NCBI GenBank assembly: GCA_017463245.1
Contig: JAFTPN010000005.1
Location: 1-44,191 of the forward strand
From: Clostridia bacterium
GTDB lineage: Bacteria; Bacillota; Clostridia; Christensenellales; Aristaeellaceae
Direction: 5' to 3'
Length of the DNA stretch: 44,191 bases
Position 1 is the stretch's first letter. Every line of letters starts with the position of its first letter. The translations under genes and the position numbers were made by a program. Shown in pieces: positions 1-44,191 of this stretch. The notes below the pieces were generated by a model. The model was not told the origin of the DNA. It ran no database searches and saw only the letters and a program-made list of their open reading frames with translations.

Positions 1-128
1 TGCTTGACAAGGCCGCGCAGGTCTTCCACCTCTGCCTGAAGCTCGATCAGCTCCTGCTCCCTTCTGCCCAGCAGCGCATGGAGCTTCTGGCGGTCGGCGG
101 GATAGCGCTTCTTTTTCTTTTCGGTCAT
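1..128 (-). CDS. Small charged coiled-coil protein, partial (C-terminus outside window)
   Basis: Reading from an ATG at 128 with an AAGGAGG ribosome site just upstream gives at least 42 residues beginning MTEKKKKRYPADRQK. The visible part is lysine-rich at the start, then heptad-like with Leu, Glu and Gln, so a short coiled coil is likely. Related ICEs have a small DUF4315-type protein directly downstream of the CD1108-type hydrolase. Position and composition fit that, but too little sequence is present to assign it. It follows the NlpC/P60 gene by 9 bases and is probably in the same transcript. Confidence 0.55.
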   Translation of the reverse strand, partial: MTEKKKKRYPADRQKLHALLGRREQELIELQAEVEDLRGLVK

Positions 129-137
129 GGTTCCTCC

Positions 138-836
138 TTAATCAAGTGGCAGGCGGCCAAAGCCATACAGTCGCTTGGACCATTTTTCGCTTTTGAGATC
201 GGCAAAACCGACCGGGTCGCCTGCGTGAATCATCATGTCGTTGCCCACATAGATGCCTACATGGGTGATGCCTTTGACATCTGCGCCCATCGTTTTCTCG
301 AAAAAAACGAGATCGCCGGGGCGCGCGTCTTGTTTACTGACATCGCTGCACAGGGAGTAGAGCCCATTGGCGCCCATCCGTCCTACATCGCACACGCCGG
401 AGTTGTTAAAGACCCAGCAAACATAACCGGAGCAGTCAAAGCCGGTATCGGGATTGCTGGCACCGTATACATAGGGATAGCCGATGTACTTCTCGGCCTC
501 GACCATCAGGGAGAGGAAATCGGGATCGGCCCGAAGAAGCTGCTCGGGAATGGTGTAGTTGACCAGCTTGTACTTGGACTGCACGCCATGGATTTTGACG
601 TTGGTTTTGCCCACCGAGGAAATGACGGGGATGTGATCGTCTTCAACACCCATGAAATACTGCGGATCTTCCAGAATCACGGACTCGCCATTCCAGTTGT
701 CCATATCAAAGGCGCTTGAATCCTCCGCCGCAGCACCCCGAACGGAGAGAAACAGGGAAAGCAGGAACAGCGCTGCGATGGCAGCGATCACCTGGCGGAT
801 GATGGTAACGATGTGATTTGAGGGATTTCGATTCAT
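138..836 (-). CDS. Secreted NlpC/P60 (C40) peptidoglycan hydrolase, short paralogue
   Basis: The protein has 232 residues from the ATG at 836, chosen because an AAAGGAG site lies about 13 bases upstream; an in-frame extension to 893 has no ribosome site. Residues 1-35 form a signal peptide or membrane anchor (IAALFLLSLFLSVRGAAAE). An NlpC/P60 domain fills the C-terminal half, with the catalytic Cys in FDCSG near residue 134, the His in THVGIYVG and a third polar residue in MIHAGDP. It should cleave cell-wall peptides outside the membrane during transfer. The catalytic domain is closely similar to the C-terminal domain of the 912-2885 gene directly upstream, so the pair looks like a tandem partial duplication. 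Confidence 0.88.
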   Translation of the reverse strand: MNRNPSNHIVTIIRQVIAAIAALFLLSLFLSVRGAAAEDSSAFDMDNWNGESVILEDPQYFMGVEDDHIPVISSVGKTNVKIHGVQSKYKLVNYTIPEQLLRADPDFLSLMVEAEKYIGYPYVYGASNPDTGFDCSGYVCWVFNNSGVCDVGRMGANGLYSLCSDVSKQDARPGDLVFFEKTMGADVKGITHVGIYVGNDMMIHAGDPVGFADLKSEKWSKRLYGFGRLPLD

Positions 837-911
837 GATCAATGGGATACTCCTTTCATATCTGTGCATGGAAATGGAGCCCTGCGGATGCAAGGCCCCT
901 TGTATCGATCA

Positions 912-2885
912 TCAGTTGGGTACTCGTCCAAACGAGTGGAAATGCGTCTGCCAATAGGCATCGCTGAGATCGGCATAGCCGATGGGGTTTCCGCAGTGCA
1001 GCATCATCCCGTTGCCCACATAGATGCCGCAATGCGTGATTCCGGCGACATCCGCGCCCATCGTCCCCTCAAAGAACACGATGTCTCCGGGCTGCGCCTG
1101 GTCATCCGGCACAGTGCGGCACAGGCTGCGCAGCCCCTTGGCCCCCAGCCTGCCGGTGTTGTAAACGCCGCTGTTCGTGAATACATACGAGACAAAGCCG
1201 GAGCAGTCAAAGCTGGTTTCCGGGCTTGCACCGCCCCAGACATACGGATAGCCAATGTACTTGGTCGCTTCCTCCATCATCGCGGCGAAAGAGGGATCGG
1301 CATCCAGGGTTTCCTGCGGAATGTCGTAGAGGGTTGGTTCGCGGAGTGGTACTGCATACGGATTGCCGGAGAAGATGCCCTCCATGTTACCATGCGTAGC
1401 CATGTACAGCGCGTACATGCCCATGGTGTGATGGCTCATGCTGACAACCGGCAGATGGGATAAGTTCTTGTTCTCCAGCTTCACGTTGCAGATGCTGTAC
1501 GCATAGGGCACCTGCACGTCATAGGTGTAGGTTTCGGTGTGCTGCTGCCCGGTGACGGGGTCGGTCACGATGCGTGTGCCGGTTCTCGATTCTGTCCGAT
1601 ATCGGGTTTCCGTTGAAACAGTCTGCGTGACAACGTATTGGAGATCGAAGTATTTCTCGATCACCGGATAAGCGGTGTCCAGCGTCCACTCCTGTCCGTC
1701 GTAATACGCGGAAATGATGGCGATGAGCACATAGGGATCATGCCAGATTTCATCGGCATCGACATGGTATTCGTCATAGCCGGGGTGGTACTGCTCGTAG
1801 CGATCCATTTCATCCTGAAGCTCCCGCTCCTTGGCGGCATAGGCGCGCTCCGCGGCGCGGACATCATCCTCCGTCGCCGGATAGGTGCCGATGATGAGCG
1901 ACTCCAGCACCGATTGCGCCAGCGGCGTACAGGATTGCAGGCTGCCCATGAGGATCAGCAGCATTGCGCACAGCAGAATGATCAGCAAGGAAGACGGATG
2001 GCTTTGGAAAACCTCCGCCATCCGTCCTGCGACATCACTCGCTCCGCGAACGGTCTTGCCCGTTGCGGTGGCGCTTTTCCCTGCATCGCTCACGGCGTTT
2101 CCGGCAGCCTTCATCGCGGCATATTCCTTGCGAATGGCCCGCTTTTGCTGCCAGCGAGAGAGCGGATTGCTGGTGAACTGCGGATTCTCCGCGCGATGTT
2201 TGGCCTCCAGATACCGGAGGTTGGCTTCATCCAGCGCACGTTCAGCCTTTTGCGCCTGCTTATAGGGGCGCAGCTTGTACGCGTGATAGGCGTGCTCGCC
2301 CATCTGCAAGGCGGAGGTGCTGAGCCTGTCGCCCTGCAGCACCGCGCTTACCGCAGCGTTGTCATCCTCATTGGCCTCTGCCAGCTGCTGGTGCAGCTGA
2401 TCGTGCGCCGATTCTATCGGACGCTGAACAGGATGCCGAAGACGGGAGGGCGGCTTCGCTTCGGTTTCCTCAAACCGGAGACGGAGTTTCTTTTTTCTGG
2501 CTCGGGGCGAAGAAGCATCACCCGCCTCGGCTACCGCCTGCGGAACAGGGGACGTGGGCGCAGGCGCTTTCCCTGAAGACTTTGATCTTGTGGGAGAGCG
2601 CCCATCCTTTGCTTCCTGCTTCTTTTGCAGAGAAGACGCAGAGGACGGCGCTACTGGTTCATGCAGTTCAGCCGCATCCGCATCACTCTGCTGCATGGCA
2701 TCCTGCTCGGTTTGAACCTCCTCGGCAGTCAGTTTCAGGCGGCGCGTTTTCAGCTTCTTTTTCGCCGCATCGTATCGGTCGGCAGCTTGTTCTGCCTTTT
2801 CGGCCTTGCGTGCCAGCTTCGGGTTTTCCAGCTCCTCCTTTGAGAAGCGAAGCCAGGGAGAGCCACGGTTATGGAGTTCATTCAA
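912..2885 (-). CDS. CD1108-type conjugation protein with transmembrane helix and C-terminal NlpC/P60 domain
   Basis: The protein has about 657 residues. The start is placed at a TTG at 2885, 8 bases after AGGAGG; the GTG at 2894 overlaps that ribosome site and is unlikely. In order it has a charged cytoplasmic region of about 300 residues rich in Lys, Glu, Ala and Pro, one membrane helix (SSLLIILLCAMLLILMGSL), an extracellular linker, and an NlpC/P60 peptidase domain with catalytic Cys (FDCSG, near residue 560), His (THCGIYVG) and MLHCGNP. This is the VirB1/Tcp-like wall hydrolase of Gram-positive type IV secretion, opening peptidoglycan around the channel. It starts 22 bases after virB4 ends, consistent with one operon. 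Confidence 0.92.
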   Translation of the reverse strand: MNELHNRGSPWLRFSKEELENPKLARKAEKAEQAADRYDAAKKKLKTRRLKLTAEEVQTEQDAMQQSDADAAELHEPVAPSSASSLQKKQEAKDGRSPTRSKSSGKAPAPTSPVPQAVAEAGDASSPRARKKKLRLRFEETEAKPPSRLRHPVQRPIESAHDQLHQQLAEANEDDNAAVSAVLQGDRLSTSALQMGEHAYHAYKLRPYKQAQKAERALDEANLRYLEAKHRAENPQFTSNPLSRWQQKRAIRKEYAAMKAAGNAVSDAGKSATATGKTVRGASDVAGRMAEVFQSHPSSLLIILLCAMLLILMGSLQSCTPLAQSVLESLIIGTYPATEDDVRAAERAYAAKERELQDEMDRYEQYHPGYDEYHVDADEIWHDPYVLIAIISAYYDGQEWTLDTAYPVIEKYFDLQYVVTQTVSTETRYRTESRTGTRIVTDPVTGQQHTETYTYDVQVPYAYSICNVKLENKNLSHLPVVSMSHHTMGMYALYMATHGNMEGIFSGNPYAVPLREPTLYDIPQETLDADPSFAAMMEEATKYIGYPYVWGGASPETSFDCSGFVSYVFTNSGVYNTGRLGAKGLRSLCRTVPDDQAQPGDIVFFEGTMGADVAGITHCGIYVGNGMMLHCGNPIGYADLSDAYWQTHFHSFGRVPN

Positions 2886-2906
2886 TTCAATCACCTCCTA
2901 GGAAAG

Positions 2907-5306
2907 TCACGACGCATTGACCTCCGTAGGCTTCGTCGTCATAATGCTGTACAGCTTGGTGTTCTTCGGGAACCGATCTTGGAACGGCAGAATGACGTTG
3001 CCGTAGAACAGCAGGCCCTCGCCTTCGCCGCTCTGGGTGACGTAGGACAGCTGATGCGGGGAAATGCCCAGCTTCTTCGCCAGAATCTCACGATCACCCG
3101 CCGCCTGGTTGAGCATGTAGATGTAGTCGGAGTTTTCAAAGATGTTCTCGATCTCCTGACTTGCCAACAAATCCTTGACGTTCTGCGTGATGCCCGTCGG
3201 AATGCCGCCCCACTTGCGGAATCTCTTCCAGATTTCCACGGAGTATGCCGCCGTCTGCTCTTCTTTGAGCAGCAAGTGGAACTCGTCCATGTAGTACCGG
3301 GTGGATTTACCCTCGGCACGGTTGGCGGTGACGCGGCCCCACACCTGATCCTGCACGATGAGCATTCCCAGCTTCTTGAGCTGCTTACCCAGCTCCTTGA
3401 TGTCGTAGCAGACCAGCCGGTTGTTCACATCCACGTTGGTGCGATGATTGAACACATTCAGGGAGCCGGTCACGTAGATTTCCAGCGCGGTCGCCAGCGT
3501 CTGCGCTTCCTTCTCCTCCTGCTCTCTCAGCGCGTTGTACAGATCCTCCAGAATGGGGATGTTCTCCGGCCTTGGGTCGCTCAGGTACGGTTGATAGATG
3601 ATGTGTACTGCGCGGTCGATGATGGTCTTTTCGATGGGCTGCAGTCCGTCGCGCCCGCCGACAATCAGCTCGCACAGCGACAGAATGAAATCGGACTTGA
3701 GCGCCAGCGGATTGTCATCGTCGCTGTAGTTGAGGTTGATATCCATCGGGTTGATGTAGCTGTTGCTGGTGGGCGAAATGCGGATCACCTGTCCACGGAA
3801 CGTGTTGACCAGCGGGAAATACTCGCCCTCGGGATCGCAGATGATGATGTCATCGTCTGTCAGCAGAACGACGTTGCAGATCTCGCGCTTTGCTGCGAAC
3901 GATTTGCCGGAACCCGGCGTGCCCAAAATCAAGCCGTTCGGATTCTTCAGCTTCTTGCGATCCACCATGATCAGGTTGTGGGACAGGGCGTTCAGCCCGC
4001 AATACAGCGCCTCGCCGCCGCTCTGGAACAGCTCCTGCGAGGTGAAGGGAATGAAAATCGCGGTGGACGAGGTCGTCAGACCGCGTTGAATTCTGATTTT
4101 GTTGAGGCCCAAAGGCAGACAGGATACCATGCCGTTTTCCTGCTGGAAGTCCAGCGGAACCAGCTGGCAGTTATGCTGCTGAGCAAGGCTCTGTGCCTGC
4201 TTGACGTTGAGGGCAAGCTGCTTCTTATTGTCCGCCGTATTCATCACCAGGAAGGTGATGAGGAACATGCGCTCGTTGCGGCTCTGCAAATCTTCCAGCA
4301 GCTTCTTCGCTTCGCCGCCGTAGGTGGCCAGATCGGACGGAATGATGTCCATGTCGTATCCGGCGCGGACAGCCTTCTTCTGCTCCTCGATCTTCATCTT
4401 ATCGAGGTCGGTGATCTTGCGTTTGACATCCCGGATGGCTGCCACCTGGTCGATGGCCTGAATGTGCAGGGACACGATGAGGCTGGATTCCATGGCGAGA
4501 AAATCCGCCAAGCAGCGGTCGTTGAGGTCAGAAGCCAGAATCGAAAAGAAACTGACTGCCGCCTGCTTCTTTCCCATGCCAAAGCTGCGCTTTTCGCGGA
4601 AGTCAAAGCTGGACGGCGCGATGAAGTCCTTGGTGGACAGGCCGGAGGGCGGCAGCCACTTCCAGTCAAAAATAAAAGGCGCCTGGGTGTCCATGTGGAA
4701 CATATCGTGCATGAGCTTCAGCCGATCCCGCCCGTCGAGTGGGGATGCCGCCACACCCAACCGCTTGAAGTTGTTCAGCAGATCGATCTCGATGCGTTCC
4801 AGCCTCGGTTTGGCGGTCTTGATGTTCTCCGCCTCGATACCGAAGGTGATGAATTTTGTCTTGGTCAGGCCGTTGTTGCCCTTGGCCTGCTGGTTTTGCA
4901 GCATTTCCGCATATTCGTGCCGGATTTCGTTGTTGCCGTCATCCCTGTCGGGAATCAGGATGCTCTGCTCAAAGGCTTCCGTGCTGGCCGTCAGGTCGAG
5001 AAACGAAAACTGAAGGTGGATGCTGCTGTCGAAATAGTTGAGGAAATCGCACCAGCCCTCGAAGATCGCCGTCTTGTCGTCGTTCTGCGCGAGCTGATAA
5101 TTGATGTCCTGAAACTGGATGGTCTTGGTGTAATACTGATCCGTGACGCGGCAGATGCCGTCCGGCCACATGCGCTGATAAGGAATGGTGTCCTGCGCAG
5201 TATGCGGCCCCTTTCTGCCCTTTTGCTGATTCCGGGCCATGAGCGCCTTGAGCTGCTGCTTTTCTGTGCGCGTCAGCTTGATCTTTTTAGTGGGGTGATT
5301 TGCCAT
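2907..5306 (-). CDS. virB4: VirB4-like conjugative transfer ATPase (CD1110 type)
   Basis: The 799-residue protein is full length for the family. The N-terminal half is the VirB4 structural domain. The C-terminal ATPase has a Walker A GTPGSGKS near residue 460, a nearby acidic strand IIICDPEGEYFPL, a Walker B-like YYMDEFHLLL, and a following TQNVKDLLAS helix. VirB4 powers assembly and substrate movement of the type IV channel at the inner face of the membrane. Its start overlaps the end of the PrgI gene by 20 bases, and a GGGAGGTG site precedes it, so translation is probably coupled. No frameshift or missing motif is seen. Confidence 0.96.
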   Translation of the reverse strand: MANHPTKKIKLTRTEKQQLKALMARNQQKGRKGPHTAQDTIPYQRMWPDGICRVTDQYYTKTIQFQDINYQLAQNDDKTAIFEGWCDFLNYFDSSIHLQFSFLDLTASTEAFEQSILIPDRDDGNNEIRHEYAEMLQNQQAKGNNGLTKTKFITFGIEAENIKTAKPRLERIEIDLLNNFKRLGVAASPLDGRDRLKLMHDMFHMDTQAPFIFDWKWLPPSGLSTKDFIAPSSFDFREKRSFGMGKKQAAVSFFSILASDLNDRCLADFLAMESSLIVSLHIQAIDQVAAIRDVKRKITDLDKMKIEEQKKAVRAGYDMDIIPSDLATYGGEAKKLLEDLQSRNERMFLITFLVMNTADNKKQLALNVKQAQSLAQQHNCQLVPLDFQQENGMVSCLPLGLNKIRIQRGLTTSSTAIFIPFTSQELFQSGGEALYCGLNALSHNLIMVDRKKLKNPNGLILGTPGSGKSFAAKREICNVVLLTDDDIIICDPEGEYFPLVNTFRGQVIRISPTSNSYINPMDINLNYSDDDNPLALKSDFILSLCELIVGGRDGLQPIEKTIIDRAVHIIYQPYLSDPRPENIPILEDLYNALREQEEKEAQTLATALEIYVTGSLNVFNHRTNVDVNNRLVCYDIKELGKQLKKLGMLIVQDQVWGRVTANRAEGKSTRYYMDEFHLLLKEEQTAAYSVEIWKRFRKWGGIPTGITQNVKDLLASQEIENIFENSDYIYMLNQAAGDREILAKKLGISPHQLSYVTQSGEGEGLLFYGNVILPFQDRFPKNTKLYSIMTTKPTEVNAS

Positions 5307-5664
5307 GAAGGATTCTCTTCACCTCCCGCCTTGTGCGGACGTTTTGGTCGATGGTTGCATAGAAGTTTTCGGTCTGGTACACCCGCATGCGGGGACGGAT
5401 GAAGCGCGCCTGAATATAGTGCTGCAGGAGCACCTCAAGCGGCTGACCATGCTGCTCATAGATAGCGAACATGAAGAACGGCATCATAGCCGCAATCATG
5501 ATCAGAGCAGCCATGCTGGGGCCCAAGGTGCCCTTGGTCAGAAAAAACAGGGGCACGCCGACGAGCGCACCCAGACTGAAGCAAAAGACCTGACGCTTGG
5601 TCAGGTTAAACAGGAACTTGGTTTTGACCCTTGTCAGGTCCTTGGGAACGGGCACATATGCCAT
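5287..5664 (-). CDS. PrgI family conjugative transfer membrane protein
   Basis: The protein has 125 residues from the ATG at 5664, which has AAGGAG 7 bases upstream; a 14-residue in-frame extension lacks a ribosome site. Two adjacent hydrophobic segments near residues 24-70 are separated by a short loop (FLTKGTLGP). This is the VirB3-like PrgI family that always precedes virB4 in these ICEs. It likely anchors VirB4 to the membrane. The C-terminal half is basic and cytoplasmic (RPRMRVYQTENFYATI). The gene overlaps virB4 by 20 bases. Confidence 0.93.
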   Translation of the reverse strand: MAYVPVPKDLTRVKTKFLFNLTKRQVFCFSLGALVGVPLFFLTKGTLGPSMAALIMIAAMMPFFMFAIYEQHGQPLEVLLQHYIQARFIRPRMRVYQTENFYATIDQNVRTRREVKRILHGKSPH

Positions 5665-5879
5665 GATGATTCTCCTTTCCTGCGGCAAAGGTGTTGCTGC
5701 TGCCAACTGCGATGAACAGACTGAAAGGGCATAGGCCGTCTTTGCGGCAGATGCTTGCCAGCCTGACTGCGGCTTCCCTGCCGCCTGGGTTTGCGCCTGC
5801 GCAGCACATTGTGCCGCTTCCGGTTTTGGCTTTCCGATGCATGGGCAGCAAATGCATGTTTTCTGGTGTTCTTGCTCAT
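5634..5879 (-). CDS. Possible small basic protein between trbL and prgI
   Basis: An 81-residue reading frame begins MSKNTRKHAFAAHASESQ. It has an AGGAG site 5-6 bases before its ATG and lies 19 bases downstream of the TrbL-like stop. It is rich in Arg, Lys, His, Gln and Ser, with no hydrophobic segment. It overlaps the start of the prgI gene by 31 bases in another frame. I recognise no family. The ribosome site argues for translation, but the low-complexity composition argues against a conserved fold; it could instead be a leader whose translation couples prgI to trbL. Confidence 0.35.
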   Translation of the reverse strand: MSKNTRKHAFAAHASESQNRKRHNVLRRRKPRRQGSRSQAGKHLPQRRPMPFQSVHRSWQQQHLCRRKGESSWHMCPFPRT

Positions 5880-5898
5880 GGTGTTCTCCTCATGCGGC

Positions 5899-6768
5899 TC
5901 AATGGGCGTTGAAGATGGACTTTGCGACGCTGCTGCTCTTGAACAGGGTGAAGCACAGCAGCACTGTATACCCGATGCACGTCCAGAGCGCCGTGCTCAC
6001 ATCGCTGTCCACGCTGATGTTCTGCACCAGCACTGCGTAAATGCCGACGCAGACCATGATGAGAAATGCCTGAAAGCCCAGCGCGAACAGGGAACGCAAG
6101 TAGTTCTGCCCCATCTGTCCCCACTCGCGGTTGACCATGGTCGCCATCGGGATGGGCGCAACCGAGGTGATCATGTAGATTTCGATCATGCGGCCATAGG
6201 TGATGATGAAGATGCAGATGCTCAGCGCCCAGGCGATGATGCCGATCAGGGAGGACTGGAACCACAGACCGAAAAGCGGCCCGATCTCCATGTCCATGAG
6301 CCGAGCTTCAATATCGCCCATCAGCTCGCTGACGTTCATCGCGGTGTCTCCAATAATCACGCCGGCTGCCTGGTTGACCACATGCTGCGCCACATCGAAC
6401 ACGCCCATGACAATGTTCCAGGTGTTCGTCACGATGAGCACTGCGGCGAAGGTCTTGAACACCCACTTGAAGAACAAGAACGTATCGAAGTCGTGCATGT
6501 TGTTGCGGTCAATCAGCATCTGGATCAACTCCAGGCACATGACGAAGGTGAGGATGATGCCGGCGATGGGAACCATGACGTTCTCGGACAGACTTTTGAT
6601 CATGCCGAAGATGCTGCCGTTCCAAGCCTGCGGTGAAGCGCCCACCGTTCCGGCGACATCCGCGACCTGCGAATTGATGCTGTCAAACAGCCCGGAAAGA
6701 TTGCTGACGACGCCGCTGACCAGCAGCTCTTTGAGCCACTCGGTAATCTTGTCCCAGATAAAGTTCAA
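5899..6768 (-). CDS. VirB6/TrbL-like conjugative transfer membrane protein (CD1112 type)
   Basis: The 289-residue protein starts at a TTG at 6768, 9 bases after GGAGG. It has an N-terminal amphipathic segment, then about five to six membrane helices: near VMVPIAGIILTFVMCLELI, WVFKTFAAVLIVTNTW, SLIGIIAWALSICIFIITY, SLFALGFQAFLIMVCVGIY and ALWTCIGYTVLLCFTLF. This is the polytopic channel component of the type IV apparatus. A conserved basic/aromatic loop (TSVAPIPMATMVNREWGQMG) links the later helices. It sits between Maff2 and PrgI as in related ICEs. Confidence 0.93.
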   Translation of the reverse strand: MNFIWDKITEWLKELLVSGVVSNLSGLFDSINSQVADVAGTVGASPQAWNGSIFGMIKSLSENVMVPIAGIILTFVMCLELIQMLIDRNNMHDFDTFLFFKWVFKTFAAVLIVTNTWNIVMGVFDVAQHVVNQAAGVIIGDTAMNVSELMGDIEARLMDMEIGPLFGLWFQSSLIGIIAWALSICIFIITYGRMIEIYMITSVAPIPMATMVNREWGQMGQNYLRSLFALGFQAFLIMVCVGIYAVLVQNISVDSDVSTALWTCIGYTVLLCFTLFKSSSVAKSIFNAH

Positions 6769-6787
6769 AGGAGCATCCCTCCTTGAT

Positions 6788-6815
6788 GCCCTCCCCCGGA
6801 AACCCGGGAGAGGGC
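6788..6815 (-). other. GC-rich hairpin between Maff2 and trbL genes
   Basis: GCCCTC (6788-6793) pairs with GAGGGC (6810-6815), with additional C/G pairing inside. No T tract follows on the minus strand, so it is not a simple terminator. It lies in the 67-base gap between the two genes and could stabilise or be processed in the transcript; that role is inference. Confidence 0.4.
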
Positions 6816-6835
6816 AAAAGACTGGTTGGTGTGCA

Positions 6836-7051
6836 TCAGCCGAACAGGCCGGAAAGCAGCGGAACGAGGGTCGTGCCGATCAGGGCCACGCCGCCGCCTG
6901 CCATGAGCTGCTTCATGCCCTGGGACTTCGCGCCGGGATTGTCATTTCCATAACCTTCGAGCAGGTTGATTACGCCCCAGATGCCAAGGCCAGCGCCGAT
7001 GGCGATCACGAGGGTCTGGAGAACGGTGATTGCAGAATTGAAAAAAGCCAT
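6836..7051 (-). CDS. Maff2 family small membrane protein
   Basis: The protein has 71 residues starting MAFFNSAITVLQTLVIAIG at the ATG at 7051, with GGAGG 6 bases upstream. It has two hydrophobic helices, around residues 8-28 and 47-70, linked by a charged loop (EGYGNDNPGAKSQGMKQ). The name of the family comes from this N-terminus. It is the VirB2/pilin-like small subunit always found between VirD4 and the VirB6-like protein in these elements. It begins 16 bases after the virD4 stop. Confidence 0.94.
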   Translation of the reverse strand: MAFFNSAITVLQTLVIAIGAGLGIWGVINLLEGYGNDNPGAKSQGMKQLMAGGGVALIGTTLVPLLSGLFG

Positions 7052-7067
7052 AGAATACCTCCGTATA

Positions 7068-7535
7068 TTATAAAAGGCCGCCATATCCGGCAGCCTGAAG
7101 CTGAGTCGTATCCGTCCATTCCTCAAGAAGCGCCTCATCATCCTGCGGGTTATCGCTTATGGATACCTCGAATGCCTCGTACTCTTCTTCCAGCCTGAGT
7201 TTCAGCTGGCGTGACAGGTACTTTTCGATGTCAAAGGCGTTCTTCTTATTGGAATCAGACAGATATTTGTAGTTGGGGTGACTGGTGATGTCGTACTTAT
7301 CCGACAGAAAGGGCCGGACGCCGCGCAGCTGGAGAATACACTTTCCTCCATCCATAACGGCGAGCTCGTCAACCGACATCAGGGCTTTGCCGAGCTTCTG
7401 GTAGTTCAGGCTGTGAGAAACCTCACGTCCGCGGCTTTCGCCGGTGTTATATGTGTCGATGGTTTCCTTGCCAAGCAGCTCCTCCATCTCCTTGAGTGTG
7501 CCTTTCTCCTTGCCGCCCAGAAACAGCAGCGTATC
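7068..7535 (-). CDS. virD4: VirD4-like coupling protein, 3' exon (after group II intron)
   Basis: This is the C-terminal 155 codons of the coupling protein. It opens with DTLLFLGGKEKGTLKEMEE directly at the intron 3' boundary and continues through the family's C-terminal region to a stop at 7068. Joined to the 5' exon at 10090-11475, the codons run TGC then GAT, giving the GNC-D junction expected in this family and a 617-residue protein with no frame change. Without splicing, VirD4 would be truncated after the ATPase core. An apparent longer reading frame extending to 7637 is read through intron sequence and has no meaning. Confidence 0.93.
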   Translation of the reverse strand, partial: DTLLFLGGKEKGTLKEMEELLGKETIDTYNTGESRGREVSHSLNYQKLGKALMSVDELAVMDGGKCILQLRGVRPFLSDKYDITSHPNYKYLSDSNKKNAFDIEKYLSRQLKLRLEEEYEAFEVSISDNPQDDEALLEEWTDTTQLQAAGYGGLL

Positions 7536-7591
7536 ATGAGGTAAGCTTTGGCTTATCCTCTGTAGTAGAGGACTTGCTTCCACTCCCTCCC

Positions 7592-7625
7592 AAACCGCAC
7601 GGACATCTCTCGATGTATGCGGCTT
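7592..7625 (-). ncRNA. Group II intron domain V catalytic hairpin
   Basis: The 34 nt fold into the textbook hairpin. A 9-bp lower stem contains the AGC catalytic triad (7624-7622) and a G-U pair. It is followed by a two-nucleotide CC bulge (7602-7601), a 5-bp upper stem and a GAGA tetraloop (7611-7608). All catalytic positions are intact, so the ribozyme looks functional. Confidence 0.93.
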
Positions 7626-7648
7626 TCCACTTATCATGGTTAACGGAA

Positions 7649-9469
7649 TTATGAATGAATCTTTTTATGACATTCCGGGCATACTACCAATGTTTTTCGT
7701 CTGCGCAATCGCATTGCGCACACCCATTCGGCATTGCCCTTCAGGTCTTTGAGTTTCTTAACTTGATGGATTTCAGGATTTCTGCACTCTCTTCCGCATA
7801 GTTCACAGGTATGTTTTTCCACACGCTGTTTTAAGGTGTTAGGTTTTAAGTACTTGGAGTATTCCGGCAACTCATTCACATTGTCGAATTTTGTTGCCAC
7901 TTCCTTGCGCTTATATCCATCCCTGTAAAATGTCGTCGTTTTTACTCCTGATTTAGTTCCATAGGCAAGAGTAAACAGGTCGTTTACGCAGTATCTGCGC
8001 TTAATTTCGTGAACATTGGTCCTGTATTTACAGGCAAATGTCTTATACATGCTATACTTCATCACATTGCCGAAACAGCCTATTTTGAAGGCATTATTGG
8101 CAATCGAATAGTAATTATATAAGCCTCTCACTTCCGCGTTGTACGTTGTCAGTATTTCAATGTCACTCTTGTTTACCAGCCTGCCTCTGTGCAGGGCAAC
8201 AAATCGCTCTTTGCCGTTTTCATTGATTTTGATTTTTATTGCTCGATATTCCAGTAGTTTGCTGACCCACTTTTCTCTGGGCACTAGGAGCTTTACCACG
8301 CCAGTCTGACATCTTTGAATCTTTCCGTTAGATTGCTTTTTGAGCTCTTGGCTTCTCGAAACTGTAATGTCGTATCCCAAAAACCTCGCTTTGTCGCCTG
8401 TATGGGTGATTTTTGTCTTGGTATCCGACATTTCCAGCTTTAACGCATCTTGCAGAAACATTTTCACATCCTGCTTGACGTGTTCAGCATCCTTTTTACT
8501 GCCAATTACGCCGATAATAAAGTCATCCGCATATCTGGTATATTGGATACGTTTGAAATCCGTGTCCATCGGGATTGTCGGGGTCATACTTTTTTCTGCC
8601 CGTTCCAATTCTTTTAACTTCTTGCTTCTGACCTTCTTTTCATGCGACGATAACTGTTCCCAGGTTCTTTTGCCCTCGCGCCTATACATGTACGCTTGGT
8701 ATGTCTTGGCTTTATATGCCGGCGAAATCCGCTTTTTCTGCGCTTTCGTATTGAATGCCACTGCATATTGCTCCATGTACTTATCCAACTCGTTCATGTA
8801 AATATTGCAAAGGATGGGGCTTACTCCTGAACCCTGTGGAACACCACTGTAGGTTCTTTTGTATTCCCATTGCTCCATATATCCAGCCTTCAGGAATTTC
8901 CATATCAGCTGAATGAAGGCCTCATCATCAATTTTCCCTCTCAGGATGTTGATAATGATGTGATGGTCAAAGCTGTCAAAACAAGCGTGTATATCACCTT
9001 CCACAAACCAGTTTGTCCCTGTAAAGGTTTTCTGAATTTGCATCAGTGCTGTTTGGCAGCTTCGATTGGGTCTGAATCCGTGTGATTTATTGCTGAACAC
9101 GGGTTCATAGATACTTTCCAAAATCATTTTAACGACTTCTTGTAAGAGCTTGTCGTTGCCGGATTGTATACCCAGTGGACGCTTTTTGTTGCTGTTCTTC
9201 TTGGCAATATATTCACGCCTTGCCGGTTTGGGACGGTAACTTCGATTTTTCAGAGATTCGATTATCCTATTGATTTTCTCATCGCTCATCCCATCAATCG
9301 TCGTTCCATCTGCTCCGGCAGTCATACTGCCCTTGTTGGCATATATGTTTTTATACGCTAGCCAATAAAACTCAGGGTTATACAGATTCCGATATAGTCT
9401 CTGAAACCGATATGATTCATTCTTTGTTTTTTCCGATAAACTTTTTAATACCTCAGTTGGATTTCTCAT
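7649..9469 (-). CDS. ltrA-like: Group II intron-encoded reverse transcriptase/maturase with HNH endonuclease
   Basis: The 606-residue protein is full length. An N-terminal RT domain has conserved blocks (KRPLGIQSGNDKLLQEVVKM; SHGFRPNRSC; GDIHACFDSFDH; GVPQGSGVSPILCNIYMNE) and the catalytic YADD motif in RYADDFIIG near residue 315. A maturase X domain and then a C-terminal HNH/zinc module follow: CELCGREC, the H of EIHQVKKL, then CPECHKKIH. It promotes splicing of its own intron RNA and retrohoming into DNA. The start has AAAGGAGC about 13 bases upstream. It lies within intron domain IV, and no disabling mutation is visible. Confidence 0.96.
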   Translation of the reverse strand: MRNPTEVLKSLSEKTKNESYRFQRLYRNLYNPEFYWLAYKNIYANKGSMTAGADGTTIDGMSDEKINRIIESLKNRSYRPKPARREYIAKKNSNKKRPLGIQSGNDKLLQEVVKMILESIYEPVFSNKSHGFRPNRSCQTALMQIQKTFTGTNWFVEGDIHACFDSFDHHIIINILRGKIDDEAFIQLIWKFLKAGYMEQWEYKRTYSGVPQGSGVSPILCNIYMNELDKYMEQYAVAFNTKAQKKRISPAYKAKTYQAYMYRREGKRTWEQLSSHEKKVRSKKLKELERAEKSMTPTIPMDTDFKRIQYTRYADDFIIGVIGSKKDAEHVKQDVKMFLQDALKLEMSDTKTKITHTGDKARFLGYDITVSRSQELKKQSNGKIQRCQTGVVKLLVPREKWVSKLLEYRAIKIKINENGKERFVALHRGRLVNKSDIEILTTYNAEVRGLYNYYSIANNAFKIGCFGNVMKYSMYKTFACKYRTNVHEIKRRYCVNDLFTLAYGTKSGVKTTTFYRDGYKRKEVATKFDNVNELPEYSKYLKPNTLKQRVEKHTCELCGRECRNPEIHQVKKLKDLKGNAEWVCAMRLRRRKTLVVCPECHKKIHS

Positions 9470-10089
9470 GCCTCACGCATGCTCCTTTCGTTCTCGGTAT
9501 TTGCGATAAGCTGCTCCCCTTCGCCTTGTGATCGTCGTTAACGTCTCTGACTACTATGGGAGCTGTGTAGCCATGCCCGTTACCGGGTTTAGGCTATCTC
9601 CATTTAGTAACTACAGAATGAGCTTTCCATGTTGTCGGTATCGACTTTCGCCATTTACCCGCTGTCTTGCGGTTGCCTTTCCGCGAGTATCTCTTGCTTC
9701 CATAACTGCGAAATGCAAGCAACGCGGAAATCATACGTTTCAATCCTTTTCGTATATAGGGTCGGGATCCCTTGCTCTGGCTATCGTTCAGGCAGTTTAG
9801 CTTTATACCTCATACATGGAGTTTTATTCTTACACATTCAAGCGCACAGGATTATTGCTCTATTGTGTAGGCCGTTCTTGAAGGACGGCGGCGACATGCT
9901 GTACTCCCCTTTGGGTTTCCCCGCTCGGATAAGTCGCAGAATAATAGGTTGCCCCTGCACTTTATGAGCCTCCTTGTCTCGCTTCATTTGCAGGTAGCTT
10001 TGATACTTTTTCCTACCGCTTGCTAAAGGCGGTATTCTGTAGTTACCACACCACCGTTTTCCATTTGTTTTGGTGGCTTATGGACGCAC

Positions 10090-11475
10090 GCAGTTGCCGG
10101 TGATGGTATCGGCGTTGTCCTTGTAGATGGACTTGAGCTGACTCTGTGCCTGAAGGATGATGCTGGCGGAGATCTCACGGCTGCGGATGGTGGCGATGAG
10201 CTTTTCAAAATTGGGTATCTGCCCAATGTTGGCAAACTCATCGATCAGGCAGCGGACATGCACCGGCAGCCTGCCGCCGTATTCGTCATCCGCCTTCTCG
10301 CACAGGAGATTGAACAGCTGCGAATAAGCCAGACTGATGAGGAAGTTGAAGCTGGCATGCGTGTCCGACATGATCAGAAACAGCGCGGTGCGCTTGTCGC
10401 CGATGGTATCAAGCGACAGCTCGTCATAGGAGGTGATCTCCCGCAGCTCCTCAATGTCAAAGACGGCAAGGCGCGCGCCGCAGCTCACCAGAATGGATTT
10501 TGCCGTTTTGCCGGACGCCATCTTGTACTTCTGGTATTGGCGAACCGCAAAGTGCTCCGGCTTCCGCTGTGCCAGATCGTCGAATATCTCATCAATCTCG
10601 TTGCGGAAGTCCTCGTCGTCCTCCCGCACCTGCATCTTATCCAGCATGTCGATCAGCGTCGCAAAGTTCTGCTTCTCCGGCGGCAGCTCGTAATGGATGT
10701 AGCCGATCAAGGCGATGTACAGCAGCGTTTCGGCCTTCACCCAGAAATCCTCTCCGGCTTTGCCTTCACCTTTTGTGTTGGCAATCAGGGCCGTGACGAG
10801 CTTCAGGATGTCCGTTTCGCTGTGGATGTACGAGAGCGGATTGTAATGCATCGACTTTTTGAAGTTGATGGTGTTGAGAATACGCACGTCGTACCCGGCA
10901 GCGACCAGCATCTTGCCGCACTCCACGACAAGGGTTCCCTTCGGGTCTGTCACCACCAGAGAAGTGCCCTTGGTTTTGGTGCATTGCATGATGTTGGGCT
11001 TTACGAAGAATCTTGTTTTGCCGCTGCCGGAGCCGCCAATGACGAGCACGTTTTTGTTGCGCGCATATTGCGGGTTCTTGGGCCGGCTGTTCATCGTCAA
11101 CCGCTCAGTTTTCGTGAGGATTACGTTGTTCCACGGGTCCGGGTCGATGAACGGCTGAATGTCGCCGGGCTTGCCCCATCTGGCGGAGCCATACTCGACA
11201 TTGTGCCGGTACTTCTTGGCATTCCTGCCTTTTTCGTAGACGACCAGACGCAGCAGGCAGCCAAGGGTGATGCCCAGCAGAAGGTCTGCAGGAACAAAGC
11301 TGGGCCAAGGTGAGCGAAACGATGCGGATAGCCCGTCCATGATATGGAGCAGCTTTCCCGACATATCCGTTCCCTCAGCCAAGCGCCATGCTTCTCCCAG
11401 CTTGGTCGCATACAGGCCAATGAGCATATAAGGGAGATTGAGGATCAGCAGCTTCTTGAGCCGTGCTTTGTTCAT
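10090..11475 (-). CDS. virD4: VirD4-like coupling protein, 5' exon (before group II intron)
   Basis: These are the first 462 codons of the coupling ATPase that brings the relaxosome to the channel. The N-terminus has two membrane segments (KLLILNLPYMLIGLYATKL and PADLLLGITLGCLLRLVVY). Walker A GGSGSGKT lies near residue 150, and the conserved DEFANIGQIPNFEKLIATI near residue 411 is followed by QAQSQLKSIYKD. The exon ends in GNC, and the next base begins the intron; unspliced, the frame stops four codons later. The ATG overlaps the pcfB stop (ATGA), so the two are translationally coupled. Confidence 0.95.
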
Positions 11476-11957
11476 CGCTCCATCCCCTTTTGCCGGATGC
11501 GTTCCACCTTCTTGCCCGGTGCTTCTCTGGTCGGATCGAGCGTCGGCTCAGCGGCAGAGCGCTCCTGCTTTTGCTGCCTGGCCCATGCAACCGAGTATGC
11601 AGCCATCGCCTGATTGATGGCGCTCCGGTCGCGCGCTTTGAAGTACAGGATGTACCGGGGCTTTCCATCCTGAGAGAAGCCCTTCTGGATGGCGTAGTCC
11701 ACGCCGTACTGGCGGGCATACCGGTCAAAGGATTTCGCCTCGTTTCGGTCTGCCAGCTCCGTGTTCTCAACGCCCTGATTCTGTGCGATGAGCTGCTTGA
11801 CGGACTGCTTTCCCTGGGGCTTTACGTTCTGATGTTCATGAATCTTATTCCTGGAGTATCGCAGAAACTTCATAAAGGCAGAAGCCAGGGTGCGCGCGGT
11901 CAGCTTGCTTGTATTGATGATCAGGGTAAGCGATTTGTTTTCGATGTCTTCCTGCAT
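11472..11957 (-). CDS. pcfB: PcfB family conjugation protein (DUF3801)
   Basis: The 161-residue protein is recognised by the N-terminus (SLTLIINTSKLTARTLASAF), the central DRNEAKSFDRYARQYGVDYA and ILYFKARDRSAINQAMAAY. PcfB-type proteins are relaxosome-associated adaptors for the coupling protein in enterococcal and clostridial conjugation. The C-terminal 35 residues are charged and probably disordered. AGGAGG lies 9 bases before the ATG. The stop overlaps the virD4 start, and a hairpin with a T run precedes it at 11983-12011. Confidence 0.9.
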   Translation of the reverse strand: MQEDIENKSLTLIINTSKLTARTLASAFMKFLRYSRNKIHEHQNVKPQGKQSVKQLIAQNQGVENTELADRNEAKSFDRYARQYGVDYAIQKGFSQDGKPRYILYFKARDRSAINQAMAAYSVAWARQQKQERSAAEPTLDPTREAPGKKVERIRQKGMER

Positions 11958-11982
11958 GGGCAGACGCCTCCTGTGTGAGAAT

Positions 11983-12011
11983 CAAAAAGGAGATGCCACA
12001 GTGGCACCTCC
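11983..12011 (-). terminator. Hairpin with T run just upstream of pcfB (terminator or attenuator)
   Basis: GGAGaTGCCAC (11989-11999) pairs with GTGGCAcCTCC (12001-12011). On the minus strand the stem is followed by TTTTT, the form of an intrinsic terminator. It sits 26 bases above the pcfB ATG, in what would be the leader of the transfer operon, so it may either stop read-through from the adhesin genes or attenuate transfer genes. Confidence 0.55.
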
Positions 12012-12066
12012 AGACGATGAAGATCATACAGACGCTTCATTCTGAGATAGACAAAGTTCATTTCTC

Positions 12067-12096
12067 TTGACCCTTCCCGCCCAATCGGCGTATAAT
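12067..12096 (+). promoter_or_regulatory. Promoter of the AbrB-MNT/HEPN pair
   Basis: TTGACC (12067-12072) and TATAAT (12091-12096) are 18 bases apart, about 45 bases upstream of the ATG at 12141. It is a near-consensus sigma-A-type promoter pointing away from pcfB. The AbrB-like domain of the first gene makes autoregulation here plausible. Confidence 0.8.
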
Positions 12097-12140
12097 AGAA
12101 ACAGAAAGTAAGGATAGTAAGGAAAGCAAGGAGTGATGAT

Positions 12141-12629
12141 ATGGAGCTTGCGAGAATGACCAGCAAGGGTCAGCTGACGGTTCCGGCTTCCATCCGAAAG
12201 AAGCTCGGCATCAGCACGGGCGATCAGCTGCTGTTTTATGAGCGCGACGGTCAGATCGTCCTTGCGCCTGTAACACCCGCCTCCTTGGCAGATGCACAGG
12301 CCGCCACAGCCCGGCAGCACATCTATACGCTCGATGAAATCCGTGCGATTGCCGTTCCCATTGCAGAGCGTCATCAGCTCAAGCAGCTCGCGCTGTTCGG
12401 CTCCTATGCCCGCGGCGAGGCCACCGAGCAAAGCGATCTTGATTTCCGCGCTGATGTACCCGCTGATTTCGGTATGTTCCGTCTGGGTGCCCTACAAAGC
12501 GATCTGGAGGAAGCCTTTCACAAAAAGGTTGACCTGATCACTGCGGGAATGCTGGACGACCCGCTGTCCGGCAAACTGGCACAGAGTATTGAGGAAGACG
12601 AGGTGATCCTGTATGGCGTCGGCAAGTGA
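12141..12629 (+). CDS. MNT-type nucleotidyltransferase antitoxin fused to an AbrB/MazE-like DNA-binding domain
   Basis: The 162-residue protein has two parts. Residues 1-45 (MTSKGQLTVPASIRKKLGIS) are a swapped-hairpin AbrB/SpoVT/MazE-type DNA-binding domain. Residues 65-160 are a minimal nucleotidyltransferase with the full GSX10DXD signature (GSYARGEATEQSDLDF), followed by a distal FHKKVDLITA strand. MntA-type antitoxins add AMP groups to the Tyr of the partner HEPN toxin. The fused DNA-binding domain would let the antitoxin repress its own promoter directly. AAGGAG lies 7-8 bases before the ATG. It overlaps the HEPN gene by 17 bases. It is the only plus-strand gene pair inside the ICE. Confidence 0.88.
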   Translation: MELARMTSKGQLTVPASIRKKLGISTGDQLLFYERDGQIVLAPVTPASLADAQAATARQHIYTLDEIRAIAVPIAERHQLKQLALFGSYARGEATEQSDLDFRADVPADFGMFRLGALQSDLEEAFHKKVDLITAGMLDDPLSGKLAQSIEEDEVILYGVGK

Positions 12630-12966
12630 AGTTCAGCGTGATACTGACCTTTTGCTGCATATCGCCCGCTATTGCGATGACGCCATAGATGCTGCGCGTC
12701 AGGCTGGCGATGAGGCTACCTTTGTCAATAGCCGACTGTATCAGCATGCAGTTGCCATGTGCGTGCTGGAAATCGGAGAGCTGTCCAAGCATCTGTCGGA
12801 TGGATTTCTTCAGGCGCATGCGGAGATTCCATGGCGCGCCATCTGCCGGATGCGGGACATGTATGCGCATCACTACCACAGGACTGATCCGCACCAGCTA
12901 TGGACAACCGCCACGATGGATTTGCCCGTGCTGAAGGCATTCTGCGACCAGCTGCAAATGAAATGA
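12613..12966 (+). CDS. HEPN domain toxin (HepT-like)
   Basis: The 117-residue helical protein carries the RX4HXY motif as RDMYAHHY near residue 83, the RNase/toxin signature of HepT. The N-terminus (DTDLLLHIARYCDDAIDAA) and the central VAMCVLEIGELSKHLSD match the usual HEPN layout. In characterised HepT/MntA pairs the Tyr of this motif is AMPylated by the antitoxin, which neutralises the RNase. The pair could stabilise the ICE or act in abortive defence. It is followed by a strong hairpin terminator. Confidence 0.9.
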   Translation: MASASEVQRDTDLLLHIARYCDDAIDAARQAGDEATFVNSRLYQHAVAMCVLEIGELSKHLSDGFLQAHAEIPWRAICRMRDMYAHHYHRTDPHQLWTTATMDLPVLKAFCDQLQMK

Positions 12967-12973
12967 AAAATGC

Positions 12974-13017
12974 CAGGGATGACGCCGCCTGACTTGGGCA
13001 GCGCCATCCCTGTTTTT
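12974..13017 (+). terminator. Intrinsic terminator after the HEPN toxin
   Basis: CAGGGATG (12974-12981) pairs with CATCCCTG (13005-13012), with extra C/G pairing inside the loop, followed by TTTTT (13013-13017). It ends the plus-strand toxin-antitoxin transcript, opposite the converging minus-strand gene at 13054. Confidence 0.82.
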
Positions 13018-13053
13018 CAGTTCAGAAAAGCATGGTCCATGCCCGTCCGGGCA

Positions 13054-13416
13054 TCAGTCCCCATCACCGAAGGAGAAGTCCTGGCACATCCTCTCAAGCG
13101 CCCTATCCTGTTCATCCAGCGCAGCGCGCTGCGTGCTGGCTTCAAGCAGAATCTCCGTAATGCCGCCCAGCAGCCTGTTCATCTCCTCGTCGCGCATAGG
13201 AATGGCCGCGACAATCCCCGGGATGCCGATCTGCCCGGCATCACGTTTCGCAAGCCGGTTTACCAGCTCGGAGAACTCCATGCGCTCGCCGAACGAGGGA
13301 AGAAAAACGTCGCTTCTGCTGATTGCATCAAACAGTCGGCTGCGTTCGGCGACATCCTTGAAGCCCACCACATAGAACGCTTCATTCCTGGAATTGGTAA
13401 AGGAACGAATCTGCAT
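13054..13416 (-). CDS. Hypothetical 120-aa protein downstream of the adhesin genes
   Basis: The 120-residue soluble protein starts MQIRSFTNSRNEAFYVVGF. It has GAGGAGG about 10 bases before the ATG, and that ribosome site contains the stop of the preceding SpaA-like gene. The first half looks like a mixed alpha/beta fold with FDAISRSDVFLPSFGERM; the second half is mainly helical (MNRLLGGITEILLEASTQ). I recognise no family. It is transcribed with the adhesin genes, so a link to them or simply ICE cargo is possible. Confidence 0.75.
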   Translation of the reverse strand: MQIRSFTNSRNEAFYVVGFKDVAERSRLFDAISRSDVFLPSFGERMEFSELVNRLAKRDAGQIGIPGIVAAIPMRDEEMNRLLGGITEILLEASTQRAALDEQDRALERMCQDFSFGDGD

Positions 13417-13430
13417 TACTCAAAACCTCC

Positions 13431-15806
13431 TCAGTTCTTCTTGTGCTTTCCTGCGCGGTGCTTGCGGATCAGCCCCGCAGCACCGCTGATGACCATCAGG
13501 CCAATGCCCACCCACATGACGCCGGTTACAGCCAGATTCACGCCGGTCTGGATGGTCGTGTAGTTGACGAATTTCCTCATTTCATCAGACACGACATAGG
13601 CTTCGTTGATCTTTACCCGGATGACCTCTCCGGAAACGCTGTAGCCCTCAAGCGTTTCGATTTCCTTGATGAAGTATTCGCCCGGCTCAAGATCCCGGAT
13701 GCTGACGATACCGTCCTCGCCGGATTCGTAGGTGCCGATGATTCTGCCGCTGGCATCCTCCACGGTGAACTTCGCGCCTGCCAGCGGCACGCCGGAGCTG
13801 TCCGTCTTGATGAACGCATAGTGGTTCGGGATGTTCACGCACATGATGGGCTTGGGCTCCGTCCAGTCGTCTCCAACATGAATGCGAATGTCCTCCATGC
13901 GGCAATAGCCATTGGGCGCGGCATTCTCACAAATCAGCCAGTCGCCATAATCGAATTGGCTGAAGGTGAATACGCCATCCTGATTGCTGACTGCGGTTTC
14001 GACCTTCTCCATGGTGCTGGCATTGTACAGGCTGAACGCGATGCCGGGCATCGGTGTGCCGGAGGTATCGACCTTGATGCAGGTGATCTTTTTCTCCCGG
14101 TTGATCACCGTCGCAAGGGGCTTGTCGCTGTTGGTATAGCCCTCGTCGATGGTGACGTGGATCACGTCCCTGCTCATCAGGTACCCGTCGGGCGCTGTGA
14201 GCTCTCGGATCGTGTACTTGCCAACCGCAGCACCCACGAAACGCACCAATCCCTCCGCATCCGACACGGCGGTCATGACCAGCTCGTCTTTCTCATCGAA
14301 CAGGCCGAACTGAGCGCCAGCCAGGGCGACATTGTTCTGATCGACCTTCTGAACCAGCAGCTCTGTCGGGCAGTTGGTCAGCGTGGCGATGGGCGCGTCC
14401 GGGTTTTTGAAGGTACCGTCCACCGTGATCGGGGTTTTTGTAGAGTCCTTCACATAGCCGGGCAGCGGCTTGATCTCCTCGATGGTGTAGGAGCCGTAGG
14501 GAATCTGCTCAAAGGTCGCCAATCCATCGCTGTCCGTAACAGCGGCCACATGGAGCGTGCCGTCCTCGCGGAAAAGCCCGTATTCAACGCCTTCCAGCGG
14601 CCTGTGCTGCGGATCGACCTTTTGGATGGAGAACCGGGTAACATCATCCGCAAGCGCAGTCTGTCCGACTACCTCCCCCTGTTCATTGACGGTGAAGGTC
14701 ATTTCGGACTCATTGAGCGCATACCCCTCCGGGGCCAGCACTTCCCGGTAGGTGTAGGTGCCGGGGACTGCAGGGAAAGCGGGCAGATAGCCGTCCTCTC
14801 CGGTATAGTCACGGCAGACGATTTTGCCCTCGCCGTTCCTGACCTCAATCAGCGCGCCGGGCAGAGCTGCAGAGCCGGTAATGTCGGTCTTTGCGATCCG
14901 CACATCCGCGTGGACAATCTCGTTGTGGATGGGCAGCCCCACCTGGAAAACAACCTCGTGCTGTTCGTCAGCAAACTCGTCCGTGATGGTGACGCGGTAT
15001 CGGGCATCGCTGAGCACCCAGCCCTCCGGGGCAGCCAGCTCCTGCACATAGTATTCGCCGTGGGGATAGTCGCCGGAAAAGGTCAGAGCGCCGTCCGCAT
15101 CGGTGATGCCGGTTTCAATCAGCGTATCGGCGGGCAACGTTCCGTCAGCATATTCAATGGGATCACTGCAATACAGGCCGAAGATAAAGCCCTCGCCGGG
15201 CACGTTCATCAGCCTGGAATGCACCATGCCGTCTTCATCATGCTGTGTGGTCACGATTCCCTTCTCTTTCGTCAACGTGATTCGTGCAGACATGAACTCA
15301 TTGATGGCAGAAAGGCGGGCTGTCACCACCGGGGTGGTGTGGTCTACGGCAGTCAGCGCAATCTCATGGCGCGTTTCATCCAGCACATACCCGGCAGGGG
15401 CGGACACCTCGGTCACGATGTATCGCCCAAGGGGCAGCGGATCTGTGACAACGCTGCCGCCTGCTGTCGTGGTTATCGTCGCAGCCAGCTCGCCTTTCTT
15501 GAACCAGACCGTCTGTTCTTTTCCAACGATGTCCTCGCTAGCGCGCACCTCATACACCGCGCCGGGCAGCCAGTCATCCTGATACAGCGGTGTGTGTACC
15601 GTATAGCCGAGCGTATCCCGGTTCTCGCTGAAGCCCTTCAGCACAAAGCCCCACTTGTTGATCTCAATCGTGCCCTTGATGGGCGTGTTGGAAACCGGAA
15701 TCTCCTGTACAGCCATTTCCCCGGCTTCTGCAAATGCCATGATGGGAATTGCGATGGCGAAGAGCAAAAGCAGCAGGAGAAAGCTGCGCATTCGTCTCAA
15801 CTTCAT
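13431..15806 (-). CDS. Secreted SpaA/Cna-B repeat surface protein with a sortase B-like sorting signal
   Basis: The 791-residue protein has a signal peptide (residues 1-27, SFLLLLLLFAIAIPIMAFA). About seven prealbumin-like SpaA/Cna-B repeats follow, each with a KxD start (KTDITG, KVDPQ, KVDQNN, KVDTSG, KTDSSG) and a YxxxExxxPxGY end with Glu of the isopeptide triad. At the C-terminus TIQTG is followed by a hydrophobic stretch (VMWVGIGLMVISGAAGLI) and a basic tail RKHRAGKHKKN. That motif resembles the NVQTG and (S/P)PxTG signals of C. difficile sortase B substrates rather than LPxTG. It is a paralogue of the 15876-17906 protein along most of its length. RBS AAGAGG precedes the ATG. Confidence 0.9.
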   Translation of the reverse strand: MKLRRMRSFLLLLLLFAIAIPIMAFAEAGEMAVQEIPVSNTPIKGTIEINKWGFVLKGFSENRDTLGYTVHTPLYQDDWLPGAVYEVRASEDIVGKEQTVWFKKGELAATITTTAGGSVVTDPLPLGRYIVTEVSAPAGYVLDETRHEIALTAVDHTTPVVTARLSAINEFMSARITLTKEKGIVTTQHDEDGMVHSRLMNVPGEGFIFGLYCSDPIEYADGTLPADTLIETGITDADGALTFSGDYPHGEYYVQELAAPEGWVLSDARYRVTITDEFADEQHEVVFQVGLPIHNEIVHADVRIAKTDITGSAALPGALIEVRNGEGKIVCRDYTGEDGYLPAFPAVPGTYTYREVLAPEGYALNESEMTFTVNEQGEVVGQTALADDVTRFSIQKVDPQHRPLEGVEYGLFREDGTLHVAAVTDSDGLATFEQIPYGSYTIEEIKPLPGYVKDSTKTPITVDGTFKNPDAPIATLTNCPTELLVQKVDQNNVALAGAQFGLFDEKDELVMTAVSDAEGLVRFVGAAVGKYTIRELTAPDGYLMSRDVIHVTIDEGYTNSDKPLATVINREKKITCIKVDTSGTPMPGIAFSLYNASTMEKVETAVSNQDGVFTFSQFDYGDWLICENAAPNGYCRMEDIRIHVGDDWTEPKPIMCVNIPNHYAFIKTDSSGVPLAGAKFTVEDASGRIIGTYESGEDGIVSIRDLEPGEYFIKEIETLEGYSVSGEVIRVKINEAYVVSDEMRKFVNYTTIQTGVNLAVTGVMWVGIGLMVISGAAGLIRKHRAGKHKKN

Positions 15807-15837
15807 CTGATTACCTCTTTTCTTAGTATAGAGCGTA

Positions 15838-15868
15838 AGGAAAAGGCAGCGGTTTGGCCCGCTGCCTT
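15838..15868 (-). terminator. Terminator between the two SpaA-like genes
   Basis: A perfect 10-bp stem (15843-15852 with 15859-15868, AAGGCAGCGG) with a 6-nt loop is followed on the minus strand by TTTTCCTT. It lies just below the stop at 15876, so the 791-aa gene may need its own promoter or receive reduced read-through. Confidence 0.8.
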
Positions 15869-15875
15869 CTGCAGT

Positions 15876-17906
15876 TTACTCTTCGAGAGATACCGGCTGC
15901 GGTTCGGGCTCCTCAGGAATCCGAACCGTGGTGGAATACCCGTCGTCCAGATAATCATCCGGCACGACGGTTTCGACGATCTCATACGCACCCCAGGTCA
16001 GCAGCGGCGTCTGCGCCATGCCGTTTTCGTCCGTCGTGATCACAGCGACCACCTCACCATCGCCCTCGCCGTTATGGGAAGGCAGGCCGGAGATGCGCGT
16101 CACGGTGAACTCCGCGCCGGGCAGGCCGTTTCCAGTTTCGCTGTCCGTCTTGACAATGCGGATGACGCCCTGAATCGGCATGTTGGTCACGCAGCGGGTC
16201 ACCAGCTCATCCATGCCCACAGTGATTCGCTCGCTCCAGAGCGTATCCTCATAGCCGGTGGGGTTGGCGTGCTCACGCACGATGTAGTCGGCGGGGAACA
16301 GGTCGGGCGATTCCGCAATGCCCTGATCATTCGTTGTCATCTGCGCAACGCGATCCATGGCGTTCCCGTCCTCGTCTACTGAGAAAATGTCAAACTGTAC
16401 CCCGGCAATCGTGTGCTGATCCAGCGCATCCTGCTTCGTGATCCTGATTCGTCCCGGCGCGTCCTCGTTGACCACCGTCGCCAGCACTGTGGTGGGATTG
16501 AGGTAGGTGCCGTCAATCGTCACTGTCCACTCCTCTGCAGACGGGTGGTAGCCGTAGGGCGCGCTGATCTCGCGGATGGTGTACTCGCCGTATGCGATCT
16601 GCTGGAACAGCACGGAGCCATCCGCAGCGGAGGTGGCTTCCTGCACCTTATTATCTTCGCCGTCAAACAGACCGAACACCGCGCCCGCCAGTGCTTCGCC
16701 ATTCTGCTTGGTCTTTTTCAGCATCACCTTGTTCAGCTCGTCCCGGATCACGGTATCGCCCGTCACCTTGCCGTCGGCAGTCACCGTGAAGGTCTTGATC
16801 GCGGTATTCAGCGCATAGCCGCTGGGGGCGTAGGTTTCCTTGAAGGTGTAGGTTCCGGGCACAACGGGGATGTTGGGGATTTCGCCGTTCTCGTTGGTGT
16901 ATTCGCGGTAGATGGTGTTTCCTTCCGAATCATACACCTCAATGAGTGCGCCCGGCAGCTTCTTGGCACCGGTAATATCCGTCTTGGTGATCGTCACGGG
17001 CGTGTAGATCAGGCGATTCAGGATGGGATTTTCCAGATAGACGGTGATGACGTTCTCGTTGACGGCTTTATTCGCGGAAGTCAGCGTCACAGGGTACTTC
17101 TCCGTGCTGAGCAGCCAGCCGTCTGGCACGGACAGCTCCCTGATATAGTAATTGCCGTGGGGATATAGGCCGGAGAAGGTCAGATTGCCCTGGGCATCCG
17201 TCGTGCCGGTAGCTACCAGCGTATTGGCAGGCAGCTTCTGGCTGTCGCCATAGGTGATGATCTCGCCGGTGTACAGACCAAAGACGAAGCCCTCGCCGGG
17301 ATAGACCTCAACCGTCTGGTGGATCATGCCCTCCTGCGTCTGCGTCAGCAGCAGATCTTCCTTCTGCTTGCGCAGGGTCACGCGCACCGGCAGATAGGTG
17401 TTGCTGGCAGTCACCTTGACCTCGACAATCGCGGTCTGCTGATCCACGGCAGACAAGGTGAAGGGATGGGGCGTACTATCCAACACATAGCCGTCCGGCG
17501 CGGAGATTTCCGTGAAGGTATACTTGCCCAGCGGCAGCACCTTGGATTTGACTGAGCCGGTCTTGCTGGTGGTCAGCGTCTCGATCAGCTCGTCCTTCTG
17601 ATAGAACACGGAGCCCTCCTTGCCCACGATGTCCTCGGCAGCGCGCAGCTCAAAGACTGCGCCGGCCAGATAGCCGTTTTGGAACACCGGGCGCATGACG
17701 GTGTTGCCGTAGGTATCCTGCTCATCCTCGAAGCGAACGAGCTGCAGGCCGGTCTTTTCCAGCAGCACATCGCCGCGCACCGGCGTGTTGGTTACGTTCA
17801 CCGTGATCGTCGGCGTTTCGGCAGCCAGAGCGGACGCCGCCGTAACGGACAGCAGCAGAAGCATGGTCATGCCCAGACGGAGCAGTCTCTTCATGAATCT
17901 CATCAT
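15876..17906 (-). CDS. Secreted SpaA/Cna-B repeat protein without a sorting signal
   Basis: The 676-residue protein has a signal peptide (residues 1-28, LGMTMLLLLSVTAASALAAE). Around six SpaA/Cna-B domains follow, with KTDITG, KTKQNG, KQDALD and KTDSETG starts and repeated SAPxGY ends. It aligns domain by domain with the 791-aa neighbour, for example shared EDIVGKE and KTDITG...LPGALIEV blocks. Its last domain (RIVKTDSETGNGLPGAEFTV) instead matches the last domain of the 938-aa protein. It ends in EPEPQPVSLEE with no membrane segment or LPxTG-like motif, so how it stays on the cell is unclear. GAGGAGG lies upstream of the ATG. Confidence 0.88.
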   Translation of the reverse strand: MMRFMKRLLRLGMTMLLLLSVTAASALAAETPTITVNVTNTPVRGDVLLEKTGLQLVRFEDEQDTYGNTVMRPVFQNGYLAGAVFELRAAEDIVGKEGSVFYQKDELIETLTTSKTGSVKSKVLPLGKYTFTEISAPDGYVLDSTPHPFTLSAVDQQTAIVEVKVTASNTYLPVRVTLRKQKEDLLLTQTQEGMIHQTVEVYPGEGFVFGLYTGEIITYGDSQKLPANTLVATGTTDAQGNLTFSGLYPHGNYYIRELSVPDGWLLSTEKYPVTLTSANKAVNENVITVYLENPILNRLIYTPVTITKTDITGAKKLPGALIEVYDSEGNTIYREYTNENGEIPNIPVVPGTYTFKETYAPSGYALNTAIKTFTVTADGKVTGDTVIRDELNKVMLKKTKQNGEALAGAVFGLFDGEDNKVQEATSAADGSVLFQQIAYGEYTIREISAPYGYHPSAEEWTVTIDGTYLNPTTVLATVVNEDAPGRIRITKQDALDQHTIAGVQFDIFSVDEDGNAMDRVAQMTTNDQGIAESPDLFPADYIVREHANPTGYEDTLWSERITVGMDELVTRCVTNMPIQGVIRIVKTDSETGNGLPGAEFTVTRISGLPSHNGEGDGEVVAVITTDENGMAQTPLLTWGAYEIVETVVPDDYLDDGYSTTVRIPEEPEPQPVSLEE

Positions 17907-17924
17907 TATTGTGTTTCCTCCTCA

Positions 17925-20741
17925 TCATTGGATGGTTACGGTGGTTGTGTACCCGGCATCCAGATAGCCATTCGGCACGCCGGTTTCGGTGACGCTGTAC
18001 TGCCCCCAGGGGAGAAGCCCTGTCTCAGCGATGCCCTGGGCATTGGTCGTGATGGTCGCTACAACCCTGCCGATGTCGGCGGCATTGTCGGAAGCCGGGC
18101 CGGAAAGGCGCGTAACAGAAAAGACAGCTCCAGCCAGCGGTTTGCCGGTCAGGCTGTCCGTCTTCACCACCCGGATGCGGCCCGTGATGCGGTCATTGGT
18201 AAAGGAGACATTGGTAGTCGTACCCGCAGCGACGGTCACGCCGGACGAGGACGGCGCAGACAGCGCATAGCCCTCAGGCGCGCTTTTCTCCCGAACGGTA
18301 TAGGTGCCGGGCGTCAGGTCGGCAAAGAGCACCACGCCGTCCGAGCCGGTCGTCTTTGTCGCCAGAACAGAACCAGCGCTGCTGAGCAGCTCAAAGACTG
18401 CACCCTTCAGGAGAATGCCATCCGAAGATTTCTTGGTGACCTTGATTTCGCCCGTGCTCAGTTCAAAGGAGACGCTGGCGGTTTGCAGGGCATACGGGGA
18501 GCCGTACAGCGGAACCATGATCTTCTGGATGGCCACGCTGGGGATGCCGACGAGGAAATTGGCTTCCTCATCGTCCGAGGAGATGGATTCCATGGAGACG
18601 GCAAACCGGCTGCTCGATGAAGTTACCCGGATGGTATCGCCGCTTTTGATGTAGTAGTAGCTGCCGTCCGAGCCACCGCTGTTGCCGGTCAGCGTGCCCA
18701 CCGACCTCGGAATGCGGATCAGGTCGGCATCCGTGGTCAGGGTGACAGTGCCGATGTAGCTGGAGCCGGACACGCTCAGGCTCTGATTGGAGGCTGTGAT
18801 CTTGCCCGTGATGGATGCGCGGGCAATGCCGTTTTCCGCGAGCCATCTGGCGTAAGTCAGGTACACAGCCGGTGCGCCGCCTGAAAAGGCGTAGAAGTTG
18901 TCCATATCCCAGTAGCTGCGGACATACTGCGAGCCTTCGAGCTGCTTGATCACCTCGCGCATGGCAAACTGCCCTGCAACGCGCGACCAGACCTCATTGT
19001 TGGAATCGCTGCGATTGAGCGCCATGAAGGGGTAGGTGTGGCGCAGTACCCAGGCCAGCGCGTGCATGGTCTTCGCGGAAAAGCGCACGCCCGAAACACC
19101 GCCGCCGCCGGAGTTGTTGACAAAATAATCCATATCCACCAACACATAGGGGCCTTTTGCGGTCTGGCTTGAACCCGATCCTTCGCCGGGGCCGGAAAGC
19201 GTATGCTCCAGACAGTACACCGTGAAGCCCTCCAGATAGTGCGGCGTGGCATAGATCGTGCCGTGAGAGGCGGACTTGGCGATCTGGGGGTAAGCGCTGT
19301 CCCTGCCCGAGCTGCCATACAGGGAGGACTGCCAGGCATAGAAGCCGCCGATGCTGCCGTTGATGTTTTTCAAGGAGAAGCCGTTCATGGGTGTGGAATA
19401 CAGGCTGATGTCCATTGCCTGCAGTGCCTCAAGAAATTCCTGAGAATAGGCAAAATCCGTCACCGTACAAGCATCGCAGCCAGCAGGGCCAGTTTCAGCA
19501 GCCATGACCCAGCAGGTGGCGTAGTCCGTCCACTTCATGGTGCCGTCCGCAAAATCGTCACCATACAGGAAGCGCACCTCGTACCAGCCGTTGCCCAGCT
19601 CATCAGTGGTGACGGACAGCACCTGCACGGTCGCACCGCTCACAAACTGCCCGAGGTACCCGTCACAGTAATCATCCTCGATGGCGTATTCGTTGACGTA
19701 CTCCAGGACGCGCGTATCGGTCGTAACGCTGACATAATCGCCGGGCGCGGCAAGCACTAGCGCATCGGGGGCTTCTTCGGGAGACAGGATTTCTTCCATG
19801 TCCGTAACAGGAAGCTGTTCGGCTGCATCACCAAGTTCACCCGGTTCGGGCTGAAGCCCGACAGCGTCATCCAGCGTTTTCGCATCAGGCTGCTGTTCGT
19901 CGGACACAGGGCCCTCCTGCGTTTCCGCAGGAGCAGTATCTGCGTCCTGTGTCGGCTGTACGCCGCTGACGATGAACAGGGGCATCAGGCCGATGTCCGT
20001 CATGCCCTCGCCTGCGGGGAAGAAACTGATCTGCGGAATATCCTCATCCAGCAGATAGCTGCTGTCCAGATCATCCGCACGGGCATAGCCACAGATGACT
20101 TCGCCTGTTTCGCTCAGAAACCACACCTTCACCGATGCGGGAGCGGCAAACTCGGTTGCCAGGACGAGAAAGACATCCTCCGTCGTGGTGTAAACCAGCG
20201 ATTCTTCTGTCATTGCGGCGTCGCTGTACACGCTGGCCTTGTGGACGGTGGCAACGTAGACATGACCGTGTTCGTCAAGCGCCGCCTGAATCGGGAGCCT
20301 GTCGTCGGGTACGGTCTCCTCGTCGGGAATCTGTTCCTCTTCATCGGCCTCAACCGGCCCCTCCTCAGCGACCGGCTCATCAGGAGGCACTTCTTGTTCT
20401 TCATCACTCTGCGGTTCATCGGCAGGCAATTCATCAGTATTGTTTTCTACGGATTCTTCCTGCTCGGAAGCAGAGTCATCCAAAGCGGGTTTGCTGTCAC
20501 CATCGGATTCATCGGGTGCTTCCGATTCCTCCAGGGCAGGTGCATCATCTTCTTTCTCGATCTCCTGTTCATCGGAAGGGAGCGTTGGCTCCGGCATCGC
20601 CTCGCCATCCGTGGCGATGATCGGGGGAAGATCGGTGGGCGTTGTGGCTTCCGCCCATGCACCCACAGGCATACAGCCGAGTGCCATGTTCATCGCCAGC
20701 ACAAGCGCTGCAAGCCGTTTGATTTTTCGTCTCAACTGCAT
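17925..20741 (-). CDS. Secreted thioester-domain adhesin with SpaA domains
   Basis: The 938-residue protein has a signal peptide (residues 1-32) and a long acidic Glu/Asp/Pro-rich region to about residue 160. Two SH3-like segments follow (one around VYVATVHKASVYSDAAMTE, one around VSVTTDTRVLEYVNEY). A thioester domain of the Cys-Gln type has its Cys in VYCLEHTL near 509 and its Gln in AGQFAMREVI near 591. Two C-terminal SpaA/Cna-B domains end in GYTTTVTIQ. Thioester domains of Gram-positive adhesins bond covalently to host or surface amines. No sorting signal or membrane anchor is present. It is the first adhesin gene after the sortase; RBS is AAGGAG. Confidence 0.88.
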   Translation of the reverse strand: MQLRRKIKRLAALVLAMNMALGCMPVGAWAEATTPTDLPPIIATDGEAMPEPTLPSDEQEIEKEDDAPALEESEAPDESDGDSKPALDDSASEQEESVENNTDELPADEPQSDEEQEVPPDEPVAEEGPVEADEEEQIPDEETVPDDRLPIQAALDEHGHVYVATVHKASVYSDAAMTEESLVYTTTEDVFLVLATEFAAPASVKVWFLSETGEVICGYARADDLDSSYLLDEDIPQISFFPAGEGMTDIGLMPLFIVSGVQPTQDADTAPAETQEGPVSDEQQPDAKTLDDAVGLQPEPGELGDAAEQLPVTDMEEILSPEEAPDALVLAAPGDYVSVTTDTRVLEYVNEYAIEDDYCDGYLGQFVSGATVQVLSVTTDELGNGWYEVRFLYGDDFADGTMKWTDYATCWVMAAETGPAGCDACTVTDFAYSQEFLEALQAMDISLYSTPMNGFSLKNINGSIGGFYAWQSSLYGSSGRDSAYPQIAKSASHGTIYATPHYLEGFTVYCLEHTLSGPGEGSGSSQTAKGPYVLVDMDYFVNNSGGGGVSGVRFSAKTMHALAWVLRHTYPFMALNRSDSNNEVWSRVAGQFAMREVIKQLEGSQYVRSYWDMDNFYAFSGGAPAVYLTYARWLAENGIARASITGKITASNQSLSVSGSSYIGTVTLTTDADLIRIPRSVGTLTGNSGGSDGSYYYIKSGDTIRVTSSSSRFAVSMESISSDDEEANFLVGIPSVAIQKIMVPLYGSPYALQTASVSFELSTGEIKVTKKSSDGILLKGAVFELLSSAGSVLATKTTGSDGVVLFADLTPGTYTVREKSAPEGYALSAPSSSGVTVAAGTTTNVSFTNDRITGRIRVVKTDSLTGKPLAGAVFSVTRLSGPASDNAADIGRVVATITTNAQGIAETGLLPWGQYSVTETGVPNGYLDAGYTTTVTIQ

Positions 20742-20761
20742 GTATTTCTCCTTTTCAATTT

Positions 20762-21691
20762 CTACTCTTGGACTGCCATGACAATCAGCCGTCCGCTGGC
20801 TCCGCCATAGCTGCGGTCGCAGGTAATCAGCGTCAGAATGTGGTCATCTTCTTTCACCTCAACATCCGTACTGTACAGTGCCTTCCGTTTGGCACGGTTC
20901 ACGAACTGAAGAAACGCCTTGCCGCTGCCAAATGACGCAGCAGCCGGGTCCCAATCGCTGACCTTCATGTTCAGCACGGCAAAGATGCGGTAGCTGCGCC
21001 TGCCGTGGATACTGTCCAGCGTAATGACGCTATGCTCCGCGTAATACGCTTCCTGTTTATAATCAATGAGCGTACTGAACATCGCGTCACTATGGCTCAG
21101 ATGGTGGCCATAGATGGCGATGTTCTGGCTGGGCTGCTGATAGTCCGAGCTTTTCAGCGAAAACAGGCATCCCAGCTTGCTTTTCTTCCCGCTAAACAGG
21201 TGGCTCAGGTAATACGCGGAATTATCCGAACGAACGACGGGGTAGCTGATCACGGTGCCGGGAATCGAAAGCCAGGCAACGAAGTCCTTGTTTTGGGCCA
21301 GACATGCCTCCAAATCAATGCCGGAGTCAAAGACAGCCTGAGCATCCGGGGAGGGAGAAGCGGTCTGCTGGGGATTCGGTGCATTGGGTGATGGGGAGGA
21401 TGATGTCCAAGCATCGGTTGCCATGCCCGCCAGAGGATACGACTCGGTTCCCGGCAACGGCGCGGTTTCTGCGTCGTTCTCGATGCTGCCGGTTGGAGCG
21501 GGAAGCGGAATGATCGGGATAGGGCTGGGGGATGGAGCATTGAAGCTCATCTCTGCAATCTCCGCATACACATTCTCATCCGCTCGGTACGCAGCCAGTT
21601 CCGAGGCAAGCGGAAGCACAAACGCGGCTGCACCGCATAGGAACATGGCGAGCAGCAATATGGAAGAAAGGGCTATTTGATGTTTCTGCAA
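20762..21691 (-). CDS. srtB: Class B sortase
   Basis: The 309-residue protein has an N-terminal membrane anchor (ALSSILLLAMFLCGAAAFVL), a Pro/Ser/Ala-rich linker to about residue 120, and a class B sortase domain. Catalytic His lies in IYGHHL near 194, Cys in TLITCDRSYGG (291) and Arg in GRLIVM (301). It should transpeptidate the sorting signal of the 791-aa SpaA protein onto peptidoglycan or onto another subunit. The start is a TTG at 21691, with TTGGAG 7 bases upstream. It lies 20 bases upstream of the adhesin genes, so they form one unit. Confidence 0.94.
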   Translation of the reverse strand: MQKHQIALSSILLLAMFLCGAAAFVLPLASELAAYRADENVYAEIAEMSFNAPSPSPIPIIPLPAPTGSIENDAETAPLPGTESYPLAGMATDAWTSSSPSPNAPNPQQTASPSPDAQAVFDSGIDLEACLAQNKDFVAWLSIPGTVISYPVVRSDNSAYYLSHLFSGKKSKLGCLFSLKSSDYQQPSQNIAIYGHHLSHSDAMFSTLIDYKQEAYYAEHSVITLDSIHGRRSYRIFAVLNMKVSDWDPAAASFGSGKAFLQFVNRAKRKALYSTDVEVKEDDHILTLITCDRSYGGASGRLIVMAVQE

Positions 21692-21705
21692 TCAATCACT
21701 CCAAT

Positions 21706-21738
21706 CAAAAAGCACACCCGCATTTCATCAGGTGTGCT
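21706..21738 (-). terminator. Terminator between parB and the sortase gene
   Basis: AGCACACC (21711-21718) pairs with GGTGTGCT (21731-21738), followed on the minus strand by a TTTT run. Its base overlaps the parB stop codon. It separates the partition operon from the surface-protein genes. Confidence 0.75.
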
Positions 21739-22673
21739 CATCGTTCTTGTGCTCTCTGGCGGCTTCTCAGCCAGTTATCCAGCAGCTTAATAATGACCTT
21801 TTCCATCTGCTTCGCCGTATAGGATTTGGGAAAATACTTTTTCAGCGTGTCATGGCTGAGCGTGACCGAATTATAAAGAGGTTTCTTTTCCTCCGACATG
21901 ATCTCCATCACGCCCTGCTCAGACAGCGTTCCTTCTTTGCTTTCCTTTTTAATTCGTTGTGCCTGCGAAAGCGAGGGAGTCTGCTGTGTGACTTCAAGCG
22001 CGTTTTGCAACCACTGCTGCTCTTCAGGCTTCAAATAGGAAAGCTCAACGGCAGGTGTAAAAGCTAACTCGCCGCTATCCACCTTATCACGCAATGGCTG
22101 TTCGAGGTTGTTGAGGCGAATAAAGCGCTGAATTTGCGATTTGCTTTCACCTGCTTCTTCAGCAACGATATCCCGCGCTTTTTGCCCATCCGACTTGTGC
22201 CCAACTTGGGCACAAGTTAAGTCTCTCCGTTCTCCCTGATGCTTGATGGCCTCCAGCTTCATCTGATATGCCTTTGCCCGTTCACTCGGCAGGATATTCT
22301 CGCGCTGGAGATTACTGTCCACCATAATGATTACCGATTCATCATCATCGAGATCGCGGACGATGACCGGCATAGTGTCCAGACCTGCCAGTTCACAGGC
22401 ACGTTTTCGCCGGTGTCCGGCGACAATCTCATACCCGCCATCCTCCAGTGGCCGTGCAATGGCTGGCACCAGCACCCCATACTCCTTGACGCTTTCCACG
22501 GTTTCCATCATGCGGTCATCATCTATAACGCGAAACGGATGGTCTTTGAATGGGTGCAGCTCAGAAAGCGAAATGTGCTGAATCTGCTCCCGCGCATCCG
22601 CCTGCCGTGTCTCCTCCGTGGAAAAGAGATCATCGTATGAGGTCAGACTGATGTTTCTGCCGCTGCTTTTCAA
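21738..22673 (-). CDS. parB: ParB/Noc-type partition protein
   Basis: The 311-residue protein starts at a TTG at 22673, 9 bases after AAAGGAGG, inside the end of parA (44-base overlap). The ParB/Srx domain has LHPFKDHPFRVIDDDRM, EYGVLVPAIARP, the GHRRKRA CTPase motif and SNLQREN. The central helix-turn-helix lies near ESKSQIQRFIRLNNL. The C-terminal part is a smaller charged helical region. With ParA it would partition or stabilise the circular form of the ICE. A 25-bp perfect palindrome lies within the coding sequence (22193-22217). Confidence 0.94.
   Translation of the reverse strand: MKSSGRNISLTSYDDLFSTEETRQADAREQIQHISLSELHPFKDHPFRVIDDDRMMETVESVKEYGVLVPAIARPLEDGGYEIVAGHRRKRACELAGLDTMPVIVRDLDDDESVIIMVDSNLQRENILPSERAKAYQMKLEAIKHQGERRDLTCAQVGHKSDGQKARDIVAEEAGESKSQIQRFIRLNNLEQPLRDKVDSGELAFTPAVELSYLKPEEQQWLQNALEVTQQTPSLSQAQRIKKESKEGTLSEQGVMEIMSEEKKPLYNSVTLSHDTLKKYFPKSYTAKQMEKVIIKLLDNWLRSRQRAQER
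22193..22217. repeat. Perfect 25-bp palindrome inside parB
   Basis: Two 12-base arms, ACTTGTGCCCAA and TTGGGCACAAGT, flank a single central base at 22205. The bases encode CAQVGHK just before the ParB helix-turn-helix region. Perfect symmetry over 24 of 25 bases in coding DNA is unexpected; it could be a ParB binding (parS-like) site or an RNA hairpin. Function is inference. Confidence 0.7.
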
Positions 22674-23451
22674 GCTGCAACACCTCCTTTGTCAGTGCAT
22701 GATATGCTTGAGCCACCTTACCCGCGGGATCATGTGCGAAGATGCTTTTTCCTTCGGCGCTGATTTCCGCTGCGCGCACTGAACGGGGGATCTCCGTATC
22801 GAACACCTTGATTCTGGAACCATAGGTGCTGCGAAGCAGAGAAGCAATCTCGCGACTGTTGTTTGTACGGCTATCCACCATGGTCAGCAGAACACCATCA
22901 ATGCGCAGCTTGTGGTTGATGTTTCGCTTTACGCGGGCAACGGTAGCCAAAAGCTGCTCAACGCCTTTCGCCGAAAGATACTGAGCCTGCACGGGAATGA
23001 TGATACGGTCGGCGGCAGCCAGGGCGTTGATCGTCATCATTCCAAGAGACGGGCTACAATCCAGCAGAATGTGATCATATTCCTTGCTGTAATTGGCAAG
23101 CATCTGCTTGAGTGTAGTCTCCCGGCTCATGGCGTTGACGAGGGACACTTCCATGCCGGCCAGAGTAATGTTCGCAGGAAGAATATCCACGCCTTCCTCA
23201 TGGTGAAGAATACCTTCCCCGGGAGAAAGTGGCACATCATTGAGTACCTTGCCCATGAGATCGGTCAGCGTTACTGGCAGGGCATCCGGCTGAGGATGTC
23301 CCAGACTGATGGTTGCACTGCCTTGGGGATCACAATCAGCAATGAGCACCTTCTTTCCTTCACGGACAAGGTCAATGCCGAGATTCACGCAAGTGGTGGT
23401 CTTACCTGTGCCTCCCTTTTGATTGACTAACCCGATAATCGATGCATTCAT
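22630..23451 (-). CDS. parA: ParA/Soj-type partition ATPase
   Basis: The 273-residue protein starts at the ATG at 23451, with GGAGG 6 bases upstream; an in-frame extension upstream has no ribosome site. The deviant Walker A KGGTGKTTTCVN is at residues 10-21, the switch region is DCDPQGSATISL, and the Walker B-like strand is HILLDCSPSLGMMTINAL. It has no N-terminal HTH, so it is of the short Soj/type Ib class, in which ParB or an array-binding protein usually regulates the operon. A -10 box and five 10-bp repeats lie upstream. Confidence 0.95.
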   Translation of the reverse strand: MNASIIGLVNQKGGTGKTTTCVNLGIDLVREGKKVLIADCDPQGSATISLGHPQPDALPVTLTDLMGKVLNDVPLSPGEGILHHEEGVDILPANITLAGMEVSLVNAMSRETTLKQMLANYSKEYDHILLDCSPSLGMMTINALAAADRIIIPVQAQYLSAKGVEQLLATVARVKRNINHKLRIDGVLLTMVDSRTNNSREIASLLRSTYGSRIKVFDTEIPRSVRAAEISAEGKSIFAHDPAGKVAQAYHALTKEVLQLEKQRQKHQSDLIR

Positions 23452-23533
23452 CTTATCCCTCCGATCATTTGAGTAAGAAAAAACACCGCCAGACTGCTCT
23501 GACGATGTCCTCAACTCCATCTTTCACGCTATC

Positions 23534-23539
23534 ATTATA
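23534..23539 (-). promoter_or_regulatory. Probable -10 element of the parAB promoter
   Basis: TATAAT reads on the minus strand at 23539-23534, about 83 bases before the parA ATG. No good -35 is seen at 16-18 bases; that position falls inside the 10-bp repeat array, so regulation by a protein bound to the repeats is likely. Confidence 0.6.
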
Positions 23540-23550
23540 GCACAGCTTTT

Positions 23551-23599
23551 TGTCCAGTTCTGTCCAGAATTGTCCAAAACTGTCCAGAGTTGTCCGAAC
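23551..23599. repeat. Five tandem 10-bp repeats upstream of parA
   Basis: TGTCCAGTTC, TGTCCAGAAT, TGTCCAAAAC, TGTCCAGAGT and TGTCCGAAC follow each other with an exact 10-base period, so each TGTCC lies on the same face of the helix. They abut the parA -10 region and fill the gap to the next gene at 23603. Arrays like this serve as centromeres or operators in partition loci, or as replication iterons. Which of these applies is not known. Confidence 0.85.
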
Positions 23600-23602
23600 T
23601 TT

Positions 23603-24025
23603 TCAAGCGGACTGCGTTTGAAGTATGCCTTTTAGCTCTGACAATGCTATTTCATGCCGACTATAGATACTGGATCGACTGAGATGAAGCTCCTTCGCAA
23701 TGGCTGGCATCCGCTTATGCTCCACATACCGCAGCTTCAAAATATCGGCGTTCATGGGATCATCAATCCTTTGAAGAAGAGAACAAACCTGACTGCGCAA
23801 GTCACTGTACTGCTGTTCCGCTTCGGCATACTCCTGCTCAGCTTCCATCAGGCGGATAACAGCGTTCTCGTTGGCGGTAACGTCGCGCGATCTTGAAACA
23901 CATTCACCGCCCAGCACTGCCGAGGCTTTTGCCGCTGCTGCCCGGCAGAAGGATACCCGCTCTTCCGCTGCAGTCAGGCGGCGTTCTGCAAACCGCAGCT
24001 TTTCAAAAAGCGTATCAACCGGCAT
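23603..24025 (-). CDS. Sigma-70 region 4-like HTH protein
   Basis: The 140-residue protein starts MPVDTLFEKLRFAERRLTA at 24025, with GGAGG 7 bases upstream. The first 100 residues form a long helical, coiled-coil-prone region. The C-terminal 50 residues (DILKLRYVEHKRMPAIAKEL then HLSRSSIYSRHEIALSELK) are a sigma-70 region 4-type helix-turn-helix. Similar small proteins occur in phages and ICEs as late-gene or transfer regulators. It overlaps the upstream 107-aa gene by one base (TAATG) and could bind at the adjacent 10-bp repeats. Confidence 0.8.
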   Translation of the reverse strand: MPVDTLFEKLRFAERRLTAAEERVSFCRAAAAKASAVLGGECVSRSRDVTANENAVIRLMEAEQEYAEAEQQYSDLRSQVCSLLQRIDDPMNADILKLRYVEHKRMPAIAKELHLSRSSIYSRHEIALSELKGILQTQSA

Positions 24026-24348
24026 TACATCACCTCCTTTTGCAGTCTGTCCAGCAGATCGTATCCATCCAAATCCGACAGAACCGAAAACCATCTGGAA
24101 AAGAAGAAATTGCCGGCAGCATCCTGTTTCTCTTTATATTGCTGCAAGCGCTGCGCCTGACAAGCCAATTCAGATGGAGTCATTTCCTTATTCCTTTTGA
24201 GGCGTCCACGGATTCGTTTCATCATCCGGGCGCGGTTTCGATAATCCTTGACTGCCTGAATGATAATGGCGTCGGCCAGCGCCTGCCATGATTCTGCTTC
24301 TACCTTGACGTTACCGTCCACGGCACTCTTTGTTTTTTCTATAATCAA
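24025..24348 (-). CDS. Hypothetical 107-aa protein, coupled to the sigma-like gene
   Basis: The 107-residue, mostly helical, basic protein starts at a TTG at 24348, 8 bases after AGGAG. The central KDYRNRARMMKRIRGRLKRNKEM is strongly positive and could contact nucleic acid; the C-terminus is FFFSRWFSVLSDLDGYDLLDR. I recognise no family with certainty. The stop overlaps the start of the next gene (TAATG), so the two are translated together. Confidence 0.7.
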   Translation of the reverse strand: MIIEKTKSAVDGNVKVEAESWQALADAIIIQAVKDYRNRARMMKRIRGRLKRNKEMTPSELACQAQRLQQYKEKQDAAGNFFFSRWFSVLSDLDGYDLLDRLQKEVM

Positions 24349-24386
24349 TCAAAACTCTCCTATATAATTCACATCTTCCATGAAAC

Positions 24387-24421
24387 AGAAAAAGCCAACT
24401 ATTCTTACGAATAGTCAGCTT
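24387..24421 (-). terminator. Terminator ending the two-gene cargo cassette
   Basis: AAGCCAACTATTC (24392-24404) pairs, with one mismatch, with GAATAGTCAGCTT (24409-24421) around a TTAC loop. On the minus strand it is followed by TTTTTCTG. It separates the cargo genes from the 107-aa gene. Confidence 0.8.
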
Positions 24422-24442
24422 TCTTATCACAAAGCCTTATCT

Positions 24443-25166
24443 TCAATCGCCGGTATTGTTCCCATTCTGATCATTCACGATTTTCTTAAGAGCATAATCG
24501 ATCAAGATCAGTTCCTTTTGCCTTAATTCTTCTTCCTTTTCTGCATTCTCATCCTCATCTGTGAAATACACAAAACGACAGGCAACATTAGTTCTAAACA
24601 GAATAATTGTATTGTATATTGTACTCTTAATCTCGCACAACACTCGTAAGCTGAACACTAGAAATACGCATATCAATATAGAAGCCAGTACACAGTCAAA
24701 GACGAAGTTTTCAGTAAGCCGATAATCATCAGGGATACACTTCATAGCAATCAGTATCGATAAAGAAAGCAAAATACTCATGAAATACAGAAATAAAACG
24801 CTCTCGAAGTATTCTGTACATACTCTTAGTTGGCTTTTGCCGTCAGATTCAGGAGAATTCGCAAGTAGCTTCATGAAATCGTTATTTAGGAATGACAATA
24901 AGATAGAGTACACTGTAAAAAGCACTCCAAATACAGCGATCTGAATAGTAAGGAAAATTTCGATGACATTTCGAAATACTTCTACTGTTTCTTCATGAAA
25001 GCCAATGCCAATTGAAAGAACAAGTGCAAGTATTCCAGAATAAACCCAAACTCCCCCCCCAGTTCTTCTTGTCAGGTTTTATTTCCTTCAAAGCATTGAT
25101 AAGAAGTTTTTTTGCAGGTGGTACAGTTTTGTATTCGTCAATTATCTTTTTGAAACTCTCATTCAC
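24443..25166 (-). CDS. Four-helix membrane protein of the cargo cassette, frame broken at a G8 tract
   Basis: From a GTG at 25166 that overlaps the stop of the 319-aa gene, the frame runs VNESFKKIIDEYKTVPPAKK... to a run of eight G (25060-25053 on the minus strand). It then goes out of phase and stops about 18 codons later. With seven G it would continue to 24443 as a protein of about 240 residues with four membrane helices: around WVYSGILALVLSIGIG, IEIFLTIQIAVFGVLFTVYS, FLYFMSILLSLSILIAM and FDCVLASILICVFLVFSL. A charged cytoplasmic tail (DEDENAEKEEELRQKE) ends it. The intact part alone is a 160-aa frame starting at a GTG at 24925. The gene is AT-richer than its neighbours. Function unknown; phase variation or a sequencing error are both possible. 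Confidence 0.7.
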
Positions 25167-26118
25167 ACCCCATCATCCTTATACTGTCAATTATTTTTTT
25201 AATGCTTGGTTTGAATCGTTCATATAGTGCCCTGTTTTCATCGCTGGTTTGCTTTACAACCGGATCACTCATAGCTTGCTCAATGAAGTAAGCGTCATTC
25301 GCGGGTTCAATATTTTGAGATAGTGGCACTTGCTTCTGCGACACAAAAGATTCCTCTTTTATCCTTGTCTTATTTCCATGAGAGTCGATTACATCCATCG
25401 TTACTGTCGCCAATCCCGAAGAACTATTCAACAATCCTTGAATTTCCTTTTTTGACTCTGGTGAAGTAAACTCAAGTAAAGCATGTTTACTTTTCGTCTT
25501 CTTCATTTGCTCATCAATGCCCCGCGCAATAAGCTCTGGATTTATGTCATTATTTAGAGGAAAGAACTTCATTCGGAGCTTCTTGACTTGCTTAATCGTT
25601 TTTAGGACCTCCTCAATATCATTTGGAAGAGGGATATCTACGATATTCACAAACGCATACGGAAGCCGTTGATTTTTGTTTTCCTCTTTAAGGTTATGCT
25701 GTCGAACATAGTGATGAAGCATCTTGTTGACTGTCACCTGAAAACTTCTTACATCCGGACTCTTACCTTCGTTTCTAATGAGAATCATTTTGTGGTTCTT
25801 CAAAAATATAATAAATCTCGAATAAGGTGCTGTAGGGACCTTTTGGGGAGAGTCAACCAGCTTACCATCCTGAATCGTAGTAAGAACGTTATATTGCGTA
25901 TCCTTAATATAATTTCCCACTAATACATACTCATCGTTGATTTCCTTTATTTCAACATCACTTACATAAAAGGAAGCCATGCCTCCAGAGTTAACTCTTC
26001 GAAAGTCTTTTTCAAGGAAAGCCGGAAACACAATGTCAGCAAAATGAGTAAGCATCGGCTCATCATTCGGGCCGAATGTAACATTGAAGTTTGCGTAATG
26101 CATGATCTTTTCTGGCAT
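25159..26118 (-). CDS. 319-aa soluble protein of unknown function, first gene of the cargo cassette
   Basis: The 319-residue protein begins MPEKIMHYANFNVTFGPNDE. It has no signal peptide or membrane segment. A beta-rich N-terminal half (ASFYVSDVEIKEINDEYVLV, SRFIIFLKNHKMILIRNEGK) is followed by a helical stretch (VTVNKMLHHYVRQHNLKEEN). A second alpha/beta part follows (EVLKTIKQVKKLRMKFFPLN; ALLEFTSPESKKEIQGLLN; VTMDVIDSHGNKTRIKEESF). The layout faintly recalls DUF4747-type proteins, but I cannot assign it. It is translationally coupled to a four-helix membrane protein and sits in a clearly AT-richer island in the ICE, an arrangement common for defence or other cargo genes. Start choice is uncertain because no strong ribosome site is seen. 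Confidence 0.72.
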   Translation of the reverse strand: MPEKIMHYANFNVTFGPNDEPMLTHFADIVFPAFLEKDFRRVNSGGMASFYVSDVEIKEINDEYVLVGNYIKDTQYNVLTTIQDGKLVDSPQKVPTAPYSRFIIFLKNHKMILIRNEGKSPDVRSFQVTVNKMLHHYVRQHNLKEENKNQRLPYAFVNIVDIPLPNDIEEVLKTIKQVKKLRMKFFPLNNDINPELIARGIDEQMKKTKSKHALLEFTSPESKKEIQGLLNSSSGLATVTMDVIDSHGNKTRIKEESFVSQKQVPLSQNIEPANDAYFIEQAMSDPVVKQTSDENRALYERFKPSIKKIIDSIRMMGCE

Positions 26119-26440
26119 GGCAAGTCAACTCTTTCTTAAGTGATAGTTTTGTATTACTTCTCTTACGCCACCCTCCTTTCCTGCTAATTCAAACAATTTA
26201 TTGCCTATTGTGGAATTAGATTACCCGTTCTTACACTAATCCTTTAACATACCGTTCCAATAAACGCAGCATTCGTAGCCAGCAAGGTTTCTTCGTCAGT
26301 CAAATCAGCATTGTTTTTTGATTCCTATCCATCATATCCTCTTAGTATATGCAGTCATCAGTTGTTTACAAACCTTACTGAGCATCATCACCTATTCCAA
26401 TCTTCAGCGAGATGTCCGCCGCCAAGTTATCCGTATGAAA
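26119..26440 (-). other. Intergenic region upstream of the cargo cassette, no intact gene
   Basis: About 320 bases, AT-rich, with no complete gene. On the minus strand an AAAGGAGGG sequence (around 26175) is followed at once by a stop in all useful frames. A short open stretch (reading ...NADLTDEETLLATNAAFIG, ending near 26250) looks like the tail of a lost gene. This may be a scar of cargo exchange next to the replication gene. The promoter for the cassette should be here, but I see no clear -35/-10 pair. Confidence 0.45.
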
Positions 26441-27364
26441 TTACAGAATCCCTGCGCTTCGTACCTCCGCATCGTAGTAATTGCTCATCGTCGTTGGTGC
26501 ATGATAAAGCGTCGTCATCAGGTACTGCCGGATATTTCGCACCTCCGTGTGCTTCTTGTCCAGGCTCAGGAAGACGTACTCGATGTGATGATAGCTCAGC
26601 TTTTTGAATCGGCTCTTGACCACCTCAGCGGGGTAATTCTCCCCTGCGACCTTGATATACGGCTTGCGGCTGCACAGCGTTTCCGTCATGATCTCCACGA
26701 TCTCATCCAGACGTTCATGGTCGTGCGGCGTGTCCAGCGCATCGTATTCGATTTGCTCCTTGACCTCAGCAAGTGTTCTCCGGTACTCCCGTGCATCCAT
26801 CTGATCCATATCGCTCATGCCCGTATCGGCTTGCTGTGCCCTTTGTTTTTGGATCATGATTGGATCAGGATTTGATTTTTGGGTATTTAATTCATACGTA
26901 TTGGATACCTGAGTATTTAATTGCGCAGGCTTTTCCGTATACGGCGCATCCGTTCGCGACGTTACCGTATCCGGGGAAACCATATACGGGTTTTCCGTAC
27001 ATGGTGAAGCCGTATCCGGTTCGTCCGTGCCCTGCGAAACCTTATCCGGCAAATCCGCTTCCGTTTCCTTGTGTGGGCTCTCATAGACGACATACTCCGT
27101 GTCCGAGATGCGCCCGCTCCTGTCGCGCAGGCGGTGACGGGCGAGATACCCGGCGCTTTCCAGCTCGCGCAGGGCTGCGCCGATGCTGTCCACGCCTTCC
27201 TTGCAGATGGCAGCCAGTCCGCGCGTCGTGTAATTCCAATCCTCCGGCAGGGACAGAATAACGGACAGCAAGCCCTTGGCCTTGAGGGATATTCCCCTGT
27301 CCTTGAGATGAACATTGCTCATGACCGTGTAATTCCGATTCTTCTCTACGCGAAAAACAGCCAC
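26441..27364 (-). CDS. Replication-initiator-like winged-helix protein (DUF6017-type C-terminus)
   Basis: The 307-residue protein starts at a GTG at 27364, 7 bases after GGAGG. Residues 1-95 (HLKDRGISLKAKGLLSVILS ... WNYTTRGLAAICKEGVDSIG) form a helix-turn-helix domain of the kind found in plasmid and phage replication initiators. The middle is a low-complexity Thr/Pro/Asp linker. The C-terminus (EIMTETLCSRKPYIKVAGEN ... YHHIEYVFLSLDKK) matches the conserved DUF6017-like part of ICE replication proteins. It probably starts or regulates replication of the excised circle. It is the rightmost ICE gene. Confidence 0.82.
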   Translation of the reverse strand: MAVFRVEKNRNYTVMSNVHLKDRGISLKAKGLLSVILSLPEDWNYTTRGLAAICKEGVDSIGAALRELESAGYLARHRLRDRSGRISDTEYVVYESPHKETEADLPDKVSQGTDEPDTASPCTENPYMVSPDTVTSRTDAPYTEKPAQLNTQVSNTYELNTQKSNPDPIMIQKQRAQQADTGMSDMDQMDAREYRRTLAEVKEQIEYDALDTPHDHERLDEIVEIMTETLCSRKPYIKVAGENYPAEVVKSRFKKLSYHHIEYVFLSLDKKHTEVRNIRQYLMTTLYHAPTTMSNYYDAEVRSAGIL

Positions 27365-27773
27365 GGTGAATCCTCCGTTTCATGAAATGGTCATTATGAA
27401 AAAATGTCGAAAGCACTGAGCCATCGGCGCTACATTCGTAGTATTCTCCATGAGCACTGCGTTATTGATCCTGTGATCTTCCGTGCTGCCAGCAGATCAT
27501 ATCTTCTATCAAGGCAATTACAAGAGTATAGAGAAAAGGCGCTCATTTCTGAACGCCTTCGGGAACTCTATTCATTTGCCTCAAAGTATATCCTGTGCTA
27601 ATCATCACGCGCTAATGCAGCGTTCTCTGCTACACCCCTGCTAATCAGGTGTATACGACATCATTGGACTAACGTTGACCCACAGTGCAGATAAATTCAT
27701 TCTTTCTGGGGAATATGGTGAATTAACCTGCTTCTATGCGCATAGAGGGCTGTATAGCAATCCTACCATGGCA
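27365..27773. other. Right end of the ICE, non-coding, with putative recombinase arm sites
   Basis: About 410 bases without a convincing gene; a 65-codon plus-strand frame at 27404 has no ribosome site. TGCTAATCA occurs twice (27596-27604 and 27639-27647), with a related GCTAATG at 27611. A hairpin TACACC...GGTGTA (27631-27653) encloses one copy. Short direct repeats this close to a tRNA attachment site suit arm-type sites of a tyrosine recombinase, but no integrase is in view to confirm it. Confidence 0.5.
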
Positions 27774-27784
27774 TTGGTAAGGAT
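27760..27784. repeat. Imperfect inverted repeat at the attachment core
   Basis: ATCCTACCA (27760-27768) faces TTGGTAAGGAT (27774-27784), with 5 bases between and one unpaired base. It straddles the point where the tRNA-Thr fragment begins, as expected for the core of a tyrosine-recombinase site. Confidence 0.6.
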
Positions 27785-27818
27785 GAGGTCACCGGTTCAA
27801 ATCCGGTCATCAGCTCCA
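27774..27818 (+). tRNA. 3' fragment of tRNA-Thr(GGT) at the ICE right end (attR)
   Basis: The 45 nt correspond to anticodon loop TTGGTAA (anticodon GGT), the 3' anticodon stem GGATG, the T arm ACCGG-TTCAAAT-CCGGT, the 3' acceptor strand CATCAGC, discriminator T and encoded CCA. The 5' half of a tRNA (expected to begin GCTGATG) is absent: the bases upstream do not pair with the anticodon or acceptor stems. This is the duplicated target left by integration into the 3' half of a tRNA-Thr gene. The intact copy should flank the element's other end. Confidence 0.85.
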
Positions 27819-27821
27819 TGA

Positions 27822-27851
27822 CCCTTGCAGAAATGCAAGGGTTTTGTTTTT
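27822..27851 (+). terminator. Original terminator of the tRNA-Thr gene
   Basis: CCCTTGCA (27822-27829) and TGCAAGGG (27834-27841) pair around a GAAA loop, followed by TTTTGTTTTT. It lies 4 bases after the tRNA CCA and belongs to the chromosome. A second GC-rich hairpin (GCGCCCCTC/GAGGGGCG with TTTCTTTT) follows at about 27863-27900. Confidence 0.85.
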
Positions 27852-27909
27852 GCCTGAATGCAGCGCCCCTCCCTCCATCCCGGAGAGAGGGGCGTTTCTT
27901 TTCCCTCGC

Positions 27910-28842
27910 TTATTCGTACTTCGGCACCTGCTCGCTTACGCCAATGCCCAGCAGCTCGGTGGTGCGGCGGGCGTTGCCGGCCTTGTTGTTGGCGCCGCCC
28001 ACAATGTTCAGCTGCTCGCCCATAAAGAGGATGCAGGCGGTTTCGCCGCCGTCCAGGTTGAAGGCGGTGGTGCAGCCGCGGGCCAGCATCTTTTCGGCCA
28101 GGAAGTCCACCGTGCCGCCCTTGCTTTCCTTGCAGCGGCCTTCCAGCATCATGGCGAAGGTGTGGCCGGGCTCCACCATGCCGATGGCGGCGCGGGGGTT
28201 GCGGCTCTTGCTCAGGTGCGCCAGGCCTTCGGTGTTGATCACCCCGTCGCGGATCAGGTAGGGGCCAAAGGCCAGGGTGGTGGTCACGCCCATGGCTAGG
28301 TATTCATCGGCGGTCTTTTCGTCGGAGTCGTAGACCTCCATCCGGCCATCGGGATACAGCGCCAGCACGTCCAGGTTGGGGAAGCCCTTGTAGGTGGACT
28401 TGCGGGTCTTTTTGGAGAAAACCTTGCCATTGCGGATGATGATGCCCACGGAGGTATCCCGCTTGGGATAGCGGTACTGGGCAAAGTCCGTGCTGATGGC
28501 CAGCACTGCCTGGTTCTTCTGCGCAACGATGTACGGCCAGGAGTTGGTGCTCATGTGCTTGCCCTCTTCGTTGGTGAACAGGCGCCACACCTCATCATTG
28601 CGGCTCCACACCTCCGCCTCGTACCAGCGGACTTTGATGGGCTCTTCCTCCGAGCGGCGGATGATCTCGATCTTCAGATCCTGGCTGGCATAGCGCCACA
28701 CGCCTTCTTCCTCGTTGGCGTAAACGAATTCACCCTCGTCCAGATAGCCCTCCGCATTCAGCTGAGGGAACTCCCCCTCGGCCAGGCAGGTGGAACACAC
28801 CAGCAGCAATATTGCCCACAGGCACAGGATCCTTTTGATCAT
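27910..28842 (-). CDS. Secreted phosphodiester glycosidase family protein (NAGPA/DUF2233-like)
   Basis: The 310-residue protein has a signal peptide (residues 1-21, ILCLWAILLLVCSTCLAEG). The phosphodiester glycosidase domain is recognised by AVLAISTDFAQYRYPKRDTS, LAFGPYLIRDGVI, NPRAAIGMVEPG and the hallmark AFNLDGGETACILFMG near residue 270. Enzymes of this family uncover sugar phosphodiesters, and in bacteria they are thought to act on wall or capsule polymers outside the cell. The start has GAAGGGG upstream. It is the first chromosomal gene beside the ICE junction. A distant paralogue is at 42750-43616. Confidence 0.9.
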   Translation of the reverse strand: MIKRILCLWAILLLVCSTCLAEGEFPQLNAEGYLDEGEFVYANEEEGVWRYASQDLKIEIIRRSEEEPIKVRWYEAEVWSRNDEVWRLFTNEEGKHMSTNSWPYIVAQKNQAVLAISTDFAQYRYPKRDTSVGIIIRNGKVFSKKTRKSTYKGFPNLDVLALYPDGRMEVYDSDEKTADEYLAMGVTTTLAFGPYLIRDGVINTEGLAHLSKSRNPRAAIGMVEPGHTFAMMLEGRCKESKGGTVDFLAEKMLARGCTTAFNLDGGETACILFMGEQLNIVGGANNKAGNARRTTELLGIGVSEQVPKYE

Positions 28843-28935
28843 GCTTTACCCCTTCTTCTGCCATGGTGCGGCAGAACTTCCAGATATTTGCTTCAAGATA
28901 GCACAGTCCCGCTGTATTTGTCAATGCAGGCATGG

Positions 28936-28966
28936 AAAAAGCAGGCCAGCCATCGCCAGCCTGCTT
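28936..28966 (-). terminator. Terminator of the F420 ligase-like gene
   Basis: AAGCAGGC (28939-28946) pairs with GCCTGCTT (28959-28966), followed on the minus strand by TTTTT. It lies 6 bases below the stop codon at 28972. Confidence 0.85.
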
Positions 28967-28971
28967 GGATG

Positions 28972-30168
28972 TTACTCGTTGGTGTAGTTGTCGAAATAGC
29001 CCTGGATGTACACGATGGGGGTGCCCTTGTCGCCGGAGCCGGAGGTCAGGTCGCACAGGGAGCCGATCAGGTCGGTGAGGCGACGGGGGGTGGTGCCCTG
29101 GGCGGCCATCTGGCCTACCAGGCTGGAGCCGTCCTTCTGCTGGATGGCGCCCTTGATAGCGTTCCGCAGGGCTTCGCCGGAGAGGCCGGCAAAGTCGTTG
29201 TCGGCCAGGTACTTCAGCTTCAGCTCGTTGGGGGTGCCCTCCAGGCCGGCGGTGTAGGCGGGGGAAACCACCGGATCAGCCAGCTCCCAGATCTTGCCCA
29301 CGGGATCCTTGAAAGCGCCGTCGCCGTAGACCATCACTTCGATGTGCTTGCCGGTGATGTCAAGCAGGCGCTCCTGGATGTCCTCCACCAGATCCTGGCA
29401 CTCCCGGGGGAAGAGCTTCACGGTATCCTCGGTGGACTTGTTGGAGCCCAGCAGGCCGTAGCGGGCGTTGTAGCCGCTGCCGTTGATGGACTCGGTCATG
29501 ATCTCGTCCAGGCCGAAAACGCGCTCAGCACCGGCGGCCTTCAGCAGGCGCTTGGTGCGCTCGCGGGTGTGGATGTCGCAGTTGATCACATTCTTGGTGT
29601 AGTTCAGAATGGCGCGGCAGTCGTTGGCGAAAACGATCTCCACCTCTGCGCCGCAGCTGCGGATCAGCTCGGAATAATATTCCACATAGTCAACGCCGGT
29701 GAAGGGATGCTTGATGTAGCCGAACATGGTGCGATACTGTTCCTCGCTCAGCACATCGCGGTAGGGATCCACGTTGTGCTTGTCCATCAGATCCCAGTCG
29801 ATGAGGTGGTTGCCCACTTCGTCGGAGGGGTAGGACAGCATCAGCACGATCTTCTTGCAGCCCTTGGCGATGCCACGCAGGCAAATAGCAAAGCGGTTGC
29901 GGCTCAGGATGGGGAAGATCACGCCCACCGTTTCGCCGCCCAGCTTGTTCTTCACATCCTGTGCAATATTCTCCACGCTGGCATAGTTGCCCTGAGCGCG
30001 AGCCACAATGGCCTCGGTCATGGCGACCACGTCGCGGTCGCGGGGAACGATGCTGCCCTCAGCCATGGCGTCCTGAATGGATTCCACCACGATCTTGGCC
30101 AGGTCGTCGCCTTCGCGGATGATGGGCGCACGCACACCCATGGAGACAGTACCAATCATACGGCTCAT
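28972..30168 (-). CDS. Coenzyme F420-0:L-glutamate ligase-like protein
   Basis: The 398-residue protein starts at the ATG at 30168, 8 bases after GAGGAG. It matches the long Clostridia form of the F420-0 glutamate ligase family: RDRDVVAMTEAIVARAQGNY, IFPILSRNRFAICLRGIAKG, KKIVLMLSYPSDEVGNHLID, AILNYTKNVINCDIHTRERT, VMVYGDGAFKDPVGKIWEL and a C-terminal GDKGTPIVYIQG. The archaeal CofE enzyme adds glutamate to F420-0 using GTP. No other F420 genes are in the window and many Clostridia with this protein lack F420, so its substrate here may be a different acid or cofactor. Confidence 0.85.
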   Translation of the reverse strand: MSRMIGTVSMGVRAPIIREGDDLAKIVVESIQDAMAEGSIVPRDRDVVAMTEAIVARAQGNYASVENIAQDVKNKLGGETVGVIFPILSRNRFAICLRGIAKGCKKIVLMLSYPSDEVGNHLIDWDLMDKHNVDPYRDVLSEEQYRTMFGYIKHPFTGVDYVEYYSELIRSCGAEVEIVFANDCRAILNYTKNVINCDIHTRERTKRLLKAAGAERVFGLDEIMTESINGSGYNARYGLLGSNKSTEDTVKLFPRECQDLVEDIQERLLDITGKHIEVMVYGDGAFKDPVGKIWELADPVVSPAYTAGLEGTPNELKLKYLADNDFAGLSGEALRNAIKGAIQQKDGSSLVGQMAAQGTTPRRLTDLIGSLCDLTSGSGDKGTPIVYIQGYFDNYTNE

Positions 30169-30231
30169 AAAAAACACTCCTCATTTCTGCAAAAAGAGTC
30201 GCCGAAGTTTGTTTGGTCTTTTTACTGCAAT

Positions 30232-30259
30232 ATTATACAGCATCTTTTCACTTTGGCAA
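30232..30259 (-). promoter_or_regulatory. Promoter of the F420 ligase-like gene
   Basis: On the minus strand TTGCCA (30259-30254) and TATAAT (30237-30232) are 16 bases apart, giving a leader of about 60 bases before the ATG at 30168. Confidence 0.75.
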
Positions 30260-30314
30260 ACCCATTTTTGCTTTTTAATTGAACTTTTTTTGAAAAAAGG
30301 AGCGTTTGGCGGCC

Positions 30315-31010
30315 TTATCCTTCCAAAATACGGCCATCGGTGGAAATGGTCACCACCCGCCAGGGGATGAATTTGCCGCTTTGCTGCAGGGCGCGCTTCA
30401 CCGCCAGCTCAATGCCGCCGCAGCAGGGAACCTCCATGCGCACCACCGTCACGCTGCGCACCTCGTTCTGGCCGATGATGGCCGTCAGCTTTTCAGCATA
30501 GTCCACCGCGTCCAGCTTGGGGCACCCGATCAGCGTGACCCGGCCGCGCATGAACTCCTGGTGCATATTGGCATAGGCATAGGCGGTGCAGTCCGCCGCC
30601 ACCAGCAGGTGTGCGCCGTTGAAATAAGGGGCGTTCACCGGGGCAAGCTTGATCTGCACGGGCCAGTTGCGCAGCTGGCTCTGGACAGGCGCGGCGGCGG
30701 TGGGGCAGCTGTCCTCCCGCACGATGGCCTTGGCCATGCTGCCGGGGCAGCCGCAGGGCAGCTTTTCCTTCTTGGCTTCCTTGGCGCGGAGCACAGCGGC
30801 CTCGTCATAGGCAGGGGCTTCCCGCTCCTCAAAGGTGATGGCTCCCGTGGGGCAGGCGGGCAGGCAGTCCCCCAGGCCATCGCAATAATCCTCCCGCATG
30901 AGCTTGGCCTTGCCGTCCACCATGCCGATGGCGCCCTCGTGGCAGGCCTTGGCACAGGCGCCGCAGCCATTGCACTTTTCCTCATCAATACGAATGATCC
31001 TGCGAATCAT
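30315..31010 (-). CDS. 4Fe-4S ferredoxin-type protein with C-terminal cysteine motif
   Basis: The 231-residue protein starts at the ATG at 31010, with AAAGG 9 bases upstream. A longer in-frame extension runs antisense through the Crp/Fnr gene and is not real. It has two 4Fe-4S sites: CNGCGACAKAC near residues 12-22, and DYCDGLGDCLPACPTGAI near 41-58. A linker with CGCPGS and a C-terminal half with LVAADCTAYAY, IGCPKLD and EVPCCGGIE follow, giving further cysteines for a cluster or metal. It is soluble, with no signal peptide. This family is often paired with Crp/Fnr regulators in anaerobes and is probably an electron carrier or redox stress protein. Confidence 0.88.
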   Translation of the reverse strand: MIRRIIRIDEEKCNGCGACAKACHEGAIGMVDGKAKLMREDYCDGLGDCLPACPTGAITFEEREAPAYDEAAVLRAKEAKKEKLPCGCPGSMAKAIVREDSCPTAAAPVQSQLRNWPVQIKLAPVNAPYFNGAHLLVAADCTAYAYANMHQEFMRGRVTLIGCPKLDAVDYAEKLTAIIGQNEVRSVTVVRMEVPCCGGIELAVKRALQQSGKFIPWRVVTISTDGRILEG

Positions 31011-31037
31011 GTTGTTCATCCTTTCTGCAAGGCCGGA

Positions 31038-31066
31038 TTGACTTTGCAGGTTCAGTATACTATACT
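31038..31066 (+). promoter_or_regulatory. Promoter of the Crp/Fnr gene
   Basis: TTGACT (31038-31043) and TATACT (31061-31066) are 17 bases apart, about 45 bases upstream of the GTG at 31111. The region is shared with the divergent Fe-S gene. Confidence 0.78.
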
Positions 31067-31080
31067 TCAAGGCATCAGTA

Positions 31081-31096
31081 TGTTGGATTTCCAACA
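31081..31096. promoter_or_regulatory. Palindromic operator candidate for the Crp/Fnr regulator
   Basis: TGTTGGATTTCCAACA is a perfect palindrome with 7-base arms and a 2-base centre. It lies 15 bases after the -10 box, in the leader of the regulator gene. Size and TTG...CAA ends are like Crp/Fnr-type sites. Binding there would block transcription of the regulator (autorepression) and could influence the divergent Fe-S gene. Confidence 0.65.
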
Positions 31097-31110
31097 AAGG
31101 AGAAGTCATC

Positions 31111-31770
31111 GTGAAAGAATTTGCATCCATTTTGCTGCAATGTTCCCTGTTCAGGGACGTAACGGAAGAAGAGCTGGCCACGCTGCTCCCCTGCCTGAAT
31201 GCGCAGATCGTCGCCCGGGACAAGGGCGCATACCTCTTCATGGAGGGAGACGCCGCCCGGCACATGGGCGTGGTGCTTTCCGGCCGGGTGCAGGTGCTGC
31301 AGGAGGACTACCGGGGTGACCGGCACATCGTCAGCGCGGTGCATCCTGGGCAGCTCTTTGGCGAGGCCTTTGCCCTGGCGCAGCTGCCCGCGCTGCCCGT
31401 GAGCATCCTGTGCGAGGAAAGCAGCACCGTGATGCTGCTGGACGCCCACCGGCTCACCACCACCTGCACCGCGGCCTGCGTCCACCACCAGAGGATCATC
31501 CGCAATCTGCTCCACGCCACCGCCGAAAAGAACCTGCACCTGCACCGCAAGCTGTCCATCCTCTCCCAGCGCACCACCCGGGAGAAGCTGCTGGCCTATC
31601 TCAGCGATCAGGCAAAGCTGCACCAGAGCCGGACATTCACCATCCCCTTCGACCGGCAGGCGCTGGCGGACTACCTGGGCGTGGAGCGCAGCGCCCTTTC
31701 TGCCGAGATCGGGAAATTACGGGATTTGGGCGTGCTGGAATCCACAAAAAGCCTCTTTAAGCTGCTATAA
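31111..31770 (+). CDS. Crp/Fnr family transcription regulator
   Basis: The 219-residue protein starts at a GTG, with AAAGGAG about 8 bases upstream. Residues 10-115 are the cyclic nucleotide-binding-type beta roll ([36 protein letters not shown]). A dimer helix and a C-terminal winged helix follow, with recognition helix [20 protein letters not shown]. There is no four-cysteine FNR cluster; the scattered Cys residues (QCS, PCLN, CEES, TCTAAC) do not form the usual N-terminal set. The likely signal is heme, NO or redox rather than cAMP. It is divergent from the 4Fe-4S protein, its probable target. Confidence 0.92.
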
Positions 31771-31806
31771 GGTGCAATTTAGCAAACATTTTTCACATCT
31801 GCGCCA

Positions 31807-31835
31807 TTGTTTATTCGTGTTTTCAGCAGTATACT
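31807..31835 (+). promoter_or_regulatory. Promoter of purC
   Basis: TTGTTT (31807-31812) and TATACT (31830-31835) are 17 bases apart, about 45 bases upstream of the ATG at 31881. Confidence 0.65.
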
Positions 31836-31880
31836 AAGTTGCAACGATTTCAAACGACGCAGAATGGAGAGGATTCGACC

Positions 31881-32570
31881 ATGGAAAATCTCAATCTGAT
31901 CTATACCGGCAAAACCAAGAATGTGTATGCTCTGGACAATGGCAACTGCCTTTTGAAGTTCAAGGACGACTGCACCGGCAAAGACGGCGTGTTCGATCCC
32001 GGCGAGAACTCCGTGGGCCTGACCATCGAGGGCGTGGGCGATGTGAACCTGCGTATGTCCATCTATTTCTTTGAGAAGATCAACGCCGCCGGCATCTACA
32101 CCCATTATGTGAATGCCGACCTTGCCAACACCACCATGGAAGTGCTGAAGGCCAAGCCCTTCGGTCACGGCCTGGAGGTCATCTGCCGCCACAAGGCCGT
32201 GGGCAGCTTCATCCGCCGCTACGGCGCTTATATCGAGTCCGGCGCCGACCTGCCCGCCTATGTGGAAATGACCTTCAAGGACGACGAGAAGGGCGATCCC
32301 CTGGTGACCAAGGATGCCCTGGCCGCCCTGGGCGTGATGACCGAGGAGCAGTACGACACCATCAAGGACATGACCCAGAAGATCACCCAGATCGTGGCTG
32401 ACGACCTGAAGGAAAAGGGTCTCGTCCTCTACGACATCAAGTTTGAGTACGGCTACGATGCCGATGGCAAGGTGATGCTCATCGACGAGATCGCCTCCGG
32501 CAACATGCGCGTGTACAAGGACGGCGAGTACATCGATCCCATGACCCTCAGCAAGCTGTTCTTTGCCTAA
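31881..32570 (+). CDS. purC: Phosphoribosylaminoimidazole-succinocarboxamide synthase
   Basis: The 229-residue protein is near the usual 235 for bacterial PurC. The start ATG at 31881 follows GGAGAGG by 8 bases; a 14-codon extension has no ribosome site. Motifs are [15 protein letters not shown] (ATP binding), the [20 protein letters not shown] region, [17 protein letters not shown] and [16 protein letters not shown], then [13 protein letters not shown]. It makes SAICAR from CAIR, aspartate and ATP in purine synthesis. It stands alone here with its own promoter and terminator, not in a pur operon. Confidence 0.96.
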
Positions 32571-32581
32571 GAACATCACAA

Positions 32582-32604
32582 GGCGGCTCCGGCCGCCTTT
32601 TTTT
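32582..32604 (+). terminator. Terminator of purC
   Basis: GGCGGC (32582-32587) and GCCGCC (32592-32597) pair around TCCG and are followed by seven T. Confidence 0.92.
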
Positions 32605-32798
32605 GTGCCTTGCTTCACAAAGCAGCTTGGCTGTGCGTCTGTAGGGGCGAGGTGTGTTCACCCGCCACGCTACAGGGCGGGCACCAAAAGCCTCCCTCTC
32701 GAGGGAGGTGGCAGCCGCTTGCGGCTGACGGAAGGAGTGGTTCTGCTGCTTTAATCAATGCGTTGCTTTTCTTAGCAACTGTGCTTATGTGCAGCGTT

Positions 32799-32824
32799 GT
32801 TCTTTTCGTCTCGGCGAAAAGAAC
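32799..32824. repeat. 10-bp inverted repeat (GTTCTTTTCG/CGAAAAGAAC)
   Basis: Perfect 10-base arms around a 6-base loop, directly followed by a second larger hairpin at 32835. It has the look of a dispersed intergenic palindrome rather than a terminator, since no gene ends here. Confidence 0.7.
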
Positions 32825-32834
32825 CAAAAGCCGC

Positions 32835-32875
32835 CCGGGGTCGCTGATGTTATCATGCGGCAGCAGCGACCCCGG
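32835..32875. repeat. 12-bp inverted repeat (CCGGGGTCGCTG/CAGCGACCCCGG)
   Basis: Perfect 12-base GC-rich arms (32835-32846 and 32864-32875) around a 17-base loop. Likely part of the same dispersed repeat as the hairpin just before it. Confidence 0.7.
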
Positions 32876-33138
32876 ACCCCCGCTCCTCACAGGGGACGCT
32901 GGGCGGGACGAGTGCAACCCACCATCTTCCTCGCGGGGGCGACTAATTTCGCCGCTGTCGTCTTGTTTCGCTTTGGGTCAGATCGCCCGCATTCGCGTGA
33001 CTCTGTGCACAAGGATTTGTCGTTCTGAGGTGCATTGTTGGGAAAGTGCATAAGGCTCCCTTGTGTAAAGGGAGCTGCCCCGAAGGGGCTGAGGGATTGA
33101 GCGCCACTCTCACCAATGCGCTACTTGGCTGTGCAAAA

Positions 33139-33229
33139 TGTAGGGGCGAACTGTGTTCGCCCGCCACGCTGCATTCCCTGCCTACTGTACATTCATGCAG
33201 CATCCGGGCGATCACAGATCGCCCCTACA
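33139..33229. repeat. MITE-like element with 11-bp terminal inverted repeats
   Basis: TGTAGGGGCGA (33139-33149) and its exact inverse TCGCCCCTACA (33219-33229) bound 91 bases with further internal pairing (GGGCGATCACAGATCGCCC). A second copy of the left end and about 25 following bases occurs at 32640. No transposase is nearby. Confidence 0.65.
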
Positions 33230-33368
33230 GGTGCAGCAAACAGATGCGCTTTGAGACAAGCAGCAGAACCACCGCCCCTCCCCCTATGTCACAAACGCCT
33301 ATCATCCGTTTGCGGGCTATTTTTCTCCCGCCTTCTGCGATACAATACCTGCGAAAGGAGAGATGCTC

Positions 33369-34115
33369 ATGAAGTACGAGAACGCCAGGGATCTGCTGCC
33401 GGAGCCGCTTTTGCGCCAGGTGCAGAAGTACATCTCCGGCAAGCTGGTCTACGTCCCTGCCCGCGAGCGGAAGCGGCAGTGGGGCAGCGCCAGCGGCTAC
33501 CGTCAGGTGCTGCAGGAGCGCAACCGGGAGATCCGCGCCCGGTTCGCCATCGGCGAAACCATCGACCAGCTGGCAGACCGCTATCATCTCTCCTGCGAAT
33601 CCATCAAAAGGATCGTATATTGCAGAAAGGAGTCGATGAAAATGGAGTATCAGGGCACGCTGTCCTCGGCGCAGGAATGGTCGCGCCAGGGGATGCTGGA
33701 AGAGTGGGTGCATACCTACCTGCTCTCCGATGGCGACAACAAGCCCTTTTCCGACGGGCTGAAGATCGTTGACCGCATCTTCCTTGGCCCCATCAAAATG
33801 CCCCTGAGCCTGTTCCACCGCTGCACCGGCCCCATTGAGGAAGGCCTGAAGTTCCAGGTGCATCCCGTGGTGTGGGAAAACCATGTGCGCCAGCTGATGG
33901 AGGTCATCCCCCACGAGCCGGACATCCCGCCGCTGATCGTCCACTACCTGATCCCCGAGGGCGAAACCGTGGGCGATTTTGAGCTCAACGATGGCAACAA
34001 CCGCTGGGAAGCCTACACCCGCCTGGGCATCAAGGACGCCCATGTGATCGTGTGGATCACGGACAGGGATGAGTATGACCAATTTATCGAGCGTTTTGGG
34101 GAATATGTGAAATAA
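33369..34115 (+). CDS. CD3324-type HTH domain fused to a ParB-like domain
   Basis: The 248-residue protein starts at the ATG at 33369, 8 bases after AAAGGAG; the ATG at 33363 is too close to that site. Residues 1-85 (MKYENARDLLPEPLLRQVQK, YVPARERKRQWGSASGYRQV, LADRYHLSCESIKRIVY) are the CD3324/Mor-like DNA-binding domain. Residues 90-248 are a second domain ending FELNDGNNRWEAYTRLGIKD, close to the ParB/Srx nuclease-like motif. An internal AAAGGAG (33626-33632) lies 3 bases before an in-frame ATG (residue 90), so the second half may also be made alone. It looks like a fusion of two once-separate genes. Confidence 0.78.
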   Translation: MKYENARDLLPEPLLRQVQKYISGKLVYVPARERKRQWGSASGYRQVLQERNREIRARFAIGETIDQLADRYHLSCESIKRIVYCRKESMKMEYQGTLSSAQEWSRQGMLEEWVHTYLLSDGDNKPFSDGLKIVDRIFLGPIKMPLSLFHRCTGPIEEGLKFQVHPVVWENHVRQLMEVIPHEPDIPPLIVHYLIPEGETVGDFELNDGNNRWEAYTRLGIKDAHVIVWITDRDEYDQFIERFGEYVK

Positions 34116-34127
34116 TTGGTGACACGC

Positions 34128-34159
34128 AAAAGGCTTGCCGCATAACGGCAAGCCCTTTT
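34128..34159. terminator. Bidirectional terminator between converging genes
   Basis: GGCTTGCCG (34132-34140) pairs with CGGCAAGCC (34146-34154) around CATAA, with A and T runs on the two sides. It serves the plus gene ending at 34115 and the minus gene ending at 34163. Confidence 0.88.
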
Positions 34160-34162
34160 CAT

Positions 34163-34657
34163 TTACACTTCCAGCCTCACAAACACCCTCGGCCGTCCAT
34201 CATAGGTCTCCATCTGCGCCACCCGCTCATAGCCCGCCTTTTCAAAGGAAGCCAGGCTGGGCACGTTTTCCGGATCCACCGTGGCGTAGATGGTCTTGTA
34301 GCCCAGGTTGCGCGCCCGGTGCAGAAAGGCGCTCTGGATGCCCTGCCGCCGGTAGTCCGGGGCGACCACCACGTCCTCAAAGTTCAGGCTGTCCGGGTCG
34401 TTGAGGCCGAGCTTCGCCGCGTAGCCGCCGTGGTGCGCCCTGCGGGCAGGAACAAGGATGTTCATGGCCACCAGCCGCTCTCCCTCCCAGATGCCCACGG
34501 CGTTGCCCGCCCTGGCCTGCGCTGCCAATTCTTCCAGCGTGCTGCCGTAGTACCAGCGAGGGCTGGGCAGGTGGGCAAACATCTCCTGCATCAGGGCATA
34601 CATGGCGGGGGCGTCTGCCTCGGCAAGGGGCACCATGCGGGAAAGCCAGTCGGTCAT
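34163..34657 (-). CDS. GNAT family N-acetyltransferase
   Basis: The 164-residue protein starts at the ATG at 34657, with GGAGG 6 bases upstream; an in-frame extension to 34840 runs across the divergent HAD gene start and is rejected. The GNAT fold shows as an N-terminal LAEADAPAMYALMQEMF, a central VGIWEGERLVAMNILVP, the acetyl-CoA loop VVVAPDYRRQGIQSAFLHRA and the late NVPSLASFEKAGYERV. The substrate is unknown. It is divergent from the HAD phosphatase. Confidence 0.9.
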   Translation of the reverse strand: MTDWLSRMVPLAEADAPAMYALMQEMFAHLPSPRWYYGSTLEELAAQARAGNAVGIWEGERLVAMNILVPARRAHHGGYAAKLGLNDPDSLNFEDVVVAPDYRRQGIQSAFLHRARNLGYKTIYATVDPENVPSLASFEKAGYERVAQMETYDGRPRVFVRLEV

Positions 34658-34772
34658 AAGGCACCTCCGAAAATCTTTGATAAGATATTCTCTTATCATA
34701 TTCTCATTCCCTTTTTCTTGACAGCATTCTTCCAGCAGGGTATCATGGTGGATAGAATGGAGGTTTATGCCA

Positions 34773-35402
34773 ATGACCATCTTCTGGGACTGGAACGGCA
34801 CCCTGGTGGACGATGTGGACACCGTGGTGATGATCAACAACCAGGTCTTTGCCCGGCACGGCTATCCGCCCACCACAGCGGAGGACTACCGGCGGCTGTT
34901 CCGCTTTCCCGTGATTGAATATTACCGCGACCTGGGCGTGACGGACGAGGATTTCCGCATCATTGCCAAGGAGTGGAACGAGGGCTTTGTGGCCGCGTTC
35001 CCCCAGGTGCCGCTGAAAAAGAACGTGCCCGAGACCCTGCGCCGCTTTCACCAGGCGGGCTTCCAGCAGGTGATCATCTCCGCCTCCCAGCAGGATCAGC
35101 TGCGGGCGCAGGTGAAGCAGTTCCCCCAGCTGGACGGCATCTTTGACGAGGTGCTGGGGCTTGGCAATGTGTACGCCGTGAGCAAGGTGCAATTGGCCAA
35201 GGACTACCTGGCTCGCAGCGGCGTGAACCCTGCCGATGCGCTGTTCATCGGTGATACCACCCACGATGCAGAGGTAGCCGCCGCCATCGGCTGCCCCTGC
35301 CGGCTGATCTCCGGCGGGCATCAGATGGATTCCGTGCTGGCTACCGCCAAGGTGCCTGTGCTGCAAAGCCTGACCCAGCTCTACCCTGAGCTGAACGTGT
35401 AA
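34773..35402 (+). CDS. HAD family hydrolase (phosphoglycolate phosphatase-like)
   Basis: The protein has 209 residues from the ATG at 34773, 9 bases after GGAGG; an ATG at 34767 is only 3 bases from it. Motif I is FWDWNGTLVDD, where the usual second Asp of DxDGT is Asn. Motif II is IISAS, the motif III Lys is in VSKVQLAKDY, and motif IV is ALFIGDTTHDAEVAAAIG. A helical cap follows motif I. The WDWNGT form is a recognised HAD subgroup. It ends TAATG, overlapping the frame of the P-type ATPase gene. Confidence 0.9.
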   Translation: MTIFWDWNGTLVDDVDTVVMINNQVFARHGYPPTTAEDYRRLFRFPVIEYYRDLGVTDEDFRIIAKEWNEGFVAAFPQVPLKKNVPETLRRFHQAGFQQVIISASQQDQLRAQVKQFPQLDGIFDEVLGLGNVYAVSKVQLAKDYLARSGVNPADALFIGDTTHDAEVAAAIGCPCRLISGGHQMDSVLATAKVPVLQSLTQLYPELNV

Positions 35403-35413
35403 TGGGAGGCCAT

Positions 35414-37789
35414 ATGCAAGACGAGCTTACCATTCCCCAGGGACTGCCGGAGGACTTCACCCCCACCCCGGCGGGCGGGCTTTCCGCCCAGGAGGCCGAC
35501 CGCCGCCGGGAGGATGGCCTGGGCAATGCCTCCAAGGCGGACGACGGCAAGACCCTGTGGACGATCCTCCGGGAGAACCTTTTCACCCTGTTCAATCTTT
35601 TGAACCTGTGCCTGGCGCTGGCGCTGCTGTTCGTGGGCAGCTACCGCAATATGCTGTTCATGGGCGTGGTGGTGTCCAACACGCTCATCGGCACCATCCA
35701 GGAGCTGCGCGCCCGGCACACCATCCGCAAGCTACAGGTGCTGAACGCCCCCGTTGTTCATGTGCTGCGGGACGGCGCCGAGCAGGAATGCGCCCCCGAC
35801 GACCTGGTGCTGGGGGATCTGGTGATCCTCCGTGCGGGCGACCAGGTCTGTGCCGACGCCATCGTGCTGGAGGGCAGCGGCGCCGCCAACGAGTCCCTGC
35901 TCACCGGCGAGAGCAACGCGGTGATGAAGCACCGCCACGATTGGCTCATGTCCGGCAGCTACATCACCGAGGGGCGCTTCACCGCCCAGCTGCAGCGCGT
36001 GGGCGACAACAGCTATGCCAACCAGCTCACCCGCGCCGCCAGGAAGATCAAGCGCCCCAAGTCCGCGCTGATGACCGACCTGAACAAGCTGCTCAAGCTG
36101 GTCAGCGCCATTCTTCTGCCCCTGGGCATTCTTTTGTTCTGCAAGCAATACTTCCTGACGGGCGATCCCCTCACCCAGGCAGTCCCCTCCACGGTGGCCG
36201 CCATGCTGGGCATGATCCCGGAGGGGCTGATCCTGCTCACCAGCGTGGCCATGGCCGTGGGCGTGGTGAAGCTGGGCAGGCACGATACCCTGGTGCAGGA
36301 GCTGTACGGCATCGAGACCCTTGCCCGCGCCGATGTGCTGTGCCTGGACAAGACCGGCACCATCACCACCGGGGAGATGGCGGTGGACAGGCTCTACCCC
36401 CTGGACGGGGACGAGGAAGTCTTCGCCGCTGCGCTGTCCCGCTTCTTAGGCGGCTTTGAGATGACCTCCGGCACCCTGAAAGCCCTGGCCGACCGGGCGA
36501 CCCCCGGCAGCGAAAAGCCGCTGGCGGTGCTGCCTTTCTCTTCCCAGCGGAAGAAATCCGCCGCCTCCTTTGCCGATGGCAAGACCCTGATCCTGGGCGC
36601 GCCCGCCATGGTGCTGGGGGACCAGTACACCGGCGATGTGCTGCGCCTGGCCGAACTGGAGGCCGCTGCTGGCAGCCGCGTGCTGGTGCTGGCCGAGGCC
36701 GAGGGCTGCGTTACCGAGACCGATGCGCCACCCGTGACGCGCACCCTGGGGCTGATCATTCTTTCCGATACCCTGCGCGCCAACGCCGCCGAGACCCTGC
36801 GCTACTTCCAGCAGCAGGGCGTAACGGTGAAGGTGATCTCCGGCGACCACCCGCAAACGGTGTCCGCCATTGCCCAGCGGGTGGAGCTGCCCGGCTGGGA
36901 CAAGTGGGTGGACGCCTCCACCCTGACCACCGAGGAGGATATTGCCCAGGCCTGTGAGCGCTACACGGTGTTCGGCCGGGTGAGCCCCAGCCAGAAAAAG
37001 CAGCTGGTGAATGCCCTGAAGGCCGCCGGGCACAGCGTGGCCATGACCGGCGACGGCGTGAACGACATCCCCGCCCTGAAGGCCGCGGACTGCTCCATCG
37101 CCATGGCTGGCGGTTCCGATGCCGCCAAGCACGCCGCCCAGCTGACCCTGCTCACCGATGATTTCGCCTGCCTGCCCCTGGTGGTGGGCGAAGGCCGCCG
37201 GGTGATCAACAACATCACCCGCGCCGCCTCCCTGTTCCTGGTGAAAACCCTGTATTCCTTCGCCCTGAGCGTGCTGCTCCTGCTGCTGCCCGTGTCTTAT
37301 CCCTTCCAGCCCATTCAGCTGACCCTTATCAGCACGCTGACCATCGGCACGCCCTCCTTCTTCCTGGCGCTGGAACCCAACCGGGAGCGCATCCGCGGCT
37401 CCTTCCTGGAAACCGTGCTGACCCGCGCCATCCCTGGCGCCGCGGCGGTGGCGCTGTGCGCTACGCTGTCCATGGCGGCGGAGCATCTGGGCTGGAGTCC
37501 GGCGGTATGCTCCACGCTGGCCACGCTGTCCGCAGGGGGCATTGGGCTGATGGTGCTGGCCACGGTGTGCTATCCCTTCTCCCCCATGCGGGCGGGGCTG
37601 ATGGCCGCCATGCTCACCGGCTTTGTGCTGGGCGTGCTGCTGCTGGGCGAGCTATTCTTCTTCGAAGCGCTCACCACCGTGCAGCTGCTTGCCCTCGTTG
37701 GCCTTTATGCCCTGGGGGCGACGATCCTGTTCACCATGCGCTGGCTGATGCGCAGGCGCATTGACCACAATCATCAGGCAACGGCCTGA
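35414..37789 (+). CDS. Cation-transporting P-type ATPase, CtpE-like
   Basis: The 791-residue protein starts at the ATG at 35414, 4 bases after GGGAGG; an earlier ATG at 35402 precedes that site. It has actuator motif LLTGES, ion-site helix MIPEGLILLTSVAMAVGVVK, phosphorylation motif CLDKTGTITTGE, and hinge MTGDGVNDIPALKAADCSIA. The C-terminal membrane part includes QLTLISTLTIGTPSFFLALE. No N-terminal metal-binding domain is present. PEGL followed by the TPSFFLALEPNR segment is typical of the CtpE/PacL-like group, shown to move calcium in mycobacteria. The substrate here is inferred. It is translated right after the HAD gene. Confidence 0.92.
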   Translation: MQDELTIPQGLPEDFTPTPAGGLSAQEADRRREDGLGNASKADDGKTLWTILRENLFTLFNLLNLCLALALLFVGSYRNMLFMGVVVSNTLIGTIQELRARHTIRKLQVLNAPVVHVLRDGAEQECAPDDLVLGDLVILRAGDQVCADAIVLEGSGAANESLLTGESNAVMKHRHDWLMSGSYITEGRFTAQLQRVGDNSYANQLTRAARKIKRPKSALMTDLNKLLKLVSAILLPLGILLFCKQYFLTGDPLTQAVPSTVAAMLGMIPEGLILLTSVAMAVGVVKLGRHDTLVQELYGIETLARADVLCLDKTGTITTGEMAVDRLYPLDGDEEVFAAALSRFLGGFEMTSGTLKALADRATPGSEKPLAVLPFSSQRKKSAASFADGKTLILGAPAMVLGDQYTGDVLRLAELEAAAGSRVLVLAEAEGCVTETDAPPVTRTLGLIILSDTLRANAAETLRYFQQQGVTVKVISGDHPQTVSAIAQRVELPGWDKWVDASTLTTEEDIAQACERYTVFGRVSPSQKKQLVNALKAAGHSVAMTGDGVNDIPALKAADCSIAMAGGSDAAKHAAQLTLLTDDFACLPLVVGEGRRVINNITRAASLFLVKTLYSFALSVLLLLLPVSYPFQPIQLTLISTLTIGTPSFFLALEPNRERIRGSFLETVLTRAIPGAAAVALCATLSMAAEHLGWSPAVCSTLATLSAGGIGLMVLATVCYPFSPMRAGLMAAMLTGFVLGVLLLGELFFFEALTTVQLLALVGLYALGATILFTMRWLMRRRIDHNHQATA

Positions 37790-37805
37790 AAGTGAGGTGC
37801 ATCCC

Positions 37806-38684
37806 ATGCGATTTGGCGCCCTGGAGGCAGGCGGCACGAAAATGGTGCTTTCCCTGCTGGACGAAAACGGAACCATGCTGGAGCGCTGCTCCATCCCCAC
37901 CGAGACCCCGGAGATCACCATGCCCGCCATGATCGATTTCTTCCGCGCCCATCCGGTGGACGCGCTGGGCATCGGCTGCTTCGGCCCCCTGGATCTGAAC
38001 CCGGCGTCCCCCACCTATGGCAGCATCACCGCCACCCCCAAGCTGGCCTGGCGGAATTACCCCATCCTGCGGGAGTTTGAAAAGGCGCTGGGCATCCCCG
38101 TGAAGATCGATACCGACGTGAACGGCGCTGCCCTGGCCGAAGCCCGCCTGGGCGCTGCCAAGGGACTGGGCAGCTGCCTGTATGTCACCATTGGCACGGG
38201 CATTGGCGGCGGATTGATCATCGCCGGGCAGCCGGTGCATGGCCTTGTCCACCCGGAGGTAGGCCATCAGGTGATGATGCCCGCCGCAAACGACCCCACC
38301 CCCGATGGCTTCTGCCCCTATCACAAGCATTGCCTGGAAGGCCTGGCGGCTGGCCCGGCCATCGGCAAGCGGTGGAACACCCCCGCCCCTGAGCTGCCCC
38401 CGGAGCATCCCGCCTGGGACGTGGAGACCACCTACCTGGCCCAGATGTGCCACAACGCCATCATGAGCTTCTCCCCGGAGAAGATCATCCTGGGCGGCGG
38501 CGTGATGCAGCAGATGTTCCTCTTCCCCATCATCCGCCGCAAAACGGTGGAGCTGCTCTCCGGCTACCTCTGCCATGAGGTGGTGGATCGCGGCCTGGAG
38601 GACTACATCGTGCCTCCGGGGCTGGGCGTGAACAGCGGCGTGATGGGCGCGTATCTCCTGGCAAAGGAGGCGCTGGAAGCATGA
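37806..38684 (+). CDS. ROK family sugar kinase, fructokinase-like
   Basis: The 292-residue protein starts at the ATG at 37806, 6 bases after GAGGTG. It has the ATP motif FGALEAGGTKMVLSLLDENG, catalytic region KIDTDVNGAALAEARLGAAK, GTGIGGGLIIAGQPVHG, and the ROK zinc site GHQ...FCPYHKHCLEGLAAGPAI. AGGTK and the sugar-site sequence resemble ScrK-type fructokinases that feed fructose-6-phosphate into glycolysis. Its stop overlaps the next ATG (ATGA). It follows the P-type ATPase by 16 bases and may be co-transcribed. Confidence 0.92.
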   Translation: MRFGALEAGGTKMVLSLLDENGTMLERCSIPTETPEITMPAMIDFFRAHPVDALGIGCFGPLDLNPASPTYGSITATPKLAWRNYPILREFEKALGIPVKIDTDVNGAALAEARLGAAKGLGSCLYVTIGTGIGGGLIIAGQPVHGLVHPEVGHQVMMPAANDPTPDGFCPYHKHCLEGLAAGPAIGKRWNTPAPELPPEHPAWDVETTYLAQMCHNAIMSFSPEKIILGGGVMQQMFLFPIIRRKTVELLSGYLCHEVVDRGLEDYIVPPGLGVNSGVMGAYLLAKEALEA

Positions 38685-39097
38685 AGGTCGTTATCATCGA
38701 CGCCCAGGGCGGCGGCATGGGCAAGCAGCTCATCGAGCAGCTCAAGCGCGCCCTGCCCCAGCAGAAGCTCATTGCCGTGGGCACCAATGCCCTGGCCACC
38801 TCCGCCATGCTGCGGGCAGGAGCTGATCAGGGTGCTACCGGCGAGAACGCCATCCGCGTATGTGCTGCCCAGGCAGACCTGATCCTCGGCCCCATGGGCA
38901 TCGTGCTGTGCGACGCCATGCTGGGGGAGATCACCGCCGAAATGGCGCTGGCCATTGGCCGCAGCCCCGCCCACAAGATCCTGGTGCCGGTGAGCCGCTG
39001 CCAGGTCACCGTGGCGGGCGTTCCCGCCATGACCATGGCCGAGGCCGTTGAAGCCGCCGTGCAGGAAGCTGTGGCGCGCATCCGCGCCGCAGGATAA
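38681..39097 (+). CDS. DUF3842 family protein
   Basis: The 138-residue protein is recognised by the N-terminal VVIIDAQGGGMGKQLIEQL, a Rossmann-like nucleotide-binding start, then IAVGTNALATSAMLRAGADQ, ILGPMGIVLCDAMLGEIT and KILVPVSRCQVTVAGVP. The function of the family is unknown; the fold suggests binding of a small nucleotide or metabolite. It is translationally coupled to the ROK kinase. Confidence 0.9.
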   Translation: MKVVIIDAQGGGMGKQLIEQLKRALPQQKLIAVGTNALATSAMLRAGADQGATGENAIRVCAAQADLILGPMGIVLCDAMLGEITAEMALAIGRSPAHKILVPVSRCQVTVAGVPAMTMAEAVEAAVQEAVARIRAAG

Positions 39098-39106
39098 GGA
39101 GGCGCC

Positions 39107-39484
39107 ATGCAGGAGCTGTTTTCCATCCACGTGATCCTCACCCAGACCCACACCGTGCAAAGCCCCAAAGGCCAGGTGAGCATGGTGCTGTTTGAGGGCA
39201 GCTGTGACTGCGATTTCTTCCACGGGCGCATCCTCCCCGGCGGCGTGGATACCCAGCGGGAGGGCGGCTTATCCGCCCGGTATATGCTGGAGGGCGTGGA
39301 CGACGCAGGCACCCCCACCCGCATCTTCATCGAAAACAACGGTGCATGGAACGCCGACGGCAGCTGCACCACCCACCCCATGATCCGCACGGACAACCCC
39401 CGCCTTGCCTGGCTGGAGGAAGCCGCTCTCACCGGCGGCATCACCGGGCATGAGAAGGGCGTGGATATTCACTTTTATCAATAA
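39107..39484 (+). CDS. DUF3237 family protein
   Basis: The 125-residue beta-rich protein starts MQELFSIHVILTQTHTVQSP. It includes FEGSCDCDFFHGRILPGGVD, LSARYMLEGVDD and a C-terminal TGHEKGVDIHFYQ, which match the DUF3237 lipocalin-like family of unknown function. AAGGAGG lies upstream, 10 bases after DUF3842 ends. It is the last gene of the ROK/DUF3842/DUF3237 cluster. Confidence 0.82.
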   Translation: MQELFSIHVILTQTHTVQSPKGQVSMVLFEGSCDCDFFHGRILPGGVDTQREGGLSARYMLEGVDDAGTPTRIFIENNGAWNADGSCTTHPMIRTDNPRLAWLEEAALTGGITGHEKGVDIHFYQ

Positions 39485-39494
39485 TATAGCAAAG

Positions 39495-39521
39495 CCCCGG
39501 AACAGTTTGTTCCGGGGTTTT
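39495..39521. terminator. Bidirectional terminator
   Basis: A perfect 9-bp stem CCCCGGAAC/GTTCCGGGG (39495-39503, 39509-39517) is followed by TTTT. It lies between the converging DUF3237 and phosphatase genes. Confidence 0.9.
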
Positions 39522-39528
39522 CGCATAT

Positions 39529-40092
39529 TTACAGCTGCGCCAGCAATTTGCGGATATTCTCTTCCTGCGGCACGATGATCTCCATATCCACCTCCGGATG
39601 CAGCGCCACATAGGCTTGAAGGCTGCCCATCACATTATCCTTGGTGAGCATATAATCCGCGACGATCTCATCCTCGCTGAAGCCCAGCTTCCGCAGAATC
39701 AGCGCAGAGACCACGCCCGTTCTGTCCTTTCCGGCGGAACAGAAGTACATCACGTTGGTGTCCGCATTCATGATGACATCCAGAATGCGCTCCATTTGCT
39801 CGTCCAGCATTCCCCGGTAGACCTGGTGCAGGTGTTCCCGGGAAATGGGTGTGCCGCCACCGCCCGTCACAGGCAGGTGTACATAGCGGAAACCCGCTTT
39901 TCCCTGCAAGGCACAGGGCTTGTGCTGCACCTCTTCATCGGAGCGCAGATCCACCATGGTGGTGATGTCATTCTCCCGCAGCCAGGCGATCTCTTCCTCC
40001 GTGAGGCTGACAGGCGCATCGCTGCGGATATAGCGCAGCGTGCCGGTGGGAAGCGCCCGGGTATTGCAAGTGGATTTCAGCAAGGAACCCAT
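39529..40092 (-). CDS. Tyrosine/serine protein phosphatase (IphP-like)
   Basis: The 187-residue protein has the dual-specificity CX5R loop as FCSAGKDRTGVVSALILRK near residue 118, with an upstream ITTMVDLRSDEEVQHKP and a helical tail. It lacks a signal peptide, so it is cytoplasmic, and is somewhat shorter than many IphP proteins. Targets could be phosphotyrosine or phosphoinositide-like compounds. The start has GGGGGAG upstream. It lies 15 bases downstream of the yacL-like gene and could be the last gene of the radA operon. Confidence 0.9.
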   Translation of the reverse strand: MGSLLKSTCNTRALPTGTLRYIRSDAPVSLTEEEIAWLRENDITTMVDLRSDEEVQHKPCALQGKAGFRYVHLPVTGGGGTPISREHLHQVYRGMLDEQMERILDVIMNADTNVMYFCSAGKDRTGVVSALILRKLGFSEDEIVADYMLTKDNVMGSLQAYVALHPEVDMEIIVPQEENIRKLLAQL

Positions 40093-40107
40093 ACGACTTT
40101 CTCCCCC

Positions 40108-41211
40108 TTATTTCACCTTCGCAAAGATCATCCTGCCTGCGCTGGTCTGCATCACGTTGCCCACCACCACGGTGGCAGCTTCGCCCAGCAGCCTGCGGCC
40201 GCCGTCCACCACGATCATGGTGCCGTCGGGCATATAGGCCACGCCCTGGCCAGGCTCCTTGCCTTCCTTCACAATCTGCACGGTGATCTCCTCACCCTGC
40301 ACCACGCTGGTGCGCAGGGCGGCGGCCAGCTCGTTCAGGTTCCAGGCGGCGACCCCGGCCACCGAGGCGGCCTTTTGCAGGCTGCTGTCGCCGGTGATCA
40401 CCACGCCCTCGGTCTCCTGGGCAAGGCGCAAAAGCTTGATGTCCGCGCCGGGCAGGTCGTCATAGTCGGTTTCATCCATGCGCAGGCGCAGCTTGCCATC
40501 GGCTTTCAGCTTTTCCAGCACGTCCAGCCCACGCTTGCCGCGGCTGCGCTTGATGGCGTCCGCCGAATCGGCAATGTGCATCAGTTCGTTGAGGATAAAG
40601 CCGGGTACCACAATTTCTCCCTCAATAAAGCCCACCCGACACACATCCAGGATGCGTCCGTCGATGAGCACGGAGGTATCCAGCAGCTTGGGGCGCAGGC
40701 GGGGTTCCTCGTCGCTCTTGCGGTGGCGGCGGGAGAGCTTCCCCGGCATCCGCTCCAGCAGGGTGGTCACATCCCCGGCGCGCTTCCAGCCAATGGTGAG
40801 GCCGGTGACGCCCAGCACCACAAAGGTGATGGTCGCCAGCACCGTGGTGAACATGCTCTCGCCCATAAAGGTGAAGATCTGGGATACCAGCGCCGCAATG
40901 ATCAGCCCGGCGATGAGGCCGCCGGTGCAGCTCACCACCTGGCCGAAGCTCATGCGATCCAGGTGCTTCTCCAGCGCGGCAGCGCCCTCCACGCACAGCG
41001 TGATGATCCGTGGGCTGAGCAGGTAGAAAATCGCGCCAAACACCACCGCCGTGCCGATATAGGCCAACACCAGCAGCCCCAGGGGCATGGTGGCGCCGGG
41101 GTTCACCAGGCGCTGCACCTGCGTGGCGCCCAGCGTGACCGCTACGCCCAGTCCAGCGCCCAGCAGGGCGATCAGCCCCCGCAAAAGCTGCTGGATCACT
41201 TTTGATTTCAT
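40108..41211 (-). CDS. PIN/TRAM domain membrane protein, YacL-like
   Basis: The 367-residue protein has about four N-terminal membrane helices in residues 8-145. A PIN nuclease domain follows (LLDTSVLIDGRILDVCRVGF, the acidic ILNELMHIADSADAIKRSRG, DLPGADIKLLRLAQETEGVV, ITGDSSLQ). A C-terminal TRAM domain (GKEPGQGVAYMPDGTMIVVD) ends it. YacL-type proteins follow radA in many Bacillota; an RNase role is inferred from the domain. A TTG at 41214 is an alternative start closer to GAGGAG. The gene starts about 20 bases after radA. Confidence 0.92.
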   Translation of the reverse strand: MKSKVIQQLLRGLIALLGAGLGVAVTLGATQVQRLVNPGATMPLGLLVLAYIGTAVVFGAIFYLLSPRIITLCVEGAAALEKHLDRMSFGQVVSCTGGLIAGLIIAALVSQIFTFMGESMFTTVLATITFVVLGVTGLTIGWKRAGDVTTLLERMPGKLSRRHRKSDEEPRLRPKLLDTSVLIDGRILDVCRVGFIEGEIVVPGFILNELMHIADSADAIKRSRGKRGLDVLEKLKADGKLRLRMDETDYDDLPGADIKLLRLAQETEGVVITGDSSLQKAASVAGVAAWNLNELAAALRTSVVQGEEITVQIVKEGKEPGQGVAYMPDGTMIVVDGGRRLLGEAATVVVGNVMQTSAGRMIFAKVK

Positions 41212-41231
41212 CAAATAAAGTCAACTCCTCA

Positions 41232-42596
41232 TTAAAACAGCACGCTCAGCGCCTGCATCACCGTGTCCACGCCCAGGAGCTTCACGCCCTCGGGCGGGGT
41301 GAGACGCCGCATGTTTTCCTTGGGGATCATAATGGTGTTGAAGCCCAGGCGCTGGCACTCGGCAATGCGGCGCTCGCATTGGGGAATGGCGCGCACCTCG
41401 CCCGCCAGACCCACCTCGCCCATCACGGCCACATCCACGCCCACGCTTTCGTCCTTGAGGGAGGAAGCCACCGCCACGCACAGCGCCAGGTCGGCTGCGG
41501 GCTCGGAAAGCTCCAGGCCCCCTGCCACATTGATGTACACATCCTGGTTATAGGTCTTCTGCCCGGCACGCTTTTCCAGCACCGCCAGGAGCAGCGCCAC
41601 GCGCCCGGTATCCGCGCCGCCCACGGTGCGCCGGGGCGTGCCGAAGTAGCTCTGGGAGGTCAAGGCCTGCACATCGCACAGCAGCGGCCGGGAGCCTTCC
41701 AGCCCGCAGAACACCACGGAGCCGCTGGCTCCCTTGGCCCGGTGGCTCAGCAGCTGCTCGCTGGGGTTCTGCACCACCTGCATACCCTTTTCGGTCATCT
41801 GGAACACACCCAGCTCGTTCACCGAGCCGAAGCGGTTCTTCACCGCCCGCAGCAGGCGATACTCCTGCTGGCGGTCGCCCTCGAAATACAGCACCACGTC
41901 CACCATATGCTCCAGCATCCGTGGGCCGGCAATGGCGCCCTCCTTGGTCACGTGACCCACCAGGAAAATGGCGGTGCCGCTTTCCTTGGCCAGGCGCATG
42001 AGCAGGCTGGTGCTTTCGCGAATTTGACTCACGCTGCCGGGGGCGGAGGCCATTTCCGGACGGTACATGGTCTGGATAGAGTCCACCACCGCCACATCGG
42101 GCTGGATCTCCCGCAGCTTTTCCTCCACGCCGTCCAGGGAATTTTCCGCCAGCACATAGAGGTTCGGCACGTCGATTTTCAGGCGCTTGGCACGCAGCTT
42201 CAGCTGCTTGGCGGATTCCTCGCCGCTGACATACAGCACCCGCTTGCCCGTTTTGCACAGATTGGCGCACACCTGCAGCAGCAGCGTGGATTTGCCAATG
42301 CCCGGGTCGCCGCCGATGAGCATCAGCCCGCCCTCCACAATGCCGCCGCCCAGCACGCGGTCAAGCTCGCTGATGCCGGTGGAAATGCGCAGGGTCACAT
42401 CCTCGGGGATATCCTTCAAAAGCATGGCCACCGCGCCCGTGCCGGGGCGCTGCTTGGCTGCCTTCACCGGGGCAGCGGCTGCCGCCACGGTCTCCTCCAG
42501 GGTGTTCCACGCACCGCAGCCCGGACATTTGCCGATCCACCGGGACGTTTCATACCCGCAGGCCGTGCAGGCAAACAGGGTCTTTTCCTTCGCCAT
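41232..42596 (-). CDS. radA: DNA repair/recombination protein RadA
   Basis: The 454-residue protein is of full family length. It has an N-terminal zinc finger (FACTACGYETSRWIGKCPGC), a RecA-like ATPase with Walker A GGDPGIGKSTLLLQV and Walker B DVAVVDSIQ, the RadA-specific KNRFGSVNELGVF, and a C-terminal Lon-like domain (AADLALCVAVASSLKDESVG). RadA drives branch migration of recombination intermediates. GGAGGTG lies just before the ATG, and a TATAAT -10 reads at 42625-42620 on the minus strand. Confidence 0.97.
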   Translation of the reverse strand: MAKEKTLFACTACGYETSRWIGKCPGCGAWNTLEETVAAAAAPVKAAKQRPGTGAVAMLLKDIPEDVTLRISTGISELDRVLGGGIVEGGLMLIGGDPGIGKSTLLLQVCANLCKTGKRVLYVSGEESAKQLKLRAKRLKIDVPNLYVLAENSLDGVEEKLREIQPDVAVVDSIQTMYRPEMASAPGSVSQIRESTSLLMRLAKESGTAIFLVGHVTKEGAIAGPRMLEHMVDVVLYFEGDRQQEYRLLRAVKNRFGSVNELGVFQMTEKGMQVVQNPSEQLLSHRAKGASGSVVFCGLEGSRPLLCDVQALTSQSYFGTPRRTVGGADTGRVALLLAVLEKRAGQKTYNQDVYINVAGGLELSEPAADLALCVAVASSLKDESVGVDVAVMGEVGLAGEVRAIPQCERRIAECQRLGFNTIMIPKENMRRLTPPEGVKLLGVDTVMQALSVLF

Positions 42597-42683
42597 GCTT
42601 CCACCTCCAATATTGGCTCATTATACCACATCTGCCGACGAAAGAAAACCAGTTTTTTCATGGACTTGTAACAAGCGCCGTAC

Positions 42684-42712
42684 TTGTCAATCATCTGCCA
42701 AAAGAGTATAAT
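42684..42712 (+). promoter_or_regulatory. Promoter of the second phosphodiester glycosidase
   Basis: TTGTCA (42684-42689) and TATAAT (42707-42712) are 17 bases apart, 37 bases upstream of the ATG at 42750. Confidence 0.82.
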
Positions 42713-42749
42713 ATATGCTGCTATTTTATTTCGATCGGAGAGAACCGAC

Positions 42750-43616
42750 ATGAAACGCATTCTGGCACTTTTGTGCATGCTGCTTCTGCCCACCTTCACC
42801 CTGGCCGAGGGCACCCTGCCCCTGGGCGGCCCTGCCCCCTACGGCCCCGTGGCCGACGCCTATGGCGAGGATGGCCTGACCTACGACGATGGCACCATGT
42901 CCATCCGCATCGAGTCCGGCGAGGCTTATGATACCAAGATCACCTATGTGTATGTGAAGCTCACCGATCCCAGCCAGTTCCGCACGGCGCTGGCTGCGCC
43001 CTATCCCTCCAAAAAGCTGCTCACCGTTCCCCAGATGGCGGAGGAAAACCACGCCGTGCTGGCCATCAACGGCGACTATTTTTCCTACCATTCCAACGGC
43101 GTCATCATGCGCAGCGGCAAAATGCTGCGCTACAACACCTCCAAGAAGTCCTATGGCCGTGATATGCTCATCATCAACGACAAGGGCGACTTTGAGTTCA
43201 TCATCCCCGTGACCCAGGCCAATTACGAGGCCTACACCGGCACCCCCAGGGAGATCTTCTCCTTTGGCCCGGCGCTGATCATCGACGGCGTGGTGCAGGA
43301 GTATGACTACCGCAAAAAGACCTCCTGCGGCTATCCCACCCCCGCCCAGCGCATGGCGCTGTGCCAGCTGGACACCCTGAGCTACCTCATCGTGTACACC
43401 GAGGGGCCGGAGCAGGATAAGAAAGCCGGGCTTTCCATTCCCGAGTTTACCGAGCTGCTTTCCGGCCTGAACGTGAAGCACGCCTACAACATGGACGGCG
43501 GGCATTCCTCCACCATCTATTTCAACGGCCAGCGCATCAATTCGCCCGAAACCAAAAACCGCCCCGTGAGCGACATTATCTACTTCGCCACCCTGCGCAC
43601 CGATAACCCCCAATAA
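42750..43616 (+). CDS. Secreted phosphodiester glycosidase family protein
   Basis: The 288-residue protein starts at the ATG at 42750, with GGAGAG upstream; a 22-codon extension covers the promoter and is rejected. A signal peptide (RILALLCMLLLPTFTLAEG) precedes the NAGPA/DUF2233-like domain: AVLAINGDYFSYHSNGVIMR, IFSFGPALIIDGVV, PAQRMALCQLD, KHAYNMDGGHSSTIYFNG. It shares the NGDY/DGG layout with the 27910-28842 protein but has more typical motifs (INGDYF against ISTDFA). It probably acts on surface polysaccharide or wall polymer. The next gene begins 17 bases later. Confidence 0.92.
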   Translation: MKRILALLCMLLLPTFTLAEGTLPLGGPAPYGPVADAYGEDGLTYDDGTMSIRIESGEAYDTKITYVYVKLTDPSQFRTALAAPYPSKKLLTVPQMAEENHAVLAINGDYFSYHSNGVIMRSGKMLRYNTSKKSYGRDMLIINDKGDFEFIIPVTQANYEAYTGTPREIFSFGPALIIDGVVQEYDYRKKTSCGYPTPAQRMALCQLDTLSYLIVYTEGPEQDKKAGLSIPEFTELLSGLNVKHAYNMDGGHSSTIYFNGQRINSPETKNRPVSDIIYFATLRTDNPQ

Positions 43617-43633
43617 TGCTGGAGGCCTGACCC

Positions 43634-44191
43634 ATGAAACGTTTTCTTTGCCTGCTGCTGAGTTTGCTGTTCCTGCCTGTTTCCGGCCTGGCGGCGCTGG
43701 AGGATCGCGTGGCCGCCCAAGAGCTGGATGTGATCCTCAAGGACAACCGCACCGAGCTGGATCAGGCTGCCCTGCGGGACAACAGCGACACCACCGGCTA
43801 TGACCCCCGCTCCTCCAAGAGCTTTATTTTCACCGCCGAAATTCCCCAGGAAACGCCGCTGTATCAGGTTTTCCTGCGGGTGAACTCCCTGCCGGACTCC
43901 GCTGAGATTCAGGTGCAGGGCGCCAAGAACAAGTGGGAGACCGCTGCCAGCATCACCACCCCCGGAACAGAATTTGTGCTGAGCAGCAAAACGCCCATCA
44001 CCGGCAGCGTGCGCATCATCGTCCGCTATGAGAAAAGCGCCCGCATCGACCTGAAGGAGTGCCGCCTGTTCGGCCGGGGGGTGATCCCCTCCACGCTGCA
44101 CAAGTGGCGCTTCATCAGCGAGCCGGACGTGCTGCTCATCACCGACGCCCTCACCGATGTGGACACCGCCGCCCTGGCTGACTGGTGCGCC
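43634..44191 (+). CDS. Secreted protein of unknown function, partial at window end
   Basis: An open frame of 186 codons runs to the window edge from the ATG at 43634, with GGAGG 8 bases upstream. It starts with a signal peptide (RFLCLLLSLLFLPVSGLAAL). The first 150 residues look like a beta-sandwich (SFIFTAEIPQETPLYQVFL; ITGSVRIIVRYEKSARIDL). A second domain begins at VLLITDALTDVDTAALADW. The start of that domain could suit a PIG-L-type deacetylase, but the catalytic part lies outside the window. It is likely co-transcribed with the glycosidase. Confidence 0.8.
   Translation, partial: MKRFLCLLLSLLFLPVSGLAALEDRVAAQELDVILKDNRTELDQAALRDNSDTTGYDPRSSKSFIFTAEIPQETPLYQVFLRVNSLPDSAEIQVQGAKNKWETAASITTPGTEFVLSSKTPITGSVRIIVRYEKSARIDLKECRLFGRGVIPSTLHKWRFISEPDVLLITDALTDVDTAALADWCA

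Follow-up and report, generated by a model that had tools for sequence, protein, structure and literature searches.

P1–P2 is a mobile cassette of two genes that moved into the ICE of a Clostridia bacterium, and by analogy it probably represents a mobile two-gene phage-exclusion module of the RexAB type. RexAB was the first abortive-infection system to be seen. P1 is RexA-like in position and architecture, P2 is RexB-like in position and topology, and a defence function for the pair is likely when judged against the characterized Rex systems. The cassette lies in a stretch of 44,191 nucleotides (contig JAFTPN010000005.1), which is referred to throughout as the window.

Both genes are on the minus strand of the window. 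P1 (25159–26118) is an open reading frame encoding a soluble protein of 319 amino acids that belongs to no curated family and has 31 distinct relatives with a membrane-protein gene behind them. P2 (24443–25166) is the membrane-protein gene and has a GTG start; its frame is broken here, leaving pieces at 25056–25166 and 24443–25054. P1 ends in ..GAATGA and P2 begins with the GTG inside GTGAATGA (window position 25166), giving an 8 nt overlap that is the same in L002, a near-copy of the element in another genome; the overlapping arrangement with a GTG start put forward in the original prediction was thus recovered in both copies. The GC content of the cassette (24310–26230) is 0.373, compared with 0.536 for the upstream gene, 0.510 for the downstream gene and 0.553 for window positions 1–22000, and the cassette is therefore AT-richer than the surrounding ICE (0.51–0.55), as had been noted. 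The stem-loop previously described as the cassette's own terminator is located behind P2 on the correct, minus, strand (24424–24389), but the scan returned three such terminator-like sites in the region against 2.2 expected by chance. A promoter scan 5' of P1 gave five sites against 6.7 expected.

Upstream, the cassette is flanked by the gene for an ICE protein with HTH_36 and DUF6017 domains (26441–27364, minus strand). The other flank (23603–24348, minus strand) comprises a 107-codon frame (24025–24348), inside the annotated 5' end of which the cassette edge falls, and a DUF1492/sigma-region-4-like gene (23603–24094), with ParA/ParB-like genes (named by eye) beyond it. Among 200 genomes of the family, 41 have a DUF6017 relative and two have P1 (own genome counted). 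Sixteen ICE regions were fetched for comparison, and 14 were compared after two (L111 and L112) had been dropped as too short. The block of DUF6017 gene, 107-codon frame and DUF1492 gene was common to three of these 14 (G197, G096 and G144); the pair is present in G197 and absent from the site in G096 and G144, the DUF6017 genes of which are ∼90% identical. The spacing from DUF6017 to the next ICE gene is ∼260–280 bases in these two relatives, whereas the window has ∼2.1 kb at this place; similarity to their DNA stops at ∼26432–26440 and resumes at ∼24310–24306. The cassette together with an upstream scar therefore occupies 24307–26435, a segment without similarity to the empty sites of G096 and G144 and also distinguished by its GC content. 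The scar (26231–26431, minus strand) appears by eye to be the decayed remnant of a small open reading frame that stands behind DUF6017 in the empty relatives. Direct repeats, a sign of a known insertion mechanism, were not evident at the cassette edges. The occupied site in G197 (L002, contig C15) belongs to a near-copy of the element, from a genome of a different genus in the family; it aligns with the window at 96.8% identity across 7,985 positions and at 94.2% across a further 2,603, and the two P1 sequences are 100% identical. The upstream scar and the description of the pair as exchangeable cargo between ICE genes are borne out by these comparisons, the site being empty in two close relatives.

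Several other features of the window were recorded. A 606-residue group II intron-type reverse transcriptase (7649–9469) seemingly lies inside a VirD4/TraG-like coupling-protein gene (7068–11475, minus strand), pieces of which flank it at 10078–11475 and 7068–7637 (names assigned by eye). Repetitive wall-type proteins of 791, 676 and 938 residues followed by a sortase-like gene are encoded at 13431–21691 (minus strand); by eye, these proteins resemble Cna-B-type adhesins that the ICE carries. Two chromosomal genes for 310-residue proteins on opposite strands (27910–28842 and 42684–43616) look paralogous by eye.

P1 has no hydrophobic segments in a simple Kyte–Doolittle test, in keeping with the soluble 319-residue product originally described. 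No family in Pfam, NCBIfam or PADLOC covers it, and a sequence search of the PDB gave no match (best E values of 0.15 and 0.73). Pfam matches to Ig_TMM62, Gon7, PB1 and SIKE were sub-threshold and scattered and were discounted. Relatives of P1 are 305–352 residues long; relatives at 21–48% identity are encoded on a Salinivibrio plasmid (NZ_CP114585), in Klebsiella P2-type phages, on IMG/VR contigs of unknown host and by two further genomes of the phylum.

P2 of the window has to be read in two frames, with profile matches at 24536–25054 and 25056–25163, and a homopolymer tract is present at the break point. In L002, P2 is a single open frame of 239 codons with four hydrophobic segments and a charged tail. 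The four membrane helices and charged tail that had been claimed for the frame-repaired product are both seen in this intact copy, but the number of helices is approximate: by the Kyte–Doolittle test, which was the only one applied, the 28 intact P2 proteins have four segments in 14 cases, five in 12, six in one and three in one. The proteins are 201–239 residues long. P2 diverges fast, since a tblastn search of P2 against phages gave no match even though phage 4LV2017 carries the gene, and BLASTP between the window P2 part and the Salinivibrio P2 gave an E value of only 0.22. With its P2 frame-broken, the window's version of the pair is probably inactive, except if the break arose in assembly or the tract can switch; P1 without P2 would not be expected to protect. 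Other broken copies are L005, on the Klebsiella plasmid NZ_CP083056, in which P1 is open and the P2 frame is interrupted close to the 5' end, and L068, in which P1 is broken; partner loss may be common, or these may be sequencing errors.

The pairing is fixed. A P2 gene, whether whole, cut or broken, immediately follows P1 at every one of the 31 distinct loci examined beyond the window, and 28 of these pairs are intact; the exceptions are L005 (P2 broken), L068 (P1 broken with P2 open) and L008, which runs off the end of its contig. Near-identical Klebsiella-type copies (L011–L016 with L003, and L017–L018) account for about eight (7–9) of the 31 and were counted as separate contigs, and the count leaves out the E. 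coli copies and 12 further Klebsiella phage records. The start-to-stop gap between the genes ranges from −8 to 44 nt. When used separately, the P1 and P2 profiles each matched the same three of 398 genomes of the phylum (own genome included), and all four virus loci found with P2 (three already known and one new) also contained P1. The distances between P1 sequences and between P2 sequences are correlated (r = 0.87 over 20 of the 31 loci; no value as high in 5000 permutations), as is partly expected from linkage. Values of dN/dS were 0.07–0.27 in five of eight comparisons and were not obtained in the other three; they were given no weight because dS (2.3–5.3) is saturated. Besides the Klebsiella phage 4LV2017, the IMG/VR virus contigs and the Salinivibrio plasmid, a 1,657-base Klebsiella-type pair occurs at 98–99% identity, always on the chromosome, in 11 of the 5,426 complete E. 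coli genomes searched. The pair is thus conserved outside the element; its confinement to this one ICE had been named beforehand as grounds for rejecting a defence pair. In the Klebsiella phage record (NC_047818) the 201-residue P2 (L003, 6040–6645) is unannotated, and in the E. coli copies it is labelled 'hypothetical protein'.

The gene order is cI, P1, P2, integrase in phage 4LV2017 (Peduoviridae) as well as in the two E. coli prophages retrieved, and in a plasmid prophage (L005) the pair is placed with a CI repressor. In L060 an HTH_3 repressor gene and an M78 (IrrE/ImmA-like) gene precede the pair, which is followed by a serine recombinase (the last identified by eye), and in L010 a sub-cutoff HTH match and an M78 gene lie ahead of it. 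About half of the virus loci, read mostly by eye, place the pair beside late genes and outside the lysogeny module: in L019, L021, L023, L066, L067, L068 and L124 it appears by eye to be flanked by a late-regulator-like gene on one side and HNH/terminase genes on the other, and Pfam supported just two such neighbours, HNH (L066) and sigma-70 region 4 (L022). A CI repressor neighbour is absent in several virus loci and in the ICE; published pairs, as with Sbash and Butters, are likewise not always placed with one. The pair is temperate-phage cargo found at more than one kind of site, with the lysogeny module a frequent location; in the window its carrier is an ICE. Its position near a late regulator and terminase in some loci would also suit a control module of the phage or ICE without a defence role, such as a modulator of lysogeny and lysis, or a surface or stress gene, and RexA without RexB can act on the bistable switch of lambda according to the available part of PMC11077077. 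This reading is very improbable, because the ICE has no phage switch, the pair is missing from close ICE relatives and its sites differ between elements, all of which argue for cargo.

Some neighbouring genes recur. A gene for NA37 (37-kD nucleoid-associated protein) stands directly behind the pair in L007 (7605–8609, E = 5.6e-36) and in L009 (7739–8752, E = 3e-38), where an M78 gene is also found after the pair; NA37 is a possible third partner. A DUF1492/sigma-70-region-4-like gene adjoins the pair in the ICE (23603–24094) and in L022 (834–1241), in a different order. On the Salinivibrio plasmid (L004), a small gene with hydrophobic stretches lies behind the pair (9694–10389) and gave a sub-threshold match to PADLOC PDC-S19 (E = 0.008).

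The arrangement of P1–P2 was compared with those of described RexAB-type systems. In lambda (NC_001416; PF15969/PF15968) a gene for a soluble protein is followed by a small membrane-protein gene next to cI, as for P1–P2 in 4LV2017 and two E. coli prophages, but RexA and RexB are shorter (279 and 144 residues versus 305–352 for P1 and 201–239 for P2) and there is no sequence or profile match. The CarolAnn gp44/gp43, Sbash gp30/gp31 and Butters gp30/gp31 pairs likewise consist of overlapping genes with the soluble one first (370–403 residues for the soluble and 165–187 for the membrane proteins), although neither protein has a significant profile match in P1–P2. In the Pseudomonas putida system RexABpp (PP_5643–5644) a soluble protein and a predicted four-helix membrane protein are encoded near a CI-like repressor in a prophage, the likeness being one of description in the part of PMC12894663 that was available. 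The lambda, CarolAnn and P. putida pairs share with P1–P2 a soluble and a membrane gene, overlap or close spacing and, for some of the P1–P2 loci, a repressor-proximal site. From the same portion of PMC12894663, both RexABpp genes are required for defence, RexApp binds DNA, overexpression of RexApp causes RexBpp to halt growth and to permeabilize some cells, and five RexAB-like systems have been described so far by the authors' count. RexA is a DNA-binding dimer with an RdgC-like structure, and three actinophage homologues also bind DNA (PMC11077077, available in part).

Direct homology of P1 and P2 to RexA and RexB was examined with full-length and sub-domain HMMs against the lambda, CarolAnn, Sbash, Sejanus, DumpsterDude and Butters proteins. 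The P1 profile for decoy-controlled hhalign contained 21 members and was judged against 86 decoys; the HMM search used 182. Lambda RexA and RexB match their own Pfam families (E = 1e-97 and 9e-92), whereas no P1 tested matches the RexA families (PF15969 and phrog_12654). Neither the window P2 part nor the Salinivibrio P2 has a Pfam match to RexB (PF15968), and hhalign with lambda RexB gave 0.5 percent. The hhalign score of P1 was 17.0 against lambda RexA (seven of 86 decoys as high), 21.3 against a CarolAnn–Sbash–Sejanus profile (1/86), falling to 18.7 when DumpsterDude was added (2/86), 17.4 against Butters gp30 (6/86) and 11.4 against DumpsterDude alone (62/86); in the HMM search lambda RexA ranked behind 14 of the 182 decoys. 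Nothing was significant relative to the decoys, full-length or by sub-domain, and direct homology was not supported. The same profile method, however, also gave no links among lambda RexA, the CarolAnn-type proteins and the Butters protein, the only link among accepted RexA-like proteins being that of the CarolAnn-type group with DumpsterDude (96.6%), and PHROG places lambda RexA, CarolAnn gp44 and the Klebsiella P1 in three different families. Because the method fails on accepted RexA-like relatives too, the negative comparison does not refute kinship of P1 with RexA.

The original prediction mentioned DUF4747 (PF15931) in passing, which is weakly in line with the RexAB reading: a weak DUF4747 relationship has been reported for lambda RexA, CarolAnn gp44, Sbash gp30 and Butters gp30 (PMC6426606, PMC6426596 and PMC7542560, each in the part available), and a 'DUF4747/CarolAnn prophage system' is recorded behind 17 of 443 capK genes, where it is counted as a known or predicted immune operon (PMC13373217, accessible portion). 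RefSeq names the E. coli P1 'DUF4747 family protein' in two of 11 genomes. No P1 scanned, the E. coli allele included, matches PF15931, and the model matched none of 12 records, among them CarolAnn, Sbash, Butters and lambda, at E ≤ 10. The Klebsiella P1 matches phrog_10040 (E = 3e-10), which is not matched by P1 of the window, L060 or L061; a single degenerate locus in G373 is matched by phrog_10040 (E = 6.8e-5) and, sub-cutoff, by DUF4747 (E = 3.6e-4), and both models also match weakly in control genomes. Of the proposed DUF4747 relationship, a direct family match was thus not found in any P1 scanned, and what stands is a weak indirect link that may run through phrog_10040.

Kiwa had been offered as the analogy for P1–P2, and it resembles the pair in having two genes, one for a membrane protein and one for a soluble protein of ∼315 residues. 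Loci for comparison came from a PF16162 (KwaB) search, which identified four of 199 phylum genomes, three of them above the cutoff. PF16162 matches neither P1 nor any other protein in its own genome; comparison with two KwaB proteins and two proteins in the KwaA position gave probabilities of 0.8 and 0.1 percent, and the KwaB score of 16.9 was equalled or exceeded by seven of 86 decoys. The membrane gene is first in both Kiwa loci fetched, in which KwaA was labelled by position, whereas it is second in P1–P2. With no KwaA or KwaB similarity and a reversed gene order, identity with Kiwa was rejected and the analogy was abandoned. P2 also matched the PADLOC candidate PDC-M67B, weakly, in the window (E = 4.4e-4) and in one of 12 P2 relatives (E = 0.001); as no P1 tested matches any PADLOC model, assignment to PDC-M67 was rejected, and no paper using this name was found. 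A two-component defence pair that does not descend from RexAB and has another trigger and effector, for example a Kiwa-like membrane sensor, would agree with the lack of detectable RexA/RexB sequence similarity and with the weak PDC-M67B match, but the family search, the profile comparison and the gene order all rule out Kiwa itself, and the layout and cI-proximal position are those of RexAB, making such a pair unlikely.

The plan of a soluble-protein gene ahead of a small membrane-protein gene, in several phages beside cI, is that of lambda, CarolAnn, Sbash, Butters and RexABpp, and on this ground P1 is proposed as the sensor and P2 as the membrane effector. By extension from the Rex systems, P1 would be a cytoplasmic sensor, probably a DNA-binding dimer as RexA is, that recognizes an intermediate or an early protein of the incoming phage; once activated, P1 would switch on P2, which would make the membrane leaky, stopping growth and aborting the infection. 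For phages the pair would serve in lysogeny, being expressed together with the repressor or close to it and protecting the host. In mycobacteriophage Butters, with the same gene order and layout, the roles are described as reversed (PMC12894663 and PMC7542560, from the parts available), and on that model P1 would be the toxic antiviral agent and P2 would restrain it. This reversal is improbable for P1–P2, slightly more so than a pair unrelated to RexAB: an unrestrained toxic P1 would be expected to be lost first, whereas the window and L005 keep P1 intact with P2 broken, although the cases number just two and may reflect assembly errors. The sensor and membrane-effector defence pair first proposed is accordingly retained as a likely phage-exclusion pair of RexAB type, on the strength of the conserved pairing (31/31), the Rex-like layout and carriage by phages.

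A more tentative possibility, less favoured than the RexAB-type module itself, is that P1–P2 constitutes a separate, unnamed exclusion family that reached the RexAB plan independently or diverged past recognition, occurs in phages and in two or more bacterial phyla, also serves a conjugative element by keeping the host alive or free of phage, and has a membrane partner that may switch at its homopolymer tract.

The family adds 31 loci outside the window and 11 E. coli prophage copies to the few RexAB-like systems described. Current family libraries miss the members tested, with none found by Pfam and one weakly by PADLOC. The E. coli prophage pairs beside cI are directly testable in E. coli, and a fixed pair with wide sequence variation would help in finding what activates RexA-type sensors. 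No published report of a RexAB-type pair on an ICE was found in literature searches, as far as the available parts of the sources extend; carriage by the ICE would extend a RexAB-type system from phages to conjugative elements.
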